Origin: Agathobacter ruminis
Lineage (GTDB): Bacteria; Bacillota; Clostridia; Lachnospirales; Lachnospiraceae
DNA: 64,000 bases
NCBI RefSeq assembly: GCF_002735305.1
Contig: NZ_PDYG01000001.1
Span: forward strand, 1 to 64,000
Reading direction: 5' to 3'
Shown one piece after another: positions 1-64,000 of the stretch (position 1 is the first letter of the stretch; the number at the start of each line of letters is the position of its first letter). The translations under genes were made by a program, and so were the position numbers. The notes under the pieces are model-generated. The model was given only the letters and a program-made list of their open reading frames with translations. It ran no database searches and was not told where the DNA came from.

Positions 1-59
1 CTCGAACCTGTGACCCTCTGCTTGTAAGGCAGATGCTCTCCCAGCTGAGCTAAGATCCC
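1..59 (-). tRNA. tRNA-Val (anticodon TAC), 3' part cut by window edge
   Basis: Reading the minus strand from position 59 gives an acceptor strand GGGATCT, a D-arm with GCTC and GAGC, an anticodon stem TCTGC/GCAGA around the loop CTTACAA (anticodon TAC, valine), and the start of the T-arm with GGTTCGAG. The 3' half of the T-arm and the acceptor lie outside the window. It is not next to the integrated element, so it is not that element's attachment site. Confidence 0.93.
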
Positions 60-205
60 ATGGGTCTGTCGTGCTCTCTCGAACCGACTTGATTATTATA
101 TCTATACATGTGCACAATGTCAACAATAATTTTTATTTTTTTGAATTTCTTTTTCATTTATTCGGGAGAGGCCTTTAAAGACTGCCTCTCCCGCCTTGAA
201 ATTGC

Positions 206-835
206 TTATTTTGTTCCGAAAATACGATCTCCGGCATCGCCCAGACCAGGCACGATATATTTGTGCTCGTTTAAATGCTCATCGAGAGCTCCGACGATGA
301 TATCAACATCCGGATGTGCTTCCTGTAAACGCTTTACACCTTCCGGTGCAGCAATGATGCACATGAAATGGATGTGGGTCACACCCTTTTCCTTAATCAT
401 ACGGATTGCATCGACTGCAGATCCACCGGTTGCAAGCATCGGATCTACTACGAATACTTCTCTCTTTGCACAATCAGCAGGAAGCTTGCAGTAATATTCT
501 ACAGGCTCTGCGGTTTCCGGATCACGATATAATCCGATATGACCAACCTTTGCTGCCGGAATCATTTCAAGCATTCCGTCTACCATGCCAAGGCCTGCAC
601 GCAGGATTGGTACAACTGCAAGTTTCTTGCCCTTTAATTCTTTTACCGTTGTCTTGCAGATTGGGGTCTCGATTTCTACATCCTGAAGTTCGAGATCGCG
701 GGTTGCTTCATAGCACTCAAGCATTGCAACTTCACTTACGAGTGTACGGAAGTCCTTTGAGCCAGTCTCAACTCTTCTCATAATTCCAATCTTGTGCTGA
801 ATCAATGGATGATCCATAACGGTTACTTTACTCAT
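206..835 (-). CDS. upp: uracil phosphoribosyltransferase
   Basis: Pyrimidine salvage enzyme that joins uracil to PRPP to make UMP in the cytoplasm. The 209-aa product has the usual family length, begins [15 protein letters not shown] and carries the PRPP-binding loop around [10 protein letters not shown]. The start at 835 follows a strong Shine-Dalgarno (AGGAGG). It is on the same strand as the CNNM/CorC gene upstream but separated by about 60 bases, so co-transcription is possible and not proven. Identity is firm from end-to-end resemblance to the family. Confidence 0.97.
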
Positions 836-897
836 TTTGTTATCCTCCTAAATTTAAACATAATCTGTTTCAAAATGAATGGCCAATCACTTGGCCA

Positions 898-2196
898 TTA
901 AATATCCTTGTCTTCCGAAGGCTCAACCTCTTCCGGTGTCGAAGATTCAGGGAGATAAATATGAACCGAATCAATCCTGTTCTTTTCCACCGCTTCTACA
1001 ACAAGGACAATATGATTGTCCGTCTCAACCTGTTCGCCAGCTTCCGGCAAATGGTCAAGCAATCCGATGATGACACCACCGATCGAATCATAATCCTCCG
1101 ACTCAATGTCGAGTCCGATTTGATCCTGTAAGTCTTCGAGTTTCATGGAACCTTCCACAATATATTCGCGATCGGATATACGGCGAATCTGGTTCTTCTC
1201 CTCTTCATCATATTCATCACGGATTTCTCCGACAATTTCTTCCAACAGGTCTTCCAATGTGACAAGACCGGCAACGGAACCGTATTCATCCAGGACAAAC
1301 TCCATAGCGATGGAATTTTCGCGCATCTCGGCCATCAATTCCGAGGTTTTCTTGTGTTCATGGGTAAATACAGCCTCACGCAAAATATTATGAATATCAA
1401 AGGTATCAATATCTTCATACAAGAGCAAATCTCTCATATTGACCATACCGATGATATTGTCATGGTCGCCTTCGTAAACCGGCATGCGGGTAAACATATT
1501 ATTGCGATAGACATCGAGTGTCTCACGATAATTTGAATCCACGGAAAGAAAAACCATATCCGCACGCGGCACCATGACATCTTTTGCATAATGGTCATCC
1601 AGATCAAATACATTATTGATCATCTTCTTTTCTTCACTCTCGATGACTCCGTCTTCGTGGCTTTCCTCCACGATGCTTCGAATTTCATCTTCGGTAAAAC
1701 TCTCCTGCTTTTGATCCGGATTCACACGAAGCAAAAACATAAAGAAACGCGCAATCATATTGATGACGAAGCTGATCGGGGTGCAGATGACAAGCCATGC
1801 CGAAATCGGCCCGCTATAGATCAGTGAAATCTTCTCGGAATGAATTGCCGCAATATTTTTCGGTGAAATCTCTCCAAAAATCAAAACCAGAAGTGTCAAT
1901 AAACCCGTCGCCACTCCGGCTCCCGCGCTGCCAAGCAAATCAGTCGCAAATACGGTTGCAACGGCAGTCATTGTAATATTCACCAGATTGTTGCCGATTA
2001 AGATTGCAGATAATAATCGGGTTTGTTTTTCAATTAATTTTACCACGCGTGCGGCACGACGATTTCCGTCCTCCGCCATGGTACGCATACGCACTTTGTT
2101 TACAGTGGTCAACGCCGTCTCTGCAGATGAAAAAAAGGCAGACAACAGCATCAGAATCACCAAACTAATCAGTTGTATGACGCTTGTCGAGTCCAA
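898..2196 (-). CDS. CNNM/CorC-type transporter (DUF21 + CBS pair + CorC_HlyC)
   Basis: 432-aa membrane protein often annotated as hemolysin C family; the family is linked to Mg2+/Co2+ transport or its regulation. Residues 1 to about 190 hold a DUF21/CNNM domain with four hydrophobic segments, beginning with the signature SAFFSSAETAL. Two CBS motifs follow (about 205-325, including MVPRADMVFL and MVNMRDLLLY), then a CorC_HlyC domain and an acidic tail. The start is TTG at 2196, supported by a GGGAGGG ribosome site nine bases upstream. Substrate is inferred only from the family. Confidence 0.9.
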   Translation of the reverse strand: MDSTSVIQLISLVILMLLSAFFSSAETALTTVNKVRMRTMAEDGNRRAARVVKLIEKQTRLLSAILIGNNLVNITMTAVATVFATDLLGSAGAGVATGLLTLLVLIFGEISPKNIAAIHSEKISLIYSGPISAWLVICTPISFVINMIARFFMFLLRVNPDQKQESFTEDEIRSIVEESHEDGVIESEEKKMINNVFDLDDHYAKDVMVPRADMVFLSVDSNYRETLDVYRNNMFTRMPVYEGDHDNIIGMVNMRDLLLYEDIDTFDIHNILREAVFTHEHKKTSELMAEMRENSIAMEFVLDEYGSVAGLVTLEDLLEEIVGEIRDEYDEEEKNQIRRISDREYIVEGSMKLEDLQDQIGLDIESEDYDSIGGVIIGLLDHLPEAGEQVETDNHIVLVVEAVEKNRIDSVHIYLPESSTPEEVEPSEDKDI

Positions 2197-2281
2197 ATAT
2201 AAGTACCCTCCCTACTCATTTATTTCTTATTATTGTACCTTCCACAGCTGTCTTTTGCAAGGAATAATAAGAATCATCATC

Positions 2282-3631
2282 TTAAATCAATTGCTTCTTT
2301 TGCCATTTGTCTGACTTATAGCGTCCAAATGAGATGGTAAAGCTGACCGCCCAGCTGATTGGAAGTGCGATCACCAGGATGATTCCGCCTACCAGTTGAA
2401 CAAACGAATACACAATTACAACGCGCACAAACAAATTGACAAAGGTCTGTGCCATAAACCATCTCATATCTCCCGCTCCGCGCAATACGGCGCCCGTGAC
2501 ATTCATGATGCCAAACAGGAAGTAGAAAATGGATACATATTGCAAATATTCCGCACCGATCCGGATAGACTCCACATCTGTCGAATGGTCCATAAACATT
2601 GCTACAAAATCATATCCGCAGAAAAACAGCAACAGCCAAATGGATGCTCCGATTACAACTGCCATCACCAGACCGATATGGAATCCTTTTCCGACACGCT
2701 CCGTCTTTCTGGCGCCCATATTCTGTGCCACGAAAGTAGATACGGCATTTCCGATATTGACGAGCGGTACAATCGCCAATCCGTCGATGCGCATTGCCGC
2801 TGTATAGCCTGCCATAAAGACATCTCCGATGCCATTTACCGCCGCCTGAATCAAAAGCATTCCGATGGATACCAGCGATTGCTGGATAATGGAGGGAATG
2901 GCCACCGTAATCATGGTTTTCATCAATGACCAGTCATACATTTGTGTCTCTTTGCCTTCGAGTTTCCGCAATTTGAGCATCAGCACAAACAGGGAACAGA
3001 TTGCGGAAAGCGCTTGTGAAATAAAAGTTGCCCACGCGGCACCCGCGATTCCCATCTGCCTGATCATCAAAATATCCAGACCGATATTCAGCAGGGATGA
3101 GCAAATCAAAAATATGAGCGGGATATGCGAGGCCCCAAGCGCATTAAAGATTGCATTGGTCATATTATAAAGAAACAAAAAGACAAATCCGTAAAAATAA
3201 ATATTCAGATATATTTCTGCCGACCCGATGACCGTGTCCGGTGTGTTCATCCACTGCAAAATCATACGGCTCATGACACGCCCAATGACACTCAATACAA
3301 TCGCCACTCCAAACACAGTGATGAGCGCCGTCGTAATTGCCGTTTTCATTTCTGAGATTCTGCGACTGCCAAACAATTGTGAAATAACGACCGAGCATCC
3401 GATTCCGGAACCCACCGCAATCATCACAAACAGCATTGTGATTGCATTCGAAGCGCCAACCGCCGCAAGTGCATAGCGATTGATCATCTTTCCCACCAGA
3501 ATCGCATCCGCCATCGTATATAATTGCTGGAATAAATTACCTATAATCATCGGAATGGCAAAAATCAACATTTGGCTGACCGGATTGCCGACTGTCATAT
3601 CACCCTTCATCATTTTCGCTTTGTTATTCAT
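2282..3631 (-). CDS. MATE family efflux transporter
   Basis: 449-aa polytopic membrane protein with about twelve hydrophobic segments arranged as two six-helix halves, typical of Na+- or H+-coupled multidrug exporters of the MATE family. The N-terminus, with GNPVSQMLIFAIPMIIGN followed by QLYTMADAILVG, is a family hallmark. Length is normal, so unlike the fragment at 60.6 kb this copy looks intact. Start ATG 3631 has an AGAGGT ribosome site. Substrate unknown. Confidence 0.93.
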   Translation of the reverse strand: MNNKAKMMKGDMTVGNPVSQMLIFAIPMIIGNLFQQLYTMADAILVGKMINRYALAAVGASNAITMLFVMIAVGSGIGCSVVISQLFGSRRISEMKTAITTALITVFGVAIVLSVIGRVMSRMILQWMNTPDTVIGSAEIYLNIYFYGFVFLFLYNMTNAIFNALGASHIPLIFLICSSLLNIGLDILMIRQMGIAGAAWATFISQALSAICSLFVLMLKLRKLEGKETQMYDWSLMKTMITVAIPSIIQQSLVSIGMLLIQAAVNGIGDVFMAGYTAAMRIDGLAIVPLVNIGNAVSTFVAQNMGARKTERVGKGFHIGLVMAVVIGASIWLLLFFCGYDFVAMFMDHSTDVESIRIGAEYLQYVSIFYFLFGIMNVTGAVLRGAGDMRWFMAQTFVNLFVRVVIVYSFVQLVGGIILVIALPISWAVSFTISFGRYKSDKWQKKQLI

Positions 3632-3761
3632 CTTTTACCTCTAATCTTTGTCTTTTATTGCTATTTCTTTTTCGAATTGAATATACTATGATATTGAATA
3701 TGCCGTAGATACCTCAGGTATCTTAGCATAGATTATTTCAGGAATCCATGAGGAAATATTT

Positions 3762-4616
3762 ATGATTAAATTAGTTGCAATTGACCTCGACGGCACCCTG
3801 TTCGACAATCATTCACAGGTTCCGCAAGCCAACCGCGAGGCCATTATTAACATGGCAGAAAACGGCATCTACCCGGTCATTTCCACAGGCCGTCCGTTCA
3901 ATGGTATCCCTGCCCCTTTAAAAGAGGATTTGCCATTTGCCTATGCCATTACATCCAACGGTGCCGGTGTCTACGAGGTCAAAACCGGCAAATGTATCTT
4001 CGAGGCACCGATGCCTGCGGATTTGATTCTGCCTATCATCGACTACCTTGATACCAAGCACTGCCATATGGATGCTTTTATCAACGGAATCGGCGTATCC
4101 ACATTCCGGTGTAAAGAACATGGAAAGAAGTTGCCGCTTCCGGCATCTCTGCTTGAATATGTTCTCCATTCCCGCAAACGCGTGGAACGTTTACAGGATT
4201 ATATTACACAAAATCAGTATTCCGTGCAAAAGATGACTTTAAATTTTTACAATGATAAAAACGGTGTTGCCGTTGACCGGGAAGAAATCCGGGAATATCT
4301 CACAGCAAACGAACAGGTTGATGTCGTATGCGGTGGATATAACAATCTCGAATTCACGCGCCATGGAGTCAACAAAGGGCTCGGCCTGCAAAAGCTCGCC
4401 GAACATCTCAATCTGACGATCGATGAAACCATGGCAATCGGTGACACGGAAAACGATCTTTCCATTGTCAAAGCTGCAGGAATCGGCGTTGCGATGGGCA
4501 ATGCCACAGACGAAATCAAAGAGGCATCCGATTATATCACTGACACCAATGAGCAGAGCGGCGTCGCCTCTGCGATCTATCATTTTTGCGGGGATTCCCT
4601 TCGTAATCATGAATAA
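3762..4616 (+). CDS. Cof-type HAD-IIB hydrolase
   Basis: 284-aa phosphatase of the haloacid dehalogenase superfamily, Cof/IIB subgroup, likely acting on sugar phosphates or other small phosphorylated metabolites in the cytosol. All four HAD motifs are visible: the nucleophile motif DLDGTLFDN near the N-terminus, STGRP (motif II), the lysine in NKGLGL (motif III) and GDTENDLSIV (motif IV). The cap domain lies between motifs II and III. The start has a GAGGA site upstream. It precedes efp by about 75 bases on the same strand. Exact substrate cannot be told from sequence. Confidence 0.92.
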   Translation: MIKLVAIDLDGTLFDNHSQVPQANREAIINMAENGIYPVISTGRPFNGIPAPLKEDLPFAYAITSNGAGVYEVKTGKCIFEAPMPADLILPIIDYLDTKHCHMDAFINGIGVSTFRCKEHGKKLPLPASLLEYVLHSRKRVERLQDYITQNQYSVQKMTLNFYNDKNGVAVDREEIREYLTANEQVDVVCGGYNNLEFTRHGVNKGLGLQKLAEHLNLTIDETMAIGDTENDLSIVKAAGIGVAMGNATDEIKEASDYITDTNEQSGVASAIYHFCGDSLRNHE

Positions 4617-4690
4617 CACTTGAAATGGAGCCCCTTTTATAGTAAAATAGTTTGCAAAGTGACGATTTATACAAGGAGGAAAACTATTCC

Positions 4691-5248
4691 ATGATCACAG
4701 CAGGAGATTTTAAGAACGGCGTAACCATCGAATATGATGGCCGTATCTGTCAGGTTGTAGAATTTCAGCATGTTAAACCTGGAAAAGGTGCAGCATTCGT
4801 AAGAACAAAGTTAAAGGATATCGTAAACGGTGGTGTTGTTGAGACATCTTTCCGTCCTACCGAGAAATTCCCTACCGCTCATATCGATCGTAAGGATATG
4901 CAGTATCTTTACAACGATGGCGATTTATACAACTTTATGGATGTAGAAACATATGATCAGGTTTCACTTTCTGCAGCAGATGTTGGCGATGCATTGAAGT
5001 TTGTTAAGGAAAATGAAAATGTTAAGGTATGCTCTCACAACGGAAAGGTATTCGCAGTAGAACCACCTCTCTTCGTAGAGCTTGAGATCACTGACACTGA
5101 GCCTGGATTCAAGGGCAACACCGCTACAGGTGCTACCAAGCCGGCTACCGTTGAGACCGGTGCACAGGTAAGCGTACCGCTCTTCGTAGAACAGGGTGAC
5201 AAGATCAAGATTGATACCCGTACAGGTGAATACCTGTCTCGTGTTTAA
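4691..5248 (+). CDS. efp: elongation factor P
   Basis: Translation factor that binds between the P and E sites and rescues ribosomes stalled at polyproline. The 185-aa product starts [10 protein letters not shown] and has the KOW-like N-terminal domain, two OB-type domains and the exposed loop KPGKGAAF, placing a lysine at position 32 where family members may be modified. I chose ATG 4691 over an upstream in-frame TTG because a perfect AAGGAGGA lies ten bases before it and the product then has the normal family length. An intrinsic terminator follows directly. Confidence 0.97.
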
Positions 5249-5264
5249 TTCTTAGCACAAACAC

Positions 5265-5295
5265 AAAAGGAGTTGCAAATGCAGCTCCTTTTTTT
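5265..5295 (+). terminator. intrinsic terminator after efp
   Basis: Stem AAGGAGTTGC / GCAGCTCCTT (one G-T pair) with an AAAT loop, followed by a run of seven T. It also sits between convergent efp and metE and could work in both directions, since the minus strand carries a T-run too. Confidence 0.9.
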
Positions 5296-5308
5296 GTATC
5301 TTAATTTG

Positions 5309-7567
5309 CTAAACTTTCCGTAAAACACGTGCAGCCGCAACCAGATTTTGCAGACTCGCCACAGTCTCCTTCTCCCCTCTCGTTTTCAGACCACAGTCCG
5401 GATTGATCCATATTTTATAATCCGGAATACGCGCGCGTATCTTGTGCACCGTCTCAACAATCTCTTCCACGGACGGAACACGCGGGCTATGAATATCATA
5501 CACACCCGGTCCCACCTGTGTCTTGAAATCATTCGCTTTCAGCGCATCCAGAATCTGCAAATCCGAGCGAGACGCTTCAAAGCTGATGACATCCGCATCC
5601 ATTGCATCGATTTCCGGAATCATATCTCCAAATTCACTGTAGCACATATGCGTATGAATCTGCGTGGTTGGTTTCACCCCGCTATGAACCAGTCGAAATG
5701 CCGGAATCGCCCAATCCAGATATTCCTCTTTCCAATCCGATTTGCGAAGCGGCAGCTTTTCTCTGAGCGCAGCCTCATCGATTTGAATCATACAAATTCC
5801 GTGTGCTTCCAAATCCAACACCTCATCACGAATCGCAAGTGCAATCTGTTTCACACACATTTCTCTCGGCAAATCCTCCCGCGGAAATGACCAGTTCAAA
5901 ATCGTAACCGGTCCTGTCAGCATTCCCTTCATCGGGTGCTTGCTGCACGATTTCGCAAACTCTGACCATTCCACCGTGATCGGTGCTTTACGCGACACAT
6001 CTCCCCATATAATCGGCGGTTTTACGCAACGAGTCCCATACGACTGGACCCATCCGTTTTCCGTAAACAAAAATCCATCCAGATGTTGTCCAAAATATTC
6101 CACCATGTCATTGCGTTCAAATTCTCCATGGACCAATACATCCAAGCCGATTTCTTCCTGTAATGCAATGCATGCTTTTATTTTCTCTTTCATATAATCC
6201 AGATATTGCGCATGACTGATTTTGCCCGTGCGGTACTCTTTTCTCACTCTGCGCACATCCGCGGTCTGCGGAAAGGATCCAATCGTAGTTGTCGGAAAAA
6301 GCGGCAGATTCCATGCATCTTTTTGAATTTTCTCGCGTGTCCGAAAATCTGGAAATCGTTGATAGTCCTCCGGTCGAATCGCCTCAACGCGTTCTCTGAC
6401 ACTCGGATTGATACAATCCGGTCGCACCGGATATTCCTCCGTTTTTGATTCAGACAATGGATTTGTTTTTAATCGTGTCAGCTCGTTTAATTTTTCTTCC
6501 GCAAACGAAAAATGTACTTTGTATTCCTGAGGAATACGATTTTCATTTGCCACTGTATATGGGACATGAAGCAAAGAACATGAAGTTCCAAGAACCACCC
6601 TGCTTTCCGTGTCAATGCCACATTGTTTCAAGGCTTCCAACAAATCTGCGGTCTTCGCAGAATTGTGGCGCCAGATATTCCTTCCATTTACTACGCCGGC
6701 AACCAGAACTTGTTGTTTTCCCAGACCAAATGTCTGTACCAGTTTTAATGACTGCTTTCCTTCAACAAAATCCAATCCCAACGCATCAAAATCCATTTTT
6801 ATGAGTTCTGCATAAATATCACGTACATCTCCAAAATAGGTCTGCAATAATACCTTCGCCGATGTTTTTGCTGCCAGAATCGGCCCATACAAATCTATAA
6901 ACAATTGCTTATCCTGATTGGTCAGATCAAACGAGAGATATGGCTCGTCAAATTGAATGACCTTTCCCCCTTCTGCCTGCAAATCACGAACCAGCTCTGC
7001 ATAGGCTTCCGCAAATACCGGTGCAAAATCACGCGCAGTCTTTTTCCCCGTATAATGAGCCAGTTTTAAAAATGTAAACGGTCCAATCAGCACCACCTTG
7101 GTCTCTATTCCCAGCCGCTTCGCCTGACGATATTCCTCCAATGGCTTGTCGCCGTTTCTGCGGATTTCCATCTCATCATCCAATTCCGGCACCATATAAT
7201 GATAATTGGTATGAAACCATTTTTTCATTGCCAATGCTTTTACATTTCCCGCTTTCCCCTGATATCCGCGCGCCATTGCAAAATAGGTATCCGGATCAGA
7301 CAGTTTTAAATCCAAATATCTCTCCGGGATCACATGAAACAGATATGCGACATCAAGCATATTGTCATACAGCGAAAAATCGTTTGAGCTAATCCAGTCA
7401 ATTCCACTTTGCTGTTGCAGCTTCCAGTTTTGCTCACGCAATTGTGCTGCAAGATTTTCAACCTGTCTGATATCTGTCTCCCCGCGAAAATATTTTTCAA
7501 GTACGATCTTTAATTCACGGTTGCGGCCGATTCTCGGAAATCCGATTACCGATGTTTTCATTTTCAA
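5309..7567 (-). CDS. metE: cobalamin-independent methionine synthase
   Basis: Final step of methionine synthesis: moves a methyl group from 5-methyltetrahydropteroyltri-L-glutamate to homocysteine. The 752-aa product has the normal two-barrel length. The zinc site is visible in the C-terminal barrel: His and Cys in QIHTHMCYSEF, Glu in ISFEASRSD and Cys in WINPDCGLKTR. N-terminal GFPRIGRNRELK is the family signature. Divergent from a LysR gene 127 bases away, an arrangement typical of metE regulation. I see no SAM riboswitch or T-box in that short gap. Confidence 0.97.
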   Translation of the reverse strand: MKMKTSVIGFPRIGRNRELKIVLEKYFRGETDIRQVENLAAQLREQNWKLQQQSGIDWISSNDFSLYDNMLDVAYLFHVIPERYLDLKLSDPDTYFAMARGYQGKAGNVKALAMKKWFHTNYHYMVPELDDEMEIRRNGDKPLEEYRQAKRLGIETKVVLIGPFTFLKLAHYTGKKTARDFAPVFAEAYAELVRDLQAEGGKVIQFDEPYLSFDLTNQDKQLFIDLYGPILAAKTSAKVLLQTYFGDVRDIYAELIKMDFDALGLDFVEGKQSLKLVQTFGLGKQQVLVAGVVNGRNIWRHNSAKTADLLEALKQCGIDTESRVVLGTSCSLLHVPYTVANENRIPQEYKVHFSFAEEKLNELTRLKTNPLSESKTEEYPVRPDCINPSVRERVEAIRPEDYQRFPDFRTREKIQKDAWNLPLFPTTTIGSFPQTADVRRVRKEYRTGKISHAQYLDYMKEKIKACIALQEEIGLDVLVHGEFERNDMVEYFGQHLDGFLFTENGWVQSYGTRCVKPPIIWGDVSRKAPITVEWSEFAKSCSKHPMKGMLTGPVTILNWSFPREDLPREMCVKQIALAIRDEVLDLEAHGICMIQIDEAALREKLPLRKSDWKEEYLDWAIPAFRLVHSGVKPTTQIHTHMCYSEFGDMIPEIDAMDADVISFEASRSDLQILDALKANDFKTQVGPGVYDIHSPRVPSVEEIVETVHKIRARIPDYKIWINPDCGLKTRGEKETVASLQNLVAAARVLRKV

Positions 7568-7694
7568 ACCTCCTGTTTTTATATTATAAACAAGTATACA
7601 AATCTCGCATTTATCAGTAAAATATATAATTCAAATGATTTTTATAGTTTTTATCTATACTTATTGTTATAATCATTATAAAAGGAGGCTCACT
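7568..7694. promoter_or_regulatory. metE-LysR divergent control region
   Basis: AT-rich 127-base gap between divergent metE and the LysR gene. It holds a perfect dyad TTATAAT-C-ATTATAA at 7667-7681, directly abutting the ribosome site of the LysR gene, and a second weaker dyad around TATAGTTTTTATCTATA at 7644-7660. These fit the T-N11-A style of LysR operators and suggest autorepression plus activation of metE; binding itself is inference. Confidence 0.55.
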
Positions 7695-8591
7695 ATGACA
7701 TTAAAACAATTACATTATGCGGTCACTGTCGCGGAAACCGGCAGTTTCACCGAAGCCGCCAAGCGCTTATATATTGCACAGCCAAGTTTAACCGCCGCAA
7801 TCAGGGAACTCGAAAAAGAATATCAGATTGCGCTCTTCAACCGTTCCAAAAAAGGAGTGCAACTCACTCCAGAAGGGAATGAATTCCTCGGATATGCGCG
7901 CCAGCTGCTCGATCAGGCCGCACTGATGGAAGCGCGCTATACAGGAATGACCGAAGGAAAATTGCGTTTTCATATCTCATCTCAGCATTATTCTTTTGTT
8001 GTGGAGGCATTTGTAGAACTATTAAAAAAATACGGCTCCGGGAAATATGAATTTCATATGCGCGAAACGCAGACTTACGAAATTATCAGCGATGTAGCGC
8101 ACTTGCGCAGTGAAATCGGAATCCTGTATCTAAACAAATTCAACGAAACCGTCATCCGAAAAGCCTTACGCGATAACCAGCTTTCGTTCACGCCGCTTTT
8201 TCGCGCCCATCCGCATGTGTTTATCAGTATCCATTCGCCCCTTGCGCATAAGGATGTTCTGACGCTCGAAGATTTGCGTCCATACCCTCGTCTCTCCTAT
8301 GAGCAGGGCAGTCATAATTCTTTTTATTATTCGGAAGAAATATTGAGCACCGTCGAATGTGACAAAGAATTGGTTGTATGCGATCGTGCAACACTCTTTA
8401 ACCTTTTAATCGGCATGAACGGATATACGATTTGCTCCGGCATCATCAATGACGAATTAAACGGTCCGAATATTATCGCAAAACCATTAGATGTCGACGA
8501 TTACATGGAAATTGGATATGTGCTTCCGCAAGCCATGCGTCCGTCTCAGATTACTGCAGATTATATCGAAATATTAAAAGCGGTCATATAA
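7695..8591 (+). CDS. LysR family regulator, probable metE activator
   Basis: 298-aa LysR-type transcription factor. The N-terminal winged helix-turn-helix shows the family pattern MTLKQLHYAVTVAETGSF then AAKRLYIAQPSLTAAI; the rest is a periplasmic-binding-like effector domain. I chose ATG 7695 because of AAAGGAGG eight bases upstream and because LysR proteins start a few residues before LKQL; an upstream in-frame start would add twenty unrelated residues. Its divergent position to metE suggests it senses homocysteine or methionine state, by analogy with MetR, but no ligand can be read from sequence. Confidence 0.9.
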   Translation: MTLKQLHYAVTVAETGSFTEAAKRLYIAQPSLTAAIRELEKEYQIALFNRSKKGVQLTPEGNEFLGYARQLLDQAALMEARYTGMTEGKLRFHISSQHYSFVVEAFVELLKKYGSGKYEFHMRETQTYEIISDVAHLRSEIGILYLNKFNETVIRKALRDNQLSFTPLFRAHPHVFISIHSPLAHKDVLTLEDLRPYPRLSYEQGSHNSFYYSEEILSTVECDKELVVCDRATLFNLLIGMNGYTICSGIINDELNGPNIIAKPLDVDDYMEIGYVLPQAMRPSQITADYIEILKAVI

Positions 8592-8623
8592 AAAAAGCCA
8601 TCTCCTCGTGGAGATGGTTTTTT
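8592..8623. terminator. bidirectional intrinsic terminator
   Basis: Stem GCCATCTCC / GGAGATGG(T) with a TCGT loop, flanked by A6 on the left and T6 on the right, so it can end both the LysR transcript and the convergent small gene at 8634-9029. Confidence 0.9.
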
Positions 8624-8633
8624 AGATATCATT

Positions 8634-9029
8634 TTATAAACTGAAGTTCTCATCAATACGGAGTGCTCCGCTTCCCACATCTTCCGGATTGGTATCCACA
8701 AAATACTGGTACTGCTGAAGCATGGTATCCTTATCGAGATCGGATACCGCTTTCTGCACATCAAGTGAATTGATATCACTGTCCGCACCCTTCAGATCAA
8801 ATGTCTCATCCGGATTATACTGCTGTGCAAAATCGTAAGAGCTGAAGGTCTGCGCCGGTCTTTCTTCGACCGCTGCAACCACCTGATTCTCCGGTTGCTG
8901 TGGCTCCGGATTCACCGGCTGACTGTTTACTGCTTCCGCAGCAGCAATCTGCGTATTGCGTGCTTCGTTTAACTTTATGGAATTGTACTGATAAAAACCG
9001 GCATACGGTCTAACACCAGATACGTTCAT
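8634..9029 (-). CDS. uncharacterised 131-aa protein, Gln/Pro-rich middle
   Basis: I do not recognise a domain. The 131-aa product begins MNVSGVRPYAGFYQYNSI, has a low-complexity Gln/Pro/Glu stretch at about 35-60, and an acidic hydrophilic C-terminal part. No signal peptide or membrane segment. Start ATG has a GGAG site upstream, and it ends against a strong terminator, so it looks like a real single-gene unit. Its short N-terminal pattern of Gly/Tyr residues recalls the starts of element proteins at 41.8 and 43.3 kb, a weak resemblance only. It lies between LysR and nrdR without functional link. Confidence 0.65.
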   Translation of the reverse strand: MNVSGVRPYAGFYQYNSIKLNEARNTQIAAAEAVNSQPVNPEPQQPENQVVAAVEERPAQTFSSYDFAQQYNPDETFDLKGADSDINSLDVQKAVSDLDKDTMLQQYQYFVDTNPEDVGSGALRIDENFSL

Positions 9030-9135
9030 AATTCGTTCTCCGTAACTTAAATTTCATCCTTGATATTACATATATCGGACGAAATGAATAAACCTTTAGT
9101 ACTATTTTCAAATTTTTTAAAAAAACTAGTACTTT

Positions 9136-9588
9136 TTATTTATCAAGCATTTTCTTCAGTTCGCTCATAAATGTATTTACATCCTTAAATTCACGGTAAA
9201 CCGATGCAAAACGCACATAAGCAACCGGATCAAGGTCCTTCATTTTGTCCATCAGGATTTCGCCGATGACATAACTCGGGATTTCTTTTTCTTCACGGTT
9301 GAAGAGTTCAACTTCCACCTCATCCACCACACGCGAAATCTGCTCTGCAGAAATCGGGCGCTTATGGCAAGCACGAAGTACACCCGCTTCAATCTTTGAG
9401 CGATCATACTGCTCTCTGTTATTGTCCTTTTTTACAATAATCAAAGGAATCGTTTCTACCTTCTCATATGTGGTAAAGCGCTTATTGCAATCATCACAAA
9501 GACGGCGGCGACGAATGGAATTATTATCATCGGCCGGTCTCGAATCGATTACTCTCGTATTCTCACTACTACAAAATGGGCACTTCAT
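9136..9588 (-). CDS. nrdR: NrdR, repressor of ribonucleotide reductase genes
   Basis: 150-aa transcriptional regulator. The zinc ribbon is complete (CPFCSSENTRVIDSR then LCDDCNKRFTTYE), followed by an ATP-cone domain of about 90 residues that senses ATP/dATP. Family function: repression of nrd operons when dATP is high by binding NrdR boxes. I chose ATG 9588 rather than the GTG two codons upstream, because GGAGGT ends six bases before this ATG but abuts the GTG. No nrd gene lies in the window. Confidence 0.95.
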   Translation of the reverse strand: MKCPFCSSENTRVIDSRPADDNNSIRRRRLCDDCNKRFTTYEKVETIPLIIVKKDNNREQYDRSKIEAGVLRACHKRPISAEQISRVVDEVEVELFNREEKEIPSYVIGEILMDKMKDLDPVAYVRFASVYREFKDVNTFMSELKKMLDK

Positions 9589-9667
9589 CCTCACACCTCC
9601 TCAACATATAGTATAATTGTAACTTTCCTTAAAAACAAAGTCAACGAAATTCCTATATATTAAAAGA

Positions 9668-9716
9668 AATCTGCCGGAATTTTGGCATTTTTGCCACCCA
9701 AAATCCCAGCAGATGT
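9668..9716 (-). terminator. imperfect terminator hairpin after ychF
   Basis: Long imperfect stem, ATCTGC..GG.ATTTTGG paired with CCAAAAT.CC..GCAGAT, followed on the minus strand by TTTCTTTTAAT. It lies 25 bases after ychF and before nrdR, so it probably separates their transcripts. Confidence 0.55.
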
Positions 9717-9740
9717 TTCCGGCCTTATGAAATGATGTGA

Positions 9741-10841
9741 TTAAACATTGAAACGGAACAGAATGACATCTCCATCTTTTACGACATAATCCTTTCCTTC
9801 CATTCCGACAATTCCCTTTTCACGCGCAGCGGCAAGAGAACCGTTATCCAGCAGATCCTGATAATTGACAACCTCTGCCTTGATGAATCCGCGCTCAAAA
9901 TCGGTATGAATCTTACCTGCGGCCTGCGGTGCCTTTGTGCCTTCCTTGATGGTCCATGCACGACACTCGTCCTCTCCTGCGGTCAGGAATGAAATCAAGC
10001 CGAGAAGCTTATAGCTTGCAGCAACCAGTTTATCCAATCCGGAAGACTCCGCTCCAAGATCTGCAAGGAACTCCTTCTTCTCTTCCTCTGAAAGCTCTGC
10101 CAATTCCTCTTCGAGTCTTGCAGATACCACGAATACTCCGTTGCCTTCCTCGGCAGCAAGTTTGCGCACCTGCGCCACATACTCATTGGAATTGCCATCA
10201 TCTGCCAAGTCATCCTCTGCTACATTTGCCGCATAAATGGTCGGCTTTGCTGTCAACAGATTATAAGAAGCAAACCATGCCTTTAAGTCATCATCATCCG
10301 GTACTTCAAACGAAGAAGCCATCTTGCCGGCCTCCAAATGTGCCTTGATTGCCTCAAGCTGCTCCAATTCCTTTGCAAGTGTCTTGTCCATACGCGCCTG
10401 CTTTGCAACCTTTGCGATTCTCCTCTCAAGAATCTCAATATCAGAGAAGATCAATTCCAGATTGATGGTCTCGATATCTCTCGCCGGTCCGATATTTCCA
10501 TCCACATGGATGACATTCGAATCTTCAAAGCAACGAACCACATGCACAATCGCATCCACTTCACGGATATTTGCAAGGAACTGATTTCCAAGTCCCTCAC
10601 CCTTTGATGCGCCCTTTACCAAGCCCGCAATATCCACGAACTCGATGGTTGCCGGTGTCACTTTCTTGGTGTGATACAATTCACCGAGCTTCTCGATTCT
10701 CTCATCCGGTACCGTTACAATTCCCACATTCGGGTCGATGGTTGCAAACGGATAGTTTGCAGCCAAAGCACCGGCCTTGGTTAATGAATTAAATAATGTG
10801 CTCTTTCCTACATTTGGTAAACCTACAATGCCTAATTTCAT
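9741..10841 (-). CDS. ychF: YchF/OLA1-type ribosome-associated ATPase
   Basis: 366-aa P-loop protein of the Obg group that prefers ATP, binds ribosomes and is linked to redox-stress control. G1 motif GLPNVGKST starts at residue 6; switch II is [19 protein letters not shown]; the G4 position reads NVAED instead of NKxD, the change that makes the family use ATP. A coiled-coil insertion follows, and the C-terminal TGS domain ends in VILFRFNV. Start ATG has GGAGG upstream. Core gene, intact. Confidence 0.97.
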
Positions 10842-11067
10842 ATTTATTTCCTCCGTGCCCGTAATTACGGGCTTTTCTTTGATTTATTTTTGGGTCTACG
10901 CCAATTTTTACGCCCAGTAAAATGATATTCCTAATCAGTAAGTGATTTACCCATTTCTCTGAGCTCTTTTCCGTAAAAAAGAGCTCAGTACAACTTGAAA
11001 ATTATACCATTTACACCCTTTTTTCACAAGAGTAGTTTCATTATTTATACGTGATAAAACGGTTTAT
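10842..11067. other. gap with two hairpins upstream of ychF
   Basis: No gene. A perfect 16-base palindrome GCCCGTAATTACGGGC at 10858-10873 is followed on the plus strand by TTTTC and sits about 17 bases before the ychF start, within its leader. A second inverted repeat, CTGAGCTCTTTT / AAAAAAGAGCTCAG around CCGT, spans 10959-10987 and is flanked by a T/A-rich stem, so it could end transcripts. Function of both is inferred from shape. Confidence 0.45.
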
Positions 11068-11098
11068 TTAAAAAGAAATCCAGCCCCGAAGGACTGGA
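11068..11098 (-). terminator. intrinsic terminator after the RelE-type toxin gene
   Basis: On the minus strand TCCAGTCC-TTCG-GGGCTGGA (one G-T pair) is followed by TTTCTTTTT. It lies just past the stop of the toxin gene at 11115. Confidence 0.85.
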
Positions 11099-11114
11099 CA
11101 TCATTCTTCTGTAC

Positions 11115-11429
11115 TTATAATATCTTATTCTCGTAGTCCTGCAGTTCATGGAATATGTTGTCCACAATGGCAGTATCTCCCTCAATTCTGTATAGCAAAA
11201 AGTAGTCATGAGATAGGAAATTCATTCTCCGGTAACCAAGCTCTCTAAGCCGCGGATTATCACACAGTTTTAAGTTCCCGGCCACTCTGGAGAGACCGAT
11301 CTTTGTTGCTTCAAAGTCATTCAGTACATTGGAAGCCGCCTGATCGCTTTTCTTCTCAAATAAAAGATATCTGATAAACCCATCCAGATCCGCTTCAGCA
11401 TCGGATGTAATAACAACCTTATATTCCAT
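11115..11429 (-). CDS. RelE/ParE family toxin
   Basis: 104-aa type II toxin of the RelE/ParE fold. It starts MEYKVVITSDAEADLDGFIRY and ends with the typical strand pattern YRRMNFLSHDYFLLYRIEGD. Members either cut mRNA in the ribosome or poison gyrase; the sequence does not decide which. It overlaps the antitoxin gene by 11 bases, with its own GAGG ribosome site inside that gene, so the two are translationally coupled. No frameshift or truncation. Confidence 0.88.
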   Translation of the reverse strand: MEYKVVITSDAEADLDGFIRYLLFEKKSDQAASNVLNDFEATKIGLSRVAGNLKLCDNPRLRELGYRRMNFLSHDYFLLYRIEGDTAIVDNIFHELQDYENKIL

Positions 11430-11712
11430 ATTTCTGCCTCATATCGGATATCACATCATCCGCATCTCGTACCATACCCTCTGCCGCATGCTGTCTTGAT
11501 GCTTCAAGTTTTTTAAGTACCTCATCCTCTGTCAATGTCACATATGGATTTACCGTCTTTTTCTTTAATTCAAAAGGAAATCCGTTATTTGCAACGGCCT
11601 GGGTAAGAAACATCCTGATAGCGGAAGTCGTATCTGTTCCTAACTCCCTGAACAGGGTGTCGGATTTTGTTTTGAGCTCATCATCAACACGTATCTGTAT
11701 TGTACTTGACAT
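11419..11712 (-). CDS. RelB/DinJ family antitoxin
   Basis: 97-aa antitoxin. N-terminal ribbon-helix-helix MSSTIQIRVDDELKTKSDTL with the DinJ-like continuation TDTTSAIRMFLTQAV gives DNA binding for autoregulation; the C-terminal half would wrap the toxin encoded next. GGAGG precedes the ATG. First gene of the pair, the usual order for RelBE. The 150-base gap to the metallophosphoesterase has no strong terminator. Confidence 0.88.
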   Translation of the reverse strand: MSSTIQIRVDDELKTKSDTLFRELGTDTTSAIRMFLTQAVANNGFPFELKKKTVNPYVTLTEDEVLKKLEASRQHAAEGMVRDADDVISDMRQKYGI

Positions 11713-11870
11713 AGCGCACCTCCTCGTTGATTACTACTTGTATTATACTGCTACCTCAATACAAACGCAATGATTTAGCATGCATTTTTTATAGGGTTCT
11801 TGGGCAATACTGCAACGACTTTACGCCGCATGTATTCAAGCAATCCCTCTATCACCCTCTACTGGTAATC

Positions 11871-12563
11871 CTAATTTGCAACAACTATTTCATCATACAT
11901 GGCAATAAATACATCCTCGATCACCTCATCCTCATGAAAATGGCCGAAAAACCAGAGATTATACTCTGCCTCATCCGCTATCTGCTGAAGATACCGACGC
12001 AGTGCTACCTCATCAAGTGACGCTTCCCCATATCCAAGCGCAGCTGCGACTTCAAACGGCGCAGTGTGCGTAATGATGTAGTCGACCCGATAACCGCATT
12101 TTTCCAGGTTATCAAGACCTTCCTCATACTCCTCGCGACTCGGTATCTCCTCCGGGAACCAGTCAACACCCTCGGTCCTTGCATACCTGTCAACGCTGTA
12201 AGCTCCGCCAAATGTAAAGAATCTGGTACCGTCTATATCATATACCTGCCCGCGCATCAGATGGATGATCTCAGGCTCAATAAAATGGACCTTGCCTCCC
12301 ATCCATTCATCAACCGGATAGTCATTAAGCCTCTCATGATGTTCATGGTTACCGTCTATAAAAAGAACTGTAACGGGAAGTTCCCGCAATATCTGTCTTG
12401 TCTCCTTTTCTATATCCGGATTGAAACCGCAAACGCCTACATCACCGCATATGATCAGATAATCATCCTCCGTATATTCATCTCCTTGTTTCTCAAAAAA
12501 CCGCACAACTTTCTCTATATCCAGTGTTCCGTGTATATCACCTGTAATTATATATTTCGCCAT
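11871..12563 (-). CDS. calcineurin-like metallophosphoesterase
   Basis: 230-aa phosphoesterase. The five metal-binding motifs appear in order: GDIHG near the N-terminus, GDVGV, GNHEHH, a histidine in ITHTAPFE and GHFHED near the C-terminus. These bind a two-metal centre that hydrolyses phosphomono- or diesters. AAGGAG lies upstream of the ATG. Phage- and island-borne copies of this short form are common next to toxin-antitoxin genes. The substrate cannot be named. Confidence 0.88.
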   Translation of the reverse strand: MAKYIITGDIHGTLDIEKVVRFFEKQGDEYTEDDYLIICGDVGVCGFNPDIEKETRQILRELPVTVLFIDGNHEHHERLNDYPVDEWMGGKVHFIEPEIIHLMRGQVYDIDGTRFFTFGGAYSVDRYARTEGVDWFPEEIPSREEYEEGLDNLEKCGYRVDYIITHTAPFEVAAALGYGEASLDEVALRRYLQQIADEAEYNLWFFGHFHEDEVIEDVFIAMYDEIVVAN

Positions 12564-12612
12564 AAGACCACACTCCTTAAATTAATCATACCATAGTTCA
12601 TAGGATTAGCAG

Positions 12613-12733
12613 ATTCCTTCCGGTCTTTTTAGATCATCATCTTTGATCGCCTGATGGAGTTTACAGAAACAATAATACCCTCCCAAATCTGTCAAAGTAC
12701 AGATTTTTTTCTACTTTTGACAGACCCGGAAGG
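12613..12733. other. nested inverted repeats, possible structured RNA or terminator
   Basis: An outer repeat CCTTCCGGTC (12617-12626) pairs with GACCCGGAAGG (12723-12733, one bulge) and an inner repeat CTGTCAAAGTA pairs with TACTTTTGACAG around a T-rich loop at about 12690-12724. The segment lies downstream of the AbiEii-type gene and upstream of the metallophosphoesterase. It may end the AbiE transcript; the class is not one I recognise. Confidence 0.4.
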
Positions 12734-12780
12734 GCTTGTTGTTACGTCATATTCTATTTCCCGCAAGTGTAAAGACACTA

Positions 12781-13776
12781 TCAAAGATTATGCACTTCCA
12801 TTTCAAGTTCCTTCAACTGCTCAATTATAGTCTCAAATCCAGGATAATCTCCATAAATCATATTCTTCATTGCAGCATAATCCTGCTTTACTGCATCCAT
12901 AATATAATCCGCCGGAATTAAAGAAATCTCCTTGAATGTAGCAGTTTCATAATGAGCACTCTTAGCATAGTAAAACTTTTGCTTAAAAATGACATCCTTC
13001 TCCAATAATTCTTTACGAGCAAACGCTTGCTCTTTTACCGGACTATTAGTCATGCAATAAACATCATACAAATGTCTCGCATAACGACGTGGAAAAGATT
13101 TGTCAACGGGGAAATTTGCCATCTTATGTAGAATAGTTAATTTTTCCCAAAAGGTTCTTTCAACATCAATAGTTAAAATATCTGTAATTCGATGTTCAAA
13201 CACATTAGGATAGCAAGTAGCAGCAAACGGCTCTACTGTTGTAACATGTGATGGTAACCATTCGGCTAATGGCCCAATCTCCAATCTAACAACTGATATA
13301 ATATATTCAGTCTCAAAATCCTTAGGGTACTTGAAGTTTACAACCATAGGATCATATTCATCAACCGAAACCCACTCACCATTTCCTAGCTTAGCTGATA
13401 ATTCTTCATTCAGCGCAGGAACAAGTTTATCCTTATAAAACTTTGCTGCATGTGCATTAATTTCCTTGTTATATAAATCCTGCTTCGTTTTCGATCGTTC
13501 GTCCCACGGATTCGAATCTTGGGTAAGTTGTCTCCAATCCAATATCAAATCAATATCTTCTGAAAATCTTTCAATCACATGATATGATTTTGATAGGCTT
13601 GTTCCGCCTTTAAACACAAACATATCCTTATAACAACAATCATGGAATAAATGATCAAGCATGAAACAAACCCAAAAATCTTTTTCTATGATTGAAGGAT
13701 TCATATTCATTTTTTCTGCCGTTCTTGTAAATAAAACTTCTCTGTCGTCCTTGCCAAGCAATGCAATCTTTTTCAC
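12781..13776 (-). CDS. AbiEii/AbiGii-type nucleotidyltransferase toxin
   Basis: 331-aa nucleotidyltransferase of the DNA polymerase beta fold, the toxin half of type IV abortive-infection/toxin-antitoxin pairs. Catalytic motifs are clear: FVFKGGTSLSKSY followed by RFSEDIDLILD with its two Asp. Known relatives transfer nucleotides to tRNA ends. The start is a GTG that overlaps the stop of the upstream partner in TAGTG, so the two are coupled. A second, different AbiEii lies at 49.8 kb on the other side of the ICE. Confidence 0.88.
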   Translation of the reverse strand: MKKIALLGKDDREVLFTRTAEKMNMNPSIIEKDFWVCFMLDHLFHDCCYKDMFVFKGGTSLSKSYHVIERFSEDIDLILDWRQLTQDSNPWDERSKTKQDLYNKEINAHAAKFYKDKLVPALNEELSAKLGNGEWVSVDEYDPMVVNFKYPKDFETEYIISVVRLEIGPLAEWLPSHVTTVEPFAATCYPNVFEHRITDILTIDVERTFWEKLTILHKMANFPVDKSFPRRYARHLYDVYCMTNSPVKEQAFARKELLEKDVIFKQKFYYAKSAHYETATFKEISLIPADYIMDAVKQDYAAMKNMIYGDYPGFETIIEQLKELEMEVHNL

Positions 13777-14378
13777 TATTTACAAGCCTCCTTTATTGCT
13801 TTATATATCCATGACGTTGTCGTTTTAGATTCCTCCAGCACTTTTTGCTTCTGCCCGCTTGGAATTGAAAACGATAACCGCTCAATGTCTTCTTTTTGGA
13901 TATTAGCCTTTCCGATAAACTTTAACGCCTGAATCACCGACACCGTTAAAAAGCTCTTACCAGATATCTCTTTATTAGCACAATGTTTGAACTCGATGGT
14001 ATATGAGCCAATCTCATATTTTCTATACGGGCCATCACTAATATAACTCCATGAATTTGATACTTGCGTAGACATATGCAAATAATTCAAAGCTGTTTCT
14101 CCTGCAGGTGCTACCGTCCAATTAAATTTTCTCGCTAATGCTTCTACCACTTTCTCAACTTTAGGAGAACTGTATTCATTAAGCAGTTCACTATATACCG
14201 GCTTATCATATACACCCTGAATTATTCGCCTTATAGTTCCACTTTCATTCAAGCGTGATAAAGACTTGTTTGTAGGATCAGTGTCTGCTATATCCGCAAA
14301 ATCTACAGCGGAAAAAGCATATCCTCCTTCAAAATTCTTTATTCTATTTTCTATTTCAATCTGATATTTCTCTCGCAT
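13776..14378 (-). CDS. DUF6088 family protein, probable AbiEi-like antitoxin
   Basis: 200-aa protein with an N-terminal helix-turn-helix-like segment (SLSRLNESGTIRRIIQGVYDKP) and a C-terminal domain typical of DUF6088, which pairs with AbiEii toxins. I preferred ATG 14378 to an upstream in-frame GTG, because GAGAGG is correctly spaced from it. The family probably represses its own promoter and blocks the toxin; both roles are inferred from AbiEi. No paired operator as clear as that of the second AbiE pair is visible. Confidence 0.8.
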   Translation of the reverse strand: MREKYQIEIENRIKNFEGGYAFSAVDFADIADTDPTNKSLSRLNESGTIRRIIQGVYDKPVYSELLNEYSSPKVEKVVEALARKFNWTVAPAGETALNYLHMSTQVSNSWSYISDGPYRKYEIGSYTIEFKHCANKEISGKSFLTVSVIQALKFIGKANIQKEDIERLSFSIPSGQKQKVLEESKTTTSWIYKAIKEACK

Positions 14379-14472
14379 AGCGGCCACCTCTCGTCAGATA
14401 AATTATATAATTTTTCTGACGAACAATCAATATTTTGCTAAAAAAAATAATTATCACATAACATGAATAGTA

Positions 14473-14515
14473 ATAGACCAGTACTGTCTGGGCGTCCCCA
14501 GTGGTACTGGTCTAT
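14473..14515. other. long perfect hairpin in gap between SirTM and DUF6088 genes
   Basis: Arms ATAGACCAGTAC and GTACTGGTCTAT are perfect complements; inside them CTGGG/CCCAG forms a second stem. Neither strand has a T-run after it, so it is not a standard terminator. The rest of the 258-base gap (14379-14636) shows only short GAGTC direct repeats near 14613-14632. It could be a protein-binding dyad or a stable RNA foot. Confidence 0.5.
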
Positions 14516-14636
14516 GTAAGGTATTGTTCTTGACAAACCTATTATCCTTAACATTTAAAATGGGAATGTATATGCCGTAGCAATATACATCTTCTACAAA
14601 AATATGATATGACGAGTCAAAACGAGTCAATTTCGG

Positions 14637-15533
14637 TCATGACTCTTGTAATATGGTTGCAATATCACCATCAATACATATACTTCTATCTGCAATTTCC
14701 TCTGGGCAGAATGATTCACCATAATTTAAGCAGGCATATACCGCTTTTTCATTTGCCAGCGTCATCTGCCAGAACGGATACTTTATTATTACGGGCGTAT
14801 TAGCTCCTACTCCCAGTTCAAGATAAAGAACATGAAGATTCTCATGTCTACGAATAAAATCAGAATATGCCGCAGATGCCCTATGCCATCCTTCATCCTC
14901 GACAAACGAATCATCCGCTCTCAAATTCATAGTCATATCAGAGCCATCATCAGGGCACTTTGGAATCAGCTCAGAAGGAATTTCCATCAATAGCTTACCA
15001 TCAACCGGTACCTGAAATACTCCCTGATCATCTCTTACAAACCCTTGTGCCTCCATAGCTTTCATTACCCACTCTTCATTATCAAAGGTTTTCTGAATAT
15101 CAGGATTCACGCTCTGAAACAAACCATAATCACCCTGAGTATAGAACAGTCTTTTCTTGTCAAAACCTGCTCTTTGAAACTGGTGATCTACATTTGTTGT
15201 GATAACAAAATAATCCTTATCGGAAACCATCTTAAGAAGATCCCTATACACTGGCTTTGGAGCATCAATATATCTGTTAAAATAAATATGTCTTGCCCAC
15301 CAGGCCCAGCGGATTTCTTCACTTGGAAACGGATAGAATCCACCTGAATACATATCTCTTATTCCAAATCTTTTGACAAAGTCATAGAAGTATTTTTCAA
15401 AACGTTCGCCGCTATATGTTAAGCCAGCAGATGTTGATAGTCCCGCTCCTGCACCAATGACAATTGCGTCTGCTTCCTTGATTTCATCAAATAAGTTTTT
15501 CATAAATGGTCTTATCTTCGTCTTTGAAAACAT
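14637..15533 (-). CDS. class M sirtuin (SirTM), probable protein ADP-ribosyltransferase
   Basis: 298-aa Sir2-fold protein. NAD-binding motif GAGAGLSTSAG lies at 27-37 and TTNVDHQF at 112-119. At 132-140 the sequence reads TQGDYGLFQ, where ordinary sirtuins have the catalytic histidine; that loss marks class M sirtuins, which ADP-ribosylate a carrier protein and are reversed by a linked macrodomain. The linked macrodomain gene is directly upstream but broken by the ICE. Start ATG 15533 has AAAGGG upstream; an internal ATG at 15503 is possible. No GcvH-like carrier gene lies nearby, so the target is unknown. Confidence 0.85.
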   Translation of the reverse strand: MFSKTKIRPFMKNLFDEIKEADAIVIGAGAGLSTSAGLTYSGERFEKYFYDFVKRFGIRDMYSGGFYPFPSEEIRWAWWARHIYFNRYIDAPKPVYRDLLKMVSDKDYFVITTNVDHQFQRAGFDKKRLFYTQGDYGLFQSVNPDIQKTFDNEEWVMKAMEAQGFVRDDQGVFQVPVDGKLLMEIPSELIPKCPDDGSDMTMNLRADDSFVEDEGWHRASAAYSDFIRRHENLHVLYLELGVGANTPVIIKYPFWQMTLANEKAVYACLNYGESFCPEEIADRSICIDGDIATILQES

Positions 15534-15921
15534 TGAATATCACCCTTTCTACCTTACCAGGATTTTCACGAAGCCATTCAGATACAGTCTTAACCGCAAT
15601 CTCAGCCGCTTTTTTGTTCGGAAAATGAAATACCCCTGTCGAAATACAGCAAAAAGCAACGCTCTTCAGGCCATTTTCAGCACACATATCCAAAGTGTTT
15701 CTATAGCAGTTCTCCAAATCCTTTTCCAATTCAGGAGTAAGTTTGTATTGGACAATTGGTCCTACTATATGTATAACTTTCTTTGCCGGAAGATTATACG
15801 CTTCAGTGAGCATTGGAACGGCGGTCGGCTGCTCATAATCTCTTCCATATCTGATTCGAAGTTCATTCATCTGCCTGTTGCACTCAGCTCTTAATTGCAC
15901 TCCTGCAAAAGTATGGATACA
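15487..15921 (-). pseudogene. C-terminal half of host zinc-type macrodomain gene, cut by the ICE
   Basis: 144 codons from TGTATCCATACT onward encode CIHTFAGVQLRAEC then the rest of a macrodomain, including GPIVQY, CCISTGVFHFPN and VIFNVFKDED. There is no proper start: codons to the right of 15921 are element sequence. Joined in frame to the piece at 47269-47637 it gives a 267-aa protein of normal length. In the integrated state this half overlaps the recombinase 3' end and the SirTM start, so it is at best translated as a fragment lacking the NAAN nucleotide-binding loop. Confidence 0.9.
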
Positions 15922-17710
15922 GTTCGCGATACTCCTCTGAATCACACATCTGTGACTCCGCATCGATAGAAGTATCGCTACAGACGAAAAAATCGTCGTA
16001 GCTCTCGGTTTTGTTACCCTTTATGAAAAGATGGCATTTGCTCTCTTCACCCTCTTGTGTTACATAAACCCTGTCTATAATACTCTTAATAACACCGATC
16101 ACCACTTCCGGCTCTTTGCCCTTAACCAGCTCTTCAAAATGATTCGCTGTATAAATGATACCTTCAAGATCCTTTAAGTGCTCTGACTGTTCCATATTCT
16201 GAGCATCAAGCTTGTGTAATACCTTTTTCTTTTCTTCAATTTCTTTTGCCATTTCATCTATATCGGCCTGAATATATTGTCTCGTACTATCAGTTGCGGT
16301 ACGAAGCGACTTTACCTGCGCCTTTATACTCTTTTCAAGCTTTTCAATGGCTTTTTTTAAAGTCTCAATATCTTTCTCGCTTCCATTACCTTTCAGCAGA
16401 CTCTTGATCTCATTTTGAATTTCTTCAATATAATCCTTGTCTCCGCTATCTGATAAATGAGATAAACGCTCTACAATGTATTCATCCATTTCAACCCCAC
16501 GAATAGCTTGAAATCCGCAAGGTCCTTTTCGTATAGCATTAGGGCAAGCATATTTAAACCTTGGTTTCCCATTGGTAAACCGATTGCTCTCAGGAATGAC
16601 ATTGAGTTTCCTATGGCAAAGTGGACAATATATTAACCCTGCCAATAAAGCGTTTGTTGTCCTATGTGGCCGATTATAATTATCAGCAATTTCTTCTTTT
16701 ATATTCTGTGCTTCAATCCAATCCTCAGAAGAAACAAAACCCACATGCCGCCCAGGAGCGACAATCCAATCCTCCATTCCATTAAGAGTAGTTAGGCGTG
16801 TAAATTCAGGTCTAAGGAATGTCGATTCATCCGATTCTTCTTTAGTCTGCTCTGTTCGGTTATAAACTGAGATTCCATGTACACCATCATAATCTTCTTT
16901 ATCGCCGTATATATTGCACCCGGCATTAAAGAAATATTGATATGCATTTTCATCAGCAACGCAGTAAACCGGATTACGTATTATATCCTTGACGGCTAAA
17001 CTCGTAAATGATGCGCCTGTCTTCGTTCGATAACCTTCCTCATTCAGTTTGGTTGCTGTAGCATTAAAGCCTCTGTTATCCAAAAACAACCTAAAAATAT
17101 GTTGGACTAAATCTCTTTCTTCCGGGATAGGAACAAGATATGTATAAGAGTTTTTACTCTTGCCGCGTCCTTCCTTGGATCTTTCCGTTGTAAAGCCAGT
17201 TGGAGTGATACCTCCCATCCATCTTCCGTCTTTAGATAACTCAGACAGATTGTCCTGAATACGCTCTGTAAGTATATCTCTCTCAAACTCGGCAATCATT
17301 CCAAGCATTTGTATCATCATCTTGGAATTGCTATCCATAGTATTAAGATTGTTCGAACTAATAAGAAGCGCAACCTTATATTTATTTAGGAAGTCAATCA
17401 TATTTGTAAGATCTGACATCTTACGACTAATACGATCAAGTTTATAACATACGATAGCACGTATCTTTTTGCGTTCCACATCATGGATCATTCTCTGAAA
17501 ATCAGGTCTATCGGAATAAAAGCCGCTTTTGCCCTCATCTTCATAAATATCGAAATCATAATCATCTGATAAATTCAGATGCAGTCTGGCATATTCTTTG
17601 CAATATTCTTCCTGATTAGCTATGGAATCACCCTTATGTGTTACTTTAGATTTTCTGGCATAGATAACAACTTTTCTGTTATCCTCAGCTTCCGGCACTT
17701 TTTTCCTCAT
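15884..17710 (-). CDS. large serine recombinase (integrase of the ICE)
   Basis: 608-aa site-specific recombinase. The N-terminal resolvase domain has the catalytic serine at 21 (VIYARKSKV) and ESGR-like loops through about 160; a recombinase domain follows; a zinc ribbon has CPLCHRKL and later YACPNAIRKGPCGF; a coiled coil covers about 430-510. It would cut attP and attB and rejoin them. The gene crosses the junction: residues up to E596 are element-encoded, the last twelve come from host DNA. In the circle the frame continues into the XRE gene at 46772-47236 (see findings). Preceded by a terminator-like hairpin. Confidence 0.96.
   Translation of the reverse strand: MRKKVPEAEDNRKVVIYARKSKVTHKGDSIANQEEYCKEYARLHLNLSDDYDFDIYEDEGKSGFYSDRPDFQRMIHDVERKKIRAIVCYKLDRISRKMSDLTNMIDFLNKYKVALLISSNNLNTMDSNSKMMIQMLGMIAEFERDILTERIQDNLSELSKDGRWMGGITPTGFTTERSKEGRGKSKNSYTYLVPIPEERDLVQHIFRLFLDNRGFNATATKLNEEGYRTKTGASFTSLAVKDIIRNPVYCVADENAYQYFFNAGCNIYGDKEDYDGVHGISVYNRTEQTKEESDESTFLRPEFTRLTTLNGMEDWIVAPGRHVGFVSSEDWIEAQNIKEEIADNYNRPHRTTNALLAGLIYCPLCHRKLNVIPESNRFTNGKPRFKYACPNAIRKGPCGFQAIRGVEMDEYIVERLSHLSDSGDKDYIEEIQNEIKSLLKGNGSEKDIETLKKAIEKLEKSIKAQVKSLRTATDSTRQYIQADIDEMAKEIEEKKKVLHKLDAQNMEQSEHLKDLEGIIYTANHFEELVKGKEPEVVIGVIKSIIDRVYVTQEGEESKCHLFIKGNKTESYDDFFVCSDTSIDAESQMCDSEEYRELYPYFCRSAIKS
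15901..15945. other. left attachment junction of the ICE (core GTT at 15922-15924)
   Basis: Left of 15922 is macrodomain coding sequence; right of 15924 is element. The core GTT (AAC on the coding strand) recurs at 47269-47271. The element-side arm reads CGCGATACT and is the mirror of the arm at the other end (AGTATCGCG at 47261-47269), as expected for a large serine recombinase attP cut at its centre. Confidence 0.87.
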
Positions 17711-17756
17711 ACAATCACCTTTGCATTATCCATTTACACACATTATAATCTCCAAC

Positions 17757-17793
17757 GCAAAAAGAGGCAACCTTTTTTTGATTACCTCTTTTG
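17757..17793 (-). terminator. terminator or attenuator before the recombinase gene
   Basis: On the minus strand AAAAGAGG.AA pairs with TT.CCTCTTTT and is followed by TTTTTGCG. It lies between the small 63-aa gene and the recombinase, on the path of the rha operon, so read-through or a separate promoter (TATAAT near 17744-17749) is needed for the recombinase. Confidence 0.7.
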
Positions 17794-17795
17794 TA

Positions 17796-17987
17796 CTATA
17801 TCCTATTCTTCTTCATTTCTTCAAGCATCATGAGTAATTCATTTAGTTCTGCTTCATTTAGTGCTTCTAAAGTTTCTCGTAATAGAGCAGCCCTTTTTCT
17901 GTTGAAATCAGCGACATAATCACTACTTTCATTTCCACGGTGAATCACACAAGTCATCTGAAATGGCGTTCCATTTTTGTTTGCCAT
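17796..17987 (-). CDS. small uncharacterised ICE protein (63 aa)
   Basis: Begins MANKNGTPFQMTCVIHRG and ends in a charged helix (ALNEAELNELLMMLEEMKKN) that may form a coiled coil. The ATG at 17987 overlaps the stop of the sigma-like gene in TAATG, which fixes the start and suggests coupling. Small proteins at this place, between a regulator and a serine recombinase, are common in Firmicute ICEs and could act as directionality factors; that role is only a guess here. Confidence 0.65.
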   Translation of the reverse strand: MANKNGTPFQMTCVIHRGNESSDYVADFNRKRAALLRETLEALNEAELNELLMMLEEMKKNRI

Positions 17988-18565
17988 TACTTCATCCCCC
18001 TGCAATTCATCTCCAAACACTCAATTATTTCTTCACGTATTTCTGTGCGAATACGCTCCATACGTTTCTTAATAGCCTCATAGGTTCTTCCTTCATCGTC
18101 TGCTATTTCTTTAAAAAGCTTTCCCTCCAGCAAATACTGTTTCATTATTTTGGAATCACTCTCATCCAGATCCTCAATGATTTCTTCCAACAGTTCATAA
18201 TCCATACGCATAATGCTTATAATGCGGATATCATCTTCATATAAGGAAGCATCGGCAATTCCTTTCAATAGACCCTTGTCCACTTCACCGGTCTCAAAAG
18301 CATCTTCAATCATGATGTTGGTAGATGCCTCATTGAAGGTCGGATCACTTGTGCCGGAGGTCTGTACCCTGACTCCAAGCTCGCCTCTTGCATGGCTGCG
18401 TAAATACTCTTTTTCTGATTTAATCTTGTACTGAATCTTCTTCTCAGCTTTGCGGATGATCTTTGGGAAGACCGCATAATTGTTAAGCATTATAGCCAGC
18501 CTTCCCTCTGCATCATTAGAACGATAGCTGCGAAGGATATCAGTTTCTTCGCCGTTAATTCTCAT
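17987..18565 (-). CDS. sigma-70-like / ArpU-type regulator of the ICE
   Basis: 192-aa protein. The C-terminal third (DSDSKIMKQYLLEGKLFKE then IADDEGRTYEAIKKRMERIR) has the form of a sigma region 4 helix-turn-helix. The N-terminal part is charged and lacks a clear region 2, so it may be an ArpU-like phage-type activator rather than a true sigma factor. AAAGGAGCGG precedes the ATG. It lies between rha and the small gene before the recombinase, so it probably controls excision or transfer genes. Confidence 0.65.
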   Translation of the reverse strand: MRINGEETDILRSYRSNDAEGRLAIMLNNYAVFPKIIRKAEKKIQYKIKSEKEYLRSHARGELGVRVQTSGTSDPTFNEASTNIMIEDAFETGEVDKGLLKGIADASLYEDDIRIISIMRMDYELLEEIIEDLDESDSKIMKQYLLEGKLFKEIADDEGRTYEAIKKRMERIRTEIREEIIECLEMNCRGMK

Positions 18566-18579
18566 CTATCGCCGCTCCT

Positions 18580-19227
18580 TTACTGCAATTTCTTCATGAA
18601 GTACCACTCAAGGTATCTCTTGCGCTCTTGGAAGTCAGGTGTTGATACCAGCAACCCGACATCCACTCTCTGCAGACGGTCAATGGCCTCGATCTGTTTT
18701 GTAGTAAGATAAGGACGAATGCTTGTCCCGGGCTTAAGTCCATGCTCTTCACGAACCTGCTTGGCTGTCTTTCCAAGAGCGATACGGTTTAAAAGATCTG
18801 CCTCATTGCTGAAGTAGTAAGGCTTAGGTTTTTCATGGAGAAGCATTATATTCTCAGTAAGAAGCGGGAACTCTGTTCTTGCTTCAAGCAGGTACTTGAT
18901 GAACTCTTCCATCTCGTTAAAGCGCTTGATGTAGGCCTCTTTGAAAGCAGCTGCCTTCTTGCCTCTGTACCCCATTACCAGGAACACGAATCCGTCGCGT
19001 GTCATGTTGTAGCAAGGCTTTTTGTGCCCTTGTACTGACATGTATTCCGTGGGCTCAAAATTGAGCTCTCGAAATTCCTCAGAACAATCAAGTTCTCTTA
19101 TGTCACGTATTACATTCTTATGATTCTTGTTGAATATTTCTGCCACTTTAAGGCTATCCGCAAGAACCACACCTTTGCTGTTGGCAAACATGCCAAGTTC
19201 GTTTTTTGCTACAAGGTTTTTCTTCAT
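18580..19227 (-). CDS. Rha family phage-type regulatory protein
   Basis: 215-aa protein. Residues from about 18 to 110 match the Rha domain: VVLADSLKVAEIFNKNHKNV, then RDIRELDC, PCYNMTRDGFVFLVMGYRG and FKEAYIKRFNEME. The C-terminal half is a separate helical domain seen with antirepressors. Family role: regulation of temperate phages and elements, often interfering with development when integration host factors change. First gene of the integration block; its leader carries an attenuator and upstream repeats. AAAGGA lies before the ATG. Confidence 0.88.
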   Translation of the reverse strand: MKKNLVAKNELGMFANSKGVVLADSLKVAEIFNKNHKNVIRDIRELDCSEEFRELNFEPTEYMSVQGHKKPCYNMTRDGFVFLVMGYRGKKAAAFKEAYIKRFNEMEEFIKYLLEARTEFPLLTENIMLLHEKPKPYYFSNEADLLNRIALGKTAKQVREEHGLKPGTSIRPYLTTKQIEAIDRLQRVDVGLLVSTPDFQERKRYLEWYFMKKLQ

Positions 19228-19263
19228 GATTTTTCCTTTCTACTGGAGACCGGTAGTCAGGAT

Positions 19264-19296
19264 GCAAAAAGGAGCCGATGTTTCCACCGACTCCCT
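19264..19296 (-). terminator. attenuator-like terminator in the rha leader
   Basis: On the minus strand GGAGTCGGTG-GAAA-CATCGGCTCC is fully paired (two G-T pairs) and followed by TTTTTGC. It lies only about 40 bases before the rha start. A second stem upstream, GGAGA..AAAGTT with AACTTT.TCTCC at 19337-19374, precedes it, so the leader is structured and the terminator is probably conditional. Confidence 0.72.
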
Positions 19297-19474
19297 GAAC
19301 CCCAAAAACAGCGCAACAAGGAATGGTGGATGCTACGGAGAAAAGTTCGGATTGCTCCAAACTTTGTATCTCCTTATGCATCCCGCCACCTTATGGCCAT
19401 CTCAGGTTTTGAGATTATTATTATTTAAGGCCTATGCCTTATGATTGGATTGTATAAGATATTAAGAGCCCTGT

Positions 19475-19514
19475 ATTCAGCATGAGTCCGCATGATAGCG
19501 CATAATGTCGCATA
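19475..19514 (-). promoter_or_regulatory. four 10-bp-spaced repeats upstream of rha
   Basis: On the minus strand TATGCGACAT, TATGCGCTAT, CATGCGGACT and CATGCTGAAT follow each other without gaps; the core YATGC(G) recurs every ten bases. One helical turn per unit suggests a cooperative protein-binding array. It lies about 250 bases before rha. The stretch 19228-19580 has no gene; it holds this array, the structured leader and the terminator of the ABC operon. Confidence 0.6.
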
Positions 19515-19526
19515 CTTTTTGAAAAC

Positions 19527-19563
19527 AAAAAAAAGAGTCATCTTGCGTAAAGATGACTCCTTA
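19527..19563 (-). terminator. intrinsic terminator after the ABC-ATPase gene
   Basis: Stem AAGGAGTCATCTTT / AAGATGACTC with an ACGC loop, then T8 on the minus strand. It closes the three-gene ABC operon. Confidence 0.92.
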
Positions 19564-19580
19564 GAACAAATTCGAATTAT

Positions 19581-21383
19581 CTAGTTTTCATGATAAGATT
19601 CAACCAGTCCATATCTACCGTTTTCTGGATCTTTAGTAAACTCTATCAGGTTTGCATTTTTATATTTAATATCTGGAATAAAGTTTTCAACCACAATTGA
19701 CTGGTAGCCTATTGTATGTTCATCCATATATCCAAATAACCCTGCTTTCATTTGGGTTGATGCCTGTAAATCTCCCTTTTTCCTCTTCTCTGCCAGAGAA
19801 AGAATTGGCGAATCCATGACAAGGATATTAGGCTTATACAAATTAAACTGATTAAATAATTCCTGCAACGCAATCGCCATTATTGCATTTAAATACGCAC
19901 TGTATCCCTGCCCCTGTACTGCCTTACCTACTTTGCCGTTTATCTTGATATCACAGCTGTCAACATCAAAGACTGCTTTTTCTAGATTTTCATAGTTTAC
20001 ACTCTTTAAAATCGAATACAGTAAATCACTTAGAGGTTCAGCAATTATTTCTCTAATCTTTCCTTTTACATCAATGTCTAACGTAGCGTCATTATCAAGA
20101 GCTTCTTCGAGTTCTGTGCTGATAGTGTCGGCGACTTTATCATAAATCTCCGCAACTTTCTGTTTTCCTAATGCAACTCTGAATCCATTTAAATCATTGT
20201 TCAATTCCGTAAGCTTCGGTTCAAGAACTGAGCGAATCTTCTGTTGCAAATTCCTTCGTGCCTCTTCTTTTTCCTGTCTTAAGGCTGATAATTCCTCAAT
20301 TTCTTCATCTAAATGTTCTCCGGCAGAGAGCAAATCCTTTATTTGTAATTCTATTTTGCTTACTTCCGCCACAGCAGCCTCAATGCAGGATTCTTCTTTA
20401 TCCTTAGGTAATTCACCATTGCAAAATGGACAGTGATCAAGCTTAGGGAGCATTTCTCTGTGCAAATCTCCTTCAGCAATAAACGTCAATCGTTTTATAT
20501 CCGATTCATACTGAGTCATTAATGACTGATATCTGTTTCGTAATACTTTTGCTTCTGTTATACGCTGGTCAATCTGAATAACCTCATTGGCAAGAGCCCC
20601 ACTTTCAGATGTCATCTGCTCAATACTATTTTCTGCTTCTTGAATATCCTTCTTTACAGCTTCTATCTTCTGCTGTAATTCTTCTGGTGATATTTCATCT
20701 TCAGAAACATTCATTGCTGCAACTTTTTGATGTCCGATAGAAATTAAGCTGCGATCAACAAACCTTTTTATTGCCTCATTTTCAGCATCACGAATCTTAT
20801 CACCCTTAACCTTCTCGCCACTTGTATATGTTATTCCCTTAAGCAGATAGATTAAGGACATAATTGTTGGCGTAGGAATATTTTTACTAAATCCCTCTCC
20901 GCTTTTCAAAACACTATTAATTGAGGACATTCGTGATTCCTTAATCAAAAATGTATGTATGAATGTTCTTACGCCTAAGAGCTGCGGAGTCATGTCCTTT
21001 TTCATAACGACATAAACTTTATCATCTATCCCCATCAATCTCAGCCAAAACTGGTGAATACTTTTCGAAGCCTTACTTGCTTTATATTTTCCATTTTCAA
21101 TCTCGTCTATATCACAAGATACATCTATATCGTTACTTCCAATATCTCTACTGAGAGTAATAGGCTTACCATCAAAATCAACAATAAGAGTAACATTCGT
21201 AAAACCAATAGGGTTATCAATAAGCTTCTCCGGATCCCCACCGTACATAAAATCAACTGCATCTACAATTATGCTTTTCCCAGTATTAGAAGGTCCATGG
21301 ATAATATTTAACCCAGGCTGTAAATCAACAACAGCCTTCTCTCCCTTCTGAGTTGTAAGTATAAATTTCTTAAGATAAAACAC
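19581..21383 (-). CDS. Rad50/SMC-like ATPase of a likely ABC three-component defence system
   Basis: 600-aa ABC ATPase. Walker A GPSNTGKS at 31-38; a long coiled coil interrupted by a zinc-hook-like CPFCNGELP near 330; the signature-like GQGYSAYLNAIMAIAL and Walker B NILVMDSPILSL in the C-terminal lobe. This is the layout of DUF3732-like ATPases of ABC-3C systems (Rad50-like engine, middle component, third protein). It starts with GTG overlapping the stop of the upstream gene in TAGTG. Defence role is inferred from the family and from its place as cargo on an ICE. Confidence 0.8.
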   Translation of the reverse strand: MFYLKKFILTTQKGEKAVVDLQPGLNIIHGPSNTGKSIIVDAVDFMYGGDPEKLIDNPIGFTNVTLIVDFDGKPITLSRDIGSNDIDVSCDIDEIENGKYKASKASKSIHQFWLRLMGIDDKVYVVMKKDMTPQLLGVRTFIHTFLIKESRMSSINSVLKSGEGFSKNIPTPTIMSLIYLLKGITYTSGEKVKGDKIRDAENEAIKRFVDRSLISIGHQKVAAMNVSEDEISPEELQQKIEAVKKDIQEAENSIEQMTSESGALANEVIQIDQRITEAKVLRNRYQSLMTQYESDIKRLTFIAEGDLHREMLPKLDHCPFCNGELPKDKEESCIEAAVAEVSKIELQIKDLLSAGEHLDEEIEELSALRQEKEEARRNLQQKIRSVLEPKLTELNNDLNGFRVALGKQKVAEIYDKVADTISTELEEALDNDATLDIDVKGKIREIIAEPLSDLLYSILKSVNYENLEKAVFDVDSCDIKINGKVGKAVQGQGYSAYLNAIMAIALQELFNQFNLYKPNILVMDSPILSLAEKRKKGDLQASTQMKAGLFGYMDEHTIGYQSIVVENFIPDIKYKNANLIEFTKDPENGRYGLVESYHEN

Positions 21384-21835
21384 TATACTGCACCTTCTCT
21401 CTCTGAATCAGACTTAAACTGAATTATTCGCATAAGTTCTTCATCAGAATAATCATCAAGCTCTTTTATAACCATTTCAGCTATTTTTCGATATTCCTTA
21501 GAATATTCACTCTCCAAGGATGATATGTATTTCTTACCAATATCAGTAATCTGATAAAGATATCCTCTATTTATCTTGGCTTCCACAATACCTCTGTAAA
21601 CCAGTGGCCCTATAGCATCTTTTATAAGCCCTCTTCGGCTTGACAATTCTCCGTACATAAAAGAATTGTCACCATGTAGATTGTAATCAGAAAAGCCAAA
21701 GTTCTTTGAATAACAAGCAATGAAATCCATTGCCAGAATCCTTTCCAACGAAAACGGATGCTCTTCTCCTGTACATAATAGCAGCGCTATTCTAAGCTCC
21801 ATTTCAAACGTGGAGTTAAAAAGATCATTTTTCAT
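21383..21835 (-). CDS. ABC-3C middle-component-like protein
   Basis: 150-aa protein with a winged-helix look: HPFSLERILAMDFIACYSKN, then GLIKDAIGPLVYRGIVEAK and GYLYQITDIGKKYI. Its position between the ATPase and a third gene, with overlaps on both sides (ATG 21835 inside the upstream gene, TAGTG with the ATPase), is that of the small middle component in ABC three-component systems. I chose ATG 21835, preceded by GAGGGT, over a GTG one codon before. No catalytic motif is visible. Confidence 0.7.
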   Translation of the reverse strand: MKNDLFNSTFEMELRIALLLCTGEEHPFSLERILAMDFIACYSKNFGFSDYNLHGDNSFMYGELSSRRGLIKDAIGPLVYRGIVEAKINRGYLYQITDIGKKYISSLESEYSKEYRKIAEMVIKELDDYSDEELMRIIQFKSDSEREGAV

Positions 21836-22838
21836 CACTATTACCCTCTATCCAAGATAGTTTTCGGTCGTTTACAAGCATATGACACACCCCTTGTTTC
21901 TCGCACGGTCCAACCCAGCCAAGCATGTTTTTATCTGTATTGTGCGAGATAGGCAGATCACCTGCCTTTTCGAGAACCGCATCTGCTTTATCAATTCCAC
22001 GAGGATATTTACGATGAGACACATAATATATGCCATCATTTATTTCGTCCTTTAATACCTCAAAATCTTCATCATCTTCAGTTTCGGAGTCTCGTACCGC
22101 CCGATGAATTGCCTCTGCCTGATAATAACTTTTACGCTGTTGATGAAAATGCTCTTCGTAAACTGTATCTTTTACATCATCCGGGCTTATATACTCATCC
22201 CCAGTAGCTTCTTCATATACTCCTAATAGAGCTTTAACATATTCAAGCTGCGCCTCTACCTCATCCACCTTTTCAGGAACTACAGCCTGAGGTTTTTTTC
22301 TTTTATCCAGAACAATGCCGTGAAATTCCTCAACAGCACGACTACTCTCCTCTGTTTTTACTTTTGCTTTCTTACCTTTATTGGGACTTAGAGAGAAAAT
22401 GAACGAACGCGCCAAAAATTCGCCTGGTTCCTGGTTTTCCACCAGTTCACTGAGCTTATCCTTCTGTGTCTTATTCAACTGACTGTCAATGGCATAATCC
22501 AGCATATTCTCGATCATCTGATCAAGTTCATTGTCATCTAATTCATTCGGGACAATAACATTTTCAAAATGACTAATAATACTACCTTCGGCCTTAGCAG
22601 TTTGCGCAAATTTTGCCACATCTCCCCTAACCGAACGTTTTGGATCTACAGCCCATTCACTTGCTTTTCTAGAATCAATTACAAGAGGTGTATTATCTTC
22701 TTTGTCCTTTATGTTTGCCGGAAAAAAGCGCAAACTAAGTATAGGTGCAAACAAACTGGCAACTGCGGTCGTTTGATTATCATCTATAAGCGCCTCTTTG
22801 TAAATTGAATAAAAAGATTTGAAATCAAAAACCCTCAT
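21825..22838 (-). CDS. third component of the ABC system, function unknown
   Basis: 337-aa protein beginning MRVFDFKSFYSIYKEAL. The middle (about 170-260) is acidic and charged; the C-terminal region has RKYPRGIDKADAVLEK and CEKQGVCHMLVNDRKLSWIE. I see no nuclease, TIR or protease motif, so it may be an adaptor or a new effector. First gene of the operon, GAGAAGGTG upstream of its ATG, and it overlaps the middle component by eleven bases. Assignment to the system rests on operon structure. Confidence 0.65.
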   Translation of the reverse strand: MRVFDFKSFYSIYKEALIDDNQTTAVASLFAPILSLRFFPANIKDKEDNTPLVIDSRKASEWAVDPKRSVRGDVAKFAQTAKAEGSIISHFENVIVPNELDDNELDQMIENMLDYAIDSQLNKTQKDKLSELVENQEPGEFLARSFIFSLSPNKGKKAKVKTEESSRAVEEFHGIVLDKRKKPQAVVPEKVDEVEAQLEYVKALLGVYEEATGDEYISPDDVKDTVYEEHFHQQRKSYYQAEAIHRAVRDSETEDDEDFEVLKDEINDGIYYVSHRKYPRGIDKADAVLEKAGDLPISHNTDKNMLGWVGPCEKQGVCHMLVNDRKLSWIEGNSDEK

Positions 22839-22857
22839 AAGACACCTTCTCTCATAC

Positions 22858-22995
22858 CTAGATAGGTTCCAAATACTTTACTGTCTTATCATGTAATTCC
22901 GCGTAGTCTATTTCAGATTTTGTACTTTCCCCTATATAACCTCCAACGTTAATGACATAAATGTAATCTGCCATATCTATTTTCCGCTTATGCAT
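22858..22995 (-). pseudogene. short fragment resembling the C-terminus of a DUF4406/nucleoside deoxyribosyltransferase-like protein
   Basis: 45 codons: a helix-poor start then YIYVINVGGYIGESTKSEI and DYAELHDKTVKYLEPI. The GGYIGxST motif and following helix are what one sees at the end of deoxyribosyltransferase-like proteins; the catalytic front part is missing. It begins three bases after the XRE gene stop. Probably a leftover from an earlier cargo swap. Confidence 0.45.
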
Positions 22996-22997
22996 GC

Positions 22998-23222
22998 TCA
23001 ACCGTCCTTTTCTTCTTTCTCTTTTTTTTCGAAGCTCATGATGTCGCCAATGTTGCAATCCATATACTCACAAATTTTCTGAAGGACATCAAGAGAAACA
23101 TTTTCACCTTTGCCCATTTTGGCTATAGTGGCAGAACTGATATTGAGCTCTGCTGCAAGGTCTTTCTTATACATGTTCTTGTCGATTAACATTTTCCATA
23201 AGCCGTTATAAGATATAGCCAT
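22998..23222 (-). CDS. XRE family helix-turn-helix regulator
   Basis: 74-aa Cro/C1-type protein: KMLIDKNMYKKDLAAEL, then NISSATIAKMGKGENVSL and ICEYMDCNIGDIM, a complete single helix-turn-helix domain. I start it at ATG 23222 (MAISYNGLW), which follows AAAGGA; a longer frame would add a hydrophobic run foreign to the family. It lies upstream of the ABC operon and may control it. Confidence 0.85.
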   Translation of the reverse strand: MAISYNGLWKMLIDKNMYKKDLAAELNISSATIAKMGKGENVSLDVLQKICEYMDCNIGDIMSFEKKEKEEKDG

Positions 23223-23619
23223 ATTTTTTCCTTTCACCAAGTTGCGCACATAGCGCAAAACAAAAAATACGTACCCAGTGAAAAGTATACCATGAGCAGT
23301 ATCAAAAGTCATGACAAATCTTTAGAAAGTAAAAGACAATGTTTTACTATGCTTAATCCGATTTTTTATTAATAAATTTCCTTTCACTCATTGACCAAAA
23401 TTTGGTCTCGCACCCCTGACCTCCCACTATCCATTATCCACATTTCATGTCCGTTAAAACGGACTCATAACAAAGTTTTTTCATTTTCGCAAGCAGTGCC
23501 TCGATTATCATCGACGCTCCTTGCTTGTTGGCTGGCTTTGCCCCCAATCCCCTAAGAACCTCGTTTCACTCGGAGCTACGCACCACCAAGTTGGCGCTAA
23601 ATGCATTTCCCCCGGAACG
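23223..23619. other. non-coding region beside the relaxase gene, candidate oriT
   Basis: About 400 bases without a gene. It has perfect dyads GACCAAA-A-TTTGGTC (23393-23407) and GTCCGTT-AA-AACGGAC (23449-23464), a short CGAT..ATCG repeat near 23502-23517, and a GC-richer tract (TTTGCCCCCAATCCCC and CGAGTGAAACGAGG read in opposite strands) at about 23540-23572. As the only sizeable gap near the relaxase it is the best place for a nick site, but I cannot identify the nick sequence. Confidence 0.4.
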
Positions 23620-23665
23620 TAAAAAAGAGGGGCAACCCCACTTCTGTTAAAAGTAGAATTGCCCC
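23620..23665 (-). terminator. intrinsic terminator after the relaxase gene
   Basis: On the minus strand GGGGCAA...ACTT pairs with AAGT...TTGCCCC and is followed by TCTTTTTT. It ends the mobilization and transfer transcript. Confidence 0.88.
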
Positions 23666-23670
23666 AAATC

Positions 23671-25068
23671 TCATCTGGCCTTTGTATTCTGTTTTTGCTT
23701 TTCCGCTTGTTTCTCCTGCTCCTCAGTCTGAAGGAATCGGTCGATATTATACTTCGCCGTTTGATAATCTTTCATCTCCTGGCGAGCCTGCCGGTATTCA
23801 GAATATGTCTTTTTCTTCTCAGCAAGAACCTGAGCATATTCCGCATTCAGTTCTTTAATCGTAGGGATTTTCCCTTTGATTTTTGAGAAGGCATCCTTAG
23901 CCGCTTTATGAAGAGTGATTTCTTCACGATGGGCCTCATAGAACTTTTTGCTGTATCCGCTCTCACGGTAAGCTACATAAATCTGCTTCGTCTTGGAATA
24001 GTTGATGATGTGCTTTTTAAGATCTGCAATCTCTGTAAGTCTTGCCTCCAACGATTTTTGCCGTTCTGTAATCTCGGCAAATCTGTCGGAAACCGACTTG
24101 GCCTTGGCTGCAAGTTCATCATAATCTCTAAGATTATGCTCCTCCAAAAACAGAAGCGTCTGCGCCATCTGCTTAATGTTATGAACCTTAGCCCATCTTT
24201 CATAGCCGGGACCTTTACCTTTGGCAATCATCTTCTGAATATCAAGAAGCATATCAAGCTTAGGCTCAGTTTCCTCTTCGGCGGTAGCAACCTTCTCACG
24301 AGTTTCGCCCGCAAAGATACGTTCTAGATCATGCTCCCGGTATCCTGCTCCGAGAGAGCGAAAACGTAGAAATTTCTTCTGCCCCTTACCTTTTACTGAG
24401 ACATATTTCCCGCGTTTACTCTCATATCCCATTTCAAGAAGGAGCCGCAAGAGCTCATCCATATCTTTTGGATTTTGTTCAAGACAGGCATCGATAGCGT
24501 CACGGATATCTTCACGAAAGCTCCGCCTATCAGGATACTCGGTACGCTTAACTCTCTGGCTTGGCTTTACCGGTTCTATAACAGAAAGACCATTCTCCAA
24601 ACATACAAGGTCACTGAGCCTTTGAAGAGCCACGCCACAAAACCAAAAGTTTCTAAACTTCCTATCACAAGAAAGTGTCGTTGAGTTATAGATAATATGA
24701 TTATGAATATGTGCCTTATCAACATGGGTAGCAACGATAAAAGCGTGCTGTCCCTTTGTCCAGCGCATTGCCGTTTCATAACCGATTTTATTTGCCTCTT
24801 CCGGTGTAATCTCCCCGGGCTTGAATGACTGTCTGATCTGATATGCAATAATATCTCCGACAATCTTTCTTCCTGTTATCTCAAGATATTCCTTCTTTGA
24901 AGATGCAAACTGTTCCTCTACAAACTCAGGATCACATTGGTAGCTGCTGACCAGCTCGCCGCTGTCAGTCTTTTCAGGATTCTGAGCATAATCGGTTCTG
25001 TCCTTCAGGCATTTCTGAAGGGAACGACCTTTGTTCTGATGCATGGCAATAAGCCTGGTCGCAGCCAA
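23671..25068 (-). CDS. MOBP-type relaxase (MobA/VirD2 family)
   Basis: 465-aa relaxase that would nick oriT and lead the strand into the recipient. The metal-binding three-histidine motif reads HVDKAHIHNHIIYN, with His at 115, 120, 122 and 124. The catalytic tyrosine probably lies near the N-terminus (Y27 in RTDYAQNPEKT). The C-terminal 250 residues are helical and charged, ending Gln/Lys-rich. The start is TTG at 25068, supported by AAGAGGTG and by the family N-terminus MAATRLI. It follows MobC by 18 bases. Confidence 0.95.
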   Translation of the reverse strand: MAATRLIAMHQNKGRSLQKCLKDRTDYAQNPEKTDSGELVSSYQCDPEFVEEQFASSKKEYLEITGRKIVGDIIAYQIRQSFKPGEITPEEANKIGYETAMRWTKGQHAFIVATHVDKAHIHNHIIYNSTTLSCDRKFRNFWFCGVALQRLSDLVCLENGLSVIEPVKPSQRVKRTEYPDRRSFREDIRDAIDACLEQNPKDMDELLRLLLEMGYESKRGKYVSVKGKGQKKFLRFRSLGAGYREHDLERIFAGETREKVATAEEETEPKLDMLLDIQKMIAKGKGPGYERWAKVHNIKQMAQTLLFLEEHNLRDYDELAAKAKSVSDRFAEITERQKSLEARLTEIADLKKHIINYSKTKQIYVAYRESGYSKKFYEAHREEITLHKAAKDAFSKIKGKIPTIKELNAEYAQVLAEKKKTYSEYRQARQEMKDYQTAKYNIDRFLQTEEQEKQAEKQKQNTKAR

Positions 25069-25086
25069 TAGTCATCACCTCTTTTC

Positions 25087-25416
25087 CTAAATCGTCAAAA
25101 GCCGCTGATAGATAGCTTTTAACAAATTGCATAATTCCTCATGCTGACGCTTGAGTTTTTGGATATCTCCGTAGTAGATACTGCCATTGGTATTTGCCTG
25201 TTTAGCGTACTGATTCAGATTATTGGAATTGATATGAAGAAGGCGTGCCACCTCATTCACATCCGAAAGATCCAGGCGAACCACATAACCATCAATAGCC
25301 ATCTTACGGATATAGGCGGACATATTTTTAATGCCCGCCTCTTTCATCCGCTCTTCTATCTTTTCGCGGTCGCCCTTCTTAAGCATGACTCGGATGTAAT
25401 CCGTATACTCACGCAT
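25087..25416 (-). CDS. MobC-type relaxosome accessory protein
   Basis: 109-aa protein with a ribbon-helix-helix-like start (YIRVMLKKGDREKIEERMKE then AGIKNMSAYIRKMAIDGYVV) and the mobilization-protein tail YGDIQKLKRQHEELCNLLKA. It would bind oriT and help the relaxase. Located directly before the relaxase gene, as in most MOBP modules. Confidence 0.88.
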   Translation of the reverse strand: MREYTDYIRVMLKKGDREKIEERMKEAGIKNMSAYIRKMAIDGYVVRLDLSDVNEVARLLHINSNNLNQYAKQANTNGSIYYGDIQKLKRQHEELCNLLKAIYQRLLTI

Positions 25417-25417
25417 T

Positions 25418-25774
25418 TTAGATTCTTTCCAAATCTCCGCACAGCACGCATCCTCTGGCAGGCTTTGGAGGTTCAGGAGCCGGAGCCTCCTGTAATTTCT
25501 TAAGAACAGATTTCTTTTTCTGTTCCTGTTCTACTACCTCCGCAGCATCAACCTGGCACACAGGCTTAGGTTCAGGCAGATTGTTAATAACCCCATCAAA
25601 GGAATTATCATTCTGCTCAACCATGTCTTCGATGCCACGCATGGGATTTCTGCTTACGGAAGGTCCGGCACCGGGAGTCTCATCAAAAGAATCTCCGATA
25701 GTCTCAACCTCAGTTTCGACTGCGCCGCCTACTTCATCCCATTTTTGAATCTTGGTTTTTCTCTTTTTCTCCAT
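25418..25774 (-). CDS. uncharacterised ICE protein, charged and proline-rich (118 aa)
   Basis: No recognised domain. Lysine-rich start (MEKKRKTKIQKWDEVGG), acidic middle and a C-terminal proline segment ending in CVLCGDLERI, where the Cys-x-x-Cys could bind metal. It is packed between the ArdC-like gene (one base) and MobC (one base), so it belongs to the same transcript. Confidence 0.65.
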   Translation of the reverse strand: MEKKRKTKIQKWDEVGGAVETEVETIGDSFDETPGAGPSVSRNPMRGIEDMVEQNDNSFDGVINNLPEPKPVCQVDAAEVVEQEQKKKSVLKKLQEAPAPEPPKPARGCVLCGDLERI

Positions 25775-25775
25775 A

Positions 25776-26996
25776 TCAGATTGCCTCCCTCATATCTTTT
25801 TCTGCGGTTTTCTTAGGACTTTTGGTTTTGGCAGACTTGGCTTTTTCAGCTTTCAGCTTTTCCTTTACGGAAGTTTTCTTCTTTTCAGCCTTCTTCTCGG
25901 GCTCCTTGTCTGCCTTTTCTACAGAAAGCTTGATAGGCCTCTCAGGCTCATCTTTTCCAAAATCTACCGGAGGTTCGATCTTGATGTAACCGACAGGACG
26001 ATCTGCCTCCGGATTATCGAAAGGGAGCTCTTCACCGTGAGCCTCCATAAACTGATCCATTTCTTTTACTGTGGTAAGTGTCTGCACCTTTTCATCAATC
26101 TTTACGATGAGCTCCGATGCAGTTCTTCGGATTGTATCAAGTGATGCCTTGAGCTCGGGTACTTCTTTATCAGCAGACCAAGTTGCCACATAAGGGAAAG
26201 AATAATCCGAAGTATCAATGCCATAATGCTGGCAAACAACGTAGGCTACGGATTCCGCCTCCGTCTCTTTCTGATTCTTGGATTTCTTCTCGCCTGCAGA
26301 GTCCATAGCCTCTTTGGAATGAAGTGCCTGGTGTGATGCCTCATGAAGCAAAGTCTTAACAGTCTGAGCCTCACTCATACCTTCCTGCACTACGATTCTG
26401 TTTTCTTCCAGATGATAAAAGCCCTTGGCTCCGGAATCGATCTGCTCAAAAGAAATCGGCACAGGAACTACTTCTTTGATTGCAGCAAGAAGTGTCTCGT
26501 AGCCTTCAACACTTCCCGTCAGTTCATCAACGCCCGGTGTAGGTATAGGTTCTCCTTCAGTCTGGCTGACATCAAAAGTGCTCACCGGCTTGAATGCGTT
26601 AATGGTAACTTCAACAGTTTCCTTTACAGGCTCACCATCTTTATCAAGGACAGTTTTGCCTGAAGCATCCACCTTCTCCTGTTCCTTCTGCATCTTATAC
26701 GGAGCCGGAGCCAGAATACGGATTCCCTTTTCACCCTTGCGGACATGCCTATTTACTTCCTTCCAATTTGTGAAGGACTGACACATAGTAGCGTCCGGTT
26801 TCTGCATCATGATAAGGATCTGATTATTGACAGAATATCTTGGAAGCTTTGCGCAGAAATTCAAATACTGCTGATAATTTGCTCCATCAAAAATATCCTT
26901 AACACCCTTTTCGAGCTTGGATGTTATTTCCTCCATTTCGGCTTTTCTGGCCTCAGCAGCCGCCTTAGGATCAAATGTGCTTGTATCATATGCCAT
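25776..26996 (-). CDS. ArdC-like antirestriction protein with metallopeptidase motif
   Basis: 406-aa protein. N-terminal half resembles the ssDNA-binding domain of ArdC/DUF1738 (NYQQYLNFCAKLPRYSVNN, MCQSFTNWKEVNRHVRKGE). The middle has a zinc peptidase motif LLHEASHQALH with a downstream Glu in TEAESVAYVV. The tail is a Lys/Glu/Ala low-complexity stretch of about 80 residues. Known relatives protect incoming single-stranded DNA from restriction during conjugation. It lies upstream of the mob genes, suiting early expression in the recipient. Confidence 0.85.
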   Translation of the reverse strand: MAYDTSTFDPKAAAEARKAEMEEITSKLEKGVKDIFDGANYQQYLNFCAKLPRYSVNNQILIMMQKPDATMCQSFTNWKEVNRHVRKGEKGIRILAPAPYKMQKEQEKVDASGKTVLDKDGEPVKETVEVTINAFKPVSTFDVSQTEGEPIPTPGVDELTGSVEGYETLLAAIKEVVPVPISFEQIDSGAKGFYHLEENRIVVQEGMSEAQTVKTLLHEASHQALHSKEAMDSAGEKKSKNQKETEAESVAYVVCQHYGIDTSDYSFPYVATWSADKEVPELKASLDTIRRTASELIVKIDEKVQTLTTVKEMDQFMEAHGEELPFDNPEADRPVGYIKIEPPVDFGKDEPERPIKLSVEKADKEPEKKAEKKKTSVKEKLKAEKAKSAKTKSPKKTAEKDMREAI

Positions 26997-27158
26997 TTAA
27001 GATTCCCCCTCTCCATGAGCCTCTACAGGCTTCTTATTAACCTCTTTTGCCTTCTCTTTCATCTGAGACAGCTTACCCTTAATAGAAAGAGCAGGCTTTG
27101 CAGCCTGCCCCTTCTTCATGGCGTTCACATATCCCAGGTAACGTGATTTTCTCGCCAT
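26997..27158 (-). CDS. small basic ICE protein (53 aa)
   Basis: Starts MARKSRYLGYVNAMKKGQAA and is rich in Lys. The ATG at 27158 follows a perfect AGGAGG, and the stop abuts the ArdC-like start. Conserved in position in related elements as far as I recall; function unknown. Confidence 0.65.
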   Translation of the reverse strand: MARKSRYLGYVNAMKKGQAAKPALSIKGKLSQMKEKAKEVNKKPVEAHGEGES

Positions 27159-27168
27159 AATATGCCTC

Positions 27169-28014
27169 CTATTCTTCATCGCCGGAATCATCTGCGTCCG
27201 AATCCGACTCCTCATTTTTGAGGAGTCGAGAATCCTCTGTTTCCTCATCCTCTGTCATAATTTCATCAACTTCATCCGCTAAGTTATCAAGGTAATCGTC
27301 ATCTTCCTCGGTATAATCAGCATCGGGATCTACCGTTTCCTTCTGTGGTTTCTTACCTTTAAATTTTGTGAAATACAGATATCCGCCTGCACCGCCAAGA
27401 GCAAGGATCAACACGATAATTAACGCTCCGCTTGAGTTTTTCTTGGGCTCCTCTGCCTTGGTATCTTCGGGTTCAGCGGGCTCTTCTGTAGGCTCCGGTG
27501 TTTCTGTTACAGCAGGTTCCGTATCCTTGGCATCCTTCGCCGCTATATACTCATTTACAGCATCTTCATCCATGAGTGCCAAAAGATCTGCCTCATCAAC
27601 CATATTTAAGAAATGTACTGTCTCGGTTCCGTTATCATCACGGTCGATGATGATATAGAAGTAATTACCAGACTTAGTAACAACAGTAATGAACTGTTTT
27701 CCTGCCTGGCTTGGAGCACCGTAATCATCTACAAGAGTCATATTGCCATCGGGAGTAAGCGGACCCATAGGCTCCTCGGGCTCCTCAGTTGTATCTTCCG
27801 TTTCTTCTGTTACTTCATCCCCACAGCAAAGCTCATAATTGATCTTGCAAAGCTCGCAGTCGGGATTGATACAATCATCTGTACATTTGGTTTCACAGGT
27901 ACATTCATATCCCCCAGCAAAAGCTACGATTGGAGTTGTGCCAAATAAAAAAGCCGCAACAATCGTCACGGCTGCAATCACTCTCCCATATATTTTGTTT
28001 TTAATTTTCTTCAT
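27169..28014 (-). CDS. DUF4366 (CD1107 family) membrane-anchored ICE protein
   Basis: 281-aa protein with an N-terminal signal peptide (VIAAVTIVAAFLFGTTPIVA), a Cys-rich extracellular stretch (CTCETKCTDDCINPDCELC), a DUF4366 core (GKQFITVVTKSGNYFYIIID), a Thr/Glu/Pro-rich linker, one membrane helix (ALIIVLILALGGAGGYLYF) and an acidic cytoplasmic tail. I start at ATG 28014, preceded by GGAGGATT, because it places the signal peptide at the N-terminus; it overlaps the DUF4315 gene by 14 bases. Likely part of the cell-surface side of the transfer machine. Confidence 0.88.
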   Translation of the reverse strand: MKKIKNKIYGRVIAAVTIVAAFLFGTTPIVAFAGGYECTCETKCTDDCINPDCELCKINYELCCGDEVTEETEDTTEEPEEPMGPLTPDGNMTLVDDYGAPSQAGKQFITVVTKSGNYFYIIIDRDDNGTETVHFLNMVDEADLLALMDEDAVNEYIAAKDAKDTEPAVTETPEPTEEPAEPEDTKAEEPKKNSSGALIIVLILALGGAGGYLYFTKFKGKKPQKETVDPDADYTEEDDDYLDNLADEVDEIMTEDEETEDSRLLKNEESDSDADDSGDEE

Positions 28015-28306
28015 CGTCGAAATCCTCCGTTTCGTCATCATTGTCAGTTTCATGATCGGTACTTGCAGCCGTAGTTCCATAATTACTTGCAGTACCGGAA
28101 GATGTAAGTTTTCCGCTGGTAGCAAGTTTTAAGAACTCTGCCAACTGTTCCGGCGAAAGATTAAGTGCGCCGACATCTGCAAGGATCTGTGAGTTCTCTG
28201 CCTCCTGAAGCTTTGCCTCCGCAGCCTTAAGCTTCGCCTTATCATCTTCGATTTTGCTCTTACAACGCTCCACTTCTGCGCGGAGCTTATCTAATTTCTC
28301 GTACAT
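28001..28306 (-). CDS. DUF4315 family ICE protein
   Basis: 101-aa protein with a long N-terminal coiled coil (LDKLRAEVERCKSKIEDDKA then KLKAAEAKLQEAEN), the family motif LNLSPEQLAEFLKLA, and a Ser/Thr plus acidic tail. It always sits between the NlpC/P60 gene and the DUF4366 gene in this element family. AAGGAGG lies before the ATG. Role unknown, probably structural. Confidence 0.85.
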   Translation of the reverse strand: MYEKLDKLRAEVERCKSKIEDDKAKLKAAEAKLQEAENSQILADVGALNLSPEQLAEFLKLATSGKLTSSGTASNYGTTAASTDHETDNDDETEDFDDEEN

Positions 28307-28315
28307 AATGCCTCC

Positions 28316-30007
28316 TTACCTGATTCGTCCATAGCAGTATAAATGCTGCCGCCAATAGTTACTGTCATAGCTTGCATACTGAATAGGATTACCGCAGTGG
28401 ATCATGATCTTATTAACTGGATCTACCACTATTCCCACATGGCTTGCACCGGAAGTATCATAAGTACCCTGAAAGAAAATAAGGTCGCCGGGCCTTACAT
28501 CACCGGCGCTGACTCTTGCTGTTGCATTCTTCCATCCGTCTGCTGTAAGCCTTCCATAGTTCCATCCGTTACCGCAATGATTGATGACATAGCTTACAAA
28601 ACCGGAGCAGTCAAAACTGGTAGATGGACTTGAACCGCCCCATACATAAGGGTAGCCAAGATATTTCTCTGCCTCATTCAGCATGTTTGCAAATTGCTGA
28701 TCTGTGAGATATTCTGCCGGAACATCATAATCCTGATACTCTTCTGACACGCCTGGATTTGCATAGGGATTATCACCAAATATATCCGGCTTATTTCCTC
28801 GCATTTCAAGAAGTATCGCATAGCGCCTTTGCTGCTCATCACTTAATCCAAGAGCATTTACAGCTGCTTGAATACCGTTATTGCTAAGCGTGGTGTTAAG
28901 GATGTAATATTCATACTCGACTTCTACCTCATAGGATTCATATACCTGATAGGGATCTCCGTCTTCGTCGTAATACGTAACCCAGTGCCACCTTGTTTCC
29001 GTCCTTGTCCTGGTTTCAACCACTCGCTGAATGTTCAGGATATACTCATAATCAAAAATCGTCTGTAGCATAGTCTGAACTTCCGATTCGGTATAATCCT
29101 CGTAAAGGACAGTAAGAAGTGCCGCAAGTTCAAATGGATTATGAGATATTTCGCTGAGAGAATAATTGTATTCATCGTATCCGGGATAATCGGTTTCGAT
29201 ATTATCAATCTTCCTCTGAAGCTCAGCCTCTAAATTCTTGTAATCATTTTCTACAGCTACGATATCCGCATCCTGCGCAGTAAAGCTTGTAGCTAAGACC
29301 ATGTTGTTACCGCCGCCTGCCATCATGGAGCAGGAACTTAATGCACTACTAAGAACAAGAACCACAATCAGAACTACAGCTGCTATCAAAAGTCCTAAAG
29401 GATGATCTTCAACGAACTCTTTGACTGCTTCCGCCAACTTGCCTGCCATATCCTCAGCCTTATCAACAAATCGTCTCATAAAGCCCCCGGATGCATTGGC
29501 AGTCTCTCTGGCTTGTTCTTTGAAGGCATGTCGCTGGATTTCTTTTTTCATGAGATTCTTCTGCACCTCATGGGCTTCAACTGTTTCCGTTTTTGAAACA
29601 GTCTTCCCGTGAAGCTTATCTCCATATCCACTTTTGTCCGCGGATTTACCTGCACGCTTTTTAGCGCTATATATTCCATTCTCAGCAAGCTGACCGCCTG
29701 CATTTATGGCATCACCGCCTGCATTGTTATCCTCATTGGCCTCATTTAACTGATGTCTGATCTCGCCGGAGACAGCCACGTTTTTTCTTGCAGCCTTTCT
29801 GCCCTGCTTATGGATTTTAGCTGTCTTCTTGATCTCAAGTTTGGTTTCCGCTGTATCAGCTTTGCCATGACGAAGTTTTTCACGCATGGCTTTTGCTCTC
29901 GACTGTTCGTTTTTAAGCTTGTCACCATGCGTCTTTTTCCTCGTGGTGTTTTCCGGCTCTACTCGCCGTTTGGAGCTCTTATCCCTGGTGTAAATCCCTT
30001 CATTCAT
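28316..30007 (-). CDS. NlpC/P60 cell-wall hydrolase of the transfer system (CD1108 family)
   Basis: 563-aa protein that would open peptidoglycan for the conjugation channel. The first 190 residues are basic and cytoplasmic; a single membrane helix (LLIAAVVLIVVLVLSSAL) follows; the extracellular part ends in an NlpC/P60 domain with the catalytic Cys in STSFDCSGFVSYVI and His in ASHVGIVVD. Equivalent to Orf14/VirB1-like proteins of other ICEs. Located directly after the VirB4 gene. Confidence 0.93.
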   Translation of the reverse strand: MNEGIYTRDKSSKRRVEPENTTRKKTHGDKLKNEQSRAKAMREKLRHGKADTAETKLEIKKTAKIHKQGRKAARKNVAVSGEIRHQLNEANEDNNAGGDAINAGGQLAENGIYSAKKRAGKSADKSGYGDKLHGKTVSKTETVEAHEVQKNLMKKEIQRHAFKEQARETANASGGFMRRFVDKAEDMAGKLAEAVKEFVEDHPLGLLIAAVVLIVVLVLSSALSSCSMMAGGGNNMVLATSFTAQDADIVAVENDYKNLEAELQRKIDNIETDYPGYDEYNYSLSEISHNPFELAALLTVLYEDYTESEVQTMLQTIFDYEYILNIQRVVETRTRTETRWHWVTYYDEDGDPYQVYESYEVEVEYEYYILNTTLSNNGIQAAVNALGLSDEQQRRYAILLEMRGNKPDIFGDNPYANPGVSEEYQDYDVPAEYLTDQQFANMLNEAEKYLGYPYVWGGSSPSTSFDCSGFVSYVINHCGNGWNYGRLTADGWKNATARVSAGDVRPGDLIFFQGTYDTSGASHVGIVVDPVNKIMIHCGNPIQYASYDSNYWRQHLYCYGRIR

Positions 30008-30025
30008 TTAACCATGTCCTTTCTG

Positions 30026-32461
30026 CTATTTGCCCTCGGCCTTCGCCTCCGTAATCTCAGACAACTTGGTTGTCATGATGCGGTAGAGCTCGATATCCGT
30101 AGGGAATCTGTCTACAAACGGCAAAATTACATTGCCGTAAAAAATAAGCCCTTCACCGGCTCCTGAGTGTGTAACGTAGGATAACTGATGAGGACTTATA
30201 TTAAGCTGCTTTGCAAGGATCTGTCTGTCACCGACCGCCTGATTCAGCATATAAATGAAATCGGAGTTCTCGAAGATGTTCTCGACTTCCTTGGAGGCCA
30301 AAAGGTCTTTGACGTTCTGCGTGATGCCTGTAGGAATACCGCCCCACTTTCTGAAACGCTTCCAAATCTCAACTGTATATGCAGCTGTCTGATCTTCACG
30401 CAAAAGCAAGTGCATCTCATCCATGTAGTATCTTGTAGATTTGCCCTGGGCGCGGTTTTCTGTAACTCTGCCCCACACCTGGTCCTGCACAACAAGCATT
30501 CCGATTTTCTTAAGCTGTTTACCCAATTCCTTGATGTCATAGCATACAAGTCTGTTGGTGATATCCACATTGGTTCTGTGGTTAAAAACATTTAAAGAAC
30601 CAGTTACATAGATTTCAAGTGCTGTCGCTACATGCTTAGCTTCGGGCTCATCCTGTTTCAAAAGAGCGTTGTACAGATCTTCAAGAAGCGGCATCTTCTT
30701 AGGGTCCGGATCTTCAAAGTACTTCTGATAAATCTGATGAATGCAACGGTCGATAACAGTCTTCTCTACAGGCTGTAAGCCTTCCTTACCACCTACAATA
30801 AGCTCGCACAATGACAAAATAAAATCCGCCTTAAGTGCAATCGGGTTGTCATCATCCGAATAATTCATGTTGATATCCATCGGATTGATGTACTGCGTAG
30901 ACGTCGGACTAATCTTGATGACCTGGCCGCCAAACCTTTCAACAAGAGGCGAATACTCTGCTTCGGGATCTGAGATGATTACATCATCGTCTGTCACCAG
31001 GAACGCATTGGCAATTTCTCTCTTAGCTGCAAAGGACTTACCGGAACCCGGTGTACCAAGGATAAGGCCGTTAGGGTTCTTAAGCAGCTTTCTGTCCACC
31101 ATGATGAGGTTGTTTGATAAAGCATTTAAGCCGTAGTAAAGGCTCTCATCACCGGACTGGAATAACTCCTGCGTTGTAAATGGAACAAAGATTGCTGTGG
31201 AGCTTGTAGTCATTCCCCTGTGAATCTCAATAAGATTCTGCGCCAGCGGAAGGGAACTCATAAGCCCCTGCTCCTGCTGAAAATCGAGTCTCACAAGATT
31301 GCAGTTGTGTTTCTGAGCGATAGACTTTGCCTGGAACACATTGTTTTCAAGCTCCTGCTCTGTTCTACCGGTATTCATGATAAGAAATGTAAGCAGAAAC
31401 ATTCTCTCGTTCTGACTCTGAAGTTCCTTAAGAAGAGCCTTTGCATCTTTGCCAAAGGTGGCAAGATCTGAAGGGATTATATCCATATCATATCCGGCAC
31501 GAACAGCCTTCTTCTGTTCCTCAATCTTACTTCTGTCAAGCTCGGTAATGGTATGCTTTACGGTCTTGATAGCCTCATTCTGATCCACTGACTGAATATG
31601 CATAGTTACAATCTGGCTTGATTCCATATTGAGGAAATCTGCCAGCATTCTGTCGGAAATATCCGATGCATCAATGGATAAGAAACTCATGGCACCATAA
31701 AGACTTCCCATTGTAAACTTCTTGCCTGTAGGAAATGAAAAGCTGCTGGGTGCGATAAAGTCTTTTACCGAAAGCCCTGAACCTGTTAGGTACTTCCAAT
31801 CGAAATTGAACTTATCCTTATCGCCCATATGGAACTGCTGATGCATAAGAGCAAGTCTCTCCTTACCGTTTAAAACCTTAGCCTGCACTCCCAGACGCTT
31901 GAAGTTATTTAAGATGTCTGTTTCGATATGAATGATTCTCGGCTTAGCTGCCTTGATTGAATCCGCATGAATGCCAAAGGTTAAGTATTTGGTCTTCGTA
32001 AGACCATTGTTTCCTGCTTCCATCTGATGAAAGAGCATGGAACTATACTCATCCCTGACACCGTTAAACTCATCCTTCCTATGAGGGATTGCTATACCGG
32101 TTCTGAAATCCTCCACATCGGTAGCCATGTTCATGAAGCTGAGTTCAAAATGAACGGAGCTGTCAAAGAAGTTAAGAAATGCACACCATTCCTCAAAAAT
32201 CTCTGTCTTATCCTCCTGCAATGCAAGCTGATAGTTGATATCCTGGAACTGCAATGTCTTGGTATAATAGTCGCTTCCTATACGGCAAATACCGTCCTGA
32301 AACATTCTGTCGAAGGGAATCGACTGCTGCGCCGTTCTGGGAATACCGTCATCTTTCTCTGCTCTCTTGATGATTTCACGGATTTCCTTCTGCTCCGCTC
32401 TGGTTAAATGCGCAGGCATCTTGATATTTCTTTTTTCCTGCTTTTTAAAAAACGGGATCAT
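30026..32461 (-). CDS. VirB4-like conjugation ATPase (CD1110 family)
   Basis: 811-aa ATPase that powers the type IV secretion channel. Walker A reads LGTPGSGKSFAAKREI at about 465-480, the Walker B region contains YMDEMHLLL, and the C-terminal lobe has GITQNVKDLL. N-terminal half holds the VirB4/TraE domain (RIGSDYYTKTLQFQDINYQL). Overlaps the PrgI gene by 17 bases. GGAGGAGA before the ATG. Full length. Confidence 0.95.
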   Translation of the reverse strand: MIPFFKKQEKRNIKMPAHLTRAEQKEIREIIKRAEKDDGIPRTAQQSIPFDRMFQDGICRIGSDYYTKTLQFQDINYQLALQEDKTEIFEEWCAFLNFFDSSVHFELSFMNMATDVEDFRTGIAIPHRKDEFNGVRDEYSSMLFHQMEAGNNGLTKTKYLTFGIHADSIKAAKPRIIHIETDILNNFKRLGVQAKVLNGKERLALMHQQFHMGDKDKFNFDWKYLTGSGLSVKDFIAPSSFSFPTGKKFTMGSLYGAMSFLSIDASDISDRMLADFLNMESSQIVTMHIQSVDQNEAIKTVKHTITELDRSKIEEQKKAVRAGYDMDIIPSDLATFGKDAKALLKELQSQNERMFLLTFLIMNTGRTEQELENNVFQAKSIAQKHNCNLVRLDFQQEQGLMSSLPLAQNLIEIHRGMTTSSTAIFVPFTTQELFQSGDESLYYGLNALSNNLIMVDRKLLKNPNGLILGTPGSGKSFAAKREIANAFLVTDDDVIISDPEAEYSPLVERFGGQVIKISPTSTQYINPMDINMNYSDDDNPIALKADFILSLCELIVGGKEGLQPVEKTVIDRCIHQIYQKYFEDPDPKKMPLLEDLYNALLKQDEPEAKHVATALEIYVTGSLNVFNHRTNVDITNRLVCYDIKELGKQLKKIGMLVVQDQVWGRVTENRAQGKSTRYYMDEMHLLLREDQTAAYTVEIWKRFRKWGGIPTGITQNVKDLLASKEVENIFENSDFIYMLNQAVGDRQILAKQLNISPHQLSYVTHSGAGEGLIFYGNVILPFVDRFPTDIELYRIMTTKLSEITEAKAEGK

Positions 32462-32870
32462 TGTCTCCTCCTTTCCTCTTTTCCGGTCTTGTAGCCTCGC
32501 TGTACATAATGATTTCCATTATTTCCTGATCTGCCTCTTCGAATCGCTTCAGCGCGGCATATTTGTTATCTGTCTGATAAGGCCTCTGTTTAGGCCTAAT
32601 AAATGTTGCCTCGATAAGATGTCCCAAAATGACTTCAAGATGCTGACCGTTCTTTTCATACATTGCCAGGAAAAAGAATGGCATCATAATCACCATCATT
32701 CCTATGGCTGCTGTACTTGTTGAAGCTATCTGCTTTATCAAAAAGAATGACGGCACCCCGATGAGTGCCGCCACACTAAAGCAAATCAGCTGCCTTTTTG
32801 TCAGATTGAACATCACCTTACTCTTTACCTTCGTAAGATCACGAGGCACCGAGATATATGATGCTGCCAT
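32445..32870 (-). CDS. PrgI family membrane protein (VirB3-like)
   Basis: 141-aa protein with the PrgI signature SYISVPRDLTKVKSKVMFNL near the start, two membrane helices (ICFSVAALIGVPSFFLI and AIGMMVIMMPFFFLA), and the tail ATFIRPKQRPYQTDNKY. PrgI proteins are the VirB3 counterpart fused functionally with VirB4 in Gram-positive systems; the gene order fits. Confidence 0.9.
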   Translation of the reverse strand: MAASYISVPRDLTKVKSKVMFNLTKRQLICFSVAALIGVPSFFLIKQIASTSTAAIGMMVIMMPFFFLAMYEKNGQHLEVILGHLIEATFIRPKQRPYQTDNKYAALKRFEEADQEIMEIIMYSEATRPEKRKGGDNDPVF

Positions 32871-32892
32871 AACTGTATTCCTTTCTTTTGCG

Positions 32893-33759
32893 CTAATGCG
32901 CGTGAAGTATTGATTTTGCTACCGCTCCGGTCTTAAACAGTGTAAAGGCCAGAAGAATCGTATAGCCAAGTACACCCCATAAGGAGCCGATGATATCTGT
33001 TGAAAATGCAACGGACTGAATCAGCACCGCATATATTCCCACACATACCATGATTAAGAATCCCTGAAAGCCAAGTGCAAACAACGACCTTAAATAGTTC
33101 TGCCCTATCATGCTCTGTTCCCTGTTTCCAATGGTTGAAAACGGTATAGGAGCAAGGCTTACCATGAGATAGATTTCAATCATTCTCGCATATACGATGA
33201 CAAAGATCAGTGCTGACAAAATATAAATCAGGAACCTTACAATGATGGTCTGAAGATATATTGAAAGCAAAGGCCCGATATCCATGGCTTCGAGTGTGCT
33301 TTGTACAGTAGCAAGGGTACTGTCATCAATTGCCGTACTCCCGGCTATGATACCGCCTGCCTGCGTTACCACATGTTGCGCCACATCAAATACCGCCATC
33401 GTGATATTCATCGTATTTGTAATTAAGGTTACTGCTACAAAAGTTTTGAAAATCCACTTCCAGAAGATCCAAGTTTCAAAGTTTGCCAAATTGTTATGGC
33501 TGATGACCAGCTGGATCAGCTCGTAACAGGCGATAAACGTAAGTATCAATCCGGCAATAGGCATGATTACATTCTCTGATAGAGTACGAATCATGTTATA
33601 AACCGCCGGTGAAAAGTTGGCAGGAGTCTGTCCTACCTCTGTTGCAATCTGCCCTACTTGATTATTCACTGATTCAAAGGTATTTGACAGATTATCCATG
33701 ATGCCTGAAACAAGCAGTCCGCGAAACCAGTCCTCAATCGACTGAAGTATGCTGTCCAC
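32893..33759 (-). CDS. VirB6/TrbL-like channel protein
   Basis: 288-aa integral membrane protein with about five or six hydrophobic segments (for example NVIMPIAGLILTFIACYELI and FLIYILSALIFVIVYARMI). It starts with an amphipathic region (LQSIEDWFRGLLVSGIMDN) typical of these ICE proteins. It would form the inner-membrane channel. Located between the Maff2 pilin-like gene and PrgI. Confidence 0.88.
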   Translation of the reverse strand: MDSILQSIEDWFRGLLVSGIMDNLSNTFESVNNQVGQIATEVGQTPANFSPAVYNMIRTLSENVIMPIAGLILTFIACYELIQLVISHNNLANFETWIFWKWIFKTFVAVTLITNTMNITMAVFDVAQHVVTQAGGIIAGSTAIDDSTLATVQSTLEAMDIGPLLSIYLQTIIVRFLIYILSALIFVIVYARMIEIYLMVSLAPIPFSTIGNREQSMIGQNYLRSLFALGFQGFLIMVCVGIYAVLIQSVAFSTDIIGSLWGVLGYTILLAFTLFKTGAVAKSILHAH

Positions 33760-33781
33760 TTGTTACCTCCTTCCGTATTAA

Positions 33782-33807
33782 GGAGCCGGACAGCTAAGCC
33801 CGGCTCC
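33782..33807 (-). terminator. GC-rich hairpin between Maff2 and VirB6 genes
   Basis: GGAGCCGG / CCGGCTCC with a 10-base loop. Only two T follow directly on the minus strand (TTAATAC), so it may be a weak terminator or an mRNA-processing stem that sets a higher level for the upstream pilin-like gene. Confidence 0.55.
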
Positions 33808-33829
33808 AACTTCCTCTTCTAAGCTCTTC

Positions 33830-34042
33830 TTAGAAAAGTCCGGAAAGCAAAGGAACAAGTACAGTACCGATGAGGGCAACACCACCTCCGGCCATGAGCT
33901 GCTTCATTCCCTGGCTCTTAGCGCCGGGATTATCATTGCCATATCCTTCCATGAGGTTGATTGCTCCCCAAATGCCAAGACCTGCACCAAGTGCTACAAC
34001 GAGTGTCTGAAGTACGCCTACTGCGCTCTGAAAAAATGCCAT
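33830..34042 (-). CDS. Maff2 family small membrane protein (VirB2-like pilin candidate)
   Basis: 70-aa protein with two hydrophobic segments (VLQTLVVALGAGLGIWGAI and MAGGGVALIGTVLVPLLSGLF) joined by a short charged loop GYGNDNPGAKSQG. This is the Maff2 family found in this place in Tn1549-like elements and is similar in design to VirB2 pilins. Flanked by two hairpins, which would suit a subunit needed in many copies. Confidence 0.88.
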   Translation of the reverse strand: MAFFQSAVGVLQTLVVALGAGLGIWGAINLMEGYGNDNPGAKSQGMKQLMAGGGVALIGTVLVPLLSGLF

Positions 34043-34130
34043 AATAAAAATCCTCCGTAAATTAAAATGATTGTTTGTTAGTTACTGTTGTCCGTAAGCC
34101 CGTCGACTGACTCACGGTATGCGCGCATAA

Positions 34131-34166
34131 GAAAAAGGCCCTCTCCCGTTCTTAGGAGAAAGCCTT
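34131..34166 (-). terminator. intrinsic terminator after VirD4 gene
   Basis: AAGGCTTTCTCC pairs with GGAGAGGGCCTT (G-T pairs included) around TAAGAACG, then TTTTTC on the minus strand. It overlaps the VirD4 stop codon and lies 90 bases before the Maff2 start. Confidence 0.8.
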
Positions 34167-35928
34167 AGTCTTCGTTGATTTCGATGACTTCATATTGGTC
34201 ATCGGGTTTCAATATTAAGTTGTGATCAAGGAACTTCTCGATATCGAACCAGTTCCTTTTGTCCGCATCCGCTGTCAGCGGATATTTCGGATGTTGCGTT
34301 AAGTCGTACTTATCTGAAAGAAAAGGTCTTACGCCTCTGACTTGGACAATACACTTGCCGCCATCCATGACCGCCAATTCGTCGATACTCATAAGATCAT
34401 GACCTAACTTCTGGTAATTCATGTTGTAGCTCTGACTCGTACCCCTGGTTTCGCCCGTGTTATACATATCAATCGTTTCTTTACCAAGAATAGTGTTCAG
34501 GTCCTTTAGAGTCGTCTGTTCAGAGCCGCCCAGGAATATCTGGGTGTCGCAGTTACCAATGATGGTATCTGCATTGTCTTTGTAAATCGCCTTAAGCTGT
34601 GATTTTGCCTGCAGCACAAGTGCTGCAGATATCTCACGGCTACGGATGGTAGCCATAAGTTTCTCAAGATTCGGAATCTGGCCGATGTTTGCTGCCTCAT
34701 CAATAAGACATCTTACATGCACCGGAAGCCTTCCGCCATAGACATCATCTGCTTTTTCGCAAAGTAGGTTGAAAAGCTGCGTGTAAACCATGCTGATCAG
34801 AAAATTAAAGGTTGCGTCTGTATCTGACATGATAAGGAATAACGCTGTCTTCTTATCGCCCAGGGTATCAAGCTCAAGTTCATCGTATGCCGTAATCTCA
34901 CGAAGCTCCTTTATATCAAAGGGAGCGAGCCTTGCGCCGCAGCTCACAAGTATGGATTTGGCCGTCTTGCCGGCACTTAACTTGTATTTGGCATATTGGC
35001 GTACCGCAAAGTGATCCGGGTCACGTTCTGCAAGCTCGTCAAACATGAGATCTACAGGGTTTTTGAACTCTTCGTCATCTTCCCTGACTTCCATCGCATT
35101 GATCATTTCAAGCAAAGTTGAAAAGTTCTGCTCTTCCTCCGGTGCTTCATAATGGATGTATCCGATAAGCGCCGAATACAGTAGTTTCTCTGCCTTTTCC
35201 CAAAATTCATCATTGGATTTACCTTCGCCTTTGGTGTTGGCAATCAGCGTGGTTACAAGCTTTAAGATGTCCTTCTCATCATGCACATAAGCGAATGGAT
35301 TGTAATGCATACTCTTTTTAAAGTTAATGGTATTGAAGATTTTTATACGATATCCATTCTTCAAAAGAGCATTCCCAACCTCAGGTAAAACGGTGCCTTT
35401 CGGATCTGTAAGTACATAGGAACTATGCATTTGCAGGAGGTTCGGCTTGATAAAAAATCTCGTTTTACCGGAACCTGAACCGCCGACCACTAGCGTATTC
35501 TTGTTCCTTGCGTACTTTGGATTGGTAGGTCTTGAGTTCATGGTAAGTCTCTCAGTCTGTGAAAGAATCACATTATTCTGAAAGACCGGGTCCATGTATG
35601 GCTCTATGTCCTCATGTTTCCCCCACCTGGCAGATCCATATTCCTGATTGTGCCGAAATTTCTTGGCATTCTTGCCTTTGATATATACCGCAAGCCGCAA
35701 GATTCCACCGATAGCAAGTCCTACTAATAAATCAATAGGATGTAAGCTCGGCAATGGATTGGCAAACGCTGTTCCAAAGCAGCCATCCAGCACTACACTC
35801 TGCACCTTTTCAGATGCATTCGTTCCACCGGCGATGCGAAAAGCCTCTCCGATGTTGGTTGCTACAAGTCCTATCACAACATAAGGGATGTTCAGGATAA
35901 GTAACTTTTTAAGGTTCTTCTTTTTCAT
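34165..35928 (-). CDS. VirD4-like coupling protein (CD1115 family)
   Basis: 587-aa type IV coupling ATPase that brings the relaxase-DNA complex to the channel. Two N-terminal membrane helices lie within the first 90 residues; Walker A is VVGGSGSGKTRFFIKPNL; Walker B is VRCLIDEAANIGQIPNL; the sensor region has LQAKSQLKAIY. It overlaps the PcfB gene by four bases. Full length and without frameshift. Confidence 0.95.
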   Translation of the reverse strand: MKKKNLKKLLILNIPYVVIGLVATNIGEAFRIAGGTNASEKVQSVVLDGCFGTAFANPLPSLHPIDLLVGLAIGGILRLAVYIKGKNAKKFRHNQEYGSARWGKHEDIEPYMDPVFQNNVILSQTERLTMNSRPTNPKYARNKNTLVVGGSGSGKTRFFIKPNLLQMHSSYVLTDPKGTVLPEVGNALLKNGYRIKIFNTINFKKSMHYNPFAYVHDEKDILKLVTTLIANTKGEGKSNDEFWEKAEKLLYSALIGYIHYEAPEEEQNFSTLLEMINAMEVREDDEEFKNPVDLMFDELAERDPDHFAVRQYAKYKLSAGKTAKSILVSCGARLAPFDIKELREITAYDELELDTLGDKKTALFLIMSDTDATFNFLISMVYTQLFNLLCEKADDVYGGRLPVHVRCLIDEAANIGQIPNLEKLMATIRSREISAALVLQAKSQLKAIYKDNADTIIGNCDTQIFLGGSEQTTLKDLNTILGKETIDMYNTGETRGTSQSYNMNYQKLGHDLMSIDELAVMDGGKCIVQVRGVRPFLSDKYDLTQHPKYPLTADADKRNWFDIEKFLDHNLILKPDDQYEVIEINED

Positions 35929-36428
35929 CGCTCCATCTCCTTCCGCTTTTCCTTACTCTTGCGAGGCATGGAAGCAACTTTTTCTTTGAACTTCTTTAGT
36001 TTCTGAAGGACACTCGGGCGCTCCTTCTCAGCAGATTTCTTTCGTTTTGTCTGCTTAGCTGCATATTCCTTCAAAACCTGAGTGATAGCATCCGCATCCC
36101 TGGCCTTGAAGAAGACAGTATACTTCGGCGGAGTCTCATTCTTGTCTTTAACAATGGCAAAATCCACTCCGTATTTGTTGGCAAGTTTCTTAAAATCACG
36201 AATACCGGAATCTCCGATCTCCATGCTTGAAACTCCCTGGTCCTGTCCTATAAGTTCCTTAACAGATTGTTTCCCCTTGGTATGAGTATTCTTCGCCACC
36301 TGCTTTAGCCGGTGCTTATTCTCCAACTTGCGCTTATAGGCAATCAAAGCCTTGATTAAAAGCCTTAAGGATACTTTGGTCGTTTTTACAGCTAGGTTCA
36401 CTGTTTTGTTTTCTACTTCTTCCTGCAC
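35925..36428 (-). CDS. PcfB family protein (DUF3801)
   Basis: 167-aa protein. The start VQEEVENKTVNLAVKTTKVS then RLLIKALIAYKRK and the later segment KKLANKYGVDFAIVKDK define DUF3801/PcfB, which in pCF10 joins the relaxosome to the coupling protein. The C-terminal 45 residues are strongly basic. I chose GTG 36428, with AGGAAG seven bases upstream, over a TTG seven codons earlier because the family starts here. ATGA overlap with virD4. Confidence 0.88.
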   Translation of the reverse strand: MQEEVENKTVNLAVKTTKVSLRLLIKALIAYKRKLENKHRLKQVAKNTHTKGKQSVKELIGQDQGVSSMEIGDSGIRDFKKLANKYGVDFAIVKDKNETPPKYTVFFKARDADAITQVLKEYAAKQTKRKKSAEKERPSVLQKLKKFKEKVASMPRKSKEKRKEMER

Positions 36429-36458
36429 CAAATCACTTCCTTTCCTCAAAAACAGTTT

Positions 36459-36869
36459 TTAAAGCAACTCAAGTGCTGAAAACTCCTGCCCGTCGCATAC
36501 AAGCGTAATCAGTCTGCTCTTAAATTCCGCAGCTGCCTTCTCAAATTCGTCTCCAACAAGCATAGATAAAGCCCTGCCATCAAATTTCATAATGATAACA
36601 GAGCCTATAAAACACTTACCGGTTCCAATATTGATAATCTTGTCACCGTTCATCATGGCAATATAGTCACTATCACCCATATATTCACCATGTCCAATGT
36701 CATTAAGCTTATCCAGGATTTCCTGTGCCTCATACGCATCTACAATACGGGATTCGCCGTTTGTCGCGATAATAAGAGCACCCTCGTCTTTACGCTTAAG
36801 CTTGGTCTCTTTGAGCACTGCTCCATCATTGACGGGATCAAGTGCAATCTTGATATCCAATGTTTCCAT
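36459..36869 (-). CDS. uncharacterised ICE protein (136 aa)
   Basis: Soluble mixed alpha/beta protein beginning METLDIKIALDPVNDGAVLK. No domain recognised and no membrane segment. GGAGG before the ATG. It lies between the RepA gene and PcfB, tight on both sides, hence part of the transfer transcript. Confidence 0.68.
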   Translation of the reverse strand: METLDIKIALDPVNDGAVLKETKLKRKDEGALIIATNGESRIVDAYEAQEILDKLNDIGHGEYMGDSDYIAMMNGDKIINIGTGKCFIGSVIIMKFDGRALSMLVGDEFEKAAAEFKSRLITLVCDGQEFSALELL

Positions 36870-36883
36870 GTTACGTTCCTCCG

Positions 36884-37753
36884 TTAAATACGACCTTCAG
36901 CCATGTCATTGTTGACCCAGGCCTGATAATAGCTTTGCATAGTCAGAGGCGCATTATATATGGCAGCAAGCAGGTACTGTTTGATGTTACGCACCTTGGC
37001 AGGGTTCTTCTTCATGCAGTCCATGACATATTCAAGATGCATGGAATTGATTTTCAAAAACTGAGATTTCACCACGTTCACAGGCTTATCATCCCCTGCA
37101 ATACGGATAGTTCTCCGCTTGGAGCAAACAACATCAAGCATAAGATCCATGATTGCATCCAAAGTCTCCCGGTCATAGGGATACCGCTCATACATAATCT
37201 CCATATCAAGTTGGGAATTAAGATAATTACGGTAGGATGTTCTCTCATCCATATCCTTATCCGCTCCGGATAGGATAGGATTAGTCTTATTACTCTCAGT
37301 ATTATTTTTCTCAGTCTTATTAGTTTCCGATTTGCGATTGTCCAGAGTTCCGGTATGCAGAATTACAGAGTTCTGCTTTTCAGAATCCAAGAGTTCTGCT
37401 TTTCGGAATCGGGTAAAATCTTTCACATAGATAATGGTGGGTTTACCAAGCCCCTGCTTTTTGCGTTCAATAAGACCAAATTCATCCAGTTCCCGCAATA
37501 GTCCACAGGCTTTTGTATTTGCGCAGCGCATAGACCTTTTCACACTTTTTATCGTGTAATAGACATAGACACGCCCCGCATCATCCAACCAGCCATTTTC
37601 CCTGGATAGACTGATTCTATCCAAAAGAAGTCCGTACAAAACCTTGGCATCTGTAGACAGTGCCTCAAAAATTTCTTCTGTAAAAAGCATCTTGGGAATC
37701 CTGTAAAACGAATAGCTTTCTGACTGCTCCTCATAAAAGTAGTCAAAAACCAT
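36884..37753 (-). CDS. RepA-type replication initiator (RepA_N with DUF6017-like tail)
   Basis: 289-aa protein. The N-terminal winged-helix initiator domain reads YSFYRIPKMLFTEEIFEALS then DAKVLYGLLLDRISLSRENG and KSVKRSMRCANTKACGLLREL; a Ser/Asn/Thr linker follows; the C-terminal part has YERYPYDRETLDAIMDLMLD and AIYNAPLTMQSYYQAWVNND. These are typical of plasmid and ICE RepA_N proteins and imply that the excised circle replicates. Five iteron-like repeats lie 1.6 kb upstream at 39346-39396. Confidence 0.9.
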   Translation of the reverse strand: MVFDYFYEEQSESYSFYRIPKMLFTEEIFEALSTDAKVLYGLLLDRISLSRENGWLDDAGRVYVYYTIKSVKRSMRCANTKACGLLRELDEFGLIERKKQGLGKPTIIYVKDFTRFRKAELLDSEKQNSVILHTGTLDNRKSETNKTEKNNTESNKTNPILSGADKDMDERTSYRNYLNSQLDMEIMYERYPYDRETLDAIMDLMLDVVCSKRRTIRIAGDDKPVNVVKSQFLKINSMHLEYVMDCMKKNPAKVRNIKQYLLAAIYNAPLTMQSYYQAWVNNDMAEGRI

Positions 37754-37757
37754 AGCA

Positions 37758-37955
37758 TCACACTTCCTTTGCCTTGTTCTTTGCCGCCCTGTGCTCTTTC
37801 ATGATTTTGGCGTAACAAGGGAAACAGAAGGCTTTGTTATAACCATAAGGACATTCTGTCTTACAGTTCTGAGGATGAGCTATCGGCTCCGGTCTTCCGA
37901 CTACGGGAGTACTGCTACTTCCTACAGCTCCCAATACGTTGTAATGTGCTGACAT
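37758..37955 (-). CDS. small cysteine-containing ICE protein (65 aa)
   Basis: MSAHYNVLGAVGSSSTPVVG then a compact motif CKTECPYGYNKAFCFPCYAK with four Cys that could bind zinc, and a basic tail. AGGAGG precedes its ATG; it ends five bases before the RepA start. An attenuator-like hairpin lies just upstream. Function unknown. Confidence 0.7.
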   Translation of the reverse strand: MSAHYNVLGAVGSSSTPVVGRPEPIAHPQNCKTECPYGYNKAFCFPCYAKIMKEHRAAKNKAKEV

Positions 37956-37975
37956 TTTTATTACCTCCTATGCAA

Positions 37976-38020
37976 TAGAAAAAGCGCCAGACCGAAGGTC
38001 ATAACCTCCGGCTGACGCCT
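37976..38020 (-). terminator. strong terminator between DUF5688 and RepA block, shares stem with the one at 39.2 kb
   Basis: On the minus strand GGCGTCAGCCGGAGGT pairs with ACCTTCGGTCTGGCGC around TATG, then TTTTT. The outer stem CGTCAG/CTGGCG is the same as in the hairpin at 39181-39230. It lies about 20 bases before the next gene, so it can act as an attenuator. Confidence 0.85.
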
Positions 38021-38037
38021 TGTACATCATGATGAGA

Positions 38038-39117
38038 TCAGAGTGCTTCGCCACCCTTGGCCTTGGCACCCTTATCAAAGGTTTCTTTCTTCGGAGTCTT
38101 GGCGACTTCCTCTTTCTTGGCTTTGAGATCACCAAGCACAGATTTTTCGCCTCTCTCCTCAGCATGCTCCGCTTCCTTTTCAGCCTGGCGCTGTACGAAC
38201 TTTTCACCAAGCTCGAAAATCTTTTCCTTACTGTCATAGTGGTAAACACTGTCAGTAAGCTTATCAGCAGGAGCAACCTGCGTTGCATTGACTTCCTTTA
38301 CCATTGCCTCAAGATCCTTTAAGCTCATCTCGCCATTGTCAGGCACGATCAGAACCTCATGGATGCTCGAAGGCAAAATGAAGAAGTCTCCACCGGCTCT
38401 TTCAGCTGCCTGGTCCATAAAGTTCTGATATGCAAGAACTCCGGCACCATGTACCTTATCGGGTACTGTAGCAACGTAGATCTTTTCATCTTCAGGCGCT
38501 ACAGGGAAAAGTCCCATCATTTCAGCCTGCTCAACTCCCATCATCTCAGCCATGACTTCACTCATGCCTTTGATTTCAACGGGTTTGATCTGAGGCGCAT
38601 TCTCCATTGCATCAGCATGAAGCTGTTCAGGTGTAACTCCCATGCTATCAAGCAGCTGGTTTGTAACGAGGATCGATGCTCTTCCATCGTCATCGGAACT
38701 TAAGACGAAACGATAAACAACCGCCATATCTTCCATATTCTGATGAGGTACGGTTTCAAGCATTTCCTTGTTGGCCTCTGCGGAAACAACTTCCATCGCA
38801 AGCTTTTCCTTCATCTGAGAGTAATCAGATAAGGAATCGATATCGAACTCCGGTCTCTGGTTGATTCCGTTATTGATGACATCTACTGCCTTATCAACAA
38901 CTTCATCGTAAGGTCTGCCGTCTTCGACTGCTCCGTAGAACTTGTCGATTCCGATGTTCACTCCGATGTTGCTGCCCTCGGGTGTAACCGTGATTGCCTC
39001 ATAACTCTCATTCAGCTTATTCACAGTATGAATGGAGAGATCAACCTCTGCACCCTGCTCGTAAAGTCTGTCTTTCACATCCTCTACGAATTTTTCTTTG
39101 AAACTTTCGTAATCCAT
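38038..39117 (-). CDS. DUF5688 family ICE protein
   Basis: 359-aa soluble protein. The start MDYESFKEKFVEDVKDRLYE, the central DDGRASILVTNQLLDSMGVT and FILPSSIHEVLIVPDNGEM are typical of DUF5688, a family seen on Lachnospiraceae elements with no known activity. The last 50 residues are a charged low-complexity tail. Flanked on both sides by related terminators, so it is a separately controlled unit. Confidence 0.85.
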   Translation of the reverse strand: MDYESFKEKFVEDVKDRLYEQGAEVDLSIHTVNKLNESYEAITVTPEGSNIGVNIGIDKFYGAVEDGRPYDEVVDKAVDVINNGINQRPEFDIDSLSDYSQMKEKLAMEVVSAEANKEMLETVPHQNMEDMAVVYRFVLSSDDDGRASILVTNQLLDSMGVTPEQLHADAMENAPQIKPVEIKGMSEVMAEMMGVEQAEMMGLFPVAPEDEKIYVATVPDKVHGAGVLAYQNFMDQAAERAGGDFFILPSSIHEVLIVPDNGEMSLKDLEAMVKEVNATQVAPADKLTDSVYHYDSKEKIFELGEKFVQRQAEKEAEHAEERGEKSVLGDLKAKKEEVAKTPKKETFDKGAKAKGGEAL

Positions 39118-39180
39118 ATTTTGATTTCCTTTCTGTTTGCATTAGCATTGGATCGTCACCCTCCGCCTGGTTGATGGCAA

Positions 39181-39230
39181 TAAAAAAACGCCAGGCCCAT
39201 GACCTCGTTTGAAGCCATAAGCTGACGCTT
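39181..39230 (-). terminator. attenuator-like terminator in the DUF5688 leader
   Basis: AAGCGTCAG..TATGGC pairs with GTCATG..CTGGCG and is followed by T7 on the minus strand. It lies 64 bases before the DUF5688 start; a second palindrome, TTCTTTTGCAAAAGAA at about 39244-39259, lies just upstream in the same leader. Confidence 0.82.
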
Positions 39231-39345
39231 GAATCTGCCGGTATTCTTTTGCAAAAGAAATGGGCTCGGTGTCCGGGATTTGTTCCCGTTCGCTTTGCCC
39301 ATTGTAAATATAACACATCAAAAATCGCTTGAAAAGGGAACCAAT

Positions 39346-39396
39346 AGGTAACTGACAGGTAATTCGTAGGTAATCAACAGGTAATCCATAGGTAAT
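39346..39396. repeat. five iteron-like direct repeats, period 11 bp
   Basis: AGGTAAC/T recurs at 39346, 39357, 39368, 39379 and 39390, exactly eleven bases apart; the unit is roughly AGGTAATCNNC. No gene overlaps it. Equal spacing of one helical turn and the presence of a RepA gene on the element suggest an origin or a handcuffing/control site. Next to it a sixth, decayed unit may be present (GGGAACC at 39337-39343). Confidence 0.75.
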
Positions 39397-39403
39397 TTTC
39401 TAA

Positions 39404-39685
39404 TTAACCATGCATAAGACCCTTGAAAAACTCCTGTCCGAACTCAAGCTCTACTTCTATCCAGCCTATAGTAAACAATAATATGAAACAGATGACAACA
39501 GACGCCCCGATGATTCCTACAGCGAGCCACTGTGTCGCTATCACTGATAAGATAAGAAGGATAATCATTGGAATAAATAACAGGCTTGCAGCCCTGCAAT
39601 AAAGCGAAGATATAGCAGTTGCAAATAAACGAAGTATTCCAAACAACAGTATCATAGGAAGTGCAATAAGTATCTTAACTATTCT
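39404..39685 (-). CDS. CD1845-like small membrane protein
   Basis: 93-aa protein with a hydrophobic N-terminus (ILIALPMILLFGILRLFATA) and two further membrane segments (LLFIPMIILLILSVIA, VGIIGASVVICFILLFTI), then an amphipathic end FGQEFFKGLMHG. Pattern and place fit the CD1845 family of mobile elements. I chose ATG 39685, after GGGGGC, as the start because the membrane segment then begins at once. It overlaps the upstream regulator gene by eleven bases. Confidence 0.72.
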   Translation of the reverse strand, partial: RIVKILIALPMILLFGILRLFATAISSLYCRAASLLFIPMIILLILSVIATQWLAVGIIGASVVICFILLFTIGWIEVELEFGQEFFKGLMHG

Positions 39686-39962
39686 CATGATCAAATGCCC
39701 CCTTTCTCTTCTCATTAAGAACCTTATAAGCAATCAAACGAAGAACGTACTCCGGCATAACACGACGGCCAAGCTCCCACTCCTGCATCGTTCTATAAGG
39801 AATGCCAAGCCAATCGGAAAAGTCCTTGCGATTCATACCTGACTGCTCTCTGATCATTTTAAAAGCATAAGCCATCTTACGACGCTCTGCTTCGGTATCA
39901 TCCTTAGAGGTTCTTTCAACCTCAATCTCAATTCCTTCTACGTTATATATCTCAGTCTTCAT
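39675..39962 (-). CDS. helix-turn-helix regulator, probable autorepressor
   Basis: 95-aa protein. The C-terminal two thirds form an XRE/HigA-like domain: AYAFKMIREQSGMNRKDFSD, then WLGIPYRTMQEWELGRRVM. The N-terminal part (MKTEIYNVEGIEIEVERTS) is a short extension. ATG 39962 follows GGAGAG. It is the first gene after a promoter whose spacer is a perfect palindrome, the likely operator of this protein. Confidence 0.85.
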   Translation of the reverse strand: MKTEIYNVEGIEIEVERTSKDDTEAERRKMAYAFKMIREQSGMNRKDFSDWLGIPYRTMQEWELGRRVMPEYVLRLIAYKVLNEKRKGAFDHENS

Positions 39963-39981
39963 AGGCACTCTCCTTCGCTTA

Positions 39982-40038
39982 TGTAGTCAGTGCGTGTATC
40001 CTACTATAATTATAATGTAGTCAATGACTACACGTCAA
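39982..40038 (-). promoter_or_regulatory. sigma-A-type promoter with palindromic operator in the spacer
   Basis: Minus strand: -35 TTGACG (40038-40033), 18-base spacer, -10 TATAAT (40014-40009). The spacer is filled by the perfect dyad TGTAGTCA-A-TGACTACA (40016-40032). A further half-site TGTAGTCA lies at 39982-39989, past the start point. A repressor bound here would block polymerase, most likely the helix-turn-helix protein encoded next. Confidence 0.8.
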
Positions 40039-40107
40039 GGCAAAAAAATATCAGCCGCTATAATTTGCAGCTGATATTTAAATTCCGGTATATCTTACTA
40101 TCGCCCC

Positions 40108-40998
40108 TTATCCTAACCATTTCTTTGCGAATTCAACCAGTTTCATAACGCCTTCGGAACCATTCAAATCCAGATCTATGGCAGCTCTTGAATCTGATCG
40201 CATTTCGTCCGGATACTGAGCATCATATGCCGGTTTCATCACTGACTGGTAGAATACCTTAAACTCATCCAATCCTGCTTTCTCAGTTAAGTCTGTTTCC
40301 TTAACTTTCTGCTGAAGGCGCTCTATCAACTCCTGATTGGTCGCTACACTTGTCACAGCTGATGCACTTGCAGGTCTCCTTCCAAAGAGCTTCTCCATTT
40401 CATCTTTCGCTGGCTCAGGGATAGTCTGCTTCAGTCCCCAATACTGTCCTGCCGATTCATCATCATTCTTTACATAATTGGGTTTTGATATCAAATCATT
40501 GTTGCGATCGATCAAGCGGGCATTATAATCCTTCATTGCTTTGACTATAACCTGTCTTTGATCCTCAGAGAAAGAAGCAGCCGCACATTTATCCACCAAG
40601 CTCTCAGCTAATGCCATTTTCGTGTGGTCATTATAGCTAAGTGTGCCCTGCTTTAACTGACTTGCCATCCCTGTCACCAGGTCTCTGGCGGATTTAAATT
40701 CTTTTTCAGAAAAATCAACTTTTCCAATTCTATAAACTCCATCAGCATTTGTGCTGATGGGAATATCGCTGCGATAAAGAGCGCTCACCGAATGGTTATT
40801 CCAAGACTGTCTTACCTTCTCTAATTCTTCAGCGCCCATAGCGGATATTTCCACCTTAACAGCAGGGACACTGCCTAATGTATTCGGATTTGCTACGCTA
40901 TTATCTTTTACCTGGCTGACTTTTTCTGCAAAAGATGCCTGTATTTTATTCTGATAATCTGCTGACTTATCAATGTTCATAGGACTTATGCTGTTCAT
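40108..40998 (-). CDS. uncharacterised ICE cargo protein (296 aa)
   Basis: Soluble, mostly helical protein beginning MNSISPMNIDKSADYQNKIQ. It has no signal peptide and no domain that I recognise. GGAGGG before the ATG. It is the last gene of the four-gene cluster that follows the LytTR-box region at 43.4 kb, and shares with its neighbours a short Asn/Ser/Tyr-rich start and helical, charged body. Confidence 0.7.
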   Translation of the reverse strand: MNSISPMNIDKSADYQNKIQASFAEKVSQVKDNSVANPNTLGSVPAVKVEISAMGAEELEKVRQSWNNHSVSALYRSDIPISTNADGVYRIGKVDFSEKEFKSARDLVTGMASQLKQGTLSYNDHTKMALAESLVDKCAAASFSEDQRQVIVKAMKDYNARLIDRNNDLISKPNYVKNDDESAGQYWGLKQTIPEPAKDEMEKLFGRRPASASAVTSVATNQELIERLQQKVKETDLTEKAGLDEFKVFYQSVMKPAYDAQYPDEMRSDSRAAIDLDLNGSEGVMKLVEFAKKWLG

Positions 40999-41090
40999 AG
41001 GCTATGCCCTCCTTGGCAAATAATAACACTTATCTTTTAAATCGGCACAATACTCTAAAACTTAAATTGTTTACACTCGGTTTGTCAGAA

Positions 41091-41840
41091 TTATACCCCA
41101 AAATCAATCTTTGCTCCGGCTCTTGGTCTTACTTCCTCCACAACCTTATCCCAGTCCACTTCCCGGATCTTCTTGATCAGTTCATCAGCAGAACCCCCAC
41201 GAACAACGCTCCGTTTAACCCTGTCTTCCTGCTGCTCCTTAAGCTTCTTGGCCTTAGCCTCTTTTTCCTCTTCCTTCTTCTGAGCCTTCTTATCTTCTCT
41301 TGCCTGATCAATTCGCTTCTTCTGATCCGCACTGCTCTTTTCAAGCTCTGCAAAGAACGAAACACTTCCATCCGACTTCACGGAAAATCCAATATTCTTG
41401 ATATCGGCTTTTTTCACACCATCTTCACCGTCATCAAGTTTGGCAACCTCGTCCTTCACCTCAGAGATCTTATTCTTGGCATCATCGATAATGCCAAGAT
41501 ACTTTTCTTTTACGCTTTCATCCGCAGCCATCTTTTCCAGAAGCTCCGGCTCGATCAGGACACTGTAATCCTTGCTGCCTCTGGAAAGATACTTCTGAGC
41601 CTCATCATCAGACGAATAATCCGCAACAAAGAAATCCATATCACCATATTTCTTCTGCATCTCATTCAAAAGATCCTTTGCACCCTGGCTAAGCTCTGGC
41701 TGTTTTGAAGCCGTTTTTTGAGCAGCGCCATATTTTTCAACAGGCTTTTTATCCGTCCGCTTATTCTCAGGCTTTGCCTTTTCATATATATTTTTCTGAA
41801 AACCTACATCAAACGATGTATATCCGCCAATCTTACTCAT
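41091..41840 (-). CDS. DUF6033 family protein
   Basis: 249-aa protein. Starts MSKIGGYTSFDVGFQKNIYE, then a Ser/Gln/Lys linker, the core LLNEMQKKYGDMDFFVADYS and SRGSKDYSVLIEPELLEKMA, a Lys/Glu/Ala coiled coil (about 165-205) and a C-terminal RAGAKIDFGV. These features match DUF6033, known only from Firmicutes. I chose ATG 41840 because a perfect AAGGAGGT lies before it. Function unknown. Confidence 0.8.
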   Translation of the reverse strand: MSKIGGYTSFDVGFQKNIYEKAKPENKRTDKKPVEKYGAAQKTASKQPELSQGAKDLLNEMQKKYGDMDFFVADYSSDDEAQKYLSRGSKDYSVLIEPELLEKMAADESVKEKYLGIIDDAKNKISEVKDEVAKLDDGEDGVKKADIKNIGFSVKSDGSVSFFAELEKSSADQKKRIDQAREDKKAQKKEEEKEAKAKKLKEQQEDRVKRSVVRGGSADELIKKIREVDWDKVVEEVRPRAGAKIDFGV

Positions 41841-41889
41841 GGAATCGACCTCCTTATCAGAATTCCGCATCCGTGCGCATGAAAATATA

Positions 41890-42438
41890 TCACACCTTCA
41901 CATCCACATTTTTCCCTGCCGGTTCTGATACTGATCCTGTACTTACAGTAATTCCGGAAGATACAATATCAATCGAAGCACCGTCAAGTACTGTGCCTTC
42001 TGTAGATACAGCCTCGCCCTCATCAGATACTTCACCGCTCTCAGAAGTAGATACTTTAGCCTTTTCGATTCTTTCTTCTGCGGCCTCTTTTTCGGCTTTC
42101 TTCTTCTCGGCAGCTTTCTCTGCTTTCTTCTTTTCAGCAGCCTTCTCTGCTCTCTGAGCCTCCAGATCTTCCTTGGATGCTTTCTTCAGGTCTTCGTTCG
42201 CCGTGGTCAATGTGTTTATAGTTGTTTCAGCAAGTTCTGCCGATTTCTTTTGTGTTTCTTCAAGCTCCTCTTTTTTCTTTGTAACATCTCCGCCGCGGGC
42301 GGAATCAAGTTTTATTTCAGCATCAAGCACACCGGCATGTCCATCCATCTGTTTCTTGGTCGCATGCTGCACATGTGCGATCTGCCTTGATGTATTCGCT
42401 GACAAAAGCGCCCCAGTCATAATACTCGATAATGCCAT
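41890..42438 (-). CDS. uncharacterised coiled-coil protein (182 aa)
   Basis: Begins MALSSIMTGALLSANTSRQI with a small-residue helix, followed by about 100 residues of Lys/Glu/Ala coiled coil (repeats of AEKKKAEKAA) and a Ser/Gly/Val-rich end. AAGGAGG before the ATG. Located between two DUF6033-type genes in the LytTR-controlled cluster. No known domain. Confidence 0.68.
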   Translation of the reverse strand: MALSSIMTGALLSANTSRQIAHVQHATKKQMDGHAGVLDAEIKLDSARGGDVTKKKEELEETQKKSAELAETTINTLTTANEDLKKASKEDLEAQRAEKAAEKKKAEKAAEKKKAEKEAAEERIEKAKVSTSESGEVSDEGEAVSTEGTVLDGASIDIVSSGITVSTGSVSEPAGKNVDVKV

Positions 42439-42456
42439 ATTCTTGTCCTCCTTGAC

Positions 42457-43275
42457 TTACAGTTTCATATCCAGATTCAAACCAACCGAACCATCCCTTA
42501 AGCCCTTTGCTGCCTCTCCGGCAAAAATATCATCCGAAGCATCGTACCACTCAGATCCCTTGTACTTATCTCCCAGAAGCTCCCGGTTGTCACTATCTAT
42601 CTTTTTCTTCATGGTAGCTTGTTCTTCTTTATCCGCCTTGCGTTTTTCCTCTAACGCTTCCTTCTTCTCAGTAGCCGCTTCTTTCTTTGCGGCAATTTTT
42701 TCCTGTTCCTTTCTCTTTTCTGCCTTCTCTTTTCTGACCTTGTTTGCGTAATCATTCATTTCCTGACCATAGTGGCGCTTATTTGTAGGTTCTCCGATAC
42801 CCCACTTGGCAATTCCACCATCTTTATCAACAACCCATCCCCGAGCAACCAGACGTGTCCCTGCCATTTCATGCATCTGTAACTCTTGTTCATCCAATCT
42901 TTTCATGTTTTCAAACTCATCTTCATATTGTTTTTCAAGCTCAGGATTATTCGCCATTTTCTTCAAAAAATCCGGCGAGATTGCTATATTGGTTGTTTCA
43001 AGTGAGCCATATCTTTTTGCAGGTGAAAAAGTTGCTGCCGTATAGTTTGCAGCAACAAAAGTAAAACCTTCATGGTTATTTTTAAGGTACGTCAGTTCAT
43101 CTGCCGCCGTTTTCCTTACGCTTTCATTCTGCTTTGTATTCCCGACAGAAGATGCCTGCCCCTCTGTCTTATCTGCCTCATTTGTAGGCTTTGAAGTTTT
43201 TACCTGCTTCGTTTCCTTTTGATTTGTATAGGTACTTGCGTAGTTACCATACACACTGTTGATTTCCATTGCCAT
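42457..43275 (-). CDS. DUF6033-type protein, first gene of the LytTR-linked cluster
   Basis: 272-aa protein beginning MAMEINSVYGNYASTYTNQK, with the core ELTYLKNNHEGFTFVAANYT and ISPDFLKKMANNPELEKQYE that parallels the core of the protein at 41.1-41.8 kb (FFVADYS...IEPELLEKMA). A long Lys/Glu coiled coil follows, then DASDDIFAGEAAKGLRDGSV. AAAGGAGG upstream of the ATG. A paired LytTR box lies about 120 bases before it, so this is probably the regulated target operon. Confidence 0.75.
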   Translation of the reverse strand: MAMEINSVYGNYASTYTNQKETKQVKTSKPTNEADKTEGQASSVGNTKQNESVRKTAADELTYLKNNHEGFTFVAANYTAATFSPAKRYGSLETTNIAISPDFLKKMANNPELEKQYEDEFENMKRLDEQELQMHEMAGTRLVARGWVVDKDGGIAKWGIGEPTNKRHYGQEMNDYANKVRKEKAEKRKEQEKIAAKKEAATEKKEALEEKRKADKEEQATMKKKIDSDNRELLGDKYKGSEWYDASDDIFAGEAAKGLRDGSVGLNLDMKL

Positions 43276-43393
43276 ATTCTCGTCCTCCTTTGACCTTTAA
43301 TCCTGAAATCCGTTTCATCCGATTATGACGGGATAGATATTCTTATCTAATCTCTTTTTCGGAAGCCGCAAATCAGATATAAACCCCTATGTA

Positions 43394-43422
43394 GTGAACG
43401 GCAGGTTTATTGATGTGAACGG
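43394..43422 (-). promoter_or_regulatory. paired LytTR-type box upstream of the DUF6033 cluster
   Basis: GTGAACGG at 43394-43401 and GTGAACGGT at 43415-43423 (ACCGTTCAC on the minus strand), start-to-start 21 bases. This matches the two-site direct repeat used by LytTR regulators such as AgrA. The same pair with the same spacing is found before the regulator gene itself. Confidence 0.8.
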
Positions 43423-43428
43423 TAAATC

Positions 43429-44805
43429 TTAACCCGGGATCATCATCAAAGCCGTAAAGATTACCATATCCTCACGCTGTTCAAGCTGTATAGTGCCGTA
43501 GTATTTCTCTGTGATTCGTTTCATGTTCATCAGCCCATATCCGTGACTCTCCTTATCATCTTTTGATGTCTCTGGAAGTTCGGTCTGCGGATCCAGCACA
43601 AGTTTCCCGGCAAAACTGTTCTTCACCTGTATCAGATAGGCATTGTTATTCTTCCAGGCCTTCACTTCAACATACGGATCCTTGCTTTCTGATGCCGCTC
43701 TTATCGCATTGGACAACGCATTATTCAAAATGACACCGATATCAATGGATTCCACCTTCCCGCTTGACGGATAATGGAAATTCTGGGTAAAAGATATCCC
43801 GGCTTCCTCAGCCTCACGCATCTTCTCGGAAATAACGATATCCGTGACAGGATTCCCTGTCTTTGCATTGATTTCCGGCATAGGAAATCCGTTTTGCCAG
43901 TCATTAAGGTATTTTGCCGCCTCCTCAGTCTCGCCTTTATCAAGCAAATTCCCAAGAACCATGATATGGTTATTGATATCATGTCTTATCCCTCGGATAT
44001 CGGAATACAATGCTTCTATCGTATGCACATGTCCTGACAGTTCTTCCACCTGCTTGGATACAAGGGCATTCTGCAGTGCATCCTCCTGTGACTGTTTCAT
44101 ACGCTGATATGAGTACATGACCGTAATAGCCGCCAGAAATGCTATCACTCCAAACAGTGCACGGATCCCGTCGTAAACCGGGTAATTATTCCATACATAT
44201 TCCCCGGAAGTGTTCACATATACATCTGATAGAAATGAACTGATCCAATATCCGGCGATAACAGCCACATAAGGAGATGCCAGCAATGTCAGCTCCCTCC
44301 ACTCCATCCGTTCATTCTTCCTGGCATATACTTTTTCCGAAATAAATATCTCCAAAAACAGCAAAGCATTTTCTACCGCAACAAGCAGGACTAGGGCAAC
44401 GATAAACCAGACATATTGTTTCCCCGGATCGTCCGTCGTCTCTCTCATATAGGTAAGGCCACTTATCAGCTTCCAGGGCAGAGCCGAGATCACCTGAGCT
44501 ATCCACAGAAACATATATATCGTCATTGAAAGAAAAACCTTCTGAGGCAGGTTTCTTCTCTCACAAAGCAATGATATAAGACATACCGCAATGATCCCGA
44601 TAATATATGCCACCACACCTGACATAGAAAACGGAATCAGATAAAGAACCGTCATTACTACAAAGAATAATGCACCTATCAGGACCGCTGACCTCTTTTT
44701 TATCATATAAGGGACATAGAACCTTGCTACAAGGATCGCGCTGACAAACAATCCTGCTATAGCAGATATGGTACTGGCTATATCCCACATTCTTTCCATA
44801 TTCAT
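43429..44805 (-). CDS. AgrC-like GHKL sensor histidine kinase
   Basis: 458-aa kinase. The N-terminal ~215 residues have six hydrophobic segments, the sensor. The dimer/phosphoacceptor region reads DIRGIRHDINNHIMVLGNLL with the His before Asp, and the GHKL ATPase has NNALSNAIRAASE (N-box) and HGYGLMNMKRI (G-box). AgrC-type kinases respond to peptides; no agrB/agrD genes lie nearby. Start ATG overlaps the regulator stop (ATGA). Confidence 0.9.
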   Translation of the reverse strand: MNMERMWDIASTISAIAGLFVSAILVARFYVPYMIKKRSAVLIGALFFVVMTVLYLIPFSMSGVVAYIIGIIAVCLISLLCERRNLPQKVFLSMTIYMFLWIAQVISALPWKLISGLTYMRETTDDPGKQYVWFIVALVLLVAVENALLFLEIFISEKVYARKNERMEWRELTLLASPYVAVIAGYWISSFLSDVYVNTSGEYVWNNYPVYDGIRALFGVIAFLAAITVMYSYQRMKQSQEDALQNALVSKQVEELSGHVHTIEALYSDIRGIRHDINNHIMVLGNLLDKGETEEAAKYLNDWQNGFPMPEINAKTGNPVTDIVISEKMREAEEAGISFTQNFHYPSSGKVESIDIGVILNNALSNAIRAASESKDPYVEVKAWKNNNAYLIQVKNSFAGKLVLDPQTELPETSKDDKESHGYGLMNMKRITEKYYGTIQLEQREDMVIFTALMMIPG

Positions 44806-45515
44806 GAATCAATCCTCCTACGGCTGTATTCCAGATAAGCTTTAAGGAATCCGTCATATTCCCTTCTTGATATAGGGATATTGTCTCCACCCGTGAGTGT
44901 TACTGACGTGCGGTCATATCTCTCCACATATTTCATATTTACAAGATAAGACCTATGTATGCGGTAGAAATCCTTCCCGACAAGATTTTCAAGTACTGAT
45001 AACTGTCCGTAATACTCTATGCTTTCATTCTTCATGTGAAGGATCGTCTTTCGGTCATATACCTCCGCATATAAAAGCAGGGACAGATTCACCCTGATAT
45101 GCGATGTGCCGGACTGGATTTCAATATATTTATCATGCTTACCGGATTCTGCCCCCGATCTCTTCAAGTCCTTTACCGCATTTTCAAGCACTTCCTTAAG
45201 TTTCTCATCAGCCACCGGCTTCACAAGAAAGTGGAACGCATGAAAATCAAATGAATTGAACACTTGGTCTTCTTCACCCGTAATAAAGATCAGGATCTTT
45301 CTCCAGTCCCTGTCCCGTAATGTCTTCGCCACATCCATGCCACTCAATCCCGGCATTTTGATATCAAGCAGCAGAATATCCGGCAATACATCCGCACCAA
45401 GTAATTCCTCTCCGGATGCATAAGTCATAATCTCTGCACCGGGACAGATTTTTCCCACTTTTTCGGCAAGGATGGCGCATATTCTCTTTTCATCATCACA
45501 AATAGCTATTCGCAT
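44802..45515 (-). CDS. LytTR family response regulator
   Basis: 237-aa regulator. The receiver domain has the acidic pair in IAICDDEKRI, phosphoacceptor Asp in DILLLDIKMPG and Lys in HFLVKPVADE. The LytTR DNA-binding domain follows, with LLYAEVYDRKTILHMKN and FYRIHRSYLVNMKYVERYDR. ATG 45515 follows GAGGAG; a longer frame would add 22 unrelated residues. Its promoter carries a paired LytTR box, pointing to positive autoregulation. Confidence 0.93.
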   Translation of the reverse strand: MRIAICDDEKRICAILAEKVGKICPGAEIMTYASGEELLGADVLPDILLLDIKMPGLSGMDVAKTLRDRDWRKILIFITGEEDQVFNSFDFHAFHFLVKPVADEKLKEVLENAVKDLKRSGAESGKHDKYIEIQSGTSHIRVNLSLLLYAEVYDRKTILHMKNESIEYYGQLSVLENLVGKDFYRIHRSYLVNMKYVERYDRTSVTLTGGDNIPISRREYDGFLKAYLEYSRRRIDS

Positions 45516-45594
45516 CAAATGTCTCCTCTTCGTTCCGGTCGGCGCAAAGCAGACATCCACCGGATATCTTGCGCCCTCCAAGGTATACTTTATA

Positions 45595-45665
45595 ATTATA
45601 TCGGATGTTATACATGGATTTCTGCCACCTATGATGTGAACGGTCGATTTTTTGCAGTGAACGGT
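45595..45665 (-). promoter_or_regulatory. LytTR-box promoter of the two-component operon
   Basis: GTGAACGGT at 45636-45644 and again at 45657-45665, spaced 21 bases start to start. Downstream on the minus strand TATAAT (45600-45595) can serve as -10; no good -35 lies at the right distance, which fits an activator-dependent promoter. The proximal box ends about 12 bases before the expected -35. Confidence 0.78.
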
Positions 45666-45921
45666 AAATTAACGCACAAAAATAAGCCCGCAGCCATCGG
45701 CTCTCACCGACAACTACGGGTACCTTGCTTCACATCATTTTACACCCCAAAATGTATCACAAACTTCCGCTCCCTCTCTGCGACCACCAGCATTTCCGTC
45801 AGCCGCCTCATTTCGGACACATCCTTGACCGCATAAGAAATAATTTACATTAAAATTCGGAACCTTATATCTATTAGCCATTTTCAATATTTTTTCATTT
45901 TTGGCTAATAGAAGCATAGCA
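45666..45921. other. gap with terminator, inverted repeat and short frame remnants
   Basis: No convincing gene. It holds a minus-strand terminator (CCCGTAG..TCGG with CCGA..CTGCGGG then TTATTTTTG, 45685-45723), an inverted repeat CTATTAGCCA / TGGCTAATAG (45870-45910), and two overlapping open frames of 33 and 48 codons on the minus strand (about 45740-45881). The 33-codon frame (SEMRRLTEMLVVAERERKF) looks more protein-like and may be a remnant. Confidence 0.45.
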
Positions 45922-45957
45922 TTAAAAAAAACAGCACCGGACATTTTGACCGGTGCT
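45922..45957 (-). terminator. intrinsic terminator after the ICE macrodomain gene
   Basis: AGCACCGG / CCGGTGCT with a 9-base loop, then GTTTTTTTT on the minus strand. Confidence 0.9.
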
Positions 45958-45995
45958 TATTTTTCTTGGGCTCCCAAATACTGAGTTCCATCCTT

Positions 45996-46775
45996 CTACT
46001 GCAATAATTCACTATATATCTCTAAATCCAAATCCTTGTAAACATTAAATACAACCTTCAGCTGGCTACCAGTCTCAGCCAGCCACGCTTTTACGGTATC
46101 AACAGCTATCTCTGCTGCCCTCTGATTTGGAAACATAAAGACTCCGGTTGATATACAGCACAGTGCAATACTCTCTACATTATTCTCTTCTGCAATGTCC
46201 AAGCAGGATCTATAACAAGATGCCAATAGCTCTTCATGTCTTTTAGTAAGCGATCCTTGCACTATTGGTCCCACGGTATGAATAACATATTTACACGGAA
46301 GATTGTATGCAGGAGTAATCTTTGCTTTACCTGTAGGTTCCTCATGCCCTTGTGCTCTCATAATGCAATTGCACTTAAATCTAAGAGAAAGCCCGGCTTT
46401 GCTGTGAATAATATTATCCGCACAATTATGAAGTGGGCTGAAACACCCTAATAAAGCACTATTGGCAGGGTTCGTTATAGCATCAACCTTCAGTGTTGTC
46501 ATATCCCCTTGCCAAAGAAAAATCCTACTATCGCTTTCTATAGGTTGAAGACTTTCAATATCAGTAATGCCAGCGCGATTATTCTCTTCTTGAAGATATT
46601 CATCCTGGATTTCCAGAAACTCAGCTGAAAGATCCTTAGGCATCCATACATTCATCAATGCGCGAAGCAAATCTTTTTGACCTTGTTCATCGTTAGGTAT
46701 CGGGTAATTACTTAATTGATTATCTTCTTTTTGAAGTTCATTTATTAACCAAATTCGTTGTTCCTCGTGAGTCAT
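45996..46775 (-). CDS. ICE-borne full-length macrodomain protein (zinc-type ADP-ribosylhydrolase family)
   Basis: 259-aa protein with the same layout as the split host protein: helical N-terminus (RALMNVWMPKDLSAEFLEIQ), then WQGDMTTLKVDAI, the nucleotide loop NPANSALLGCFSPLHNCADN with Cys111, His116 and Cys118 as likely zinc ligands, and CCISTGVFMFPN. Compared with the host copy it has NPAN for NAAN, CADN for CIDN and HSKAG for HTFAG, so specificity may differ. ATGA overlap with the XRE gene and its own AAGGAG. Likely removes ADP-ribose put on by SirTM; inference. Confidence 0.87.
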   Translation of the reverse strand: MTHEEQRIWLINELQKEDNQLSNYPIPNDEQGQKDLLRALMNVWMPKDLSAEFLEIQDEYLQEENNRAGITDIESLQPIESDSRIFLWQGDMTTLKVDAITNPANSALLGCFSPLHNCADNIIHSKAGLSLRFKCNCIMRAQGHEEPTGKAKITPAYNLPCKYVIHTVGPIVQGSLTKRHEELLASCYRSCLDIAEENNVESIALCCISTGVFMFPNQRAAEIAVDTVKAWLAETGSQLKVVFNVYKDLDLEIYSELLQ

Positions 46776-47236
46776 GAGATATCAACTCCTTTTTCTTTTG
46801 CCATTTTCTTAATGATATTATATGCCTCTCTGCTGGGATGATGTTCGTTTATTTCTGCTTCCCATATACTTACAGTGCTTCGATCAACGCCAACGATTGG
46901 TGCAAAGTCTTTTTGAGATACCCCATAAGCAGCTCTTATAGCCTTAATCTTCTTTCCGAACCCAGGCAAGCAGAAACGAGTATATTCATCCATCAGTTCT
47001 TCAGGATCAATATTTAGGGCCTTGCCAATCAAAACCGCATTTTTATAATGAATAGGATTAAATCCCTTTTCAAGATTAACAACTCCATATTCCGTCATAC
47101 CCAGTATATCGGCAAGTTCTGATTTACTAATTCCATTCTTCTCACGATAATATTGAAGAATTGCACCGGGCGAAGCATTCTCCGGTTTTGATATCATTGG
47201 AATCGCAAGGTTTACAAGCACCTTGCCTAAGCGCAT
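46772..47236 (-). CDS. double XRE-domain regulator at the ICE right end
   Basis: 154-aa protein with two Cro/C1-type helix-turn-helix domains: REKNGISKSELADILGMTEY (about 30-75) and RAAYGVSQKDFAPIVGVDRS (about 98-140). ATG 47236 has no good ribosome site (weak AGGTG), only 33 bases from the core. In the integrated state an in-frame TAA spans the core just upstream; in the excised circle the frame is open back into the serine recombinase. It is coupled to the macrodomain gene. Confidence 0.82.
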   Translation of the reverse strand: MRLGKVLVNLAIPMISKPENASPGAILQYYREKNGISKSELADILGMTEYGVVNLEKGFNPIHYKNAVLIGKALNIDPEELMDEYTRFCLPGFGKKIKAIRAAYGVSQKDFAPIVGVDRSTVSIWEAEINEHHPSREAYNIIKKMAKEKGVDIS

Positions 47237-47637
47237 TTGAGCACCTGTGTGATTGAGTATAGTATCGCGTTATCTATACAAGTATGCATCGGGACAAAAC
47301 AACCGAGCATCTGCGAATTAGCGGCATTAACAATAGCATCCACCGAAAGTCTTGTGATATCTCCTTGCCAGATAGAAAGTCCATCCCTGATAACCGGGAT
47401 GTCTGATAGATTCACCACACCCTTTTCAGCCGCTCTTTCTGTCAGATATTCATCCTGTACTTTCATTACTTCAGAAGACAATTCTTTTGGCATACGGATG
47501 TTCATAAGCGACCTTAAGATTCGTCTTTTTTCTTCCGTACGATTTGGAGTCTGTAATTCCTTATATTCAGCAGAATCTGCCTTGAACTCTTCTACAAGAT
47601 AATCAAGACGTTCTTCCTGTGTTCTATTCTTTGGCAT
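47227..47637 (-). pseudogene. N-terminal half of host macrodomain gene, cut by the ICE
   Basis: From ATG 47637 (AGGAG nine bases upstream) the frame encodes MPKNRTQEERLDYLVEEF, then WQGDITRLSVDAI and NAANSQMLGCFVPMHTCIDN, 123 codons to the core AAC at 47271-47269. It then runs 14 codons into the element and stops at 47227. The nucleotide-binding loop and first zinc ligands are here, while the rest of the fold is 31 kb away. A start three codons earlier (47646) lacks spacing from the ribosome site. Confidence 0.92.
47250..47290. other. right attachment junction of the ICE (core GTT at 47269-47271)
   Basis: Element side left of 47269 ends in AGTATCGC(G); host side right of 47271 is macrodomain coding sequence. 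With the left junction the reconstructed attP reads AGTATCGCG-AA-CGCGATACT on the coding strand, a perfect 9-bp inverted repeat around the AA centre. Confidence 0.87.
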
Positions 47638-47694
47638 AACCTTCATCTCCTAACTACAGTCCCGGCAGGACAGGTAATGATTACAGTCACCCTC

Positions 47695-48450
47695 CTATTT
47701 CAGTATGCCATAGTCTTCATCTGACACGGCTTCCAGCCATTCATTGCTCGTATCTTCACCGGCAACCTCGATTGCAAGATGAGAGAACCATGAATCCGGT
47801 GCTGCTCCATGCCAGTGCTTTACTTCAGCAGGAATGTTTATTACTTTACCGGGTGTCATCTCAACCGCATCTTTCCCCCATTCCTGATAATATCCTCTTC
47901 CACCGATGCAGATCAGCATCTGACCGCCACCATTCTTAGCATGATGGATGTGCCAGTTATTACGGCATCCCGGCTCAAAAGTCACGTTGAAGACAGGCAC
48001 CTGCTCTGTAGAAACGGGAGCCAGATAGCTCTGTCCTACAAAAAACTGCCCATAAGGATTCTCTTCGCCTATAGGAAAGCAAATAGTATTCTGGTATCTG
48101 TCTTTTTCTGTCAGTTCAGGCACATCTTCGTTCCATACTTCTTTAGCAAGACGGAATACTGCCCATCCCTTTGGCCAACCCACATACATAGTGGCATGGG
48201 TTATGATTGCAGCTATCTCTTCTTTGCTTACACCATGTGCCTTTGCATTCTGAAGGTGATATGAAAGCGATGAGTCTGTGATGCCTGATGCCATAAGTGA
48301 AACCACTGTAATAATGCATTTGGTCTTCACGTCAATGGCTTCCTCATTCCATACTTCACCAAAGAGTATGTCGTCGTTCAGGTGCGCGAACATCGGCGCA
48401 AACTCACCAAGCTGTTCTCTTCCTGCTGTCTGTACAATTTTTTCTGCCAT
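47695..48450 (-). CDS. carboxymuconolactone decarboxylase-like / cupin fusion protein
   Basis: 251-aa protein. Residues 1 to about 115 are a CMD/AhpD-like helical domain (TKCIITVVSLMASGITDSSL, AAIITHATMYVGWPKGW), without a clear CxxC redox pair. Residues from about 130 form a cupin with metal ligands in CRNNWHIHHAKNGG and AEVKHWHGAAPDSW. Such fusions often sit with aldo/keto reductases. In the ancestral chromosome it lay 57 bases before the macrodomain gene, so it was probably part of the sirtuin operon. Confidence 0.85.
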   Translation of the reverse strand: MAEKIVQTAGREQLGEFAPMFAHLNDDILFGEVWNEEAIDVKTKCIITVVSLMASGITDSSLSYHLQNAKAHGVSKEEIAAIITHATMYVGWPKGWAVFRLAKEVWNEDVPELTEKDRYQNTICFPIGEENPYGQFFVGQSYLAPVSTEQVPVFNVTFEPGCRNNWHIHHAKNGGGQMLICIGGRGYYQEWGKDAVEMTPGKVINIPAEVKHWHGAAPDSWFSHLAIEVAGEDTSNEWLEAVSDEDYGILK

Positions 48451-48465
48451 CTTATTTCCCGCCTC

Positions 48466-49500
48466 CTAATATTTTCTGTGTTCCTGTAGTCCAAACATGG
48501 ATGCATCACTTCTCTTGTTCTGCGCCATGACACCCGCAAGGGGATGTGGCACATATGGCTCTTCAAGGTAAGTAAGCTCTTCGTCATTCAGTTCTAAATC
48601 CACAGCCTTTACTGCACCTTCTATATGATGCAGCTTGGTTGCTCCCACCACCGGTGATGTTACCTTAGTAAGGAGCCATGCCAAAGATACTTCTGTCATG
48701 GTTACACCATGTTTTTCTGCAAGCTCAGCCACACGACCTATGATCACATCATCCTGCTCTTTACTAGCATCATATTTAAACTTAGCATAGGTATCCTCGG
48801 CAGCTCTCTTGGTATCGCCCTCACCCGGCTTTCTGGAAAGCCTTCCGCTTGCCAATGCACTGTAAGGAGTCAGTGCAATGTTTTCCTCTTCACAATAAGG
48901 CACCATCTCGCGCTCTTCTTCACGGAAGATCAGGTTATAATGTCCCTGGATTGAAACAAACTTTGCAAATCCTTCTTTTTCTGCCAGAGCATTCGCCTTT
49001 GCGATCTGCCATGCAAAGCAGTTTGAAATGCCGATATACCTTGCCTTGCCTGCTCTCACTATACGATTTAATCCATCCATGATATCGTAGATATCTGTAT
49101 TCCAGTCCCACATGTGATAGATATACAGATCCACATAGTCCATTCCAAGGTTTTGAAGGCTTGTATTTATCATGTTTTCTATATGCAGCTGACCGGTAAT
49201 TCCTTTTTCAATCTCTTCAGGTGTCCTTGGAAGGAATTTTGTTGCTACAACCACATCCTCACGCCTTGCAAAATCTCTAATGGCTCGTCCCACGTACTGC
49301 TCACTAGTTCCGCTCTGATAAGCGATTGCCGTGTCATAGAAATTTACTCCAAGATCAAGACCTCTTTTTATGATCTCTCTGGAGTGCTCCTCATCAATCG
49401 TCCAGCTGTGCTGTCCCTTTGTAGCATCTCCAAATCCCATGCAGCCCATGCATATACGTGACACATTCAAATCAGAATTTCCAAGTTTTGTATATTTCAT
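48466..49500 (-). CDS. aldo/keto reductase
   Basis: 344-aa NADPH-dependent reductase of the AKR superfamily. It begins MKYTKLGNSDLNVSRICMGC, has catalytic Asp and Tyr in GVNFYDTAIAYQSG, Lys in VVATKF, and His in YIYHMWDWNTDI; the cofactor region has VVGATKLHH. Normal length. GGAAAGGAG precedes the ATG. First recognisable gene of the operon AKR - CMD/cupin - macrodomain - SirTM before the ICE entered. Confidence 0.93.
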   Translation of the reverse strand: MKYTKLGNSDLNVSRICMGCMGFGDATKGQHSWTIDEEHSREIIKRGLDLGVNFYDTAIAYQSGTSEQYVGRAIRDFARREDVVVATKFLPRTPEEIEKGITGQLHIENMINTSLQNLGMDYVDLYIYHMWDWNTDIYDIMDGLNRIVRAGKARYIGISNCFAWQIAKANALAEKEGFAKFVSIQGHYNLIFREEEREMVPYCEEENIALTPYSALASGRLSRKPGEGDTKRAAEDTYAKFKYDASKEQDDVIIGRVAELAEKHGVTMTEVSLAWLLTKVTSPVVGATKLHHIEGAVKAVDLELNDEELTYLEEPYVPHPLAGVMAQNKRSDASMFGLQEHRKY

Positions 49501-49730
49501 TGCATGACTCCTTTCCGTTTACAGTATACAACACGTTCAAGATGTGCAAATCTTTCAGAAACAAGCTCCTTATCCCTTGGCTTTAATACTTCCCTAAATT
49601 CTTTTGGTGCTGGTGAAAATAGCTTTGTGTCCTGAATAAATGCAACGCCGGCAAACATCCAAATCGTTGTACGTTCAAAGTTAGGCGTTTTACTTTGGCT
49701 AAATTCCTTTCCATAGATATGGTAATGCAA
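49497..49730 (-). CDS. possible small protein before the aldo/keto reductase (77 aa)
   Basis: A 77-codon frame overlapping the reductase start by four bases (ATGA). It starts MHYHIYGKEFSQSKTPNFER and ends in VYCKRKGVMQ. I recognise no domain and the ribosome site is poor, so it may be a fragment or not coding. Kept only because of the coupled-looking overlap. Confidence 0.28.
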   Translation of the reverse strand: MHYHIYGKEFSQSKTPNFERTTIWMFAGVAFIQDTKLFSPAPKEFREVLKPRDKELVSERFAHLERVVYCKRKGVMQ

Positions 49731-49785
49731 AACCTTGTCTAAACCTTCTCACAACTCAAATTATAAAGTGCCCTTCGTAATCCTA

Positions 49786-50619
49786 TTATAAGAAAGATAC
49801 AACTAGATTTTGAACAGAATCCATTACTTCATCAAAGCTTAAATCCTCAACATAATAATTATTTTTCTTAAATTGGTTCCAACGTTCTCTCATCTCCATA
49901 TCAGAACCTATGTCCTCAAGAACCGTTTGCATCTGTTCAGACCTGAACACTGTATCTCTTTTCTCACACGTAGCTAAAAATGCTGTCTTTAATGTTTCTC
50001 TCTCAAAAGACTTCTTATGAGTAATCTCGTAAACGTCATAAAAGTCTCGCGCTCTCGTATTCGCCAATCCACGACTAAGAATAGTCTGTAATTTTTCAGC
50101 TAATAGAGTTTCGATATTGTATGACTGCAATTCAATATCTCTATCTTCAAACATCAATTGATACCCATACTCTACCGCCCGCGGGGTTATTACATCATCA
50201 GTCGATATATCAATTTTAATCGGCTGCTTAAGATTATCAAGTTTTCCTTCCATATGAACACGTACACCCGGATAATCAAATTCATCCATAATTGCTTCTA
50301 TAGATTTGATTTCAAAAGACACATTATCTTCTAATGGAATCCCACCAATTTCATTTACAATCTTTTCAATCTCTTCCTGCGTCAACGGAAGCGCCTGCAC
50401 GGTAGCATCAATGTCCATTGTTGCGCGACTATTTAACCCAATCAATGAAGAGATAAGCATCCCACCTTTTAACACAAACTGATTCTTATACGCTGATATT
50501 GAAACACGTTCCAAAAATCTTTCCATAAAGAATACTCGTATCATAGTCATAGCAACTTTGCTATCACTACCGGATATATTTCTTATCTTTGCTTTTAGCT
50601 GTATAGCAGTTTTTATCAT
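49786..50619 (-). CDS. AbiEii-type nucleotidyltransferase toxin (second copy)
   Basis: 277-aa nucleotidyltransferase. Motifs FVLKGGMLISSLIGL and SRATMDIDATVQAL form the polymerase-beta-like active site; a later Asp/Lys region follows (EKLQTILSRGLANTRARDFYD). It is shorter and clearly different from the 331-aa copy at 12.8 kb. The start overlaps the antitoxin stop in ATGA. Probable toxin of a type IV pair. Confidence 0.9.
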   Translation of the reverse strand: MIKTAIQLKAKIRNISGSDSKVAMTMIRVFFMERFLERVSISAYKNQFVLKGGMLISSLIGLNSRATMDIDATVQALPLTQEEIEKIVNEIGGIPLEDNVSFEIKSIEAIMDEFDYPGVRVHMEGKLDNLKQPIKIDISTDDVITPRAVEYGYQLMFEDRDIELQSYNIETLLAEKLQTILSRGLANTRARDFYDVYEITHKKSFERETLKTAFLATCEKRDTVFRSEQMQTVLEDIGSDMEMRERWNQFKKNNYYVEDLSFDEVMDSVQNLVVSFL

Positions 50620-51209
50620 ACCATCACCTCAATGTATTTCATGATTTCATCTCGAATTTTTAAAGTTTCTGCATACTTAAGCAAACGCGTTAAGTTCTTG
50701 TCTTTTCTTCTCATATATGACTTAATTGCAGTCTGATAATGTTGAACTTCTATTTTGCCTCTCAGTTTTACAAGATCACAGATCGTCTTTTCCACATCAT
50801 AGACCCTAACTGTGTTTCCGAAATTTGTTTGTAATTCTGTGATTCCAAGATTATAACTAGCCTCCTGTTCCTGCCGAATCACAACCCCTTCAGACAATAA
50901 TCTAGTCCGATTAAATCTTGGTGGGACCGTCACAGTAATCTGTGAGTATTCTCTATCAATCATTTCATGAAGATACAGCGCAGTTTCTCCGGAGAAAATA
51001 ACTTTTGGATAACGAAGTTGGAGAATGTACAGTTCATCCTCCCATGTGTCCGGCGAAATATAGATTCCTTTTGATACTTTCTCTAGTCCTCTTTCCTTAA
51101 CATAGCTAGCCAGATACGTTCTGGAGATTCCGGCTTTCTCTACATCTTTTGAAAACAAGTATCCAGCATTTTGTTCTAACAATTTATCAATCTCTTCAAA
51201 CTTTGTCAT
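50616..51209 (-). CDS. AbiEi-type antitoxin
   Basis: 197-aa protein. The N-terminal winged helix (EQNAGYLFSKDVEKAGISRT, LASYVKERGLEKVSKGIYIS) binds DNA; the AbiEi C-terminal domain holds VIFSGETALYLHEM and VYDVEKTICDLVKLRGK. I chose ATG 51209, with GAGGTG upstream. AbiEi proteins repress their own promoter and neutralise AbiEii; an operator with the expected symmetry lies just before the gene. Confidence 0.9.
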   Translation of the reverse strand: MTKFEEIDKLLEQNAGYLFSKDVEKAGISRTYLASYVKERGLEKVSKGIYISPDTWEDELYILQLRYPKVIFSGETALYLHEMIDREYSQITVTVPPRFNRTRLLSEGVVIRQEQEASYNLGITELQTNFGNTVRVYDVEKTICDLVKLRGKIEVQHYQTAIKSYMRRKDKNLTRLLKYAETLKIRDEIMKYIEVMV

Positions 51210-51230
51210 ATATGTCACCTCAAGCACGCC

Positions 51231-51274
51231 TTACATTGGTGTACATATTTTACACCATATATACACCAATGTAA
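51231..51274. promoter_or_regulatory. inverted-repeat operator of the AbiE pair
   Basis: TTACATTGGTGTA (51231-51243) and TACACCAATGTAA (51262-51274) are perfect complements; a further half TACACCA lies between them at 51251-51257. Position 20-65 bases before the antitoxin start fits the negative autoregulation known for AbiEi. Confidence 0.8.
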
Positions 51275-51328
51275 AGTACACTGATGACCATTATTTTGTC
51301 CAATTTAATTTAAGAATCCAATACGTAA

Positions 51329-51395
51329 CAAACCCGCCCAGGCACGTCAATCACCAGAGTAATCTTCTCTGTCATTGACATCCCCGGACGGGTTT
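51329..51395 (-). terminator. terminator after the HigBA pair
   Basis: AAACCCG.CC pairs with GG.CGGGTTT at the base, and GTCAAT with ATTGAC inside. T-rich tails follow on both strands. It lies 29 bases past the antitoxin stop. Confidence 0.7.
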
Positions 51396-51423
51396 GTTTT
51401 GTGTTAATCAAGGTACTTAGAGT

Positions 51424-51711
51424 TCATTTTGAAACGGTTGGTACAAACTCTAATTTTAACTGCATCCCTAATCCTTCTGCTATCCTTTTCATCATAGCAA
51501 GGCTGGGATTTCGTGTTCCATTTTCAATCCTACTAATATCAGCTTGAGTAATGCCTGTTTTTTCAGCAAGTTCTTTCTGCGTAATATGTTGACTGTTGCG
51601 CGCATCAATCATCGCTTGAATTATATCATACTCCGGTTGCAATGCATCATATTCCGCTTTCACTTCCGGATTTTGCAGAGCTTTCTTTTTATAATCTTTA
51701 TAACTACTCAT
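51424..51711 (-). CDS. HigA-like XRE antitoxin
   Basis: 95-aa protein. The helix-turn-helix reads ARNSQHITQKELAEKTGITQ then ADISRIENGTRNPSLAMMKR. It overlaps the toxin gene by eight bases and comes second, the order typical of HigBA. GAGGT precedes its ATG. Confidence 0.9.
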   Translation of the reverse strand: MSSYKDYKKKALQNPEVKAEYDALQPEYDIIQAMIDARNSQHITQKELAEKTGITQADISRIENGTRNPSLAMMKRIAEGLGMQLKLEFVPTVSK

Positions 51712-52054
51712 GACAATACCTCCGTTCGTAATCAGATTTATATTTTTGCGCTAAATCCAAGTCTGCCTTAGGAGTCTTTTGTGTTTTCTTGACAAACCCA
51801 TTTGTTAATATAGCCTTTTGCCCCACAAAGAAGAAATAGAAAACCCTTGTAATATTTGATCCTTGCTTTGTCCGAAGTTCAAATATTCCATCTCCTATCG
51901 AACCTGAATAAGGTTCACGAAGCTTTGGGCCATTTGTTTCCAACAAATCAATTGTCCTTAAAGTCTTCGCCTTTATCTTTGGCTCTAACGAATCCAAAAA
52001 CTCCTGAACAGGACACTGACCTTCACTTGTATCATAAAATTCAACTTCAAACAT
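51704..52054 (-). CDS. HigB/RelE-type toxin
   Basis: 116-aa toxin of the RelE superfamily, phage-derived Gp49-like HigB group: MFEVEFYDTSEGQCPVQEFL, DLLETNGPKLREPYSGSIGD and FELRTKQGSNITRVFYFFF with the FFVGQKAILTNGFVKKTQKT end. Predicted ribosome-dependent mRNase. AAAGGAGA lies before the ATG. Confidence 0.9.
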   Translation of the reverse strand: MFEVEFYDTSEGQCPVQEFLDSLEPKIKAKTLRTIDLLETNGPKLREPYSGSIGDGIFELRTKQGSNITRVFYFFFVGQKAILTNGFVKKTQKTPKADLDLAQKYKSDYERRYCHE

Positions 52055-52291
52055 TTCGTTCTCTCCTTTAATAATATGTCGTATTCAACATATTGTCAAT
52101 GCTCATTTATCCATTTAACCCTAGTAACATTTTTTCATAGTAACTCTTCTCTTGTTTTATCAAATAAAACTTTCTCTTCTTTCGGAATCTCAAAAATATA
52201 CTTATAATATATATACTATACTAATCAGATACTACCCTTCAGTCAATACTAATAGTACAATTATATATATTATTAATAAACGAGGTGTATT

Positions 52292-52606
52292 ATGAATGAT
52301 AACTACGGAGAACAGATAAAGCGTTACCGAATCAATCTCGGAATGACTCAAAATCAGGTAGCAACCGAATTAGATGTCACAGCAGGATACATCAGTAACG
52401 TCGAAAATGGCAGAACTGCTATGTCACTTAGACTTCTTATCTACTATGCCAAACTTATGGGAATCACACTTGATGAACTTGTTGGAAATTTAGAACCGGA
52501 CTACATAGCCTCATCCATCGACAACGCGCTGATGGCTGAAATAAAAAAGCTCAATAATGAGGAAAAAGAAAAGCTTCTAAAAACTATTAAATTATGGAAG
52601 AAATAA
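52292..52606 (+). CDS. XRE family regulator
   Basis: 104-aa Cro/C1-type protein: IKRYRINLGMTQNQVATELD then VTAGYISNVENGRTAMSLRL and ITLDELVGNL; a C-terminal helix follows. The only plus-strand gene of the right half. Its AT-rich upstream gap (52055-52291) is shared with the divergent HigB gene. GAGGTG before the ATG. Confidence 0.9.
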   Translation: MNDNYGEQIKRYRINLGMTQNQVATELDVTAGYISNVENGRTAMSLRLLIYYAKLMGITLDELVGNLEPDYIASSIDNALMAEIKKLNNEEKEKLLKTIKLWKK

Positions 52607-52611
52607 GAAAA

Positions 52612-52642
52612 GGCAGCTGTTGCAAAGTTTGCAACAGCTGCC
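52612..52642. terminator. perfect 15-bp hairpin after the XRE gene
   Basis: GGCAGCTGTTGCAAA and TTTGCAACAGCTGCC are perfect complements around one base. A T-rich tail follows on the minus strand (TTTTCTTATTTC), only ACTTCATT on the plus strand. Confidence 0.65.
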
Positions 52643-52674
52643 ACTTCATTCAAGTATTAGGGCTCATTTTGATG

Positions 52675-52806
52675 TCATACGATACCACCATCGCTAATGA
52701 CAAAATGCTCCCCCATTAATTCTTCCTTACCATCTTCAGAATATAGATAACTTCTGTCAGGAATTGCAATAAAAAATACATCTCCATAAATTTCGATTTG
52801 CTTATT
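52675..52806 (-). pseudogene. headless protein fragment before the methyltransferase
   Basis: Forty-three open codons ending at TGA 52675, reading QIEIYGDVFFIAIPDRSYLY then SEDGKEELMGEHFVIS. Preceded in frame by TGA and with no usable start codon, so a remnant. Protein family not recognised. Confidence 0.5.
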
Positions 52807-52821
52807 TCATTATCCTGAAAG

Positions 52822-53610
52822 TTATTTTTTCTTCAGTACTGCCAATGCAGCATAATGAAGTACCTCGAATTGCTCAGGCGCTATTTCATCAAGCAATTTC
52901 CTGTGTTCTACATCCCATTTTTCAAGTTCTTCCTCCGACAATGACGCACCCACGCCTCGAGATGCTTTCATCCGCCCATGCCATGATTCCTTAGTAAAGG
53001 ATATCTTCAAATCGTATTCTTCATGATCTTCCAATTCGAAATACTCATAAGTCACATTGGGGATCCATATTGCATGTTTGGTCTCCCCGGCCCCTGTCCA
53101 GTTAGGACTATATTTCAGAACAAGCTCCTCACTTTTTCCTGCTATCTTATCTTCAAAGGGAAGCCATGCCATATATAGGATCAGCAGCCTTCCATCCGGC
53201 TTAAGAATGTCAGCCAATTTGGGCATAACCCGCTCATGATCGAAATACCAGAAACACTGACAAGCCGTAATTACATCATAGCTTTCTTTTGGAAAATCAA
53301 TTTCTTCTGTAGGTACCGTTTGAAAATCAATCTTCATACCGGCGTCTTCCGACAGGCGTTTCGCTTGTTCTATCTGTTCAGGAGAGATATCAGTTCCTGT
53401 CCAATTTGCTCCATAGCGGTACATATTACGTGGCAGTACGCCGGTTCCTGTCCCAAGATCAAGCACATTCTGTCCATCTATGCAAAGCCCTCTATCTGCG
53501 ATCCTCTGATAAAATTCATTCGGATAGACATCCCTGTATTTTGCGTATTCATCCGAAGTCCTTCCCCAGTCAAACGCCTTCCCGGCATCTATACGTCTAT
53601 CAATTATCAT
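52822..53610 (-). CDS. class I SAM-dependent methyltransferase
   Basis: 262-aa methyltransferase. The SAM-binding motif I is VLDLGTGTGVLPRNM, followed by WTGTDISPEQIEQAKRLSED (motif II) and YDVITACQCFWYFDHERVM (motif III/IV). N-terminal AFDWGRTSDEYAKYRDVYP is typical of small-molecule methyltransferases of the UbiE/Methyltransf_11 kind. Substrate unknown. GGAAGGA before the ATG. Confidence 0.9.
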   Translation of the reverse strand: MIIDRRIDAGKAFDWGRTSDEYAKYRDVYPNEFYQRIADRGLCIDGQNVLDLGTGTGVLPRNMYRYGANWTGTDISPEQIEQAKRLSEDAGMKIDFQTVPTEEIDFPKESYDVITACQCFWYFDHERVMPKLADILKPDGRLLILYMAWLPFEDKIAGKSEELVLKYSPNWTGAGETKHAIWIPNVTYEYFELEDHEEYDLKISFTKESWHGRMKASRGVGASLSEEELEKWDVEHRKLLDEIAPEQFEVLHYAALAVLKKK

Positions 53611-53633
53611 AGAAATAATCCTTCCATTTTCTT

Positions 53634-53849
53634 TTAATATATCTTTTCTATTTCTTCACTGATGCCATATATTTCTTTGAATTCCACCAAATCGTCCTGA
53701 TTTTTTATAAGCATTATTTCTTCAAACGCACCTGTTGCAATATCTTTAAATCCTGCCACTTGCTCTCCATTACAGATAGAGGATTTTATCACAGGCTTCT
53801 TGGATGATTTGTCATAGGTTTTCTTCTCAATTCTTCGCTTAAAAAACAT
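53634..53849 (-). CDS. conserved small protein (71 aa)
   Basis: Starts MFFKRRIEKKTYDKSSKKPV, then SSICNGEQVAGFKDIATGAF and EEIMLIKNQDDLVEFKEIYG. This short type is common in Clostridia as far as I recall, with no proven function. The ATG at 53849 has GGGGGAGAG upstream, and the stop lies 23 bases before the methyltransferase. Confidence 0.75.
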   Translation of the reverse strand: MFFKRRIEKKTYDKSSKKPVIKSSICNGEQVAGFKDIATGAFEEIMLIKNQDDLVEFKEIYGISEEIEKIY

Positions 53850-53871
53850 AAGTCTCTCCCCCAATCCTTGC

Positions 53872-54324
53872 TCAAAGCTTATACTGCATGAAATTTTCAT
53901 TATGCTTAAATCCATATGAGGTATACAACTTCACTCCCATATCAGAAGCTGTGATTTGAACTGTTCCACAACCATATGCTTTTGCCTCATTTACAACTCT
54001 ATCAAGCAGTTCTTTAGCAATTCCTTGCCGTCTGTATTCTGGATTTGTATACATACTTGATAATAAGCCTATTCTGCCAGATGGACATCCAAAATAAGGA
54101 GGTTTCTCAACAAAAGACATACCACTAGTACCAATAATTTTATCTCCATCAAAAGCTAACCAGGAAACAAAGGTTCCATCTGCCATATGTCTGCTATAAT
54201 AATCCTTAAGAGCCGGAGGTAAATCTATATCCTCTTTAGCCCCTTCTTCTCTCAGTTGATTTATACGCATTTTTATAAAGGTATTCAGGTCAGTTTCAGT
54301 AAGTTTTTTATAAACTATTCCCAT
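53872..54324 (-). CDS. GNAT family N-acetyltransferase
   Basis: 150-aa acetyltransferase. Acetyl-CoA loop motif A is NPEYRRQGIAKELLDRVVNE; motif B-like end is ITASDMGVKLYTSYGFKHNE. Start MGIVYKKLTETDLNTFIKMR with GGGGGG upstream. Substrate unknown. One of four acetyltransferases in the right-hand accessory region. Confidence 0.88.
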   Translation of the reverse strand: MGIVYKKLTETDLNTFIKMRINQLREEGAKEDIDLPPALKDYYSRHMADGTFVSWLAFDGDKIIGTSGMSFVEKPPYFGCPSGRIGLLSSMYTNPEYRRQGIAKELLDRVVNEAKAYGCGTVQITASDMGVKLYTSYGFKHNENFMQYKL

Positions 54325-54353
54325 TTTGTTCCCCCCTACAAACTTGAATTATC

Positions 54354-54644
54354 CTAAGAATCCATCTTATTCTTCAACTTATTTACCAGAGATGCATCTA
54401 ATTTGGTTAGAAGCTCCTGCATCGAAATTTGGCCAGACTTTCTTATTTCCTTAAGTTGTTCAGAATCCTTTATTTTTCTATCAGCTTCACTTTTAGGATA
54501 TCCTTGCCCGAATGGTTCTGAAAAAAGAGCTTCTATTGTTCTTTCAAGATTTTCAACACCTGACCATGTATAATCTTCACCTAATGGTAAAGATATCGCA
54601 TTTCCATTATTTATCTGTGCAAATAATATCAGCAGGTAGCAATG
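54354..54644 (-). pseudogene. headless frame directly after an acetyltransferase stop
   Basis: About 95 open codons in the same frame as the acetyltransferase at 54645-55088, starting right after its TAG: INNGNAISLPLGEDYTWSGV, NLERTIEALFSEPFGQGYPK, SGQISMQELLTKLDASLVNK. No start codon before an internal ATG at about 54420. Either a remnant of another gene or once the C-terminal domain of a longer protein. Confidence 0.5.
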
Positions 54645-55088
54645 CTATAATACTATTCTCATAGATGCCGTTCCGTTTTCGCAGCCTAATTCCTCAAAAT
54701 CCATACGCTTATATAATTCATAAGCTGTTTTCATCACTTCAGGTTTAGTAGTAAATGTCAATTGGTCATACCCAAGCGTCCGTGCCTTCTCTGTCATGGA
54801 ATTAAGCAGAACTCTTGCATACCCTTTCCCACGATACTCAGGTTTAATAAACAATCGTTTTCCTTCGCAGCCTGTGGCATCTACTTTTTTTATAGCTATA
54901 CAGCCTGCAGGTTCACCATTTTCATAGCCAACAAGAATCGCTCCACCCTTGTAAAAATTATTTAAATCAGCCAATTCTTTATCAAAAGAAACAAAGCATC
55001 CCTCGGCACCTTTAATCTGAGAATACTCAATGAATAACGCTTTTGCCACCTCTGTATCATTACATTCTTTTACCTCAAAAGTTCCCAA
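54645..55088 (-). CDS. GNAT family N-acetyltransferase
   Basis: 147-aa acetyltransferase starting at TTG 55088 (AAGGAGA upstream). Motif A reads KPEYRGKGYARVLLNSMTEK; the C-terminal YKRMDFEELGCENGTASMRI closes the fold. It overlaps the HD-domain gene by 19 bases. The frame after its stop stays open for 95 codons (see next entry left). Confidence 0.87.
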   Translation of the reverse strand: MGTFEVKECNDTEVAKALFIEYSQIKGAEGCFVSFDKELADLNNFYKGGAILVGYENGEPAGCIAIKKVDATGCEGKRLFIKPEYRGKGYARVLLNSMTEKARTLGYDQLTFTTKPEVMKTAYELYKRMDFEELGCENGTASMRIVL

Positions 55089-55654
55089 TTTTTGTTATCT
55101 CCTTCTATCTTTTTCATTGTGTCTTCTAAAATTGCCTCTCGCAATTCTGTAAGCCAAGAGGAAAACGCTACGGTGTCGAATGCGTAGGTCTTGTTGAGTT
55201 CAAACTCATTTTCAGACCAAGTATCAAGTGGCGATTCATTATGCTGAATCAAGGCTTCTAGTTTATCTAGTGATTTATAAAGCTTAGCTTCCTTTGTTTC
55301 TTGTGCATCCATTTCTTTATAAAGTGCCGCTAGGTCTTCTGATAATTCTGCAGGAAGCGTTTTTACCCACTGATTTAATAATGAATCTTCAACTTCTCTA
55401 TCAGAATCAGTCTTTACAAAAGTTGGAATATCGCCTGTAAAGCACTCGCCAAGATCATGTATCAGGCACATATCAACTACCTTATTTATATCAATATCTT
55501 TAAATTCGTGTCTTAATAAAAAAGCCATAAGCGAAATACGCCAACTATGCTCAGCTACGCTTTCCGTCCTGCGTTTTGTTGTTGTGCAATGTCTTGGGGT
55601 ATCTTTTAGTCTTTCCGCAACATGCAATATTTCCAAATACTCTCTAGCATCCAT
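55070..55654 (-). CDS. HD-domain hydrolase (YfbR/HDDC2-like)
   Basis: 194-aa metal-dependent phosphohydrolase. Histidines and aspartates in VAEHSWRISLMAFLLRHEF and VVDMCLIHDLGECFTGDI form the HD site; EAKLYKSLDKLEALIQHNE follows. Similar proteins are 5'-deoxynucleotidases. GGAGATAG before the ATG. Confidence 0.88.
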   Translation of the reverse strand: MDAREYLEILHVAERLKDTPRHCTTTKRRTESVAEHSWRISLMAFLLRHEFKDIDINKVVDMCLIHDLGECFTGDIPTFVKTDSDREVEDSLLNQWVKTLPAELSEDLAALYKEMDAQETKEAKLYKSLDKLEALIQHNESPLDTWSENEFELNKTYAFDTVAFSSWLTELREAILEDTMKKIEGDNKNWELLR

Positions 55655-55674
55655 AGTATCTATCTCCTATTTTC

Positions 55675-56058
55675 CTAAATTGTGATTTCGATCTGATTAC
55701 CCTCGATTGCAACAATGCAGCTTTCATAATAGCCATCCCCGGTTGTTCTTGGTCCACTTACCACTTCAAATCCATCGGCTTTAAGACAATGTGTCAATTC
55801 ATCGACGCGTTCCTTGCTTCCTACCGAGAATGCGATGTGGATCAGTCCTGTACGATTCAGAAATTTCTCCTCGTCAGCCATATCCGGCTTGTTCATGATT
55901 TCAAGTCTCGCTCCATCGTCGAAAGAAATGAAGTAGGAACGGAAATCGGTTTTTGTATTGTGATAACCATCATTCGATTTCCCTTCGAGATATTTAACAA
56001 AGAAATCTCTGGCCGTTTCTATATCATTGACATACATTGCAACATGTTCAATTCTCAT
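55675..56058 (-). CDS. VOC family (glyoxalase/bleomycin-resistance fold) protein
   Basis: 127-aa protein: [20 protein letters not shown], then [30 protein letters not shown] and [19 protein letters not shown]. Conserved His and two Glu would bind a metal. Substrate unknown. GAGGACAGAG upstream of the ATG. Confidence 0.88.
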
Positions 56059-56145
56059 ACTCTGTCCTCACTCTCAAATGCTTCATTATATAATTTTATA
56101 TTTAACGTTCAAAATCAAGCATATCTCACATCTCCCCCGACTGTT

Positions 56146-57531
56146 TTATTTATACATATCATCCAATGTAATTAATTTACAATCACTTGCATTCTCTTTC
56201 ACATATTCTGAAAAACCACCAAGAGAAAACACGCATACTACTGGATTGGTTGTAGGAATATATTTTATTTTATCCAATAATTTTTCATATTCAGTTTTGT
56301 CAAACTGAGAATTTTTAAATTTGCATTCCCCAACTAAAAGAATTTGTTTTCCATTCTTTCCCAGCAAATCAATTTCAATTTGCTTCTGTTTTCTCTCTTC
56401 ATCTAATACTGTATCCTGGTAGTCTGCAATATCAGTAAGAATAGGGAAATCATCTACACCTGCATGTGACAAAAGATATTCCTTTGCCATTTTTTCAAAT
56501 ACTTTTCCCATAAAATCGTGTAAATGATCTTTTACCGCAGAGTAAAAATAGGATTCACCGTTATCTGCATTTATAAGACTGGTTGCTCTATTTACATATT
56601 TGAACCAAAATTCAAGCATACTATCATTAAGAATATAATACGGTTTCTTTGTAACTCGCCTTTCCAGCAATTCGGCCTTAACAAGTACTTTTAATGGATA
56701 AGTCACTTCATCAACCCCAACATACGATGCAATTTCACTATTCTTTGTATGCCCAGTTGCTACTGCAGAAATAATAGAATTGTATAATGCTGGATTTTTT
56801 TTGTCGTTACTGACTACCGTTTTAATTTGCTCTTCTGAAAAGTATCCACCAACAGAATAAAACTGGTCAATTATATTTTCTTCCAAAGATTCAGATACAT
56901 CAAACTGTTCGATATACTTTGCAACACCATTTGTAAGTCCATAACAAATAGCTTTTTCTTCGTTAGTATATCCATCCAGAAATTCTGCAGTTTCAATATA
57001 ATTAAAAGGACGCAACTTTAATTCTAGGTCGCTTCGACCATGCAAAGGAGCTGTTTCTGCCAACACTTCATCCTTCATAAAACTAACCAAAGAGCCGCAT
57101 ATTATAAAGAACAGATTACCTTTTTTCCACTTTGTATCAATCTGCTTCTGAAGAACAGACTGAATATAAGGGCACTGTTTTGCAAGATAAGGATATTCAT
57201 CTATAAAAAAAACTATTCTTTCCTTTTCAGCCTGTTTTCCTATATAATCAAATAAATTTTCAAAACTATTAAAACTAATATTTCCTAACAATTCCGGTGA
57301 CAAGGTATTTAAAACAGATTCCGTCATCATAGATAATAGTTCTGCCTCACCTCGTTCAACTGCTGTGAAAGATATGCTCTTGCAGTCATGATCATGCATG
57401 AATTTATTAATAAGTTTCGTTTTACCAATTCGACGACGTCCATACAGAACAGTCATTACAAAACCGCTCTGTTTAAATTTCTTATCAAGAATTCTTAATT
57501 CTGTTGTTCTACCTCTAAATATATCCTGCAT
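56146..57531 (-). CDS. AAA ATPase with C-terminal DUF234 nuclease-like domain
   Basis: 461-aa ATPase of the archaeal-type family (ATPase_2). Walker A VLYGRRRIGKTKLINKF near the N-terminus, Walker B RIVFFIDEYPYLAKQ, then a winged-helix section, and a DUF234 end with EIDLLGKNGKQILLVGECKF, a PD-(D/E)xK-like motif. I chose ATG 57531, with GGAGGTG directly upstream, over a start 51 codons earlier. Function unknown; such genes are common in islands. Confidence 0.88.
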   Translation of the reverse strand: MQDIFRGRTTELRILDKKFKQSGFVMTVLYGRRRIGKTKLINKFMHDHDCKSISFTAVERGEAELLSMMTESVLNTLSPELLGNISFNSFENLFDYIGKQAEKERIVFFIDEYPYLAKQCPYIQSVLQKQIDTKWKKGNLFFIICGSLVSFMKDEVLAETAPLHGRSDLELKLRPFNYIETAEFLDGYTNEEKAICYGLTNGVAKYIEQFDVSESLEENIIDQFYSVGGYFSEEQIKTVVSNDKKNPALYNSIISAVATGHTKNSEIASYVGVDEVTYPLKVLVKAELLERRVTKKPYYILNDSMLEFWFKYVNRATSLINADNGESYFYSAVKDHLHDFMGKVFEKMAKEYLLSHAGVDDFPILTDIADYQDTVLDEERKQKQIEIDLLGKNGKQILLVGECKFKNSQFDKTEYEKLLDKIKYIPTTNPVVCVFSLGGFSEYVKENASDCKLITLDDMYK

Positions 57532-57561
57532 ATGGCACCTCCATAAGTCGTAACCAATCTC

Positions 57562-57594
57562 ACCGAAGTTTACTTCGTCGAAATGAACTTCGGT
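57562..57594. promoter_or_regulatory. inverted repeat in the ATPase leader
   Basis: ACCGAAGTT and AACTTCGGT are perfect complements 15 bases apart, with two more GAAGT/ACTTC halves inside. It lies 31 bases before the ATPase start and can form a hairpin in the mRNA or bind a protein. Confidence 0.6.
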
Positions 57595-57650
57595 AAAATA
57601 ATTATATACATAAATGCACCAACTAGCAAGCAAAAGAGTAGCTACCTCTT

Positions 57651-57708
57651 TTGAGATAACTGCTATGTAACGTTCAATATTCAATTAGGTCGACAAATTG
57701 AATTTGTC
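57651..57708. repeat. interspersed repeat copy A (58 bp)
   Basis: Shares TTGAGATAACTGCT, then TAACGTTCAATATT, AATTAG and GACAAATT..GAATTTG with copy B at 59594-59652, about nine in ten bases the same. It ends in a near-palindrome GACAAATTGAATTTGTC. It lies 32 bases after the stop of the YoaP-type acetyltransferase gene. Confidence 0.82.
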
Positions 57709-57739
57709 AGTCTACATTGTATTCCGGTTAATACGAATA

Positions 57740-58486
57740 TCACTTTCCTGTAAGTTTTAAGAATTTCTTATCGTTCATTTGCTCGTTTGTAACATACTCC
57801 CCATCATGGAACAACGCATAATTCGTAATCGGTGTCGGTGCATTCTGTGCTTCTTCTTTGCTTTCAAGATGTATTGCCTTGAATGCAATACCATTTTCTT
57901 TTGCCGTCTGCTCCAAAACCGGGACATATTTTGCATTGAACGGACACTGATTCGTATAGTACAGAACATATCCATGCTCTTCTATATGCGGATGTTTTGC
58001 ACATTCCTTAAACACCGGAGCTTTTGCATTTTTATCGAACGGCATATACCAAAGCTGAATACCATTATCAGCTTCATCGCTCACGGCAAATCCTTTATAC
58101 TTCAGAAACTTCGGATCAGCCAGAAACGGTTTCTTCTTTGAAGCGCAAAGAATACAAAGCCCTTTTTTCCCCTTTTCCTTACTATCTTCGATGCAGGCAG
58201 TAAGTAGATCAGTAGAATACCCATGTCCTTTGAAAGCCCCGGACACCCAAAGACAGTCAATGTACATATATCCATCTGCCTCTATCGGAATCCATGCGTT
58301 TTCCGCCGGGATATATTCGATAAAGCACTTTCCACGCTCTACGCTCTTTAAGAAAACAAGTCCTTCATCAAACCTCTCCGAAAGCCATGCCTTCTTAGAA
58401 GAAACCTGAACATCCTTATTATTTGATATTGCACAGCAAATATGCTCCTCTTCGAGGTTATCTTTTGTTACATAAACATATTCCAT
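57740..58486 (-). CDS. GNAT acetyltransferase with YoaP domain
   Basis: 248-aa protein. The N-terminal half is an acetyltransferase (MYIDCLWVSGAFKGHGYSTD, LLTACIEDSKEKGKKGLCIL), the C-terminal half a YoaP-like domain (YVLYYTNQCPFNAKYVPVLE, TPITNYALFHDGEYVTNEQM) with a thioredoxin-like Cys. ATG 58486 follows AAAGGAG. Substrate unknown. Confidence 0.85.
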   Translation of the reverse strand: MEYVYVTKDNLEEEHICCAISNNKDVQVSSKKAWLSERFDEGLVFLKSVERGKCFIEYIPAENAWIPIEADGYMYIDCLWVSGAFKGHGYSTDLLTACIEDSKEKGKKGLCILCASKKKPFLADPKFLKYKGFAVSDEADNGIQLWYMPFDKNAKAPVFKECAKHPHIEEHGYVLYYTNQCPFNAKYVPVLEQTAKENGIAFKAIHLESKEEAQNAPTPITNYALFHDGEYVTNEQMNDKKFLKLTGK

Positions 58487-58572
58487 GTCCGCTCCTTTCA
58501 ATAATATGCCAAGGAACACTTAAGCTTCTTGGCATAGATAATAATATCTTTCCAAGCAAGTTAAAAGTTATT

Positions 58573-59049
58573 CTAAGAAGCTCTGTATTCCATCAATGTC
58601 GTATTCTGCCATTCTCCGAAGCGGTCTTTGGCAATTCTTTCCCTGTAACCGATTTCCCTGAAACCGCATTTCTTATGCAATCCAATGCTTGCTTTATTAA
58701 TCGAAAAAATCGCGGAATAAATACTCCAAAATCCTTCTTTTACTGACTGGGAAATTAATGCTTTGACAAGCGATGTGCCAATGCCATGGCCGCGATAGTT
58801 TTGATCTACATAAATGCTCATTTCGACGCATCCCTTGTAGGCGCATCTGCTTGAGGAAGGACTAATCGCAACCCATCCTACGACAACTCCGTCTTCTTCA
58901 TAAACGAATCTGCAAGTCTTGATATGGCTTTTGTCCCATTCCTCAAAACTCGGGCATACTGTATTAAATGTCGCAGTACCGCCTTCCAATCCCTGTTTGT
59001 AGATTTCAGCTACTCTAGTCCAATCGCTTGCTACCATTTCTCTAACCAC
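58573..59049 (-). CDS. GNAT acetyltransferase, phosphinothricin acetyltransferase-like
   Basis: 158-aa acetyltransferase. VREMVASDWTRVAEIYKQGL and GTATFNTVCPSFEEWDKSH are typical of the PAT/Bar group; motif A is DQNYRGHGIGTSLVKALISQ; the end reads CGFREIGYRERIAKDRFGEW. I chose GTG 59049, seven bases after GAGGAGG, as the start; it overlaps the MarR gene by eight bases, so both are coupled. Real substrate may be another amine. Confidence 0.87.
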   Translation of the reverse strand: MVREMVASDWTRVAEIYKQGLEGGTATFNTVCPSFEEWDKSHIKTCRFVYEEDGVVVGWVAISPSSSRCAYKGCVEMSIYVDQNYRGHGIGTSLVKALISQSVKEGFWSIYSAIFSINKASIGLHKKCGFREIGYRERIAKDRFGEWQNTTLMEYRAS

Positions 59050-59485
59050 AACAAGTTCCCTCCTCACTCTCAATTGCTTCATTATATAATTTTAATGATT
59101 CAAGAACCTGTTCCTGCTTGTCTTCCGGAATTCTTGAAAATACTTTTCTAAACTTCTCGTACATATCATTCTCAATCTGATTGAATCGTGCTTCGCCTTC
59201 CTTCGTCAAAGTAAGGACAACGCTTCTTCGATCTGTTTTAGAAGGTTCTCTTGTAACCAAGCCCTTTTGTACGAGTTCCTCAACAGATCTGCTTACAGCA
59301 CTTTTGTCAATCTTAAGCACACTTGCCAATTCTTTCACACAGATTCCCGGTTTTCGTCCAATCTCTACCACCAGAAAGCACTGGGCAGTATTCACCGAGC
59401 ACTGGCAACAATCTGAACTGTTCATCGTATCGAGATTACATTCAAGCATTCTGGTGTATTCACGAAACATTTTGACCTTATCCAT
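59042..59485 (-). CDS. MarR family regulator with cysteine clusters
   Basis: 147-aa winged-helix regulator: VKELASVLKIDKSAVSRSVE, ELVQKGLVTREPSKTDRRSV. Unusual are the cysteines: SSDCCQCSVNTAQC in the N-terminal helix and CC near the C-terminus. This suggests sensing of oxidants or metals such as arsenic, an inference. It is coupled with the acetyltransferase that follows and presumably controls it. Confidence 0.88.
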   Translation of the reverse strand: MDKVKMFREYTRMLECNLDTMNSSDCCQCSVNTAQCFLVVEIGRKPGICVKELASVLKIDKSAVSRSVEELVQKGLVTREPSKTDRRSVVLTLTKEGEARFNQIENDMYEKFRKVFSRIPEDKQEQVLESLKLYNEAIESEEGTCCG

Positions 59486-59593
59486 ATCATTTCCTCCTTA
59501 CGGATATAAATGATAATTGCAATAGTTGCGTTTGTCAACTATTTAATTCTTTCGCTATAGGCAACTGTTTAAGCGCAATTTCCAAAAATACCG

Positions 59594-59652
59594 TTGAGAT
59601 AACTGCTACGTAACGTTCAATATTTAATTAGATAGACAAATTTGAATTTGCC
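59594..59652. repeat. interspersed repeat copy B (59 bp)
   Basis: Same unit as copy A at 57651-57708, differing by about seven bases and one insertion. Like copy A it lies just after a minus-strand gene (13 bases past the EamA stop). Confidence 0.82.
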
Positions 59653-59664
59653 GTTATTTGTTTC

Positions 59665-60531
59665 CTATGCCCAGATTGCCATCGCCAAAGTGCCGACAAC
59701 GATCAGAATCAACCCGGCAAGCGCCTTTCTGCTCAACTTTTCTTTGAATACGAAATAGGAAAAAGCGACGGAAACGATAATGCTGAGCTTATCGATTGGT
59801 ACGACAACGCTGACGACGCCGTTCTGTATGGAGTAATAGTAACAGAGCCATGATGCGCCTGTGGCAATCCCGGACAGAGCTATGAATACAAGTTCTTTTG
59901 AATCAGTATTTTTCAGTTCAGCACCTTTGCCTTTAACGAAGACGATCAGCCAAGCCATAACAAGCACAACACATGTACGGATCGCCGTCCCGAGATTTGA
60001 TTCTACTTCCGTTATGCCGATCTTTCCCAGAATAGAGGTCAGGGCAGCAAAAACAGCGGAACCGATCGCGTAGGGCAGCCACGTGCGCTTTGTGTCCTTT
60101 GCTTCAGTTTTCTTCTTTTCGATCATCAGAAACACGCCTGCCGCAAGAAATGCAGTACCGATCAGCTTGACCGCCAGATGTTCTGTCTCACTGAAAAGGA
60201 TGATTGCGAGAAGCACTGTCAGAACCGTGCTGGATTTATCGACGGGTACGACCTTGTTCACATCACCGACGGACAGGGCTTTAAAATAGCAGATCCACGA
60301 AGCTCCTGTCGCAAGGCCGGACAGAATTAAGAAGATGATAGATTTTGCCGATATTTCCGTGATCGTTCCGGCAGAGCCAACGATAAACACCATGATCCAG
60401 GCAAAAAGGAGTACAACGACCGTCCGCAGAGCAGTCGCCACGTCTGAATCAGTCTTTTTGATCCCACATTTCGCAAGTATCGCCGTAAGTCCGGCAAAGA
60501 GCGCGGACAAAGCCGCCATGATCAGCCACAT
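59665..60531 (-). CDS. EamA family (DMT superfamily) transporter
   Basis: 288-aa membrane protein with ten hydrophobic segments in two EamA repeats, each ending in GATGASW (ILSGLATGASWICYFKALS and ALSGIATGASWLCYYYSIQ). Family members export metabolites or drugs. GGGGGAAG before the ATG. Substrate unknown. Confidence 0.92.
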   Translation of the reverse strand: MWLIMAALSALFAGLTAILAKCGIKKTDSDVATALRTVVVLLFAWIMVFIVGSAGTITEISAKSIIFLILSGLATGASWICYFKALSVGDVNKVVPVDKSSTVLTVLLAIILFSETEHLAVKLIGTAFLAAGVFLMIEKKKTEAKDTKRTWLPYAIGSAVFAALTSILGKIGITEVESNLGTAIRTCVVLVMAWLIVFVKGKGAELKNTDSKELVFIALSGIATGASWLCYYYSIQNGVVSVVVPIDKLSIIVSVAFSYFVFKEKLSRKALAGLILIVVGTLAMAIWA

Positions 60532-60603
60532 ATCTTCCCCCTATTCATTGTCATATATTCTGGTAATTCTCGTCCATCAATTATCTCTAAGATAAATCCC
60601 GAT

Positions 60604-61359
60604 TTATGGCAAGCGCTTTTTAAGCGTAGAAATATAATGCCTATAAACAAGGTACGACACCACGCTGTCAAAAGCATTTCCGCCACCAAACATCAACGCA
60701 ATCCCAATCAGTGTCGGAGTCCAAACACCTGTCAAAAACAGCACAAAGAATACCCCATAGTAAATGCTATTCGTAACAACAGATTCCAGCAACATATATT
60801 CCGTCTTGCCGCGTCCATAGAAGGTTGCATCAAAAATATTCTGATATGCATACAATACATAGAATCCCAAAAGCACCCTGACTAAAGCAAAGAGCTTATC
60901 TACATCATCAAATCCCAGCACATATCTCATAAATGGCTTGTAGACCGGAATCAATACAATCCAGAGTAGACATGTCATGGTTGTAATGAAGATATAGCCC
61001 GGTGTATTCTCCTTTACTGCATGCTCATCTTTTGCTGTTTCCTGCTTGATCAGTTCAGCCAGCTGCGTAATCGGCAGCAAGAGCCATCCCCAAATAAAAT
61101 TATTGGCAACCCAATAAGTCCCCTGCTCTCCAACCATATTCACCATCCGGGAAACCATCAGCATATAAGCGATATTTCTTACAAATGATTCTAAACCAGA
61201 GATTCCACCAATCTTGAAGAATTCTTTTGTCCAATCAAATGATAACTTCTCCTTCGACCATAACGGATATCCACAGCTTTGAATCAACGCAAACGCGATC
61301 ACAAACAGCAACAGATTCGAAATGCAATTTGAAATGCCAATGCCACTGTGCTGGATTAC
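60604..61359 (-). pseudogene. beheaded MATE-type transporter gene
   Basis: About 250 codons match the C-terminal half of a MATE protein (six membrane segments; GISGLESFVRNIAYMLMVSR, FIWGWLLLPITQLAELIKQE). The frame stays open for 16 codons upstream of the first ATG (GIGISNCISNLLLFVIAF) and then meets TAA at 61360-61362, with no N-terminal half in sight. Sequence beyond 61360 is unrelated and rich in palindromes, so an insertion or deletion removed the front. Confidence 0.83.
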
Positions 61360-61972
61360 TTATTTGTGATTACCTCCCGTAGTATACATACTATGTAGAC
61401 TATGCATACTCTACATAGTTGATCTACTGGAATTATCGCAAAATCACAACACGCTTACGAGGTACCGATGGTTTACCGGTTACCTTACGTCATATGTCTG
61501 CACCTGATAACGAAAATACAGAGTTGGTTCCAATAGCGAAAAATAAGACGCTAAGGGAAAACCAGTAAGTTAATAACTTCTGCCTGATTTTTCACCTGCG
61601 TCTCTGGTGTTCCTACAGTTACCGAAAAACCAAAGGTAACTGCATGCCCTTATCAGGTGGGCCTATTTACTATTCTATATGTCAGAAATATTGTATTGTA
61701 TTTCTGACAATTAATTCGTTCTTATAGCTATGATTCTTGGCTGGCATTCATCGCACGGAACTTTGTGTAATTACCATTCATAAGCATAAGGAGAACGAAA
61801 TCCTTTTCTCTCTTGTGTAATTTTCTTCTGTGTTGCGTGTAAATGTTACTATGAAAATGTCCAAAAGTTCCGAAATAAAAATGTAGGAATTATAGCATTT
61901 TGTAGTAGCATTTACAGCATGTAATCACCTCCAATACTTAATAATGAGTTTATACCGCCATCTTCGCCTTAG
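61360..61972. other. palindrome-rich gap at the breakpoint of the MATE fragment
   Basis: No complete gene. It contains ACTATGTAGA / TCTACATAGT (61390-61419), CAGTTACC / GGTAACTG (61616-61642) and TGTCAGAAATA / TATTTCTGACA (61680-61709). A plus-strand frame of 49 codons at 61419-61568 is listed apart. Looks like the debris of a mobile element. Confidence 0.5.
61419..61568 (+). pseudogene. C-terminal protein fragment on the plus strand
   Basis: Open between two stops and ending at TAA 61568: NYRKITTRLRGTDGLPVTLR, then HMSAPDNENTELVPIAKNK. No start codon of its own except TTG. Likely the tail of an element gene; family not recognised. Opposite in direction to all neighbours. Confidence 0.4.
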
Positions 61973-62146
61973 CTACTTTGCCACCTCGATACAATTCATC
62001 TTTCCGCAATAAGGGCAAACATTGATAGCCTTCTGCTTAGGATACGGTGCCTTGCCCTGAGTAGCGCATTTCTGGCACCAAATTTGTCCGCATTTTTTGC
62101 ATCGTTTCATGTTTGGCCCGATTGTTCTGCATACTTCGCACTTCAT
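61973..62146 (-). CDS. small double zinc-ribbon protein (57 aa)
   Basis: MKCEVCRTIGPNMKRCKKCG, then QIWCQKCATQGK and NVCPYCGKMNCIEVAK: four CxxC pairs, enough for two zinc sites. ATG 62146 follows a perfect AAGGAGG. Found in islands and phages of Firmicutes; role unknown, maybe nucleic-acid binding. Confidence 0.8.
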   Translation of the reverse strand: MKCEVCRTIGPNMKRCKKCGQIWCQKCATQGKAPYPKQKAINVCPYCGKMNCIEVAK

Positions 62147-62162
62147 AGCAATCTCCTCCTTT

Positions 62163-62396
62163 TTATTTGTTTTCGCTTTGCATCTTCTGATACGATGCGA
62201 TCGTCTCATTTATAGATGCATAAGCATTATTTGTGATTGATGCTATCTGATCCGCTGCACTCGAATCATTAGCATTTAGCCTCAATACATTAGAATAAAC
62301 ATAACGCCCCCAGTCTTCCTTCTGAGGAGCCATACTTAACTTTAGCGGATTGTTTCCGGACTGCGGTGATTTTTTGATACACCTAATCCCTTGATA
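62163..62396 (-). pseudogene. C-terminal fragment of an unidentified protein
   Basis: 78 open codons ending in TAA at 62163: GIRCIKKSPQSGNNPLKLSM, APQKEDWGRYVYSNVLRLNA, SSAADQIASITNNAYASINE. No start upstream before an in-frame TAA, and the IS3 remnant begins a few bases further. The front of this gene was probably lost with the IS insertion. It stops 17 bases before the zinc-ribbon gene. Confidence 0.5.
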
Positions 62397-62419
62397 TTAT
62401 TCTAATAGATTCTCTTTGT

Positions 62420-62790
62420 TTAAGCAATATTCCTTCGCTCGTATTCATTTCTGTATTTTATTGGACTGACATATTCCAAATATGAATGCCTACGTTTTCT
62501 GTCATAAAACAATTCGATATATTTAAACATATCCCTTCTGAAATCTTCTATCTCAAAGTAACTTCTTCTATAGATTCGTTCCTTTTTTAACGTAGCGAAA
62601 AACTTTCAACACAAGAGTTGTCATATGGGCAACCAGGTCTGCTCACGCTCCCTGTAATCTTATATTCTTTAAGTAGTTTCTGATATGTCTTGCTGGAATA
62701 CTGACTTCCACGATCTGAATGAAATATCAAACCGTCACTTATTCCTCTCTTTGATATCGCATTTGTTAATGCCTGCTTTGCCAGTTCTGC
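62420..62790 (-). mobile_element. IS3-family (IS150-like) transposase remnant with frameshift
   Basis: Codes for the C-terminal part of OrfB: LIFHSDRGSQYSSKTYQKLL, VSRPGCPYDNSCVESF, then after one missing base FATLKKERIYRRSYFEIED and YIELFYDRKRRHSYLEYVSP. The DDE residues D (HSDRG) and E (VESF) are present, but the frame shifts at a T-run near 62598-62603, and the front half and OrfA are gone. Not functional. Confidence 0.87.
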
Positions 62791-62876
62791 CTATCATATC
62801 ATAGGTGTCACACTTTTTCGCCGCACTCCACTTTTTGATTTTTAACAATACGTATATATAAAGTTACTTTGTTCAA

Positions 62877-63950
62877 TTAAATATGATCATATTTTTTCAC
62901 AAATCCTAATTGGTACCTTATTTCAGGAAGTTCATCAATAATATCAAATAGTATTTCAGCAAGACGATAACCATCAATGAGAATAATATTATTTTCATTT
63001 GCTTGATTCTTAACATATTCAGTAAATTCACCGCTCGATATTAATACATATTTTATCTGTTCGCTTCCAAGAGAAATACCATCAACACTAATATATCCTT
63101 GTTCGCTTTCCATTTTTTCTTGCTCTTTCTTGAATGCTATAATTTGTTTTATTCCATTATTACTTGAGCCAGAATAGTGTTTTGCTTGTATGTAATATGC
63201 CATGGTAAATTCATCACCCAAAGTAGATTTCTTGATTGCCAATACATCAGCATCAGATTCACTGTTGCCCCCAATTCGCTTACTCAGAATTCGAGATTCA
63301 TAACCATCTTTTTTCATCATTGCAGCGATAAGTTCTTCAAACCCTCTACCACCTGCCTTTAAAGATGACTTCTCATAATTTGAAAGTGCCGAAATCAACA
63401 TTTCACGAAATTCATTTGCCTTTTCGCTTTCAAACCTAATAGCTCGATCTTGATAAGAACTATCTACGCCTGACTCTAACAAAATATTTATTTCATTTAT
63501 AATTTCATCCTCTTTTATACATAATACAGTAAATCCCCTCACACCTAATTTCGATGATAACGCCGTCAACTTTCCATCGCGAGAGAACATAACAGGGGAA
63601 TTTTCTCTTTTAACATAGTCTAATTCAACTTGATTAGATAAATCATTTTCTATGGATTCAACATCATAAATAAAACGTCCTGTTGCTTCTCCAATATAAA
63701 ATCCTTTATAGCACGGTACAAGGATAATATCTCCCTTTTTAATATTTCTAAACCGTCTGATTTCTCCCATTTTTCTTCCGATTACAGTACTTGATTCGTT
63801 ATTATAGCATTTATTTCTTACTGCATCACACAATTCTTCAACATTTTCATACTCAGTAAAAACAACATCGCTCCATCCTACTGCAGAAACACCCTTATTT
63901 ACATATGCTTCCACATTAATTCGTGTTCTAACAATATAATAGTTTGCCAT
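62877..63950 (-). CDS. Mrr-like restriction endonuclease with N-terminal PUA/EVE-like domain
   Basis: 357-aa protein. Residues 1 to about 130 (MANYYIVRTRINVEAYVNKG, KKGDIILVPCYKGFYIGEAT) resemble a PUA/EVE-type modified-base reader. The C-terminal half is an Mrr_cat PD-(D/E)xK nuclease: GRGFEELIAAMMKKDGYES, SESDADVLAI and YYIQAKHYSG carry the Glu, Asp and QxK residues. Likely a type IV enzyme cutting modified foreign DNA. ATG 63950 follows AGGAGGA. No partner methylase nearby. Confidence 0.87.
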   Translation of the reverse strand: MANYYIVRTRINVEAYVNKGVSAVGWSDVVFTEYENVEELCDAVRNKCYNNESSTVIGRKMGEIRRFRNIKKGDIILVPCYKGFYIGEATGRFIYDVESIENDLSNQVELDYVKRENSPVMFSRDGKLTALSSKLGVRGFTVLCIKEDEIINEINILLESGVDSSYQDRAIRFESEKANEFREMLISALSNYEKSSLKAGGRGFEELIAAMMKKDGYESRILSKRIGGNSESDADVLAIKKSTLGDEFTMAYYIQAKHYSGSSNNGIKQIIAFKKEQEKMESEQGYISVDGISLGSEQIKYVLISSGEFTEYVKNQANENNIILIDGYRLAEILFDIIDELPEIRYQLGFVKKYDHI

Positions 63951-64000
63951 ATTTATCCTCCTGATTTTTAGTTTACTTATCAAAATATTCAATTGTACTC

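Follow-up and report, generated by a model that had tools for sequence, protein, structure and literature searches.

An ICE that interrupts a Zn-macrodomain gene at one codon and carries a macrodomain gene of its own

Why does an ICE that breaks a host macrodomain gene carry another, full-length macrodomain gene just inside its right end? The question is raised by the window, by which we mean the whole stretch of 64,000 nucleotides of an Agathobacter ruminis contig (NZ_PDYG01000001.1) that was analysed. A first-pass annotation of this DNA had proposed that the insertion destroys a host de-ADP-ribosylating enzyme and puts another in its place behind the host operon promoter, which would keep SirTM from being left unopposed or would let the element retune the system. 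Here we describe the locus and its relatives and weigh the explanations for the carried gene.

The interrupted operon and the inserted element

The features of the window are as follows.

48466..49500, minus strand: host aldo/keto reductase gene (family search), upstream of the target gene and in the same direction
47695..48450, minus strand: host CMD-cupin gene (family search), upstream of the target gene and in the same direction
47270..47646, minus strand: 5′ half of the broken host Zn-macrodomain gene; the ORF with its ICE-coded tail is 47227-47646
47270..47271, no strand assigned: right crossover core, TT on the plus strand (AA on the minus strand), with an ICE-side palindromic arm to about 47246
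46772..47236, minus strand: double-HTH XRE gene of the ICE, 154 aa, between the host stub and the carried macrodomain gene
45996..46775, minus strand: ICE-borne Zn-macrodomain gene, 259 aa (Pfam Macro, E=2.6e-36)
45687..45720, minus strand: hairpin resembling a terminator, past the end of the carried macrodomain gene, a pattern match only
15925..47269, no strand assigned: ICE of 31.3 kb, from junction reconstruction and conjugation gene content
15884..17710, minus strand: serine recombinase, 608 aa as integrated, abutting the left junction, its last 12 residues host-encoded
15923..15924, no strand assigned: left crossover core, TT on the plus strand (AA on the minus strand), with an ICE-side arm to about 15948
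15487..15924, minus strand: 3′ half of the broken host Zn-macrodomain gene; the ORF is 15487-15963, with host sequence up to 15924
14637..15533, minus strand: host SirTM (class M sirtuin), an intact 298-aa ORF overlapping the end of the 3′ macrodomain half

Read on the minus strand, the order is aldo/keto reductase, CMD-cupin, 5′ macrodomain half, ICE, 3′ macrodomain half and SirTM, the last assigned by motif reading and linkage, without a Pfam hit. The 5′ half ORF (47227-47646) is 42% and the 3′ half ORF (15487-15963) 52% identical to the ICE-carried macrodomain. The Zn-macrodomain family is defined by the motifs Cx4HxC, Dx3H and NAAN (PMC11490716). Since the crossover is a 2-bp AA core inside the Asn codon directly after the catalytic Asp of Dx3H, the insertion, as read from this codon, parts the catalytic Asp from the catalytic His of the host macrodomain. 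The insertion is genuine and not an assembly guess, because a Butyrivibrio genome (G692, L250 5164-6066) has an uninterrupted macrodomain gene which both window flanks match at 97% DNA identity, the left-flank match ending at base 5629 and the right-flank match starting at 5630, with an exact 2-bp overlap on the shared core. The intact gene is found at 93-98% protein identity in 12 of the 79 genomes of this genus, and all 12 copies have CIDNCIHTFAG at the insertion site. With halves at both junctions, an intact carried copy and this empty site, the earlier claim that the insertion breaks the host macrodomain gene and supplies another stands.

The recombinase has Resolvase, Recombinase and Zn-ribbon domains (family search), and the cargo includes a relaxase, a coupling protein, a VirB4/TraG-like ATPase, TrbL, PrgI, NlpC/P60 and RepA_N. 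With an integrase, a relaxase and conjugation machinery between the att sites, the element is an ICE by gene content. The recombinase was not found in the viral contigs searched, and plasmids gave only a relative of 31% identity.

GcvH-L is the SirTM substrate known from Staphylococcus and Streptococcus. It is also the only known SirTM substrate (PMC11490716). By family search, the host-side neighbours of the window operon are the aldo/keto reductase and CMD-cupin genes and not those of GcvH-L and LplA2. Because a profile search of the window genome gave no GcvH match above the Pfam cut-off, SirTM here probably has a substrate other than the GcvH-L of Staphylococcus and Streptococcus. As a side observation, the macrodomain-SirTM pair (window 14637-15922 and 47272-47646) has 94-97% DNA identity to the Butyrivibrio genome G692, and the window sequence compared beside the pair has no match there, which together suggest that the target locus itself has passed between genera. 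By eye, an AbiEi/AbiEii-like gene pair lies on each side of the operon (window 12781-14387 and 49786-51227).

Between the right core and the start of the carried macrodomain gene are 495 bp, and the gene lies on the strand of the host stub, in agreement with the 0.5 kb and the direction given earlier. Lying 33 nt from the core, the start of the XRE gene overlaps the stop codon of the host stub, and a second overlap joins the end of the XRE gene to the start of the macrodomain gene. With spacing this tight, an ICE promoter would have no evident place, so that the XRE-macrodomain cassette looks promoterless, and we infer that its transcription depends on the host operon in the integrated state or on the recombinase in the circle. 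Of the claim that the gene lies behind the host operon promoter, the colinearity and closeness of the genes held up; the promoter itself is presumed, and a promoter scan at chance level (11 found, 11.0 expected) decides nothing on it. The host SirTM ends up behind the recombinase after integration.

The closest PDB structures to the carried macrodomain are Zn-macrodomain hydrolases (5kiv, E=3e-76; 8rsl; 8rsi). Its Zn-loop Cx4HxC reads CFSPLHNC, a motif kept in all carried copies checked, and its Asp/His dyad Dx3H reads DNIIH. The NAAN motif is not matched: the window copy, like most carried copies, has NPAN, and that of G301 has DPCN; by sequence comparison, the contrast of NPAN, CADN and HSKAG in the carried gene with NAAN, CIDN and HTFAG in the host gene, noted earlier, is real. 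Because both Asn residues are conserved and the similarity to solved members is full-length, we place the window protein near the Zn-Macro family despite NPAN. In the carried copies of G304 and G306, Gly replaces the His of Dx3H. Decay of these copies was considered and rejected, since the same change occurs in some non-ICE macrodomains.

Related elements and their targets

Among the 298 other genomes of the taxonomic family, only 3 have a recombinase at E<=1e-150; when about 85,000 species genomes were scanned, 12 close recombinase relatives came up, including that of Butyrivibrio hungatei DSM 14810. Many elements of this family come from fragmented metagenome assemblies. Of the left (recombinase-end) junctions, 11 extend far enough to be read, and all of these lead into a macrodomain gene at one and the same codon (window, G299, G300, G301, G302, G303, G304, G305, G306, G307 and G308, with only a short host stretch in G300 and G305). 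At the right end, the 11 resolved junctions, from several genera, all have an XRE gene followed by a full macrodomain gene in host orientation. These are the window, G299, G301, G302, G304, G305, G306 and G308 together with the relics G662, G741 and G563, whose genomes have no recombinase of this type and of which G563 has its XRE gene split into two ORFs. Both ends lie on one contig in the window, G299, G301, G305 and G308, and were paired by genome in G302, G304 and G306. The first-pass annotation had asked whether elements with similar recombinases always have a macrodomain gene at this end; they do at every resolved right junction, and a search across the family for a related element in the macrodomain site without the gene, which would have spoken against it, found none.

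The targets of the window and B. hungatei ICEs are about 97% identical in DNA, but the ICEs themselves only 70-82% where alignable, with lengths of 31 and 52 kb, and on these grounds we read them as separate insertions at one dinucleotide. The carried macrodomain genes have open frames and are under purifying selection (pN 0.17-0.37 vs pS 0.64-0.94, among eight), and mostly they are about 50% identical to the gene they replace. A single clade of ICE macrodomains was rejected (AU test, p=5e-5; 9e-4 without G308). With likely ICE-derived rows added and G308 dropped, the ICE macrodomains fall on one side of a weak branch (56/86). The copy carried by G308 is nearest to the usual target clade, and the G308 target gene is not. 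Since the carried copies do not form one clade and that of G308 is nearest to the target clade, the macrodomain slot seems to have been filled more than once.

The elements G201 and G169, whose recombinases are about 48% identical, form a separate clade with G578. They share the layout, with the XRE gene at the end opposite the recombinase, but in the element sequence read of all three the XRE gene is followed by TnpV and there is no macrodomain gene. The G201 element sits in a gene for an isochorismatase-type hydrolase. Because these same-layout relatives without a macrodomain target lack the gene, its presence appears to track macrodomain targeting and not the wider recombinase family, on three controls of which only the G201 target was traced. 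As a further observation on G201 (C14, L212-L213, about 40.5-57.5 kb), the insertion lies by eye at a TDVCV motif, again in an active-site region.

The macrodomain loci also vary in their surroundings. SirTM is not directly next to the broken genes of G302, G307 and G308, and some carriers hold further macrodomain genes, such as an intact host-type copy in G563. In G308 (C12, L130 7613-9729), the 5′ macrodomain stub is preceded immediately upstream by the gene of another serine recombinase, which itself lies behind a SirTM fragment; apparently more than one element has struck this locus. At a rearranged junction in G135 (C101, L143 2500-2960), the ICE arm GGTGTCGCAA continues into the 3′ half of a macrodomain gene of ICE type, with an apparent start of a DUF554-type protein upstream and no recombinase. 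In G234 (C73, L215 8312-9311), the end of an XRE gene directly precedes an NPAN macrodomain that adjoins SirTM, possibly an ICE copy turned resident gene. The site in the carried genes differs from the usual target site. The idea that the carried core is recoded against re-insertion of the element (self-immunity) was dropped because ICE-type copies have been hit in G135 and probably in G302.

A reading frame across the circle junction

In the reconstructed circles the junction is a palindrome, GTATCGCG-AA-CGCGATAC in the window and GTGTCGCA-AA-TGCGACAC in G304, flanked by TGTGTGATTC/GAATCACACA-like arms. The palindrome has 62 matches in viral contigs, about the chance expectation for so short a pattern, and the longer arm has none. 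In all eight macrodomain elements reconstructed (8/8), the recombinase frame of the circle runs stop-free through attP into the XRE gene, the first HTH motif following after 33 codons in the seven elements measured, and the right arm of the distant relative G201 is open in the same frame. Beyond the arm, the differences by codon position (0.56/0.37/0.64) are distributed as in coding sequence, and every element has stops in one or more of the other frames. Since no start codon lies ahead of the conserved GKLLI stretch in G304, G305 and G306, its conservation is best explained by translation out of the recombinase frame. The database search found no copy of an intact recombinase-XRE fusion. Integration would split this ORF, and the host-encoded tail of the integrated recombinase is 12 to about 70 residues long.

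This arrangement might amount to a double switch, a reading we put forward tentatively and consider rather doubtful. In the circle, the recombinase and the HTH-repeat XRE would be one protein, with the macrodomain next; integration would cut this protein, add the host-encoded tail to the recombinase and bring XRE and macrodomain under the host SirTM operon, so that the amount of free XRE protein, and through it excision, would reflect how active the host ADP-ribosylation operon is. Present also in a relative with another target, the frame across attP is a candidate for an integration-controlled recombinase switch.

Competing explanations and known systems

In our view the carried gene is probably explained by an ICE family that breaks a Zn-macrodomain eraser and makes good the loss. 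The serine-recombinase ICE would enter one codon of a Zn-macrodomain gene, usually the eraser of a SirTM operon, and destroy it. The XRE-macrodomain cassette, a few dozen bases from attR, in host direction and without room for a promoter of its own, would thereby take the former position of the host eraser and be transcribed from the host operon, presumably from its promoter. As a predicted hydrolase acting on the SirTM product, the carried macrodomain would restore the removal of SirTM-made ADP-ribosylation, a benefit to the host cell which would make the insertion tolerable.

It is also conceivable, though unlikely, that the whole writer/eraser pair is replaced, with a macrodomain-SirTM cargo under the host promoter and the host SirTM isolated on the far side of the ICE; the sirtuin would then have been lost from elements that carry the macrodomain alone, that of the window among them. 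A complete SirTM does follow the carried macrodomain in the Butyrivibrio relics G662, G741 and G563, and in B. hungatei (G207) a truncated one, its first part only; moreover, besides the carried SirTM, G741 has a host-type SirTM only as an 80-residue stretch (93% identical to that of the window). However, six elements in other branches (window, G301, G302, G305, G306 and G308) have no SirTM beside the carried macrodomain, and the host SirTM of the window is intact. Because SirTM is cargo in some elements only, the distribution fits a constant eraser and an optional writer across the family. The earlier suggestion that the whole system is retuned consequently stays alive for part of the family, namely the three Butyrivibrio loci with the pair and the truncated B. 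hungatei locus.

A use of the carried macrodomain for the ICE's own ends, such as stripping ADP-ribose marks made by recipient defences, with its position near attR serving early expression only, we hold to be improbable: in the circle it directly follows the recombinase-XRE frame and could be expressed on entry, but target and carried protein belong to one Zn-macrodomain class, and the same-layout relatives without a macrodomain target lack the gene. A landing pad which recreates the target for further elements would accommodate two observations, the G302 target being nearest to its own ICE copy and, in G135, an ICE arm being joined to an ICE-type macrodomain. These are two cases only, however, the carried sites differ from the usual one, and purifying selection on the whole protein would be left unexplained, so that we give this reading very little credence. 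Finally, ICEs carry diverse cargo, and the gene might be neutral cargo picked up by chance, but this is hardly credible given its conservation at one position in 11 of 11 cases, the repeated filling of the slot, purifying selection and absence from the controls.

If the preferred reading, a carried eraser that replaces the broken one, is correct, a destructive target becomes usable and a mobile element takes over a post-translational control circuit. The element takes aim at the catalytic centre of one partner in a writer/eraser pair and in every resolved case ships a replacement, which makes the cost of unopposed SirTM testable. A literature search, incomplete in coverage, returned no report of this site or element, of a protein enzyme replaced by an ICE, or of a serine recombinase joined to an XRE protein.

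Like the described SirTM/Zn-macrodomain operons (PMC4518038, PMC11490716), the target locus links a class M sirtuin to a Zn-macrodomain with Cx4HxC and Dx3H. The extended SirTM operon has GcvH-L and LplA2, whereas the window operon has neither and its genome no GcvH above the cut-off; the word “mobile” does not occur in the texts of the two papers. With serine-recombinase ICEs and large serine recombinases, the element shares the Resolvase/Recombinase/Zn-ribbon architecture, the 2-bp core, the palindromic attP and the relaxase and T4SS genes. Unlike serine-recombinase ICEs in general, it targets a codon in the active-site loop of an enzyme, carries a replacement for its target and has a recombinase frame open across attP into XRE. 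An attP inside an open frame is also a feature of integration-dependent immunity. In mycobacteriophage BPs, attP lies within the repressor ORF, and integration removes 33 C-terminal residues with a degradation tag (PMC4557955), the shortened product being active. In BPs integration thus changes the protein product of a regulator, whereas the recombinase-XRE frame of the window ICE would be split into two proteins.

A further close parallel is tRNA-dependent lysogeny, in which integration breaks a host tRNA gene and the phage supplies a substitute (mycobacteriophage Fionnbharth and others; PMC10865867). In both cases, integration at a short core leaves the target broken, and a homologue carried by the element is there for the job. 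Tyrosine-integrase phages, tRNA targets and experimentally shown essentiality characterise tRNA-dependent lysogeny; the window case has a serine recombinase, an ICE, a protein enzyme as target and a cassette beside the junction, and our knowledge of it comes from sequence. By analogy, the window ICE would work like tRNA-dependent lysogeny and, because of its protein-gene target and serine recombinase, is not a member of it. What these phages do with a tRNA gene, breaking that of the host and bringing their own, the ICE appears to do with the gene of a protein enzyme.
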